Positions 1-32,896 of a DNA stretch of 32,896 bases are shown one piece after another; position 1 is the first letter of the stretch, and every line of letters begins with the position of its first letter. The notes under the pieces are model-generated. The model saw only the letters and a program-made list of their open reading frames with translations. It was not told the origin of the DNA and did not search any database. Origin of the DNA: Prolixibacteraceae bacterium (GTDB lineage: Bacteria; Bacteroidota; Bacteroidia; Bacteroidales; Prolixibacteraceae); assembly GCA_029975525.1 (NCBI GenBank), contig JARKOX010000201.1, forward strand, positions 1 to 32,896, in the 5' to 3' direction. A program made the position numbers and the translations under genes.

Positions 1-1055
1 CCGTTGAAGCCCTTGTACGAGCCGTCGGCATCGCTGAAGAGCCGCGGATGGATACAACTGTGGTAGATGGCCGTGTAAAATTTGGTCCGGTCGTCTTCGC
101 TGCCCCCTTCCACTTCGATCTTGCCCAGCAACGCTTCCCAGGTTTTCTCGAGGTTGGCGCGGGTTTTCCTGAAATCCCAGGAGGGAATTTCGGCTTCCAG
201 GTTTTTGCGGGCATTTTCGATGCTGGTAAACGAGGTGCCGATTCTGACCTTCACCACATTATTTCCGCCGGGTTTGAAGCCGACATAAGCGCCAATATCT
301 TTACTGCCGGTCTGTTCGGTAACCTCATGGAAATATTCGGGGCCGGCAAAAGTGCCAAATTTCTCAAAATCACAATCGAACTGCGCCACCATGTATCCGC
401 TGAAGCCAGCCGGTTTGCCGTTCCCGTTGTAGATGCGGTGCACCGGATTAGCGGCAACAATTTCGCGGCGGGCCGGGTCAATTTTAATAACTCCCTCCCC
501 TTCGTCGCTGTTGACATCGATAACGAAATACGGATTCTCGGGGTCGAGCCATGAAAACTGAAAGAAACCGCACCGCCTGGTTGCTGTAATTTCGGTAATA
601 ACCTTGTAAAGCGGAATGTGGACCGCACAATAGGCCGGCGACAACGTTTCGGTGTCAATCAGGTATTCGGCTGCACGCGATGTGGGCAGGTAGGTAAAAT
701 CGCCCGAAACCGGCATAATGGTAAAACTTCCGTAATCCTGCACGCACGAGCCGCTCGTCCAGTGTGTTGCACGGAATCCCTGCAGGGCGGGCGAACCATA
801 ATAGAACGGAGCCACACATTTCCGTTCCGTATTCCGGGTTTGGGGAGTCCACTGGGTCATTCCAAACGGGGCCGTGATGGCAGGAATGGTCTGGCCGTAG
901 TCCACATGGTCGCCCCCTCTGTTTTGGGCGCTGAGGGTATTGGCCGGCGCCGTCCCGATCAGTATATCCACATAATCCAGCAAGGGTTTCTTCTCTTTTT
1001 CGCAGGAGACCAGCAACAAAGCGGGGAGCAAAACTTTCAGCAGACGGTTTTTCAT
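1..1055 (-). CDS. GH92 family alpha-mannosidase lipoprotein, 5' part (gene continues past left edge)
   Basis: About 351 codons are readable, starting at the ATG at 1055; the frame is open to the window edge, so the C-terminal half is missing. The N-terminus is a lipoprotein signal (lysine/arginine start, hydrophobic core, LLLVSC with Cys18), so the enzyme is probably anchored to the outer membrane or periplasmic side. After it come GH92 N-terminal signatures: YVDILIGT near residue 27, a GDHVDYGQTIPAI segment and IYHSCIHPRLFSDADG near the window edge. GH92 enzymes are calcium-dependent exo-alpha-mannosidases acting on N-glycans or yeast/plant mannans; the catalytic acid residues lie in the missing part, so linkage cannot be judged. 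A possible -7 box (TACATTTA, one base off TAnnTTTG) lies at 1089-1082 on the minus strand, 26 bases before the ATG. The gene sits 178 bp downstream of uraA, with a hairpin between, so it is probably transcribed separately. Confidence 0.9.
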   Translation of the reverse strand, partial: MKNRLLKVLLPALLLVSCEKEKKPLLDYVDILIGTAPANTLSAQNRGGDHVDYGQTIPAITAPFGMTQWTPQTRNTERKCVAPFYYGSPALQGFRATHWTSGSCVQDYGSFTIMPVSGDFTYLPTSRAAEYLIDTETLSPAYCAVHIPLYKVITEITATRRCGFFQFSWLDPENPYFVIDVNSDEGEGVIKIDPARREIVAANPVHRIYNGNGKPAGFSGYMVAQFDCDFEKFGTFAGPEYFHEVTEQTGSKDIGAYVGFKPGGNNVVKVRIGTSFTSIENARKNLEAEIPSWDFRKTRANLEKTWEALLGKIEVEGGSEDDRTKFYTAIYHSCIHPRLFSDADGSYKGFN

Positions 1056-1162
1056 AAATCTTGGTTAATTCGGTTCGGCGGTAAATGTAAAAAAGGAAAA
1101 TGGAAATCGGAAAACGAAATGCGAAAAAGAGGGACAACTATTCGCCCGGCCCCCCAATCAAA

Positions 1163-1203
1163 ACGCCGCAGAAACAGGACTGGAGCTCCTTTTTCTGCGG
1201 CGT
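1163..1203 (-). terminator. Hairpin after the uracil permease gene
   Basis: A 12-bp perfect inverted repeat (ACGCCGCAGAAA at 1163-1174, its complement at 1192-1203) encloses a 17-base loop. It begins 30 bases past the uraA stop. In the uraA direction the bases that follow are TTTGATT, a weak U-tract. It probably ends the uraA transcript and separates it from the GH92 gene. Confidence 0.6.
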
Positions 1204-1232
1204 CACGGTTTTTACCCAGCTTTTTCCAAAGG

Positions 1233-2432
1233 CTATTTTGCCCTGGGGATCAACATATTCAGAATAATCCCCACCACCGAAGCCAGTCCGATGCCGCTGA
1301 GCGAAAAGGTCCCCCACGAGATGATAGCCCCGCCGATCCCCACTGTCAGGATAACGGAAACAATAACCTGGTTCCGCGTTTCGCTCAGGTTGGCTTTGCT
1401 GTCGATCAGGGTTTTGATGCCCACCGAAGCAATCAGCCCGAAAAGCAACAGCATGATTCCGCCCAGCACCGCCTGCGGAATGGTTTTCAGCAACCCCGAA
1501 ATTTTGCCGATAAATGAAAAGAGGATCGCCGTAATTGCCGAAATCCGGAGGATCATCGGGTTAGACACTTTGGTCAACGAAATGGCGCCAGTCACTTCTG
1601 AATAGGTGGTGTTGGGCACACTTCCAAAGAAGCCGGCCAGCGAAGTGGCGATACCGTCGCCCATCAGGGTGCGGTGCAGTCCCGGTTTTTCCACAAAATT
1701 CTTGTTACAAACCCCGCCAATGGCGTACATGTCGCCCACGTGCTCGATGATGGGAGCCACAGCCACCGGCAGCAGGTAAATGATCGCCCCCCAGTGCAGC
1801 TCGGGAGGGGTGAAACCCGGCAGCATAAACCAGGTAGCCTCTTTGACGGCGGTAAAGTCAACTTTTCCGATGAAAATGGCCACTACATATCCCACCACGA
1901 TACCGGCAAAAATAGGGATCAGTTTGATCAGGCCGCGCCCTGCAATAACCACAATAATGGCAGCTGACAGGCTGATTACAGCCAGCAGCCAGTGCGTTTT
2001 GGCCATGTCAACGGCTACCGAAGCCAGCGAAAGACCGATGATCATAATCACAGGACCCACTACCACCGCCGGGAACAATCTTTCGATAAATTTGATCCCA
2101 CGCAGTTTTACCAACATCGAAACCACACCATACACCAATCCTACTGCAATAATACCGGAAAAAGTTCCGGGAAGCCCGTACAGCTCGGTTGCTTTAATAA
2201 TGGGGGCGATAAAAGCAAAGCTGCTGCCCAGGAATATCGGGACGACTCCCCGGGTTATCAGGTGAAAAATCAGGGTGCCCACCCCGGCGGAAAACAACGC
2301 CACTGCCGGATCGATACCCACCAGCAGCGGAACCAGTACGGTTGCCCCAAATGCTACAAACAGAAACTGTACACCCAGAATGGTGTTGCGGAAAGAGAGC
2401 TCTTCCCGGATTTTTTGCAGATCAATCTTCAT
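1233..2432 (-). CDS. uraA: UraA-type uracil:proton symporter (NCS2 nucleobase transporter)
   Basis: This 399-residue inner-membrane protein imports uracil (possibly xanthine) with protons for pyrimidine salvage. The sequence is a nearly continuous run of hydrophobic helices typical of NCS2 carriers (about 14 segments). Hallmarks are the N-terminal block GVQFLFVAFGATVLVPLL, followed by VPIFLGSSFAFIAPI, the substrate-site segment VAPIIEHVGDM with its Glu, and NTTYSEVTGAI with the second conserved Glu that matches E290 of E. coli UraA. Length is normal for bacterial UraA. The ATG at 2432 is the natural start because the first helix follows 20 residues later. No purine or pyrimidine enzyme is adjacent. 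It is divergent from the small secreted protein gene at 2775, and the 342-bp gap between them holds an inverted repeat at 2548-2560. A xanthine permease would be the main alternative, but the NTTYSE motif fits the uracil group better. Confidence 0.9.
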   Translation of the reverse strand: MKIDLQKIREELSFRNTILGVQFLFVAFGATVLVPLLVGIDPAVALFSAGVGTLIFHLITRGVVPIFLGSSFAFIAPIIKATELYGLPGTFSGIIAVGLVYGVVSMLVKLRGIKFIERLFPAVVVGPVIMIIGLSLASVAVDMAKTHWLLAVISLSAAIIVVIAGRGLIKLIPIFAGIVVGYVVAIFIGKVDFTAVKEATWFMLPGFTPPELHWGAIIYLLPVAVAPIIEHVGDMYAIGGVCNKNFVEKPGLHRTLMGDGIATSLAGFFGSVPNTTYSEVTGAISLTKVSNPMILRISAITAILFSFIGKISGLLKTIPQAVLGGIMLLLFGLIASVGIKTLIDSKANLSETRNQVIVSVILTVGIGGAIISWGTFSLSGIGLASVVGIILNMLIPRAK

Positions 2433-2774
2433 GGATTAGCTATTTTTAAATTGGTTTTTGAAAACGGCGGGCAAGAAAATCGTTTTTTTCTTTCCGGCCA
2501 AACGGTCGGCAGCTTTTTTTTGAGCAATTATTAACGGCCTCTCCGCTTTGGGCAGCCCAAGGCACTTTAACCTGCCCAACAGTTGCAAAACATCGGAACA
2601 CCACATTAATTATCAAATGATTAAACACCAAAATGCTTTTTTCTTCAACAAGCTGCACTCACCTGCCCCAACTGGCCGTTCACCCCTGTTTGGAAGCCGC
2701 TGGTTGAATAAAAAACGACGGTTCCCGGCAATAATATACTTTTGAAGAAGTAACCATTAAAACAACATTGTGCC
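2433..2774. other. Divergent intergenic region between uraA and the small secreted protein gene
   Basis: This 342-bp stretch has no convincing gene. It is AT-rich with several A/T runs. It holds a compact inverted repeat TTGGGCAGCCCAA at 2548-2560 (6 bp each side of one central base), which could be a repressor site for either gene. The plus-strand -7 box at 2737-2744 belongs to the gene at 2775. I see no riboswitch fold that I can name in front of uraA and no tRNA. Confidence 0.5.
2737..2744 (+). promoter_or_regulatory. Bacteroidota -7 box for the gene at 2775
   Basis: The octamer TACTTTTG is a perfect match to the Bacteroidota primary sigma -7 consensus TAnnTTTG, about 30 bases before the ATG at 2775. 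No good TTG -33 element is visible at the usual distance; the nearest TTG is at 2704-2706, 30 bases upstream, which is too far. The position still supports the ATG at 2775 as the true start. Confidence 0.55.
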
Positions 2775-3272
2775 ATGAAAACTTATTTGATGCTCTGCGC
2801 GTTGTGCCTGGCCGTTCTGATCGCCGGAGGAGCAACCAAAGAGAAAGGAAAAGAACCCAGAATCCTCGCCGGCCAGTCGCAAACCAATTTCGGGAAATAC
2901 GAAATCCGCCCCTCGGAAGACCCGATGGTAATCAACGGGCAGGAACTGGAAACCTACGAACTCTCGTATGAGAACGCATCCAAACCAATCCAGATTGGTT
3001 TTTTGAAAACAAAAAAATGCAAAACATTCATCCTGCGTAACGAACACTTCGAAATTGAATACGCCTGCGAAAAAGGAGTTTTCGGGGTAAAAAAGATTTC
3101 GAAAGATTACCAGCTGATTCCGAGTACCCGGAATGAAGCAGTCCTGAACCTGAGCCAGTACTACAACCAGCGGGTCATCTGCCAGAATCCCACTTCGAAA
3201 GAGGAGATACTGGGGCTGATTGCCTGTTTTTATCCGATGCTGATCAAAGAAGAGTACCTGGCCAGTTTTTAA
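2775..3272 (+). CDS. Small secreted protein of unknown function
   Basis: I do not recognise this 165-residue protein. It begins with a signal peptide (MKTYLML then an Ala/Leu/Cys-rich core, ending about residue 20 at GGATKEKG); there is no clear lipobox, so it is probably a soluble periplasmic or secreted protein. The mature part is mixed-charge and contains four cysteines in the contexts KKCKTF, YACEKG, VICQNP and IACFYP, which could form two disulfides in the periplasm. The start is supported by the -7 box 30 bases upstream. It is a single-gene unit: a strong terminator follows at 3338-3375 before the fucosidase gene. Base composition resembles the neighbours. Confidence 0.75.
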   Translation: MKTYLMLCALCLAVLIAGGATKEKGKEPRILAGQSQTNFGKYEIRPSEDPMVINGQELETYELSYENASKPIQIGFLKTKKCKTFILRNEHFEIEYACEKGVFGVKKISKDYQLIPSTRNEAVLNLSQYYNQRVICQNPTSKEEILGLIACFYPMLIKEEYLASF

Positions 3273-3337
3273 AATAACGCAATTCTCAATAAAAGTGAGG
3301 CCCGGAACGGGAACAATCCTTCCGGATGAGTGAAAAG

Positions 3338-3375
3338 GAGGCTGTCTGAAAAGAGTCAGGCAGCCTCACTTTTTT
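3338..3375 (+). terminator. Rho-independent terminator after the small secreted protein gene
   Basis: A 12-bp stem (5' arm 3338-3349, 3' arm 3356-3367, one G-U pair) with a 6-base loop is followed by ACTTTTTT. This is a strong intrinsic terminator. It lies inside a longer reading frame that would extend the fucosidase upstream to 3330, which argues against that longer start. A second, competing pairing is described under findings. Confidence 0.8.
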
Positions 3376-3509
3376 ATACCGTCTCTACTTTCGGCTGTTT
3401 TCAAAGCCAAAACTCAAAATCTCCATATTTCGCTGCGGAAGAGCTTCCTATCTATTGTCCCTTCCGCCGGAATCTTTTAATTTTATCCACTTCAACCAAA
3501 ATAATTACG

Positions 3510-5597
3510 ATGAAACCAACTTTTCCTATTCTGCTGTTTCTGACCGTGCTGTTTACAGCCTGCCGGCACACGCCCCCGCCGGCGCCGTGTGGTCCGCTTC
3601 CTTCCGAGCGACAGCTGGCCTGGCACCAGCTCGAATTTTATGCCTTCATCCATTTCAACATGAACACGTTCACCAACATGGAATGGGGCATGGGCAGCGA
3701 AAAACCCGAACTGTTCAACCCCACTGAGCTCGACTGCCGCCAGTGGGCCCGCGTGTGCAAGGAGGCCGGCATGAAAGGCATTATCCTTACCGCGAAACAC
3801 CACGACGGTTTTTGCCTGTGGCCGTCGGCCTACACCGAACATTCCGTCAAAAACTCCCCCTGGAAAGCGGGAAAAGGAGACGTGGTGCGGGAACTGGCCG
3901 AAGCGTGTAAAGAGTACGGGCTGAAGTTCGGTGTTTACCTGTCGCCGTGGGACCGCAACCATGCCGACTATGGAAAGCCGGAATACATTACCTACTTCCG
4001 CAACCAGCTGCGCGAACTGCTCACCAACTACGGCGAGGTGTTCGAAGTGTGGTTCGACGGCGCCAACGGCGGCACCGGCTGGTATGGCGGCGCCAATGAA
4101 GAACGGCGCATCGACCGAACAACCTACTACGACTGGGAGAACACCTATAAAATTGTCCGTGAACTGCAGCCCGGGGCAGTCCTCTTTTCCGATGCCGGCC
4201 CCGACATCCGCTGGGTAGGAAACGAAGAGGGCTGGGCACGCCCCACCAACTGGTGCCTGCTCAAACGCGACGATTTCGCCCCCGGCGTTGTGGATAACCT
4301 CGAACATCTCCGCGCCGGACAGGAGGACGGGACCCACTGGCTGCCTGCCGAAGTGGATGTCTCCATCCGTCCGGGATGGTACTACCACCCGGCCGAAGAC
4401 CACCGCGTCAAAACCCTGCCGCAGCTGCTCGACATCTACTACCATTCGGTAGGCCGCAACGCCTCGCTCCTGCTCAACTTCCCGGTTGACACCCGGGGGC
4501 TGATCCATGAAAACGATGCCGAACAGGTGTTGAAGCTGGCCGCAGCCCTGAAAGCCGACTTTGCAACTGACCTGGCAGCCCGAAAACCGGTCTCCGCCTC
4601 GAATGTGAGGGGGAATGCCCGTAAATACCAGGCCCAAAATGCCACCGACCACAATCCGGACACCTACTGGGCTACCGACGACAGTGTACGACAGGCCTCC
4701 TTCACCATCGACCTGCAACAGCCAACCCCGTTTAACCGTTTTCTCGTGCAGGAATATATCCCACTGGGGCAGCGGATAAAAAAATTCCGGGTCGAGGCCA
4801 TGGTTGACGGCGCCTGGCAAACGGTAGCCGAAGAGACCACCGTCGGCTACAAACGAATCCTGCGGCTGCCAACCGTTACAGCCACCCAGGTCCGCTTTAC
4901 GGTCGACGAGGCCAAAGCCTGCCCGCTGATCGCCAACATCCAGGTATTTCTGGCGCCCAAAGTACTCGAATCGCCCGTGATTACCCGCAACCAACAGGGA
5001 ATGGTGACCATTTCGGCCTTCGACGACGGACTCGACCTCTATTACACAACCGACAATTCCGAGCCGAATCCCTCCGCTGAAAAATATGACAGCAGTTTCC
5101 TGCTCAACCTGAAAACGACCGTCAACGCAATAGCGGTAGATCCGCGCACCGGCCAAAAAAGTCCGGTAGCCAGCTGTTTTTTTGACATTCCGAAGACCAG
5201 CTGGAGCTTGCTGGGTGATCCCGGAAAAATGGCGCAGGCCGCTGCCATCTTCGACGGAAATGCCAGCACCGCGCTGTTGATCAGCCAGCCGCTGCCGGCA
5301 GACTTTGTCATTGACCTGGGCGAAACCCTGCCGGTGACCGGGTTCTCTTACCTGCCGCCCCAGGGACGCGGAAACCCCGGAACAATTTTCAACTACGAAT
5401 TTTATGTGAGCAGCGACAACCGCAACTGGGGAAAACCGGTCGCTGCCGGCGAGTTTGCCAACATCCAGAACAGTCCGGTTTTACAGGAAGTCAAATTCGG
5501 ACCGGTCACCGGCCGTTTTGTAAAACTGCGTGCCCTTTCAACGGTTTCCGGCCAGCAACACGCCGGAATTGCCGAATTCGATATTATAACGCCATAA
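3510..5597 (+). CDS. GH29 alpha-L-fucosidase lipoprotein with C-terminal F5/8-type modules
   Basis: This 695-residue enzyme should hydrolyse terminal alpha-L-fucose from glycans by a retaining mechanism. The start is the ATG at 3510, which gives a clean lipoprotein signal (FLTVLFTAC, Cys18); the in-frame ATG at 3330 would begin inside the upstream terminator. The GH29 barrel covers about residues 35-340: WHQLEFYAFIHFNMNTF, LTAKHHDGFCLWPS, FGVYLSPWDRN, then EVWFDGANGG, where Asp183 is the probable nucleophile. The EVWFDG-type context fits the GH29 subfamily with 1,3/1,4 preference, but this is an inference. Next come a discoidin/F5-8C-like module (NATDHNPDTYWAT, about 360-490), a chitobiase-C-like strand module (GLDLYYTTDNSEPN, about 500-560) and a second F5-8C-like module (about 570-695). 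The M28 peptidase gene follows after 60 bp and a hairpin. Confidence 0.93.
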   Translation: MKPTFPILLFLTVLFTACRHTPPPAPCGPLPSERQLAWHQLEFYAFIHFNMNTFTNMEWGMGSEKPELFNPTELDCRQWARVCKEAGMKGIILTAKHHDGFCLWPSAYTEHSVKNSPWKAGKGDVVRELAEACKEYGLKFGVYLSPWDRNHADYGKPEYITYFRNQLRELLTNYGEVFEVWFDGANGGTGWYGGANEERRIDRTTYYDWENTYKIVRELQPGAVLFSDAGPDIRWVGNEEGWARPTNWCLLKRDDFAPGVVDNLEHLRAGQEDGTHWLPAEVDVSIRPGWYYHPAEDHRVKTLPQLLDIYYHSVGRNASLLLNFPVDTRGLIHENDAEQVLKLAAALKADFATDLAARKPVSASNVRGNARKYQAQNATDHNPDTYWATDDSVRQASFTIDLQQPTPFNRFLVQEYIPLGQRIKKFRVEAMVDGAWQTVAEETTVGYKRILRLPTVTATQVRFTVDEAKACPLIANIQVFLAPKVLESPVITRNQQGMVTISAFDDGLDLYYTTDNSEPNPSAEKYDSSFLLNLKTTVNAIAVDPRTGQKSPVASCFFDIPKTSWSLLGDPGKMAQAAAIFDGNASTALLISQPLPADFVIDLGETLPVTGFSYLPPQGRGNPGTIFNYEFYVSSDNRNWGKPVAAGEFANIQNSPVLQEVKFGPVTGRFVKLRALSTVSGQQHAGIAEFDIITP

Positions 5598-5609
5598 ACT
5601 GAAAAATCT

Positions 5610-5640
5610 GTCGGGGCTTTGCTTAACGCGGAGCCCCGAC
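5610..5640 (+). terminator. Hairpin between fucosidase and M28 peptidase genes
   Basis: A 9-bp GC-rich inverted repeat (GTCGGGGCT at 5610-5618 and its complement at 5632-5640) closes a 13-base loop 12 bases after the fucosidase stop. The following bases (TGTTACCCGTTTTT) are a poor U-tract, so it may terminate only part of the transcripts or simply protect the mRNA 3' end. Confidence 0.5.
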
Positions 5641-5657
5641 TGTTACCCGTTTTTCGT

Positions 5658-7301
5658 ATGAAAAAGCTGCTGTTTGTCGCCGGGCTGGCGCTGCTGGCCG
5701 GATGCCATCCGAAAACCACGCCGGAAATTTCCTACGCCAACCTCGAAAAACACATCGTCGAACTGTCGGCCGACAAACACGGCGGCCGCATGCCCATGTC
5801 GGCATACGAAAGCGGCGTGGTGGACTACATCGCCCGGCAGATGCAGGAGATCGGACTGGAAGGCGCCAACCACGGAAGTTTTTTCCAGGAGGTACCTATC
5901 CTGAAGGTCAGCTCGGTTATGTCGCCCACACTTGACCTGCAAACACCCGCCGGCATCCTGCAGCTAAACAAACTCACCGACTACGTCTCCTTTTCCAGAA
6001 AAATGGAGGAGCACCTTGCGTTGGAAAATTCGGAGATCATATTTGCCGGGTTTGGCATCAACGCCCCGGAGTTTAACCGCAACGACTTTGCCGGGATAGA
6101 GGTAAAAGGAAAAACCATCCTGGTTCTGGTGAATGATCCGGGATATGGTACCGAAGGAGACTACTTCAAGGGAAATACCATGACCTATTACGGCCGCTGG
6201 ACCTACAAATTCGAAGAGGCGGCGCGTCAGGGCGCCAGGGCCTGTTTGATCATCCACGAAACCGGTCCGGCCGGCTACGGATGGAATGTGGTCAGCAACA
6301 ACGGCGAAACCACCAAACTCTACCTCCAACCCGATGACGGTTACCAAAACCGCTGCGCGCTGGAAGGGTGGATTTCGCTCTCCGCAGCCGAAAAACTGTT
6401 TGCCGCCTGTGGCCTGAACTTTCAGGAGATCAAAGCCCGGGCTGTTTCTCCCGGTTTCAAACCTTTTCCTTTACCTGTCACGGCTTCGGCCTGGCTTGAA
6501 AACCGTTTCGAAACCGGCGTTTCCCGGAATGTGTGCGGCGTTATCAAAGGGAAAAGCCGTCCCGGGGAAGCTATCGTTTACACGGCCCACTGGGACCACC
6601 TCGGCATTGGCACCCCGGTTGACGGCGACAGCATTTACAATGGCGCCACCGACAACGCCAGCGCAGTAGCCTGGCTCCTCGAAATTGCCCGCGCCTTCCA
6701 CGCCGCCCCGCAACCCGAACGGTCGGTGCTCTTTTTATCGGTTACCGGCGAAGAGTCGGGCTTGCTGGGCGCCGAATATTATGTGGAAAATCCCCTCTTC
6801 GATCTGACTCAAACAGCCGCCTGCATCAATACCGACGTCATTCTTTTTCTGGGCGAATTCCACGACATCACCCTCACCGGCTACGGACAGAGCGAACTGG
6901 ACCAGTGGGTCGAAAAAGCTGCTCGCCGCCAGGGCCGCTACATTGCGCCCGACCCCAATCCCGAAAATGGCATGTATTTCCGTTCCGACCAGTTTCCTTT
7001 TGTCAAAAAAGGGGTGCCGGCAATCTTCGCCAAAGGGTACACCGATGCCAAAAAATACGGAAAAGCCAAAACGCTGGAGATGATCCGGCAATACTGGCAA
7101 AACACCTACCACACCCCGCAGGACGAATATCTGCCGCAACGCGACGACCTGGCTGGCCTGGTACAGGATGCCGCCCTGCTTTTTGAAACCGGCCACATGC
7201 TGGCCAACTCAACGGCCTGGCCGGCCTGGAAAGAGGGATCCGAATTTAAGTCGATCCGCGAAAAAACCCGCACTAGCAGCCCAACCTCATCCGAACCGTA
7301 A
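5658..7301 (+). CDS. M28 family zinc metallopeptidase lipoprotein
   Basis: A 547-residue secreted exopeptidase (aminopeptidase or glutamate carboxypeptidase-like). Start chosen at 5658 because it gives a lipoprotein signal (FVAGLALLAGC, Cys16); an in-frame ATG 39 bases upstream lies at the end of the hairpin. Residues about 90-260 look like the PA-type insert found in many M28 enzymes. The catalytic domain carries the complete co-catalytic zinc site: AHWDHLG (His311, Asp313), GATDNASA (Asp332), TGEESGLLG (Glu365/Glu366), NTDVI (Asp393) and YHTPQDEY (His485). It should be active on peptides in the periplasm or at the outer membrane. Its last 38 codons recur at 8200-8313 after the next gene. 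It probably shares a transcript with the fucosidase gene. Substrate cannot be told from sequence. Confidence 0.92.
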   Translation: MKKLLFVAGLALLAGCHPKTTPEISYANLEKHIVELSADKHGGRMPMSAYESGVVDYIARQMQEIGLEGANHGSFFQEVPILKVSSVMSPTLDLQTPAGILQLNKLTDYVSFSRKMEEHLALENSEIIFAGFGINAPEFNRNDFAGIEVKGKTILVLVNDPGYGTEGDYFKGNTMTYYGRWTYKFEEAARQGARACLIIHETGPAGYGWNVVSNNGETTKLYLQPDDGYQNRCALEGWISLSAAEKLFAACGLNFQEIKARAVSPGFKPFPLPVTASAWLENRFETGVSRNVCGVIKGKSRPGEAIVYTAHWDHLGIGTPVDGDSIYNGATDNASAVAWLLEIARAFHAAPQPERSVLFLSVTGEESGLLGAEYYVENPLFDLTQTAACINTDVILFLGEFHDITLTGYGQSELDQWVEKAARRQGRYIAPDPNPENGMYFRSDQFPFVKKGVPAIFAKGYTDAKKYGKAKTLEMIRQYWQNTYHTPQDEYLPQRDDLAGLVQDAALLFETGHMLANSTAWPAWKEGSEFKSIREKTRTSSPTSSEP

Positions 7302-7407
7302 AAATTCCGGGGCATCTAAATGCCGGATTTATTTCAACTAAAAAAAGCAAAATGCTTTATTCCAGCAGCGACAAAAGTTTTCAAAAACATCATCCCTGTT
7401 ATCCGGA

Positions 7408-7441
7408 TTGACAACGATTCAGATAAAAAATGATAACTTAA
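7408..7441 (+). promoter_or_regulatory. Possible promoter of the DUF1003 gene
   Basis: TTG at 7408-7410 is followed, after 23 bases, by TAACTTAA at 7434-7441, a two-mismatch version of TAnnTTTG, 45 bases before the ATG. The match is weak. The surrounding gap (7302-7486) also holds a short GGCAT/ATGCC hairpin just after the M28 stop, and an AAAGCA/TGCTTT hairpin about 40 bases further on. Confidence 0.3.
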
Positions 7442-7486
7442 CCACACTTCCCAACAATAAATGATCTCACAAAAACCACAAAAAAT

Positions 7487-8191
7487 ATGGCTATAAAATT
7501 TTTCAAAAGTGATATTTCAGGAAAAGAGTTTCCGGTTTCAGAAAAAGTATCGGCCAGAACCATCCGGCATTCAATTCTGGATTTAATCCAGCAAGATCAT
7601 CCTCAGTTTTTGCATGACAGCGTGTTGGCAGTAAGTGAACTAAACGAGTACCGAAGTTTGGTGGTAGAGGACTTTTTAAAAAAAGAAATCGGAGAGCTTT
7701 CGGAACTGGAAAAGACCGTTTTAAACTCGATCACGCTGAATCAGACCCTGACCGATAAAATCGACCTGGATGAAGAAAAGAAGCTGACGTTTGGACAAAA
7801 AATTGCAGACCGGGTAGCCACGTTTGGAGGCAGCTGGACCTTTATTCTCTCATTTTGTGGATTTCTTGTAATGTGGATTACCGTTAATGTCGCCTGGTTG
7901 CTAAACAAGGGATTTGACCCCTATCCATTTATTCTCCTGAATCTGATTTTGTCTTGTTTGGCAGCTCTTCAGGCTCCCGTAATTATGATGAGCCAGAACA
8001 GGCAGGAAGAGAAAGACCGCGACCGGGCCAAAAAAGACTACATGGTAAACCTCAAATCAGAACTGGAAATCAGAACCCTGCATGAAAAGGTTGATCATTT
8101 TATCATGGATCAGCAACAAGAATTGATGGAATTGCAGAAAGTTCAGATTGATATGCTGAAAGACATATTGGAACAACAAAACAAAAGCTAA
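7487..8191 (+). CDS. DUF1003 inner-membrane protein
   Basis: A 234-residue protein of the DUF1003 family, whose function is unknown. The N-terminal cytoplasmic part (residues 1-110) includes HSILDLIQQDHPQF; two membrane helices follow at about 117-139 and 147-167, with the family hallmark FDPYPFILLNLILS and APVIMMSQNRQ right after the second helix; residues 185-230 are charged and heptad-like, consistent with a coiled coil. There is no signal peptide. The gene is visibly richer in A and T than both neighbours, and it lies exactly between the M28 gene and a second copy of the M28 3' tail that begins only 6-9 bases after its stop. This placement suggests it was brought in by recombination at a duplicated M28 locus. 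Confidence 0.88.
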   Translation: MAIKFFKSDISGKEFPVSEKVSARTIRHSILDLIQQDHPQFLHDSVLAVSELNEYRSLVVEDFLKKEIGELSELEKTVLNSITLNQTLTDKIDLDEEKKLTFGQKIADRVATFGGSWTFILSFCGFLVMWITVNVAWLLNKGFDPYPFILLNLILSCLAALQAPVIMMSQNRQEEKDRDRAKKDYMVNLKSELEIRTLHEKVDHFIMDQQQELMELQKVQIDMLKDILEQQNKS

Positions 8192-8199
8192 TTCCTCAA

Positions 8200-8313
8200 A
8201 CCGGCCACACGATGGCCAACTCAACGGCCTGGTCCGCCTGGAAAGAGGGATCCGAATTTAAGCCGATCCGCGAAAAGGGCCGCCCAGAAAGGGAAGCACC
8301 ATCTGAACCATAA
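8200..8313 (+). pseudogene. Orphan 3' tail of a second M28 peptidase gene
   Basis: These 38 codons (37 residues and a stop) align without gaps to the last 38 codons of the M28 gene (7188-7301). By eye about 93 of 114 bases agree, and the first 26 codons differ at only about 6 bases. Shared motifs include ANSTAW, AWKEGSEFK and the ending SEP-stop. The homology begins at about 8198, just after the DUF1003 stop. No zinc ligands remain, no start codon or signal is available, and the divergence includes amino acid changes, so this is a remnant of a paralogous tandem copy and not an exact repeat. Confidence 0.8.
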
Positions 8314-8353
8314 AAAAATATCCAGACCATTTAATTAACCCCCTCCGACTCTT

Positions 8354-8382
8354 TTATTTCCGTCTGGAATTACGTAACTTTT
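8354..8382 (+). promoter_or_regulatory. Possible promoter of the giant gene pair
   Basis: TAACTTTT at 8375-8382 is a one-mismatch match to TAnnTTTG, 22 bases before the ATG at 8405, with a T-rich stretch about 20 bases upstream. A 7-bp inverted repeat (TCCAGAC at 8321-8327, GTCTGGA at 8362-8368) brackets this region and could be a regulator site. Confidence 0.35.
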
Positions 8383-8404
8383 TCTATCCTTTAATTGTCA
8401 GGAT

Positions 8405-11400
8405 ATGAAAATCCCTCACTTCAATCTGAATGGCGCGCGGAACCTGCTTTCCATCACGACGGACGCGCCGGCCCCCTCACCCAGCCGCCGGAAATTTGTC
8501 AAAACCCTTGGACTTGGTGCAGTGGCCATCACCCCTGCCGTAAATTCGCTGAAGTCGGTCACCCTGGAGCCGTTTACCGTTCAAAACGGCAACAACCGTC
8601 TGCAGTTTTTACGACACGGCATGGTCGCCTGGGAAATTGCCCCGGAGCGTTTTGCCCCCGGCGCACAGTTTGCCATTCACCAGCTGGAAAACGAATGGAG
8701 GTTTTCGCTCGAAAAGGCATCCTATCCCGGAACCCTGCCCCTGTTCAGCTTTTCCGGACGCATTTTCAGGGAGGAGGGCGCCTGGCAACTGGAAGCCCGC
8801 CTCCCCGAATTCGGCATTCAGTCCAAAATCGATCTGCTGGACTGGCTGGACGGGGTTCAATCCCTCAACTCGCCGCTTTTGCCGCCCCGGGAAATTTGTC
8901 GTCCCGGCGAGGGAGCCCTCCTGCAGATAACCGGCCCGTTTCGCTGCCGGCTCAACGCCCAGTGGCTCCTGGCGATGGAAACAGACCGCCAGGCAGAACT
9001 GGAATACTGCGGAAACCGTTTCCATACCTCAACAATATTGCTGCAGCTGCACAACAGTCGTTCGCTGCGCTTCCTCCATCCCGTTTCTGAAAACGGAACC
9101 CTGATCACCCTGCCCGGTTTTCCGCAGTGGAACAGTTTTACCGAAAAAATCTCCCAAAACGGGCGCTCCGGGTTTACTGCCGACCACGCCCCGGTTGACC
9201 TGCAGCTGTTTACCGGCAAAACCAGCCGGCAGCGGCCGGTTGCTGTTTTGTGGACCCACCAGCCTGCCCGTCCGCTGGCGCTGCAGACCGTTTTCCGGGA
9301 TCCGGTCAGCTTTGCCGGTTATTTTTTCGGAGCTTGGTTTGCCGCCGGCCGGCAGCCGCAGTTTTACCTTTCCGCACGCCTTGGCGCAGAGGGGCAGTGG
9401 GTCAGCAACGAACTGGGCGCTTTCCGCCTGGCCGGCACCCCCGCCCTCCCCGACCTGGAAGCATTCGGCACCGGCTTTTCGATCGACGAGGAGATCCTGG
9501 AGCCGCGTCTGCACGCTTTTCAACCGGTTATTGGCGACGCACAAACACTGGTTTCCCTCTTCCAGGATCCGCCCCGCGTGCGCATCCAAACCCAGCAGCC
9601 GGTCAAACGGACAGTAACAACACCCACCCGGGCGGTAAAACAGCCGGAAAGAACCTCCGCCACCGAACAAAAACAGGAAGAACCACCGCAACCACAACGC
9701 ACCCCCCAGACGACGGTCCCGGCAGAGCAATCCCCCACGCGGCAGGAACCCGTCCGGAACCAATCCAAAATTGAAGTGGAGTTTGACCAGATCAGGTTTC
9801 GCCCGAAGCAGGCGCTCTCCATCCGGGTGTTGCGCCCCGAAGACCTGATCTGGCTCGAATTTGAGTTTCACAATTTCAGTTTCTCCAACCGGGGACAATC
9901 GGCTTATCTTGAACTCGAAAACCCGAAAGATCCCGGAGTGATTGTGGTCAGCTTTCCCACCCAGCACACCCTCGAACAGGCGTTTTTCGAAACCACCAAT
10001 ATCCCTTCTGATTCGACCAACGAACCGGTTAACCTGCCGGCCAAACACCTGCGGGCCCGCAAAAGCCGGCTGGTTTACGAGCTGGAAGCCGGGCATCCGG
10101 GTTTTCCGCTTATCCTGACCGAGCTGCTTGACTGGAAAAAATTTAAGCTCCGCGTACATCCGCGGGCGTGGATCAAAATTCCACAGCCTGGCAAAATCAA
10201 ACCGGGAGCTTTTACCCTCAGCACCTCCCGAACAACTTTGCCACGCGAAACGATCAGCTACCTCGACAGCAACTCCAAAGATTACAGCCTGCGGATGGCG
10301 CAGTCTTCAAAAAACAGGGCCGGACAACTGGCGCTTTACAACGAAACACAACTGCAAAAAGTGCTGGCTCCCGAAGCGGTAGCCTCACTTCGTCCCTCTT
10401 TCGACATCGGGTCGCTCAGGCGGGTCGATCTAAAAACAGGCCCCATCCCGCCACTGAGTACTTCGATCGAGGCGCCCGCCCTGATGTATATCTCTCCCAA
10501 CCAGGTAAACGACTTCTATCACCGGGTGGAAACTTCCTTCAGAAATGTGGAAGAACAGCGCGAAACCACGCAGGTCTTGTCGAGTCAGCTGCGGGTGCTC
10601 GACCCGCTGGCCTCCAACAAGGGGGAAATTATCGAACTGTGGCACACTGCCCTGGGAATTAAACTCAACAACCGGCAAACCTCGGCGCTCAGCCTGCAGG
10701 CGCTCAAAACCATCCGTGCCCTGTGGGCTTTCGATGCCAAAGAAGATTACAAAGCCGATGTGGAACGTAACCAGCCTTTTATGGCCTCACTCGATGCCAA
10801 CAACCGCCACAAACTGGTACACACCACGTCGAATTACCAGATTCCGGGGTTTACCCCGTTTCCGGTGCCGGTAAAAAAACTGATGCTCACCACACTGGGC
10901 GCTTACCTGGACTGGCATGCCTTTTTCGATGTGCCCGCCCCGGCCGACACCTGGCTCAACATCATTGAATGGGAACACCTGGCAACGCTGGGCCGCGACC
11001 ATTATGTAAAAGTGGTGGAAGAGGGCTACCTCTTTCCGTTTGGACATCGTGCCGCCGTAGTAAAAGTCACCGAACGCAAATTTCACCGCGAAACCCGCGC
11101 CGCAGTCAACCGCCAGCGGATGTTCATCGTGGTGCTCGAAAAAGAGGTTTGGTACGACCGTAACGACCCGAAAGGCGATTTTATCCGCTTTCCCTTCCAG
11201 TCGGTGCGGATTGAAAACGACTACACCCCCAATATCGATAACCCGGCCAATTCAACGCTCATCACCGTCCCCCCCTCTTCGGGTAAACTACAGGTGCGGC
11301 CGCTGCAAATGCGTGCAGCCGGCAGCAGCGGAAACAGCGCCTACAACTTTTACATCAATGTGGGCGGGAAAGGGTTCCCGTTCGACCTGACCCTGACCGA

Positions 11401-13288
11401 CAAGGAAGGCCGCGAACAGGTAGTACGCATGCCGCTGGTCTTTGTGGAAACCCGGATCGGGCGCCTGCCCGGCCTAGCCCAGCAGGTGATCGACCAATAC
11501 AACCCCAACAAAGCCTACAACGAAACCGCCTTTTCCGGACAGGAGGTTGCCTATTCGGAGTACCTGGTAGATGGCGACACGGCCTTCGAAACCGAAACCC
11601 TCACTTTTGGCGGGCAGCTCTATCCGGCGCCCGGCGAAGCCGACCTGAAGTTTCATCCCGTGATGCAGTCGGCCAACGTTTACATCCGGCAAGTGGACGA
11701 ACTGACCGGTGTGCGCCAACCGGCAACCATTCAACTGGAAGACGACAACAACCCGGGACAGGTGTTTGCCAGCGTGGCCGGCGCGGTGGTTGATTTCACC
11801 GGCGGCTCCGACAAATCGGGCGGCTTCCTGTCGCCCAACATGGGCATCAACGCACTCAGCAAACTGCAGGGACCGGTTGGCGGGAAAATCAACGACCTGA
11901 AAAACCTCGTTTTCAAACCGCTGGAATTCTTCGAAGCGCTGGACAACCTTCCCGTAGCCAAAATATTTGGCGTCATCAACCTGTTCGACCTGCTGGGAAT
12001 CCTTGATCTGAAAGGCAGTTTCGACGGATTGATAAATCAGGTGAAAACCCTGCGCAAAGAGATTGAAAATCTGAAAATTGAAATCCTCTTCCTGGAAAAC
12101 CAGGCCAAAGAGAGTGGCGAAAATCTTCAGACTCAAATTAACCAGCTCCGGGAAACTATTACCGGAAAAGTTAGCGACCTGATGAACACGCTGACCAGCA
12201 GCACTCCCAAAATTCCAAACTTTAAAACCTGGTTTACCGAATCGGCATTTTATGCCGAATACAAATGGCAACCCGATTTCAAAGAGAGCCCCATCGTGGT
12301 GATCCCCGATTTGCTAGCTGTAAAAGTGGCCAATCCCAAAAATGCGCTGACCATCACCACCACCTTCGAAAAGCCGTTTGACAGCAGTAAAACGGCCGCC
12401 CTGAAAGGGAAAGCACGTTTCGAAAAGTTCGGGATCGACATTGTGCCGCTGCTGGCTGTAAACTTCAACTACATGGAGTTCCGCAGCGGCTCGGCGGAAA
12501 AAACCGATATCAAGGTGGATATCGATGCCGCAAACCCCATCGAATTTAAAGGAGTGCTCAGCTTTGTCAACAACCTGCAAAGCATTATTCCCAGCACCGG
12601 TTTTTCCGAAGATGGGCCCTACATCGACATCAAACCGACCGGAGTAACGGCCGGTTTCGATATCAGTGTCCCCAATGTGGAAGTCGGCATTTGTATGATT
12701 TCCAACATCAGCCTGGGGGCCAGCGTCACCCTGCCGTTTACCGGCGCCCCGCTGACGCTGGGTTTCAACTTCTGCAAACGCGAAAACCCGTTCCTGCTCA
12801 CGGTTTCCTGTTTCGGCGGAGGGGGCTATTTTATGATGGTCACCACGCTGCATGGGATCCAGTCACTTGAAGCGGCTTTCGAATTTGGCGCCGCCATGTC
12901 GCTCAATGTAGGCGTGGCATCGGGTGGCGTTTCGGTGATGGGCGGGTTCTATTTCAAAATCGAAAAAGTTGAAAACGACAAGGGCGAAATGGTGGAACAA
13001 GCCACACTTACCGGCTACCTGCGCATCAACGGCCACTTGTCGATTCTGGGGCTGATCAAGGTGTCGCTCGAATTTTACCTGGCGCTCACTGCCGTAATCG
13101 TAGATGGGAAAGTCTCCAAAATGGAGGGCGTGGCTACCCTGAAGGTAAAAGTGGAGGTGCTCTTTTTCAGCAAAACCGTATCGGTTACCGTGCGGCGCGA
13201 GCTGGCCGGCGCCGATGCCGACCCGACTTTCAGGGAGATGATCGAACCCGAAGACTGGCAGGAGTACTGCCTCGCCTTTGCCAGCTGA
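8405..13288 (+). CDS. Giant Tat-exported protein of unknown function (1627 aa), first gene of a pair
   Basis: I cannot name this protein. The N-terminus carries a twin-arginine motif, SRRKFVK with Arg28-Arg29, then a short hydrophobic stretch TLGLGAVAITPAV, so export in folded form by Tat is likely. Regions: an N-terminal beta-rich part (about 50-395), a Pro/Gln/Thr-rich linker (about 398-453), a long mixed part (about 455-1160), a coiled-coil-like stretch (about 1208-1260, QVKTLRKEIENLKIEIL) and a distinctive C-terminal block (about 1430-1627) with NPFLLTVSCFGGGGYF, EFGAAMSLNVGVASGGV, LTGYLRING, LEFYLALTA and VEVLFFSKTVSVTV. From memory, near-identical spacing of these blocks occurs in large unnamed proteins of other phyla; I could not check this. 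No enzyme motif or membrane helix is evident besides the signal. The next gene starts 42 bp downstream, so the two are almost certainly co-transcribed. Confidence 0.85.
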   Translation: MKIPHFNLNGARNLLSITTDAPAPSPSRRKFVKTLGLGAVAITPAVNSLKSVTLEPFTVQNGNNRLQFLRHGMVAWEIAPERFAPGAQFAIHQLENEWRFSLEKASYPGTLPLFSFSGRIFREEGAWQLEARLPEFGIQSKIDLLDWLDGVQSLNSPLLPPREICRPGEGALLQITGPFRCRLNAQWLLAMETDRQAELEYCGNRFHTSTILLQLHNSRSLRFLHPVSENGTLITLPGFPQWNSFTEKISQNGRSGFTADHAPVDLQLFTGKTSRQRPVAVLWTHQPARPLALQTVFRDPVSFAGYFFGAWFAAGRQPQFYLSARLGAEGQWVSNELGAFRLAGTPALPDLEAFGTGFSIDEEILEPRLHAFQPVIGDAQTLVSLFQDPPRVRIQTQQPVKRTVTTPTRAVKQPERTSATEQKQEEPPQPQRTPQTTVPAEQSPTRQEPVRNQSKIEVEFDQIRFRPKQALSIRVLRPEDLIWLEFEFHNFSFSNRGQSAYLELENPKDPGVIVVSFPTQHTLEQAFFETTNIPSDSTNEPVNLPAKHLRARKSRLVYELEAGHPGFPLILTELLDWKKFKLRVHPRAWIKIPQPGKIKPGAFTLSTSRTTLPRETISYLDSNSKDYSLRMAQSSKNRAGQLALYNETQLQKVLAPEAVASLRPSFDIGSLRRVDLKTGPIPPLSTSIEAPALMYISPNQVNDFYHRVETSFRNVEEQRETTQVLSSQLRVLDPLASNKGEIIELWHTALGIKLNNRQTSALSLQALKTIRALWAFDAKEDYKADVERNQPFMASLDANNRHKLVHTTSNYQIPGFTPFPVPVKKLMLTTLGAYLDWHAFFDVPAPADTWLNIIEWEHLATLGRDHYVKVVEEGYLFPFGHRAAVVKVTERKFHRETRAAVNRQRMFIVVLEKEVWYDRNDPKGDFIRFPFQSVRIENDYTPNIDNPANSTLITVPPSSGKLQVRPLQMRAAGSSGNSAYNFYINVGGKGFPFDLTLTDKEGREQVVRMPLVFVETRIGRLPGLAQQVIDQYNPNKAYNETAFSGQEVAYSEYLVDGDTAFETETLTFGGQLYPAPGEADLKFHPVMQSANVYIRQVDELTGVRQPATIQLEDDNNPGQVFASVAGAVVDFTGGSDKSGGFLSPNMGINALSKLQGPVGGKINDLKNLVFKPLEFFEALDNLPVAKIFGVINLFDLLGILDLKGSFDGLINQVKTLRKEIENLKIEILFLENQAKESGENLQTQINQLRETITGKVSDLMNTLTSSTPKIPNFKTWFTESAFYAEYKWQPDFKESPIVVIPDLLAVKVANPKNALTITTTFEKPFDSSKTAALKGKARFEKFGIDIVPLLAVNFNYMEFRSGSAEKTDIKVDIDAANPIEFKGVLSFVNNLQSIIPSTGFSEDGPYIDIKPTGVTAGFDISVPNVEVGICMISNISLGASVTLPFTGAPLTLGFNFCKRENPFLLTVSCFGGGGYFMMVTTLHGIQSLEAAFEFGAAMSLNVGVASGGVSVMGGFYFKIEKVENDKGEMVEQATLTGYLRINGHLSILGLIKVSLEFYLALTAVIVDGKVSKMEGVATLKVKVEVLFFSKTVSVTVRRELAGADADPTFREMIEPEDWQEYCLAFAS

Positions 13289-13330
13289 CCGAAAATCCAA
13301 ACTGTATAACCAGAAGAAATCAGATACATC

Positions 13331-16300
13331 ATGTCACAGGAAATTGTATTCACCACTCTGCCCCATCAGCGGACAACCATCGACGGAACGCCGTTCCTGA
13401 AACTTTCAGTTTTTGCAACCATCCGGCTCAAACCGCCCAAAGAAACCACCCTGGCACAATTTGAAGAGCTGCTGGCGTGGCCCGAAAAAATCCTGAATGC
13501 CCGGTACAAATTCAGGCTGGGAGATGGCACCGAGCTGGAAGCCCAACTGCTGAAAGACAAGATCGATCCGCAACTGTTTCGCAATATCTTCCTTCCCGAA
13601 ATCAGGGTAAACGCTTTCGAACAGGAAAACCTGACGGCCAAACGCATCTATTCATTTCCGGTGCAGCACATCCGGGATTTTGTCCTGCAAAATTACCGGC
13701 AGGTGGCGGTTGAAAGCCCTACCCGGCTGGTTTCGGCCGACAAATTTGTGGACCTCTCACGGTTTGGGTCAGTATCGCGGGTGCAGCTGAACGAGCAGGT
13801 GATCAACCGGGCTGAAACCCGGCAGCTGCGGCAGCCCCTGAAAATTGCCAGCCTCACACTGAAGGATGAGAGCAGCGACCGCCAGCTGCGAACGGTTTTG
13901 CAGCGCGACAAATTCCAGCGTTTTTCCCCGCAGATGAACCCCAAACAAGACTTCACCCAACTGCGGCAATTTCACCGCCTCGACGCCAAAATCAAAACCG
14001 GCGCCCGCCTGCAACTGAAAAAACCGCAGTTCGAATTTCACGACATCCTGTCGGTGGTCAGCAGTTATCCGCAGATGATGCGTAAACTGGGGTTTGTCCT
14101 CGATTTCCTGATCCCCTACCAACCGGCCATTCCTGCCAACGGCACCATCCTGCTGCTACCCTCTTCAATCGAATTCAGCGAACCCGAAACCACCCTGTCG
14201 GTTCCGCCCACCGCGTACCAGCTCACCCCGGCCGGATTTTATGCTGCCGACCGCAACAACTCAATCTTCCGGCAGGGATTTGTAAAAATCAACACCCCCG
14301 GATTTTCGGTGGTGCAGGTCGATGCCGACGGCGCTGCCCTGAAAACCCACAACATGACGGAAAATAAAGTGCAGGAGGTGGCCAAGTTTTACCAGATACG
14401 ATCCGAAATTGCCGTAAGCCGGAACCTGCAAACCAAAACCATCGAAGAAGCCGAACCACCGGCCGACGAGGGACTGCCCACCATGCGTTCGGCCGGGATT
14501 GCTGTCATCAAAAACGGCATGGCCGAACACCTCTTCAGCCGTTTTGCTGCCAACCAGCAGCTGCAACCCAACTTAATTGACAATGCCCGGCTGGTAGCCC
14601 CGCTGAAACTGAGAATCCCCGATTTCTCCCTCTATTCCGACGATCTGGTCCAGGCTTACCGCATGGACATTGCCTACGAAGACAATCCGTCGAAATGGTA
14701 TTCGCTCCACCATCGGCGCGATGAATACACCTGGTTCGACGCACAAAACACCCCGCATCCGGTGGAAGGTACGGATCCCGACGAAGGATACATCGAACTG
14801 GGAATTGCGGAAGACCCCGACGATCCGGACGATGTTTTTGTTTCGGAAACGCTGGCCCGCTGGGAAGGCTGGAGCCTTGCCGTGGGAAAACCCGGATACG
14901 CCATCAATGAAGCAGACGACTACAAACTGCAACCGGGCGAAACCGTCAAACGCGACTTTGTCAACACCTCCAAAACAGCGGAGATGAAGAAATACACCTT
15001 CGATCCAACGCTGGAATTTAAGGTAAATGCACAATCGAAAATCGTTCCGGGCACCTTGCCCCGCCTGCGCTTCGGAAAAGATTACCGGGTACGCATCCGC
15101 ACGGTCGACCTGGCCGGAAACAGCGTTGCGCCCGAACATCAATCCGAAACGCCGGCCGAAACCCTGCGCGCCAACATTCGTTACCTGCGCTACGAACCGT
15201 TGTCGAGTCCTATCCTGCTGGCTGGCAACCGCCTGAAAGACGGTGAGTTTCCCGAACGGATGGTGATCCGCAGCAACTTCGACCGCTCGGCAAAAGATTA
15301 CGAAAGCAGCTATCCCGTAGATGGGAAAAAATTCGACGACTTCGCCCAACGTTACCTGCTTCCGCCCAAAAATAGCCAGGCGATGGCCGAAACACACGGC
15401 ATGTTCGAGAAGGCATTCGGGAACAACCCCGCTGCTGCACAGGAGATTTACAACCTCATCACCAGCCACGAAGGGCTGTACCAACCAGCCTCCAACAACC
15501 AGGAAAAGATCTACCAACCTTCGGAAGTGGAAATCATCTACCTGCCCGACCCGATGGCTGCCGGCGTGGCGCTTTTTGTGGCCGAGGGGTACGACTATTC
15601 GCACACGCAGGAGTTCAAACTGCGGATGTTCAGCTTTTTCAGCAACCAGGAGCTTTCGCCCGAGCAGACCAACGACAAAATTCCGGAAGCGTGGTACCAG
15701 GCCCGTCCGTTGCGGATCCGTCTCGAAGAGGGCGACCTGAACACCAGCTGGAACAGCACAGAACGTATCTTCACCCTCTTCCTGCCCAAAGGTCTCCGCA
15801 CCCGTATCAAATTCAGCACCTTCTGGCGCGAGCAGGACTTCAAACAGTTGTCGGCCATCTGGCAGATGATCAAAGAGGAAAATCCTGGCAACCTGGCCGA
15901 ACTGGATAAACTGGCCCGCGCGGGACAACACTGGATGCTCAGCCCGTCACGCGAAATGGAGCTGGTACATGCCGTTCTGCAACCGGTGGAAGCTCCCGAA
16001 ATCAAAGCCCTTTTGCCCGACCGCGACTTTGGCCAGACGTTCGTGAAGATCAACACCCGATTTAAGGTGCACGGCGAAAGCACCGAAAAAGCAGAGTTTC
16101 AGGCCAGGTGGACCGAACCGGTTGACGACGCCATTTCGGTGAAGATCGGCGAACAGCAGGGACGCAACGCCATTTCCGATATCGACATCCAGTATCCCGA
16201 CGAAGTGATCACCCGCGGCACAATTCCCGAGCCCAAGCAGATCCCGCCGCACTTCCAGCTGAAAGGGCCGCTGAAACTGCAGGCCATTCCGGTACAACAG

Positions 16301-17680
16301 TTTCAGCCGCGTACCAAAGTGGAATTTGAGCGGGACCCGCAACCCGAATCGGCTCGGGTCAACAGATCCTACCAGGTGCAATCTGTCCGCTTCCGGGAAA
16401 TGGAACAGGCCAGGCTTTCCGCCCCCAAAACCCTGGTCAACCGTGTCAAATTCGACATTGAAGCGTCGCGTTTCAGCTTTCTCAAAAAAATCGGCCTGCG
16501 CCTGTTACCGCTCGAACACTCCTTTGGCGACACCAAACACCGGTGGGTCGACTACAAACTGGTGGCAGCCTCACGCTACCGCGACTATTTCAGCAAAATC
16601 CTGAAAAATTACCCCGAACTGACCACCGTCCGCGAAAGCGAATGGTGGGAAAAGGTGAACATCCTCAGTTCGGCACGCCCCAAAATGCCACAACCCGATT
16701 ATGTAATTCCCACTTTCGAATGGCGCAAGACCCAAAGCGCCGACGCCGTGCGGCATCAGCGTTTAGGCGGCGGATTGCGGATCTTCCTGAAAAGGCCGTG
16801 GTTCTCGTCGGGCGCCGACGAAATGCTGGCGGTGGTTCTGCCCCCGCAACCCTCCTCTGCGCGGTTTGCGCTGATGGCCACCCAACCCGGCTACACCGAC
16901 TACTACACCCATTGGGGAATTGACCCGCTGCTCTTCTCGGTGCCGCCCGAAAATCTCTCTCCCCGCCCCGAAGATTTCCGGCTGAATCCGGTGACCGACG
17001 AAAACCTGCAATATCCCGACCTGGAGAACGGCCGCGCCAACATCGTGGCCTATCCCGTCAACTTCGACGAAGAGCGGCAGATGTGGTTCTGCGATCTTGC
17101 CATTGATCCCAAAACCATGTATTTCCCGTTTGTAAAACTGGCGCTGGCCCGCTACCAGCCCTATTCGGTGAAGAAAGAGGGGGCCGATGTGTGCCTCTCG
17201 CCGGTGGTTTTTGCCCCGATGATGCAACTGGTCCCCGAACGGCAAACCACCCTGCGGTTTAAGTCAGACGACCAAAACTCACGCTTCACCCTCACGGTGG
17301 AAGGCACAATCTACAACGAACGGCAGGCCACCTGGGGAAATTACAGCTTTTTGCGGATCTCATTTTTAGACAGCCGCATCGCCCAGCCGATTTTCGGGGT
17401 GATCGACGATGGCGTCAACGAAAAGAAGCTGACCGACGAAGGGACCGAGATCAAGATCACGCAGGCCAACGTAACCAACAACCGCTTTTCGGTTTCCAAA
17501 GAGTTCAGGTTGCCACGCGAATACAAAACCGCGCCATTCCAGGTCGTCATTGAAGAATACGAACGTGGCCCGGTAAAAATACCGCTGGCCGGCCAGTACA
17601 GGGAGTTGCTGGAACAGTCGGAAGAGACCGACCGGCTGATCTATGCCGACGTCTTTAAAATCAATGAAGTGGAGAAATAA
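13331..17680 (+). CDS. Giant protein of unknown function (1449 aa), second gene of a pair
   Basis: I cannot name this protein. It has no signal peptide and no membrane helix. Recognisable blocks, which I recall from large unnamed bacterial proteins in other phyla (not searched): LKLSVFATIRL with LLAWPEK near the N-terminus; AYRMDIAYED and ARWEGWSLAVGKPG (about 430-520); YRVRIRTVDLAGNS (about 582-596); PERMVIRSNFD; LPPKNSQAMAETHGMF (about 676-692); IIYLPDPMAAGVAL (about 736-750); LGGGLRIFLKRPWFSSGADE (about 1144-1163); YYTHWGIDP; and YFPFVKLALARYQPYS with CLSPVVFAPMMQL (about 1260-1300). The TVDLAGNS stretch resembles Ig/fibronectin-like strands. The start ATG at 13331 follows the upstream stop by 42 bp. 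It ends before a small hairpin at 17819. Composition matches the upstream partner and neighbours, so no sign of recent transfer. Confidence 0.85.
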   Translation: MSQEIVFTTLPHQRTTIDGTPFLKLSVFATIRLKPPKETTLAQFEELLAWPEKILNARYKFRLGDGTELEAQLLKDKIDPQLFRNIFLPEIRVNAFEQENLTAKRIYSFPVQHIRDFVLQNYRQVAVESPTRLVSADKFVDLSRFGSVSRVQLNEQVINRAETRQLRQPLKIASLTLKDESSDRQLRTVLQRDKFQRFSPQMNPKQDFTQLRQFHRLDAKIKTGARLQLKKPQFEFHDILSVVSSYPQMMRKLGFVLDFLIPYQPAIPANGTILLLPSSIEFSEPETTLSVPPTAYQLTPAGFYAADRNNSIFRQGFVKINTPGFSVVQVDADGAALKTHNMTENKVQEVAKFYQIRSEIAVSRNLQTKTIEEAEPPADEGLPTMRSAGIAVIKNGMAEHLFSRFAANQQLQPNLIDNARLVAPLKLRIPDFSLYSDDLVQAYRMDIAYEDNPSKWYSLHHRRDEYTWFDAQNTPHPVEGTDPDEGYIELGIAEDPDDPDDVFVSETLARWEGWSLAVGKPGYAINEADDYKLQPGETVKRDFVNTSKTAEMKKYTFDPTLEFKVNAQSKIVPGTLPRLRFGKDYRVRIRTVDLAGNSVAPEHQSETPAETLRANIRYLRYEPLSSPILLAGNRLKDGEFPERMVIRSNFDRSAKDYESSYPVDGKKFDDFAQRYLLPPKNSQAMAETHGMFEKAFGNNPAAAQEIYNLITSHEGLYQPASNNQEKIYQPSEVEIIYLPDPMAAGVALFVAEGYDYSHTQEFKLRMFSFFSNQELSPEQTNDKIPEAWYQARPLRIRLEEGDLNTSWNSTERIFTLFLPKGLRTRIKFSTFWREQDFKQLSAIWQMIKEENPGNLAELDKLARAGQHWMLSPSREMELVHAVLQPVEAPEIKALLPDRDFGQTFVKINTRFKVHGESTEKAEFQARWTEPVDDAISVKIGEQQGRNAISDIDIQYPDEVITRGTIPEPKQIPPHFQLKGPLKLQAIPVQQFQPRTKVEFERDPQPESARVNRSYQVQSVRFREMEQARLSAPKTLVNRVKFDIEASRFSFLKKIGLRLLPLEHSFGDTKHRWVDYKLVAASRYRDYFSKILKNYPELTTVRESEWWEKVNILSSARPKMPQPDYVIPTFEWRKTQSADAVRHQRLGGGLRIFLKRPWFSSGADEMLAVVLPPQPSSARFALMATQPGYTDYYTHWGIDPLLFSVPPENLSPRPEDFRLNPVTDENLQYPDLENGRANIVAYPVNFDEERQMWFCDLAIDPKTMYFPFVKLALARYQPYSVKKEGADVCLSPVVFAPMMQLVPERQTTLRFKSDDQNSRFTLTVEGTIYNERQATWGNYSFLRISFLDSRIAQPIFGVIDDGVNEKKLTDEGTEIKITQANVTNNRFSVSKEFRLPREYKTAPFQVVIEEYERGPVKIPLAGQYRELLEQSEETDRLIYADVFKINEVEK

Positions 17681-17803
17681 ATTTCATTTCTGCAACGGTG
17701 CCGGATCGTTCCGGGGCTCCCTTCCTGAAAAAAGAGAAAAACCAACCATTAACCATCCTGGCAAAAACCGTCATCTAAAAAAATGAACTACGGAAAAGAG
17801 ATT

Positions 17804-17811
17804 TATCTTCG
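17804..17811 (+). promoter_or_regulatory. Possible -7 box of the GT39 gene
   Basis: TATCTTCG differs from TAnnTTTG by one base and lies 55 bases before the ATG at 17867. If used, transcription would begin near 17818, placing the hairpin at 17819-17834 at the very 5' end of the transcript. No TTG -33 element is obvious. Confidence 0.3.
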
Positions 17812-17818
17812 CAGTAAA

Positions 17819-17842
17819 TTCCTCCGTAGAGGAAACTTTTTT
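17819..17842 (+). terminator. Terminator after the giant gene pair
   Basis: A 6-bp stem (TTCCTC at 17819-17824, GAGGAA at 17829-17834) with the tetraloop CGTA is followed by ACTTTTTT. It lies 139 bases past the second giant gene and 25 bases before the GT39 start, and is compatible with intrinsic termination of the pair's transcript or with attenuation of the GT39 gene. Confidence 0.5.
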
Positions 17843-17866
17843 CAACTCTGACAACAACAAACAGCT

Positions 17867-19537
17867 ATGGTATTGGATCGAAAATTCTGGTGGGCTGCGC
17901 TGCTGCTCTTTGCGTTGGTGATGATCACCGGCATTAAGGTGCCGATGGTGGTAAATGCCGCCAAATATGCGGAAGTTAGCCGCGAGATGGTTGAAAGTGG
18001 CGACTGGATCAACCTGAAAGTCGGCGGGGATGCCTACGACCAGAAACCTCCGCTGATGTTCTGGATCGGGGCCTTGTTCTTCTCCCTGTTTGGCGTGTCG
18101 ACCATCGTTTTTAAAATCTCGGTCCTGCCCTTTTCTTTTCTGGGGATCTACTCCACCTACCGGCTCGGGAAGTTGCTTTACGGGAAATCCACCGGTCAGC
18201 TGGCAGCCCTTTTTTGGGCCAGCAGCCTTGCTTTTCTCCATTTCCACGACGACATCCACACCGACACGCTGCTGGCTTCGGTAGTTGTATTTGCCGTGTG
18301 GCAGCTGGCTGCCTTTTTTGAGGAAAGAAAAACCCGGCAATTCATTTTGGGAATCGTTGGTGTGGGATTGGCCATGCTGACCAAAGGGCCGGTGGGACTG
18401 GTAATTCCGGCCTGCGCCGTGGGCGCCCAGCTGCTGCTGCACCGCCGCTGGCGTGATATTTTCCACCCGCGCTGGATCGTGGCGGCCCTGCTTACCGCGC
18501 TCCTCATCTCCCCGGCGCTGCTTGGCCTCTACAACCAGTTTGGCCCCGAGGGAATCAAATTCTATTTCTGGACCAACAATATGGGGCGCATCACCGGTTC
18601 CTACGCCGGCTCGGGCAACGACCCGGCATTTTACCTGCACACCTCGCTTTACATGCTGGCGCCATTTACAGCTTTTGCCATTGCCGGGGTAGCCCGCGAG
18701 TTCCGGAAATACGTCCTGCACAAAGGAAAGATTGCTGCCGGCGATGAGTTTTACACGCTGGGCGGAACCATTCCCTACCTGCTGGTCCTCTCGTTTGCCC
18801 AAGCCCAGAATCCGCATTACATGATGGCTGTGATCCCGTTTGTCATGATCCTGGCGGCCCGGTTCGTGGTCCAGTTGCAGGCCGGTGAGGTCAGCTCCCC
18901 GCTGTCGCGGGTGATTCTGGAAGCCAACCGCATCATCTCGATCCTGCTCTGGCTGCTGGTTTTTATCTTCACCCTCTACATTTTCCCAGAAAAAAAGAGC
19001 TGGTTCTGGATTACCCTGACCCTTCTGACCGCCATTTTTATCTACTTCCGTTTTCAGCTTAAAGGAACGGAGCGGCAAATTGGCCTGCTCACCCTGACTA
19101 TGTTTGCCTTCATTTTTACCCTACAGGTAAGTATCATCCCGCACCAGCAGGCGTACCACAGCTCGTTCCGGGCGGTCGACGACTACAACCGGCGAATGAC
19201 CGACAGCGAACAGCTGCACATCTACCGGCCACAGGCCCGCTACTGGGAGCTGTTCTTCTACGGAAAAAAACCCGGAAAATATTTTGTTACGGAAAAAGAC
19301 CTCCCGCGGCTGCTCGAAGAATCGGGCGACTGGGTTTATACCGACGCGAAAGGGAAAGAAGAGATCACCCGGGAAATACCCGAAACCCAGGTGGTGGGCG
19401 AATACAACCATCGCAACATCAGCAGCCAGTCGCTAAAATTTCTGAACCCCAAAACCCGGGCGTCGAAACTTGAAAAAAGATATCTCCTGAAATTACCGCA
19501 ACAAATCCTGCGGTATCACCTGCAAAAACGGAAATAG
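17867..19537 (+). CDS. GT39/ArnT-like membrane glycosyltransferase
   Basis: A 556-residue polytopic protein of the PMT/ArnT superfamily, which transfers a sugar from a polyprenyl-phosphate donor to lipid A or protein on the periplasmic face of the inner membrane. Evidence: the first periplasmic loop reads KYAEVSREMVESGDWI followed by YDQKPPLMFW, the two signature segments of the family; DIHTDTLL (about 126-133) and MLTKGPVGLVIP follow, with about ten to twelve hydrophobic helices up to residue 420 and a soluble C-terminal part of about 130 residues. In typical members the first loop has an Asp where this protein has Asn30 and an acidic residue where it has Gln59, which may affect metal and phosphate binding. 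It stands alone between the giant pair and ilvA. The acceptor is unknown. Confidence 0.85.
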   Translation: MVLDRKFWWAALLLFALVMITGIKVPMVVNAAKYAEVSREMVESGDWINLKVGGDAYDQKPPLMFWIGALFFSLFGVSTIVFKISVLPFSFLGIYSTYRLGKLLYGKSTGQLAALFWASSLAFLHFHDDIHTDTLLASVVVFAVWQLAAFFEERKTRQFILGIVGVGLAMLTKGPVGLVIPACAVGAQLLLHRRWRDIFHPRWIVAALLTALLISPALLGLYNQFGPEGIKFYFWTNNMGRITGSYAGSGNDPAFYLHTSLYMLAPFTAFAIAGVAREFRKYVLHKGKIAAGDEFYTLGGTIPYLLVLSFAQAQNPHYMMAVIPFVMILAARFVVQLQAGEVSSPLSRVILEANRIISILLWLLVFIFTLYIFPEKKSWFWITLTLLTAIFIYFRFQLKGTERQIGLLTLTMFAFIFTLQVSIIPHQQAYHSSFRAVDDYNRRMTDSEQLHIYRPQARYWELFFYGKKPGKYFVTEKDLPRLLEESGDWVYTDAKGKEEITREIPETQVVGEYNHRNISSQSLKFLNPKTRASKLEKRYLLKLPQQILRYHLQKRK

Positions 19538-19594
19538 CCCGCCCGGTGAAAGATAACTTTTACACGTTGTGGTGACGGATTTCTGAAAACATTC

Positions 19595-19623
19595 TTGGGT
19601 TTTCTGTGAAACCTTTACTTTTG
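19595..19623 (+). promoter_or_regulatory. Promoter of ilvA
   Basis: TACTTTTG at 19616-19623 is a perfect TAnnTTTG -7 box, with TTG at 19595-19597, 18 bases upstream. Transcription would begin near 19630, downstream of an in-frame ATG at 19606, so that ATG cannot be used and the start at 19645 is correct. The leader is very short, about 15 bases. Confidence 0.65.
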
Positions 19624-19644
19624 CAGATCGCAAAAAAACAGAAA

Positions 19645-20901
19645 ATGAGAGATTCCTATTTTCCCAAACTCAAAGACATAACCAGTGCAAAACTCAACCT
19701 GAATGAGGTGGTCCTCACCACGCCGCTGCAGGAAAACCGCAACCTGAGCGAGCGTTTTCAGGCTAAAATATTGTTGAAACGTGAAGATTTGCAGGCTGTC
19801 CGCTCTTACAAACTGCGGGGCGCCTTCAACAAAATCATGCACCTGACTTCGGAAGAGAGATCGCGCGGGGTGGTTTGCGCCAGCGCCGGAAACCATGCGC
19901 AGGGCGTTGCCTATTCGTGCAGCCTGCTCAATATCAGCGGCAAAATCTACATGCCAGCCACCACCCCCAAGCAAAAGATCACGCAGGTGCGCATGTTTGG
20001 CAAAGACAAAATCAAGATCGTCCTCACCGGCGACACCTTCGACGAGGCCAACCAGGCGGCGTTGGCCGACTGCCACCAGTCGGGCCGCATTTTCATCCAT
20101 CCGTTCGACGACCCGCAGATTATTGAAGGACAGGGAACCGTCGGGCTTGAGATTCTTCAGCAGGCTGCCACCTCCATCGACTATGTGTTCATTCCGGTAG
20201 GCGGTGGCGGACTGGCTGCCGGAGTTGGCGCCTATTTTAAGGAGATCAGCCCAACCACCCAGATCATCGGGGTGGAACCGGCCGGCGCACCTTCGATGAA
20301 AGAGTCGATTGCAGCCGGCAAGGTGATCTCGCTCGAAAATATCGACAAATTTGTTGACGGGGCTGCCGTACAGAAGGCCGGGGAGCTGACTTTTGAAATC
20401 TGCCGGAAAGTCCTCAGCGACATTGTACTGGTTCCCGAAGGGAAGGTGTGCTCCACCATTCTGGAACTCTACAACCAGGACGCCATCGTGGTGGAACCGG
20501 CCGGGGCGCTCTCCATCGCCGCACTCGACTTTTATGCCGAAAAAATTAAAGGAAAAACCGTGGTGTGCATTGTCAGCGGCAGCAACAACGACATTACCCG
20601 CACCGAAGAGATCAAAGAACGTTCGCTGATGTATGAAGGACTCATGCACTATTTTATCGTCCGGTTTCCGCAGCGGGCAGGCGCCCTGCGCGTTTTTACC
20701 GAACAGGTTCTCGGTCCCGGCGACGACATCACCTACTTTGAATACCGCAAAAAGAACAACCGCGAAAACGGTCCTGCGGTGATTGGCATCGAACTGCAAA
20801 ACAAGGATGATTTTCAGGGGCTGATCGAGCGACTCAGCCAACACGGGTTTGTCTATGAATACCTCAACGAAAAACCCGACCTGTTTCAATTTTTGATTTA
20901 G
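19645..20901 (+). CDS. ilvA: Threonine ammonia-lyase (threonine deaminase)
   Basis: A 418-residue PLP enzyme that turns L-threonine into 2-oxobutanoate and ammonia, the first step towards isoleucine, in the cytoplasm. The PLP lysine is Lys56 in SYKLRGAFNK; the phosphate-binding glycine loop is PVGGGGLAAG; CASAGNHAQGVAY and the C-terminal SGSNNDITR segment are standard for the fold. The C-terminal 90 residues (GLMHYFIVRFPQRAGALR, then DDITYFEYRKKNNRENGPA) form one ACT-like regulatory domain, the short form found in Bacillus and Corynebacterium, so allosteric control by isoleucine is likely. The start is fixed by the promoter, which overlaps the longer upstream frame. The other ilv genes are not adjacent, and the gene seems to be a single unit, with the metallophosphoesterase gene starting 58 bp downstream. 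Confidence 0.95.
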   Translation: MRDSYFPKLKDITSAKLNLNEVVLTTPLQENRNLSERFQAKILLKREDLQAVRSYKLRGAFNKIMHLTSEERSRGVVCASAGNHAQGVAYSCSLLNISGKIYMPATTPKQKITQVRMFGKDKIKIVLTGDTFDEANQAALADCHQSGRIFIHPFDDPQIIEGQGTVGLEILQQAATSIDYVFIPVGGGGLAAGVGAYFKEISPTTQIIGVEPAGAPSMKESIAAGKVISLENIDKFVDGAAVQKAGELTFEICRKVLSDIVLVPEGKVCSTILELYNQDAIVVEPAGALSIAALDFYAEKIKGKTVVCIVSGSNNDITRTEEIKERSLMYEGLMHYFIVRFPQRAGALRVFTEQVLGPGDDITYFEYRKKNNRENGPAVIGIELQNKDDFQGLIERLSQHGFVYEYLNEKPDLFQFLI

Positions 20902-20930
20902 TTCTTCCCAGCAGCAGACTAACTCCTGTA

Positions 20931-20944
20931 TTTAAACGTTTAAA
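20931..20944 (+). promoter_or_regulatory. CG-centred perfect palindrome upstream of the metallophosphoesterase gene
   Basis: TTTAAACGTTTAAA is a 14-base perfect palindrome centred on CG, ending 15 bases before the ATG at 20960. AAACGTTT cores are typical of operators bound by LacI-family sugar regulators. At this distance a bound repressor would block translation-start-proximal transcription. No LacI-type gene is in the window. Confidence 0.45.
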
Positions 20945-20959
20945 CAAATAAAACTCCGT

Positions 20960-21958
20960 ATGAAACATTCGATTCTGATCCTTCTTGTTACACTCCTGAT
21001 CGGTTCGGCGGGAGAAAGCCAGGCCAAAAACAAACTGAAATTCCGGGAAGGGGGTACCTATAAAATTGTCCAGTTTACCGACACCCATTTCGACCAGAAA
21101 TCGGGAAAGTCGGATGCTGTTCTCTTGTTAATGAATGAGGTGCTCGATCTCGAAAAACCCGACCTGGTAATTTTTACCGGCGATGCAGTAACCCAAAAAC
21201 CATCGGCCGAAGGGTGGAAAAAGCTGACGGAACCTCTGGTGAGTCGTCAGATCCCCTGGGCTGCAGCTTTTGGGAACCACGATGATGAATACGACCTCAC
21301 CCGGAAGGAGATCCGGACGGTAATCCAGAATATTCCTTACAATCTCAATCAAGTGGGCCCGAAGAAAGTGCCCGGCTTCTGCAACTATCTCCTGCCGCTG
21401 CAAAGTTCAGGCAGCCCAAAAGTTGCCGCGCTGCTCTACTGCATGGACTCTAACGCTTACACGCCGATTAAAGGCGTCGGGAGTTACGGTTGGTTTCTGC
21501 GTCCGCAAATCGACTGGTACGTCGAAACAAGCCAGAAACAAACCCGGCTAAACGGTGGCACCCCGCTGCCGGCGCTCGCTTTTTTCCACATTCCCCTGCC
21601 GGAATATACGGAAGCTTTTGAGAAGGGAGACATCTCCCCCATCGGACGGAAAGATGAAAAAGTGTGCTCGCCTGTAATCAACACCGGCCTTTTTGCGGCC
21701 ATGCTCGAACAAGGCGATGTGATGGCAACTTTCACGGGGCACGACCATGTCAACAACTACATCTCCTCCCTGCACGGCCTGGGGCTGATCTACGGACAAT
21801 TCTCGGGGGGCACAAACACCTACGGAGACCAGACTGGAGCCCGCATCATTGAAATGAAAGAAGGCGAACGCAGTTTTAAAACCTGGATTCGTTACAAAGG
21901 GGGTGAAAAAGTTCACGAAGCGGCTTTCCCCTTCAAAAAAGCAGAAAACCCGAAATAG
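20960..21958 (+). CDS. Secreted calcineurin-like metallophosphoesterase
   Basis: A 332-residue phosphatase or phosphodiesterase with a signal peptide (LILLVTLLIGSAGESQA, cleavage about residue 22), so it acts in the periplasm or outside. The two-metal site is complete: FTDTHFD (Asp41, His43), FTGDAV (Asp), GNHDDEYD (Asn-His), FFHIPLPEY (His) and TGHDHVNN (His-x-His). Architecture resembles the purple-acid-phosphatase-29/ICC-like group that handles phosphomonoesters or cyclic nucleotides; the substrate is not determined. It follows ilvA by 58 bp but has a palindromic operator-like element in front, so it is probably regulated separately. It converges with the ADP-ribosylglycohydrolase gene, and a shared hairpin lies in between. 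Confidence 0.9.
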   Translation: MKHSILILLVTLLIGSAGESQAKNKLKFREGGTYKIVQFTDTHFDQKSGKSDAVLLLMNEVLDLEKPDLVIFTGDAVTQKPSAEGWKKLTEPLVSRQIPWAAAFGNHDDEYDLTRKEIRTVIQNIPYNLNQVGPKKVPGFCNYLLPLQSSGSPKVAALLYCMDSNAYTPIKGVGSYGWFLRPQIDWYVETSQKQTRLNGGTPLPALAFFHIPLPEYTEAFEKGDISPIGRKDEKVCSPVINTGLFAAMLEQGDVMATFTGHDHVNNYISSLHGLGLIYGQFSGGTNTYGDQTGARIIEMKEGERSFKTWIRYKGGEKVHEAAFPFKKAENPK

Positions 21959-22029
21959 ATAACTGACTTACTGGCCAGCACCAGCAGCAGTCCCGCCCGG
22001 AAAAGCAAAAAAATGCCCGCCTGCGTGGC

Positions 22030-22069
22030 TTTTCATCCGGAAACCCCTTAAATTTTTTCCGGATGAAAA
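22030..22069. terminator. Bidirectional hairpin between convergent genes
   Basis: A 14-bp perfect stem (5' arm 22030-22043, 3' arm 22056-22069) with a 12-base loop has TTTT/AAAA at its outer ends and lies between the plus-strand phosphoesterase gene and the minus-strand ADP-ribosylglycohydrolase gene. No U-tract follows outside the stem, so its action may depend on the A/T ends or on Rho. The rest of the 273-bp gap shows nothing I recognise. Confidence 0.6.
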
Positions 22070-22231
22070 TGCCCATACAACGACAACCAGGGAGCTCCCT
22101 GTCCCAATCTGCAAAAAAAGACACAACCGGCTTTTCCGGGCGGCGAAACTACTGAATGATATACCGCCTCAAATCACGTCGCCCGCAAAAGGGTTAACCT
22201 GTCTGACACCCCCTGCCAACCTCTTGAAAAA

Positions 22232-23785
22232 TTACTTTTCAGCACCGGAAGACAGCGCGGCCTGTGCATAAATAATCAGGTCGCCCAGCGAAACCCGGTA
22301 CCCGGGAGCGGGATCTTTCAGCCGGATAGTCAACTGATGTTTTCCGACAGGCAACTGGTATTTCCAGCACACGTCGTTTCGCCGTCCGTGGCTGGAGGTC
22401 CCCATTCCAGCCTGTTCAAAAACAACGCCGTCAACCGACGATTCAACCTGCAGAACGGCATCAGTGGCAGTCCCCTCTTTCCCGGCACTGCCGGTAACCA
22501 CAAAACCGATTCCTTCAAATTCAAGCGTCACTTCGTGGTTGTTGAGGTCCAATGTTTTTCCGATCCGACGGCGTTCAACAGGCTGGTGGCCTTCAAAGCC
22601 AACTTCCAGCGGGACCGCCTGAATGGTTTCAGCCGGGATCTCCAGCTCTTCGGCATCGGTATTCACCCCTTTCCGCCGGAGCATTTCCAGCGCATGTTTG
22701 TTTCCGATGGCATATACATCGCTGAGCGACATGGTGGTATACCTGAAATCCATCTCTTCAACCTGCAGAAGCGGCGTTCTCCAGTAATCGGGAATATTTT
22801 CATAGCCCAGGACCGTTCCGAGGATACCGCCGGCGCTGGCCGGGTTACAGTCGGAATCCTGCCCGCAACGGGTGCTGATGGCGAGCGTCCGGCCAAAATC
22901 TCCCTCCCCGTAAAGCAAACCAATCACGATGTAGGCTGCATTAATTTTGGCGTCGATGTTAAAACTGTGGAAAACCCCGTCGGGGCAACCCACATCCGAC
23001 GACCATTTCCGTTCGGCTTCAAACCAGGTCTGTTTCCAGTCGCCGGGGTACATTTTCCACCAGCCGATAACATCGTTGATACACTGATAAAACTGCGATT
23101 CGGCCGGAATAGCCTTGAGCGCTTCCGTCACAATAAACTCCAGGTCGTCAGAAATAAAGGCAAGCGAATACATGGCGGCTACATAAACCCCGCCATACCA
23201 GCCATCGCCGTAATTCATGATATGCCCGATCTTGTCACAGATGCTGCTGGCTTCATTGACCATTCCGGGCGCCATCAGTCCGGCAAAATCCGCTTCGATC
23301 TGGAAATCAATATCGTCGGAGTGCGGATTATTGAGCCAATGTCCCGAGGCAGGCGGCAGGATGCCGTTGAGGATGTTGTAACGGGCGCTCTGGTTGGCGT
23401 GCCAGAGCATGTAGCCGGCGTTGGCAAACGCTTTGGCATGCGCTTCGGCGGGAGCATCGAGCCCCTCTTTTTCAAAAACATCCACAAAAGTGAGATCCAT
23501 GTACACATCGTCGTACAGGCCGGGAGCGTTTTCATAATACCAGCGCACACTCCCCTCTTCCCACAAAATGGGCTGGTAGTCCTGGATCATGGTACCATTA
23601 AACCGGAACTCGGTGGGTCCTCCGAAGGTGCAGCCGATTACCTGTCCGGCCCAGCCTCCCTTAATTTTATCCTGAAGCCGGGCTTTGGTCATTTTGCGGT
23701 TGACCGTCTCTCCGGCCGGTTTGCCGGCGGGCTGGCAAGCTGCCAGTAAAATGGTAATAAACAGCAGTGAAAGAATTTGTTTCAT
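22232..23785 (-). CDS. ADP-ribosylglycohydrolase-family lipoprotein
   Basis: A 517-residue protein, start at 23785 because this gives a lipoprotein signal (LLFITILLAAC, Cys17); the longer frame upstream has no coding look. The hydrolase fold runs from about residue 33 to 380: GGWAGQVIGCTFGGPTEF, the metal-binding DDVYMDLTF (about 92-100), NPHSDDIDFQIEADF, and GQDSDCNPASAGGILG (about 306-321), the second metal motif. These dinuclear-magnesium enzymes cleave ribosyl bonds; the exported lipoprotein subgroup common in PULs has no proven substrate. The last 130 residues look like a galactose-binding-type beta module (LDLNNHEVTLEFEGIGF). It is last in the locus. A ribokinase-like remnant lies 5 bp upstream. 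Context suggests release of ribose from a nucleoside or ribosylated ligand (inference). Confidence 0.87.
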   Translation of the reverse strand: MKQILSLLFITILLAACQPAGKPAGETVNRKMTKARLQDKIKGGWAGQVIGCTFGGPTEFRFNGTMIQDYQPILWEEGSVRWYYENAPGLYDDVYMDLTFVDVFEKEGLDAPAEAHAKAFANAGYMLWHANQSARYNILNGILPPASGHWLNNPHSDDIDFQIEADFAGLMAPGMVNEASSICDKIGHIMNYGDGWYGGVYVAAMYSLAFISDDLEFIVTEALKAIPAESQFYQCINDVIGWWKMYPGDWKQTWFEAERKWSSDVGCPDGVFHSFNIDAKINAAYIVIGLLYGEGDFGRTLAISTRCGQDSDCNPASAGGILGTVLGYENIPDYWRTPLLQVEEMDFRYTTMSLSDVYAIGNKHALEMLRRKGVNTDAEELEIPAETIQAVPLEVGFEGHQPVERRRIGKTLDLNNHEVTLEFEGIGFVVTGSAGKEGTATDAVLQVESSVDGVVFEQAGMGTSSHGRRNDVCWKYQLPVGKHQLTIRLKDPAPGYRVSLGDLIIYAQAALSSGAEK

Positions 23786-23790
23786 GGTTA

Positions 23791-23922
23791 TTATTTTTGG
23801 TTTAGTGATGTTTTCGCCCCGGAAGCGGCCACAATCAGCGCTTCCCCGCCGGAGAAGAAAATTTTTCTGGTTTGAACCACCCGGTCGACATTCAAACTGC
23901 CGATGGCCACTATTCTTTCCAT
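23791..23922 (-). pseudogene. Ribokinase (PfkB) 5' remnant or leader peptide, 43 codons
   Basis: An intact ATG-to-TAA frame of 43 residues begins MERIVAIGSLNVDRVVQT, the unmistakable N-terminal strand of ribokinase-type PfkB sugar kinases (IGSLNxD). It continues SGGEALIV, like the GGETL segment, and ends ASGAKTSLNQK, a degraded form of the GGKGANQ motif, then stops. The rest of the kinase (about 260 residues, including the GAGD catalytic site) is absent. The stop lies 5 bases before the ADP-ribosylglycohydrolase ATG. A possible -7 box (TAACTTAG, one mismatch) lies just upstream near 23950. It is either a deletion remnant or is kept as a short leader that couples translation to the next gene. 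Confidence 0.6.
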
Positions 23923-24009
23923 AAGTTTGGTTCTTTTGCAGGGCCACTAAGTTATAATATTTTGAAATCGTTATCCGGGCAAAGCCGGTTTGTTCAAAAA
24001 AACCACTTC

Positions 24010-24050
24010 AACAGAAACAGAAAGGCTGCCCGGAGTAACCGGCACAGCCT
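24010..24050 (-). terminator. Terminator after the Sus-like operon
   Basis: On the minus strand AGGCTG (24050-24045) plus CCGG pair with CCGG plus CAGCCT (24028-24023) around a small loop, with a two-base/one-base internal bulge, followed by TTCTGTTTCTG. It lies 28 bases past the glycan-binding protein stop and would end the sigma-to-SGBP transcript, so the ADP-ribosylglycohydrolase is probably expressed from its own promoter. Confidence 0.6.
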
Positions 24051-24077
24051 CTCTGAAAACTATTATAACTCTACTTT

Positions 24078-25241
24078 TTATGGTTGCACAACCGGCGTAC
24101 AAATCCGGAAATTATCGAAATAGGTTGCAAACTTGTCGTAAACCTGCTTGTTGGTTTTAAACACCAGCTGGAAGTCGTTGATCGAAGCGACTCCCAGGCC
24201 GATGGAGCTGAGCGGGACGGTAACGGTCATCCAGCCATTGGTGGTAAAGCCGGTGGTACGGTAGGCCAGCCACTCCTGCGGGCGGAAGTTGTAGGTTTTA
24301 CTTCCGTTGAGGGTAACCAGCAGCGTGGCATGGTCTTCGGCGCCCAGCGCGTCGCTCCAAACCCAGGGTTCCTTTGCATTGACTTCGAACTTGAGCACTT
24401 TACCGGTGAAGTCCACGTCGTTGTAACCATAATCGAACCAGCAGGTTGAGGTAACCCAATCGTTGTTCCAACTGCTCGGAGGCAATTCGGTTCCCACCAC
24501 GTAACCATAATTTCCGTTGAGGGATTCGCCATCCGAACGCATGGGCATTCCGCCCCAACAGGCGATCGATCCCCAGCTGGTGGCCGGCTTGTCGAAATCG
24601 AAAAGCCACATTCCCGGATCCCGGTATTTGAAGGTCGAAACGGTGGTACCACCTTCGCCGGTTACGGTAATTAACGATCCGGCAGTTGCCCCGGCAGGAA
24701 CAGTAACCGTAATTTCGGTCTCCTTCACCTCAACAATTTGCGCCGGCAAGCTGCCAAATTTTACCTCGTTGATAAAATAGAAGAAATTCCCCCGCACTTT
24801 GGTGTTACTTCCCGGAGGCGCCATTTCGTTGTAAAGCCCGGAGACGACCGGTTTGGGCAGTTCTACCCGAAAATCGGTTTCATAAACCAATCCTTTGCCC
24901 GTGACCAGCTTGACTTTGTTGATCATTTCGCCCGGCAACTGATCGGGGATTGCACAAATAATCGAGGTGGAGGTGACAAAATTGGGGTTCAGCACCGCCT
25001 GCAGGTCGTTGAACCAAACCTCCTGTACATTCTGCAGGTTCTGCCCGACAATGGCGACATACAGGCCAAACGACCCGGATGTGATGGTTGAATCCTTCTC
25101 CACCACACGAAATTTGGTTACAACGGGCATCACATCCTCTTCGTCGTTCTCGCAGGAGTTTAAAACCACTCCGGCCATCAGCACAACAAACAGAAGCAGG
25201 ATCCCGATGAGCACTCTTTGAATATTATTTTTGTTTTTCAT
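24078..25241 (-). CDS. IPT/TIG-domain surface glycan-binding lipoprotein (SGBP)
   Basis: A 387-residue accessory protein of a Sus-like system; it would sit on the cell surface and hold ligand for SusCD. Start at 25241 (MKNKNNIQ) gives a lipoprotein signal with Cys30 in LNSC; the acidic run ENDEED after Cys fits the Bacteroidota surface-export signal. Two IPT/TIG immunoglobulin-like domains follow (about 38-125: VAIVGQNLQNVQEVWFND; about 125-205: GNFFYFINEVKFGSLPAQI and VTVPAGATAGSLITVTG). The C-terminal half is rich in aromatic residues (MWLFDFDKPATSWGS, WVTSTCWFDYGYNDVDF) and resembles the SGBP-B carbohydrate-binding module. It lies 130 bp after susD; a GCAGC/GCTGC hairpin near 25273-25289 may set its expression below that of susCD. 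Ligand is not known. Confidence 0.85.
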   Translation of the reverse strand: MKNKNNIQRVLIGILLLFVVLMAGVVLNSCENDEEDVMPVVTKFRVVEKDSTITSGSFGLYVAIVGQNLQNVQEVWFNDLQAVLNPNFVTSTSIICAIPDQLPGEMINKVKLVTGKGLVYETDFRVELPKPVVSGLYNEMAPPGSNTKVRGNFFYFINEVKFGSLPAQIVEVKETEITVTVPAGATAGSLITVTGEGGTTVSTFKYRDPGMWLFDFDKPATSWGSIACWGGMPMRSDGESLNGNYGYVVGTELPPSSWNNDWVTSTCWFDYGYNDVDFTGKVLKFEVNAKEPWVWSDALGAEDHATLLVTLNGSKTYNFRPQEWLAYRTTGFTTNGWMTVTVPLSSIGLGVASINDFQLVFKTNKQVYDKFATYFDNFRICTPVVQP

Positions 25242-25371
25242 ATTCCTATTTTTTATTGGTTTACAATGGTCTGCAGCCCGAAGAGCTGCCTGACAGAAAT
25301 TCACCAGCCGCAAGTTTTCCCCTTCCGGGTTGAACTATTTTCTGATGGCTCATTTCACCGCTCATTTCAAA

Positions 25372-27048
25372 TTACTCCATAATGGAAAAATCGAACGGAA
25401 CCGGATCTTTGGTCAGATTGGGGTTGATCGAGATATCCACTTCGGGGAATGGCAGGATGAAAGTTGCGTTCACCGGGGTAAACCGCTGGCTGTTGAGCGT
25501 AACCGGCTGGCTCTGGTCCTTGTAATAGGCCGACAATCCGTTATAGGAGCCACGTTCCTGCTGGGCCAGCAAGTTGATTGCCAGCTGGGGTTCGAAATAA
25601 TGCAGCCGCACATAATCGTACCAGTTGTCGCCTTCGAAAGCCAGTTCGAGCCTTCTCTCCTTGAATACATCCATAAATGAGATAGTGGTAACCGGAACAT
25701 AATTTTTAATGGCGCGGGCGCGTACTTTATTAAAAGCGGCCAGCGCATCGGCATTGGTAGTGGTGGAGTTGACCCCGGGCAGGAAAGATTCGGCATAGAC
25801 CAGGTAAATATCGGCCAGACGAAGCAGATGGGTGCTGAGGCTCGTCTTCATAAAATCGGACGGAACGCCGCCGGTTTCCGCAATATGATCCTCTTTGCTG
25901 CCCACAATGTGCTTGACGGCAAAAGCGCCCGTTGGGCTGGCAAAAACACTCTCGCTCGACCAGTCGCACAGGAACCCCCCTTTGTTTCTCCACCAGTTCA
26001 TATAACGGTCGCCATACATCATCATGGTAGCTTTCCGGCGGGCATCGTCATTTTTGCGGGTCAGATTTTTCACATCCTCCCCAAAAGCGTTGATCAGGTC
26101 GATGGACGGGCCAGACCAGGTTCCCCAGCCATCGCCATGTCCGGTGAAATTCTGAACGGCCAGGTCGGCCTGCATGGCATTTTGCGGCCCCCAGTCGGAC
26201 GCTACTACCCAGTGCCAGGAGAGCAGGTTCTCGGGATTGCGGTTACCTTTGGATATGGTAAACAGATCGGCATAGTTTTCAGCCAGTTTCAGGCCGCTTT
26301 CATTAATCACCTTCCCGGCATATTCCCGGGCTTTGTCCAGGTCGGCCTGGTCGCGGGTACCTGATTTACCCAATCCCGAACGGGTCAGGTAAACTTTGGC
26401 CAGCAGCCCGTAGGCGGTCCATTTGTTAATGCGCCCGGCAACGCCATCAACCGGAAGCAGATCAGCAGCTTTGGTGAGGGTGCGGATAATATATTCATAA
26501 ACGTCGGCAGCCGGATTTTTCTTGATTTGCGTGGCCGTGCCGTCGTTGATTAACTTTGAGTTGCTGTGGATAATGGGCACATCATGAAACATGCGGACCA
26601 GATAAAAATAGGCCATTGCTTTCCAGACCATCGCTTCGCCGATCACAGCATTCTTCACGGCCGGCGTACAATTGGGGCCGGCTTTCTCGGTGACGTTTTC
26701 AATCACGCTGTTGCAATAGGCCACTGCCGTCCAAACCGAGTTGGAAGCATTCAGCAGGTCGGTTGTGGACCCGGTTACCGAAAAGCTGAAGAACGGATCG
26801 GTACCGCCTTTGTTGAAGTTTCCCGACATCATGTCGCCAATGGCCAGAAAAGCCCGCTGGTAGTCGAACCACACGCCGCCGTAAAGCGGATTGGCCGCCA
26901 TGTACAACTGCTGATCCGTGTTGTAAAAACTATCGGTGGTGTAAGCATCTTCCGGCGGACGATTCAGAAAATCCTCACTACATGCGCCACCCATCAATAA
27001 AAGAACAGACAGCGTAAATATTCTGATGGTTCTATTTAACTTTCTCAT
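25372..27048 (-). CDS. susD: SusD/RagB-family nutrient-binding lipoprotein
   Basis: A 558-residue outer-membrane lipoprotein that forms the lid over the SusC channel and captures the ligand. The signal ends in LLMGGAC (Cys23), and the SusD N-terminal hallmark CSEDFLNRPPEDAYTTDSFY follows, with NPLYGG and later WKAMAYFYLVRMFHDVPI, the TPR region YGLLAKVYLTRSG, and the C-terminal FMDVFKERRLELAFEGDNWYD, LRLADIYLVYAE blocks. Length is normal for the family. It starts 17 bp after the susC stop, the usual tight coupling. Symbol is used in the family sense and does not imply starch. Confidence 0.93.
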   Translation of the reverse strand: MRKLNRTIRIFTLSVLLLMGGACSEDFLNRPPEDAYTTDSFYNTDQQLYMAANPLYGGVWFDYQRAFLAIGDMMSGNFNKGGTDPFFSFSVTGSTTDLLNASNSVWTAVAYCNSVIENVTEKAGPNCTPAVKNAVIGEAMVWKAMAYFYLVRMFHDVPIIHSNSKLINDGTATQIKKNPAADVYEYIIRTLTKAADLLPVDGVAGRINKWTAYGLLAKVYLTRSGLGKSGTRDQADLDKAREYAGKVINESGLKLAENYADLFTISKGNRNPENLLSWHWVVASDWGPQNAMQADLAVQNFTGHGDGWGTWSGPSIDLINAFGEDVKNLTRKNDDARRKATMMMYGDRYMNWWRNKGGFLCDWSSESVFASPTGAFAVKHIVGSKEDHIAETGGVPSDFMKTSLSTHLLRLADIYLVYAESFLPGVNSTTTNADALAAFNKVRARAIKNYVPVTTISFMDVFKERRLELAFEGDNWYDYVRLHYFEPQLAINLLAQQERGSYNGLSAYYKDQSQPVTLNSQRFTPVNATFILPFPEVDISINPNLTKDPVPFDFSIME

Positions 27049-27065
27049 AGTGTTCCGTTTTTCGA

Positions 27066-30000
27066 TTAAAATGTAACATTCAAACCAAATGAATAGATCC
27101 TGGGTGAAGGATAGCGACCGTTGTCAAGACCGAAAACAAAGGGGTCGAGGGTATCCTGCCCCACTTCCGGGTCAAAGCCGGTGTACTTCGTAAATGTCAC
27201 CAGGTTTTGGATATTGGTGTACACTTTCAGATCCTGTATTCCAAATCTTCCGATCAGGCTTTTGGGGATGTAGTAGCCCAGGTTCAGGTTCTTGATCCGC
27301 AGGAAGGAACCATCTTCGATATACCGGTCGGACATGCGGGTGTTCTGGTTGGGATCGGCCCAGTGCGAACGCGGGATATTGGTTTGGGGATTGCTCACCC
27401 GCACATTGCTGGCATCCTGCCACCATTCGTCGAATCCGCCCGACGGGTAAACCTTGTTGGGATCGATCGGCTCCAGTTTGGCCCGGCCGGTAACCAGTCT
27501 GAGCTGGTTATCCCACTGGCTTTTCATGTCGCTGATGTTACGCCCGAAGTAGTTGAAAAGTTTGTTTCCGTACTGCCCCATCACAAACACCGACAGTTCA
27601 AATTTTTTGTAGCGGAAAGTGTTGGTCATGCCATACGAAAACTTGGGCTGGGAAGAACCCAGGACCGTGCGGTCGTTTTCATCGATAACTCCATCGGGCA
27701 CACCATCGGGTCCACTGATGTCCTTAAACTTGATATCGCCCGGGAAGACGGTATTGTCGCGGTTGAACACCGGGTTTCCGTTGTTGTGACCTTGTAGCCA
27801 GCCGGTTTGGGGCTGTCCAGAATGTCCTGCATATCCTGATAGATGCCTTCCACCTGGTAGCCAAAGAAATTTCCGATGGGCTGACCGGCTTCGGTAACCG
27901 TTACCAGGTCGAACCACTGGGCATATCCATACAGTTTGGCATCGGAAGTTCCGATATTGATCAGCTTATTCCGGTTGAAAGTCAGGGACAGATCGGTGTT
28001 CCACTCAAACAGGCCGGTAAAGTTTTGGGACGAGAGCGAAATCTCAAGCCCTTTGTTTTCGATCTCTCCAAAATTTCCCCAGGGCGCTTTCATGTTAAAC
28101 GCCGGGTTTCCGCTGGTCCCCATGTAGGAGGGCAGCTGCATCTGCATCAGCATGTCTTTCGAAATTTTGCGGTAAGCATCCACCGTCAAATCAATTCTGC
28201 TGTTGAAAAAGGAGAGATCCAGTCCAAGATTGGTCTGTTCCGAAGTTTCCCATTTGATATTGGGGTTGGCAAAGTTGGAAACCCGGAATCCTTCTCCGAG
28301 GTTGGTCGGCAACTTGGCCAGCGCCGATCCCCAGCGATATCCGCCGATGTTCTGGTTACCGGTTTGTCCCCATCCGATGCGCAGTTTCAGGTTGTTGATC
28401 ACCGGCTTTACCGACTCCATAAAAGGTTCTCCGGAAATCCGCCACGACCCGGCAGCCGACGGGAAATAGGCCCAGCGGTTGTTGGGGCCGAAATTTGATG
28501 AGCCGTCGGCGCGGTAAGTAAACGTCAGGTAATACTTGTCGTGCAAATTATAATTCACACGGGTGTAATAGGAGTTCATGGCACCGGAACCTCGGCCGGA
28601 ACCCACCGCCATCGATTTGATATCGCCCAGCCCGGGTTCATGGATATCGTTGGTAGGCAGTGATTTTGACACTCCGCTCATATATTCATACTTCCACTCC
28701 GAAGCTTCCTGCCCGACCATTGCGGTAAAATGGTGTATATCGGCCAGGTTGAAATTGTAGGTCAGGTAATTTTTAAACTGCCAGAACTGGTTTTGGTTGT
28801 ACCGTTTGCTTGCCGAGTTCTGATCATTCCGCTGGGAGCCATACTGGTAGGTTGGCTGGAAAGAATAGCCGTTGGTAAAACCAAGGTCGCCCCCAAACTC
28901 TGTACGGAAAGTCAATCCTTTGATAATACTCACATCGGCATAAAGGTTTCCCAGCAGGCGGGTACGGGTCATGCGGTTTTCTTCATCCAGGGCCTTGGCG
29001 ATTGGATTAACGCGGCTCACCGCTCCTTCGCCAACGGCTGTTGCATAGGTTCCGTCGAAATTGCGGACCGGTACATCCGGCGTCTGTTTGGCCGCCGTTT
29101 GGATAATCCCGCCCGTCTGATCAAAGAGGCCAATGTGGTCTTCTGTTTTTGACAACATCAGGCTGGTGCCCACCTTGAGCCATGATTTCATTTCGGAATC
29201 GACATTGGCCCTGAACGAAACACGGCTGAAGTCGGAACCGATTACCGTACCATCCTGTTGAAAGTAGCCGCCACTGAGGGCATACTGGGCCACATTTGAC
29301 CCGCCGGTAGCTGTGATGTTGTGACTTTGCATCGGAGCGGTGCGGAAGATTTCATTTTGCCAGTTGGTTCCTTCGCCCAACAGCGAAGGATCGGCAAATT
29401 CGGGACGAGGTACGCGCCCATTGGTTTCGGCAGCCAGGTCATTCTGGTATTCGGCAAATTCCCGCAGGTTCATCAGCTTGAGCCGTTCAACCTGCTGCTG
29501 TACCCCGTACATTCCTTCGTAAGTAAACTTGGCTTCATTGGCTTTTCCGCGGCGTGTGGTAATCAGCACCACGCCGTTTGCCCCGCGCGATCCGTAAATG
29601 GCCGTTGCCGAGGCGTCTTTTAAAATTTCAATCGAGATAATATCGGACGGATTGATACTGGAAAGCGCCGAAAAGGCTGTTTTTCCGCCGCCGCCGGCAG
29701 CTCCCAGCCCGACATCGTAAACCGAACCCAAACTGGAAGAAATCGGCACTCCATCAATAACATATAATGGTTCTGCATCGGCGTTGAGGGTTGAGGTCCC
29801 GCGAATGCGAATGGAGGTGGAAGAGCCGGGTTGCCCGGAGGTCTGAACTGCCGTAACGCCGGCAGCCCGCCCTTGCAAAGCCTGGTCGAGACCCGAACTG
29901 ATCGATCCTTTGACCGTGTTTTCGGAAACCGAAACGGAGGCTCCCGAAAGGTCGCCCTTTTTCATGTTGCCATACCCCACGGCTACCACCTCCTCAATGC

Positions 30001-30634
30001 CAATCGTCTGCTCTTCCATGACCACATTCAGGGAAGCCTGTCCCTTGTAGGCAACTTCCAGCGATTTCATGCCCACAAAAGAGAAAACCAAGGTTGCATT
30101 GGCCGGCACGTTCGGAAGATCAAAACTTCCATCGATATTGGTAGTGGTGCCGGTTGTGGTTCCTTTGATCACCACGGTTGCACCAATAACCGGTTCGCCT
30201 CCCGGAGTGGAAACTTTTCCCCGCACACGAGACTGTTGTGTGGCCGGAGTTTCAGAAGGTGAATTGATTTTGGTCAGTGCAATTTGCCGGTCTTTAATGA
30301 TGTAGGCAATATCGGTGCCGGCAAACAATTTATTAAGCACACTGGTAATCAACTCATTGTTGACCTCGATGCTGACTACCCGGTCCACGTCCACAACCAC
30401 ACCGTTATACATAAAATAAAATTCCGTTTGATCTTCAATGGTGTTAAGGACATTGCGAATGGTTGTATTCTTTTGATTAAGTGTTAACCGGGCAACTTGC
30501 GAGTAGGTTTCGGCCGCTGCACTGTAAAAAACACCACAGAACACGATCAGCAGTGTTAATCCCAGTGTGCGGAACTTTTTAAATCCCTGCCGCAGATCCC
30601 TGGCAGAGAAGTTCTTCTCAAAGTTTTTTCTCAT
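27066..30634 (-). CDS. susC: SusC/RagA-family TonB-dependent transporter with STN domain, frameshifted
   Basis: An outer-membrane TonB-dependent barrel that imports ligand caught by SusD and signals through its N-terminus. Domains: signal (about 21-41), STN secretin/TonB short N-terminal domain (about 48-121, LTLNQKNTTIRNVLNTI), carboxypeptidase-regulatory-like domain (about 136-212, RVRGKVSTPGGEPVIGATV), plug (EEVVAVGYGNMKKGDLSGA, then GSRGANGVVLITT) and barrel to the end (RIYSFGLNVTF). The first frame (from 30634) breaks near 27791-27796, after about 946 codons; the rest is in another frame. Restoring one C in the TAC-AAG stretch gives GYQGHNNGNPVF and one 1189-residue protein, normal for STN-bearing SusC. 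The break is either a sequencing error or a real inactivating mutation. The 164-bp gap before it holds no clear promoter. Confidence 0.85.
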
Positions 30635-30798
30635 AGTTTGTTAGATTAAATTAAATAATTCTGACTTCAGATACCTTTATTCAAGCAAGCATAAAAACAC
30701 TTGAGGATATTCATTCAGGAGGCGCCGCTCCCTTGTTTCTTCAAAAAGTCTGTTTCATAGGCTCTATTTTAGGTTAGAATTACGATCTGTCCGTTTAT

Positions 30799-31824
30799 TT
30801 ACGATCCGGATTCCCGCTTGCGGATAACCACAACGGGTAAAGCTCCCGGCTCTCCGGGGAGGTAGGTACATTTGACCGGGGTGGTGTACTCCAATAGTTT
30901 CAAGATTTCCCCCACCGCCTCGTCGTGAATAGTTGCCGTAAAAATGTAGTGGTTAATCTCGGGGCTGGCCACCCGGATGTCAATCTGGTACCACCGTTCA
31001 AGCTGGCGGATCACATCGGGCATGGGATCGTCGCGAAAGATGAGCATTCCGTTGAGCCAGGCCAGCTGTTTTTCGAGGTCGGCCGCCGACACCAGAAACT
31101 CTTCACTCCCTTTACGGTATTTCCCCATTTCACCCGACTGCAACTCGGCAGTTGCCACCGCCTGATCGTAGTTTCCTTTAAAAAGCCTGACCCTGCCGGT
31201 TTTCAGAACCACTTCCACCTGGTCGTCGCCAGGATAATTTGTTGCGCTGAAACTGGTGCCCAGCACTTTCAGTCCCACATCGCCCAACCCCAGCACAAAA
31301 GGGCGGGCAGGGTCTTCTGCTACTTCAAAATAGGCTTCGCCGCTTAACCACAGCTCCCGGATGGCCTCTTGGGTAAAGGTTTGGGGAAATACGATGGTGC
31401 TGCCGGGATTCATCCAAACCTTTGAGCCATCGGGCAAAACCACATTTTTGATTGTACTGCCCTCGGCGGATATTTCACGCAGCATACGCTCGTCGCCGGG
31501 ACGCGGATAGTTGAAAAAACGGAGGCCGGTAAAAATGAGCGCAGCAGCAATAAAGACAGCCGCCAGATAGAAAAAGATCCCGCTGTTCATTTTGCCGTTG
31601 GCCCCGCTGTTAATCCGGCTGCGGATGACCGAAAGCATCTTGTCGGAATCCATCTCTTCAAAGTTGTCTGCTTTCCAGAACGCCCAATTGGCGTTGAGTA
31701 GTTCTTTTACTTCTGCTTCTCCTTTTTCGCTGTTGAACCACAGAAAGAGCTGACGGAGTTCTTCATCACTGATTTGGTGATCGAAAAATTTTCTCAGCAG
31801 GAGCAGTTTGGTTTCGTCAGTCAT
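30799..31824 (-). CDS. FecR-family anti-sigma factor
   Basis: A 341-residue single-pass inner-membrane regulator. The N-terminal cytoplasmic part (1-80, ISDEELRQLFLWFNSEKGE) would hold the ECF sigma factor; one membrane helix lies at about 82-101; the periplasmic FecR domain has the hallmark LPDGSKVWMNPGSTIVFP and GEAYFEV, VLGTSFSAT, and the C-terminal STN-like domain (FRDDPMPDVIRQLERWYQIDI, residues about 250-320) contacts the STN domain of SusC. I chose the ATG at 31824; an in-frame TTG at 31848 would add eight residues. It follows the sigma gene by 96 bp and precedes susC by 164 bp. Confidence 0.9.
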   Translation of the reverse strand: MTDETKLLLLRKFFDHQISDEELRQLFLWFNSEKGEAEVKELLNANWAFWKADNFEEMDSDKMLSVIRSRINSGANGKMNSGIFFYLAAVFIAAALIFTGLRFFNYPRPGDERMLREISAEGSTIKNVVLPDGSKVWMNPGSTIVFPQTFTQEAIRELWLSGEAYFEVAEDPARPFVLGLGDVGLKVLGTSFSATNYPGDDQVEVVLKTGRVRLFKGNYDQAVATAELQSGEMGKYRKGSEEFLVSAADLEKQLAWLNGMLIFRDDPMPDVIRQLERWYQIDIRVASPEINHYIFTATIHDEAVGEILKLLEYTTPVKCTYLPGEPGALPVVVIRKRESGS

Positions 31825-31920
31825 AATGTGCGGTTTACTATTAGCCAATACACCGCAAAGTCCCCAAACTATTACCCGGTTATAAAAAAAATATGAGAAT
31901 TCTGAATTGACGGTCGAAGT

Positions 31921-32508
31921 TTAACACAAGCCCAACAGGAGCGCTACGAAAAAAAAGAGGACATTGTATTTCTGGAGTCCCGCAGAAATTTGTTTGCCGG
32001 CTTTCATCAGCTGGCTGTCAACGGTTACCACGGAAAGCGACAGGGTGTCGGCGATCTCCTGCCTCGACTTACCTTCGATACGGCGCATCATAAAAATCTG
32101 TTTTCGCTTTGGGGGGAGGGTGTTAATCACCCAGTCGATGGCCTCCTGGGTTTCCCGAAAAAGAATATATTCTTCGGTATTGTTGACCGAAAAATCAAAC
32201 CAAAAGCCTACCCGTTCTTCAAAAGCTTTCCGGTTGATCTTTTTCCGGAGATGGTTCAGAAAAGCATTTTTAGCGATTTTAAACAGGTATGAATCAAATG
32301 GATAATCTTCAATAAACTCTTCCCGCTTTTCCCATATCTTCACAAATGTATCCTGAACAATCTCTTCGGCATCATCTTTTGATTTCAGGAGAGAAAACAA
32401 AAAAGCATACAGGCGTTTGTGATACAACTTGAATAGTATTTCAAACGCGCCGGCATCTCCTTTTTTAAAAGCCCGGATCAGCAAAATATCGCGCTCTTTT
32501 TTGTCCAA
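31921..32508 (-). CDS. ECF-type RNA polymerase sigma factor
   Basis: A 195-residue sigma-70 family member, expected to recruit RNA polymerase to the Sus-like operon once FecR releases it. Region 2 covers about 22-90 (AFEILFKLYHKRLYAF, DAEEIVQDTFVKIWEKR), and region 4 about 125-178 (LPPKRKQIFMMRRIEGKSRQEIADTL, with a helix-turn-helix). The last residues (LFFFVALLLGLC) are unusually hydrophobic, as seen in several Bacteroidota ECF factors. Translation seems to start at a TTG (32508): an in-frame stop lies directly upstream, and GGGGGG three bases ahead could serve as a ribosome site. A perfect promoter lies 31 bases upstream. The gene is visibly AT-richer than the middle of the window. Confidence 0.9.
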   Translation of the reverse strand: MDKKERDILLIRAFKKGDAGAFEILFKLYHKRLYAFLFSLLKSKDDAEEIVQDTFVKIWEKREEFIEDYPFDSYLFKIAKNAFLNHLRKKINRKAFEERVGFWFDFSVNNTEEYILFRETQEAIDWVINTLPPKRKQIFMMRRIEGKSRQEIADTLSLSVVTVDSQLMKAGKQISAGLQKYNVLFFFVALLLGLC

Positions 32509-32538
32509 TTACCCCCCAGAGTCATATTGTCTGTTACA

Positions 32539-32571
32539 CAAAGATAAATCAAAAATATACCTAATAAACAA
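32539..32571 (-). promoter_or_regulatory. Promoter of the ECF sigma factor gene
   Basis: On the minus strand TTG at 32571-32569 is followed after 22 bases by TATCTTTG at 32546-32539, a perfect TAnnTTTG -7 box. Transcription would begin near 32532, giving a leader of about 24 bases before the TTG start codon at 32508. This looks like a primary-sigma promoter and so supports basal expression of the sigma gene. Confidence 0.65.
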
Positions 32572-32594
32572 CTTGTTGCGCTCCGGAAAAAGAA

Positions 32595-32622
32595 AAAATC
32601 CTGCTTTTTTCGGCAGGATTTT
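32595..32622. terminator. Terminator-like hairpin upstream of the sigma gene
   Basis: A 10-bp perfect stem (AAAATCCTGC at 32595-32604, GCAGGATTTT at 32613-32622) with an 8-base loop and A/T runs at both ends can terminate transcription in either direction. It would stop transcripts arriving from the right-hand gene before they reach the sigma promoter. Confidence 0.6.
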
Positions 32623-32847
32623 ATTAAGGAAGGCGTCTTATACTGAACATTCACAAACTCTGCGGGGATACAGAAGCAAGCCACTTCATTTAATTGGCCA
32701 AATGGGTTTTGTAAATCGGTTCCTCTTTTTATCTTCAAAAGCAACCGAAAGAATCCAAGGATCAGACCAAAACACAAAACACTAAAAAACAAGACATTAG
32801 CCCACTCCTTAGTCTAAGAAAAATACGACATTTCGTAATTAGTTTTT

Positions 32848-32896
32848 CTACATCGGAGTATCGGGCCGGTTTTTAATCCCCAGTTTTTTCATCCTC
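32848..32896 (-). CDS. 3' end of a possible LuxR/NarL-type helix-turn-helix regulator (rest beyond right edge)
   Basis: The last 15 codons before a TAG stop at 32850-32848 read RMKKLGIKNRPDTPM. This resembles the final recognition-helix end of LuxR/NarL-type DNA-binding domains (KKLGIKNR-type ending), so a response regulator or similar gene may lie to the right on the minus strand. Fifteen codons are too few to be sure. Confidence 0.35.
   Translation of the reverse strand, partial: RMKKLGIKNRPDTPM

What the first reader, a model, noticed from the sequence alone, without database searches (positions are those of the whole stretch)
8405..17680. Two giant adjacent genes of unknown function with blocks seemingly conserved across phyla
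Seen: two genes of 1627 and 1449 codons, 42 bp apart, together 9.2 kb with no enzyme motif. The first has a Tat motif (Arg28-Arg29), the second has no export signal. Both carry unusual dense motif blocks (first gene: FGGGGYF, GVASGGV, VEVLFFS; second gene: TVDLAGNS, PPKNSQAMAETHG, YLPDPMAAG, RPWFSSG, ALARYQPYS). From memory, the same blocks in the same order occur in large unnamed proteins of Actinobacteria and other phyla, which would mean a mobile or ancient two-protein system with an unknown role. Inference: the pair makes a large beta-rich extracytoplasmic or surface assembly.
Basis: partly seen in the sequence, partly recalled or inferred. Interest (0 to 1): 0.8.

Follow-up and report, generated by a model that had tools for sequence, protein, structure and literature searches.

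The report
Giant two-protein bacterial system, role unknown
Two very large neighbouring bacterial genes of no named family travel together as an inseparable pair across at least ten bacterial phyla, and the proteins look like a beta-rich binding or carrier complex in which only one partner carries an export tag, so the pair would be the largest known cargo of the Tat export pathway if exported together.

Summary
P1 (8405-13288, 1627 aa) and P2 (13331-17680, 1449 aa) are intact, 42 bp apart, and carry every motif listed. They match no Pfam, NCBIfam, PHROGs or PADLOC family and no solved structure by sequence. The memory-based claim of cross-phylum conservation is confirmed: 443 stretches in 84,980 species genomes encode P2 relatives; the 80 fetched loci span ten phyla. 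In 71 of 71 loci with room, P1 lies directly upstream of P2; the other nine start at a contig edge. In 395 Bacteroidota genomes P2 occurs in 18, P1 in 19, both in 18. The trees agree (r 0.93) and selection is strong. P1 carries a Tat-type signal in many lineages, P2 never. Models show P2 as an array of Ig/FN3-like sandwiches and P1 ending in an amphipathic barrel-like domain. A subset adds an outer-membrane barrel and an RCC1-propeller protein. Best reading: an obligate, non-enzymatic carrier or scaffold complex, Tat-exported as a unit where P1 has the signal. The ligand is unknown; the function is inferred.

The parts
8405..13288 (+). P1: giant gene 1, 1627 aa, 181 kDa, no known family
   Evidence: homologues
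8483..8497 (+). Twin-arginine motif SRRKF (residues 27-31) followed by a modest hydrophobic stretch; conserved in most Bacteroidota P1s
8405..9808 (+). N-terminal extension of P1 (residues 1-468); absent from the short P1s of Bacillota, Chloroflexota and some Actinomycetota, which begin at the R-P-E/D-D-L block
9809..12022 (+). P1 middle region (residues 469-1206), mostly beta, predicted with high confidence over most of its length; fold not identified
   Evidence: barely test this part
12023..12199 (+). P1 helical hairpin / coiled coil (residues about 1207-1265); replaced by a 700-900 residue helical insert in giant Pseudomonadota P1s
12593..13204 (+). P1 C-terminal amphipathic antiparallel strands (residues 1397-1600), barrel-like; contains FGGGGYF, GVASGGV, VEVLFFS
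13247..13282 (+). Conserved C-terminal helix of P1 (residues 1615-1626, W..YC.AFA)
13331..17680 (+). P2: giant gene 2, 1449 aa, 167 kDa, no export signal, no known family
16511..17167 (+). P2 most conserved C-terminal block (residues 1061-1279: GDT..R, RPWFSSG, ALARYQPYS)
17819..17845 (+). Terminator-like hairpin plus T run between P2 and the next gene; such sites are no commoner than chance in this stretch

Best explanation
P1 and P2 are the two obligate subunits of one large, non-enzymatic, beta-rich complex made from a two-gene operon. P2 supplies a chain of Ig/FN3-like beta-sandwich domains (binding or scaffold modules). P1 supplies a beta-rich middle region, a helical spacer and a C-terminal amphipathic beta-barrel-like domain with one fully hydrophobic face; this domain most likely holds a hydrophobic or lipid ligand, or docks the complex on a membrane. 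Where P1 starts with a twin-arginine signal (Bacteroidota as in the window, Aminicenantota, Ignavibacteriota, Armatimonadota, the giant Pseudomonadota clade, some Actinomycetota), the complex assembles in the cytoplasm and crosses the inner membrane through Tat, P2 riding on P1's signal (hitchhiker export). It then works in the periplasm or at the outer membrane, in some Bacteroidota together with an outer-membrane barrel and an RCC1-propeller protein. Shown here: pair conservation, adjacency, co-occurrence, signal distribution, predicted fold types, strand amphipathicity, accessory genes. Inferred: physical complex, joint Tat export, ligand binding.
For: P1 directly upstream of P2, same strand, in 71/71 testable loci of ten phyla, median gap 26 bp. 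Co-occurrence 18 of 19 in 395 genomes, Fisher p 3e-30. P1 and P2 trees agree, r 0.93 over 51 pairs, 33 of 48 splits shared. dN/dS 0.05-0.14. P1 has RR plus hydrophobic stretch in 27/36 Bacteroidota, 4/4 Aminicenantota, 1/1 Ignavibacteriota and 1/1 Armatimonadota; P2 in 0 of 70. Textbook Tat signals start the giant Pseudomonadota P1s, and a tatA-family gene directly follows the pair in Sinorhizobium meliloti. TatC is present in the window genome. P2 model pLDDT 85.5, Ig/FN3-like sandwiches. P1 model pLDDT 80; C-terminal strands match outer-membrane beta-barrels, CymA Z 13.6, 201 residues, rmsd 5.0; OmpF Z 11.5, rmsd 3.6. The strands are amphipathic with the same hydrophobic face in monoderm and diderm phyla. 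Outer-membrane barrel gene at E <= 1e-112 in 11 genomes, all carriers of the pair, p 4e-17, mostly within 10 kb and often next to an RCC1-propeller gene.
Against: No experiment, and no P1-P2 complex could be modelled. The P1 plus P2 complex would be 348 kDa, against 135 kDa for PaoABC, called one of the largest Tat cargos (PMC4273604). The Bacteroidota signal is sub-threshold by TIGR01409. TatC is also present in all relatives without the pair, so it does not discriminate. Bacillota, Chloroflexota and main-clade Pseudomonadota pairs lack any Tat-type signal on either protein, so export is not general. The window genome has no match to the outer-membrane barrel partner. The barrel's hydrophobic face could be a P2 interface rather than a ligand site.
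Confidence: 0.4

Rival explanations
1. A membrane-perforating or cargo-delivering system: the amphipathic strands of P1 insert into a target membrane (pore or docking) and P2 is the receptor-binding or shell part; neighbouring secreted hydrolases are its cargo. In lineages without a signal it is released by lysis or another route.
For: Amphipathic strands 10-19 residues long, glycine-rich turns. No export signal in many lineages. Secreted hydrolase genes follow P2 closely in some genomes: trypsin-like (L198), M35 metallopeptidase (L201, Ruegeria), VWA7_N (L200), chymotrypsin-like (L188, by reading); zinc-dependent phospholipase and patatin genes lie nearby in Ruegeria and Rhizobium.
Against: No recurring third gene across phyla; most pairs stand alone; no toxin family hit; the hydrolases are of different families and mostly in one divergent Pseudomonadota clade. 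Strong vertical conservation and purifying selection are unlike the fast change of typical toxins.
Confidence: 0.17
2. A surface or S-layer-like adhesion/structural assembly: P1 anchors by a true outer-membrane barrel and P2 is the exposed Ig-array stalk.
For: P1 C-terminal strands match many outer-membrane barrels; P2 is an Ig/FN3-like array with one S-layer row among its matches; Tat-type signal and, in some genomes, a neighbouring outer-membrane barrel.
Against: The same barrel with the same hydrophobic face occurs in monoderm phyla, several without a signal; P1 ends in a helix (W..YC.AFA), not in the aromatic-ended last strand of BAM substrates; outer-membrane barrels normally use Sec, not Tat (established knowledge).
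Confidence: 0.15
3. A bacterial alpha-2-macroglobulin/complement-like trap for proteases.
For: Top Foldseek rows for P2 are E. coli and Salmonella alpha-2-macroglobulin and complement C3/C5; protease genes lie next to some pairs.
Against: No A2M family hit in Pfam; thioester motif CxEQ in 0 of 54 P2 and 0 of 53 P1 rows; TM-scores only 0.06-0.12 with rmsd 20-50, so a shared chain of sandwiches rather than one overall fold.
Confidence: 0.05
4. An enzyme with an active site outside known families, possibly shared between the two proteins.
For: Many invariant polar residues in P2 (H237, D446, R444, D593, H880, D1067, R1150, E1164, D1198); P1's middle region has high-confidence but unidentified structure.
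Against: No sequence or fold match to an enzyme in the regions tested; invariant residues are spread over the length, with many W, G and P, as expected of structural conservation.
Confidence: 0.12

Closest known systems
Tat hitchhiker complexes (HybOC hydrogenase, PaoABC; PMC4273604)
   Same: One partner carries the only twin-arginine signal; the partner without a signal is encoded next to it and, by inference, rides along.
   Different: Those are cofactor enzymes of up to 135 kDa; this pair has no cofactor or enzyme family and would be about 348 kDa. Joint export is not tested here, and some lineages lack the signal altogether.
Outer-membrane beta-barrels (CymA, OmpF, FhaC)
   Same: Antiparallel amphipathic strands of P1 1397-1600 superpose at Z 11-14.
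   Different: Also present in monoderm bacteria, C-terminal helix instead of a terminal aromatic strand, embedded in a 1000-3000 aa protein, Tat-type or no signal.
TULIP-type lipid-binding proteins (P47/OrfX; PMC6791001) and MTP lipid-transfer fold
   Same: Weak Foldseek rows for P1; one fully hydrophobic sheet face.
   Different: Probabilities 0.1-0.5 and TM at most 0.11; no sequence link.
Alpha-2-macroglobulin / complement C3-C5 and fibronectin-type arrays
   Same: P2 is a chain of Ig/FN3-like sandwiches.
   Different: No thioester, no A2M family hit, different domain plan.

Membership tests
Tat substrate | Twin-arginine motif followed by a hydrophobic stretch at the N-terminus | tested here: met
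   SRRKF at 27-31; conserved in 27/36 Bacteroidota P1s by a simple RR-plus-hydrophobicity rule; canonical forms in giant Pseudomonadota. TIGR01409 is sub-threshold in the window protein.
Tat substrate | Tat translocase in the genome | tested here: met
   TatC in the window genome and in all 42 genomes tested, including those without the pair; not discriminating.
Tat substrate | Export that depends on TatC | not testable with these tools
   Needs an experiment.
Tat hitchhiker complex | Partner without its own export signal | tested here: met
   0 of 70 P2 homologues have an RR signal or strongly hydrophobic N-terminus.
Tat hitchhiker complex | Stable complex formed before export | not testable with these tools
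   Only adjacency, co-occurrence and tree agreement were tested.
Outer-membrane beta-barrel protein (BAM client) | Antiparallel beta-barrel fold | tested here: met
   Z 13.6 to CymA, Z 11.5 to OmpF for window residues 1397-1606.
Outer-membrane beta-barrel protein (BAM client) | C-terminal strand ending in an aromatic residue | tested here: not met
   P1 ends in a helix with Ala/Ser/Gly in most rows; last residue aromatic in 0 of 53.
Outer-membrane beta-barrel protein (BAM client) | Restricted to diderm bacteria | tested here: not met
   Same domain with the same hydrophobic face in Actinomycetota, Bacillota and Chloroflexota.
Alpha-2-macroglobulin family | A2M family domains by sequence | tested here: not met
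   No Pfam hit for P2.
Alpha-2-macroglobulin family | Internal thioester motif CxEQ | tested here: not met
   0 of 54 P2 rows; some bacterial A2Ms also lack it (own knowledge).
TULIP lipid-binding proteins | TULIP fold | tested here: inconclusive
   Weak P47/OrfX rows only; the domain was not folded alone.
Known anti-phage defence system | Match to a PADLOC model | tested here: not met
   Only a DruC coiled-coil row, E 0.057, for P1; none for P2.
Phage structural protein | Occurrence in phage genomes | tested here: not met
   P2: none of 50,697 phage records; one of 2.9 million viral contigs, beside a terminase-like reading frame.

The most novel reading that the evidence does not exclude
An undescribed, ancient two-subunit carrier complex of about 350 kDa, conserved in at least ten phyla, that is folded and assembled in the cytoplasm, exported whole by Tat in many lineages (far above the sizes reported for Tat cargo), carries a hydrophobic ligand in a barrel of P1, and in some Bacteroidota hands it to a dedicated outer-membrane barrel and RCC1-propeller partner.
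Probability: 0.22. Interest if true: 0.88.

Novelty: categorically new. Interest (0 to 1): 0.66.

Why it matters
An inseparable pair of genes that together make more than 3,000 residues is kept under strong selection in hundreds of species of at least ten phyla, yet no family database searched names it. Its function is open and directly testable, since cultured carriers exist (Marinilabilia, Marinifilum, Prolixibacter, Paenibacillus, Achromobacter, Roseovarius and others). If the pair is exported jointly, it would test the upper size limit of the Tat pathway, for which PMC4273604 states that no limit had been determined.

Tried and rejected
Enzyme, phage, defence and known secretion-component readings: no family hit, no phage record. 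A universal third gene: none across phyla; the outer-membrane barrel and RCC1 protein are confined to a subset. P1-P2 fusions: long open frames in GC-rich Actinomycetota (2,300-3,000 aa) proved to be upstream read-through beside separate P1 genes. Linkage to AlkD-like (Marinifilum), SRPBCC/GyrI-like or CRISPR-like neighbours: genus-level context only. TatC as discriminator: present in all 42 genomes tested. Viral fold library for P1: only weak autotransporter-like rows. Profile search of PDB sequences: only coiled-coil chance rows for P1, none for P2. Text searches for a prior description found none; the library lacks most subscription papers.
Full report
OBSERVATION. The two open frames are as described: P1 8405-13288 (1627 aa, 181 kDa) and P2 13331-17680 (1449 aa, 167 kDa), separated by 42 bp, with all quoted motifs at single positions. 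P1 has SRRKF at residues 27-31. The window lies in a 4.06 Mb, 304-contig assembly; the nearest named relatives of the pair are Prolixibacteraceae (Bacteroidota). Neither protein has a Pfam, NCBIfam, PHROGs or PADLOC match worth the name or a sequence match in the PDB (with profiles).

DISTRIBUTION. In 61 relatives the pair is patchy (8 carriers). In an even draw of 395 Bacteroidota genomes P2 is in 18 and P1 in 19, 18 shared; the single P1-only genome has a divergent, partial match at a contig edge (Fisher p 3e-30). In 346 Actinomycetota genomes a P2 profile hits 10 and in 349 Pseudomonadota 5 (each count includes the carrier used as centre). A pattern-plus-tblastn scan of 84,980 species finds 443 stretches that encode relatives. 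The best 80 cover Bacteroidota, Ignavibacteriota, Aminicenantota, Armatimonadota, Thermodesulfobacteriota, Myxococcota, Pseudomonadota, Chloroflexota, Bacillota and Actinomycetota (one search lists phyla). Plasmid copies exist in Rhizobium, Sinorhizobium, Agrobacterium, Ruegeria, Cupriavidus, Diaphorobacter and Streptomyces. Of 50,697 phage records none holds P2, and one of 2.9 million viral contigs does.

AN INSEPARABLE PAIR. In 71 of 80 loci P1 is directly upstream of P2 on the same strand, median gap 26 bp; the remaining nine all begin within P2 at a contig edge. Patristic distances of P1 and P2 correlate at 0.93 over 51 pairs and 33 of 48 splits are identical. Close pairs give dN/dS 0.05-0.14 for both genes. 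Bacteroidota, Pseudomonadota, Aminicenantota and Bacillota each form one clade in both trees, so the pair looks old and mostly inherited within phyla. An Arthrobacter pair and a Chloroflexi-bin pair are sisters in both trees, which fits transfer of the unit or mis-binning.

EXPORT. A simple rule (RR followed by a hydrophobic stretch) is met by P1 in 27/36 Bacteroidota, 4/4 Aminicenantota, 1/1 Ignavibacteriota, 1/1 Armatimonadota and 2/4 Actinomycetota, and by none of the Bacillota, Chloroflexota, main-clade Pseudomonadota or Thermodesulfobacteriota proteins; P2 never meets it. By eye several of the unmet cases still show RR motifs (for example Desulforhopalus LSRRDFLKC), so the counts are approximate; Sec signals were not tested for P1. 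Giant Pseudomonadota P1s (2,300-3,300 aa) have textbook Tat signals, and in Sinorhizobium meliloti a tatA-family gene follows P2. The window genome has TatC, but so do all relatives. The natural reading is hitchhiker export of P2 on P1, as in HybOC and PaoABC (PMC4273604). At 348 kDa the complex would be more than twice the 135 kDa that paper calls one of the largest Tat cargos. Joint export is inference.

STRUCTURE. P1 469-1627 was modelled with 53 sequences in the alignment (pLDDT 80, pTM 0.68). Residues 1397-1606 form long antiparallel strands that superpose on outer-membrane barrels (CymA Z 13.6, 201 residues, rmsd 5.0; OmpF Z 11.5, rmsd 3.6). Weaker rows are LptD, MTP and P47/OrfX. Most strands from residue 1413 to 1600 alternate hydrophobic and polar residues, with the same faces in 16 monoderm and 37 diderm sequences. 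Since most monoderms have no outer membrane and the protein ends in a conserved helix rather than an aromatic-ended strand, an ordinary outer-membrane barrel is unlikely; a ligand-holding or membrane-docking barrel, or a P2 interface, is more likely. The middle of P1 is confidently folded but was barely tested in the fold search. P2 was modelled on the compact Actinomadura homologue (residues 26-1225, pLDDT 85.5, pTM 0.69) because the window protein exceeds the size limit. It is an array of Ig/FN3-like sandwiches (fibronectin, contactin, A2M and complement rows, best Z 8.2), with no thioester motif.

ACCESSORY GENES. No third gene recurs across phyla. In a subset of Bacteroidota and in Ignavibacteriae a predicted signal-peptide outer-membrane barrel of 620-690 aa lies directly after P2 or divergently upstream. 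In the 395-genome sample its full-length form (E <= 1e-112) is in 11 genomes, all carriers (p 4e-17); the threshold was chosen after seeing the list, and the next match, at 1e-107, is a non-carrier. In eight loci a secreted Ig plus RCC1-propeller protein is encoded next to that barrel (Pfam shown for six, the rest by similarity). The window genome has no such barrel match. In the divergent Pseudomonadota branch secreted hydrolase genes follow P2.

MECHANISM. Likely steps with my probabilities: one physical complex 0.85; no enzyme activity 0.8; Tat export of P1 where the signal is present 0.8; P2 exported with it 0.65; the P1 barrel binds a hydrophobic ligand or membrane 0.5. What is carried and why is unknown.

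VERDICT.

Noticed in passing
window 24081-31848: Minus-strand glycan-utilisation locus: FecR anti-sigma protein, TonB-dependent receptor with STN domain, SusD, and a surface glycan-binding protein with SGBP_B-type domain; an alpha-L-fucosidase with F5/8 C domains lies at 3330-5597.
   Followed up: no
L215:4423-9266, L214, L216-L219, L221, L058, L056, L057, L118: Outer-membrane barrel (620-690 aa) with, in eight loci, an adjacent Ig plus RCC1-propeller secreted protein, linked to the P1-P2 pair. Weak relatives of the barrel occur in 161 of 395 Bacteroidota genomes.
   Followed up: partly
L157, L158, L198-L201, L205, L206: Divergent Pseudomonadota branch with giant P1 (2,300-3,300 aa) carrying a 700-900 residue helical insert before the C-terminal beta domain, often followed by secreted hydrolases.
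   Followed up: partly
L158:24916-25083: tatA/tatE-family gene directly downstream of the pair on a conjugative S. meliloti plasmid.
   Followed up: partly
L132:15083-15487: Repeat-rich stretch directly after P2 in Streptoalloteichus that reads like a CRISPR array translated in frame.
   Followed up: no
L203:116-1699: Terminase-like reading frame near a P1-P2 pair on an IMG/VR contig.
   Followed up: no
L157:25672-29206: dpdE and dpdF (7-deazaguanine DNA-modification system genes) close downstream of the pair on an Agrobacterium vitis plasmid.
   Followed up: no
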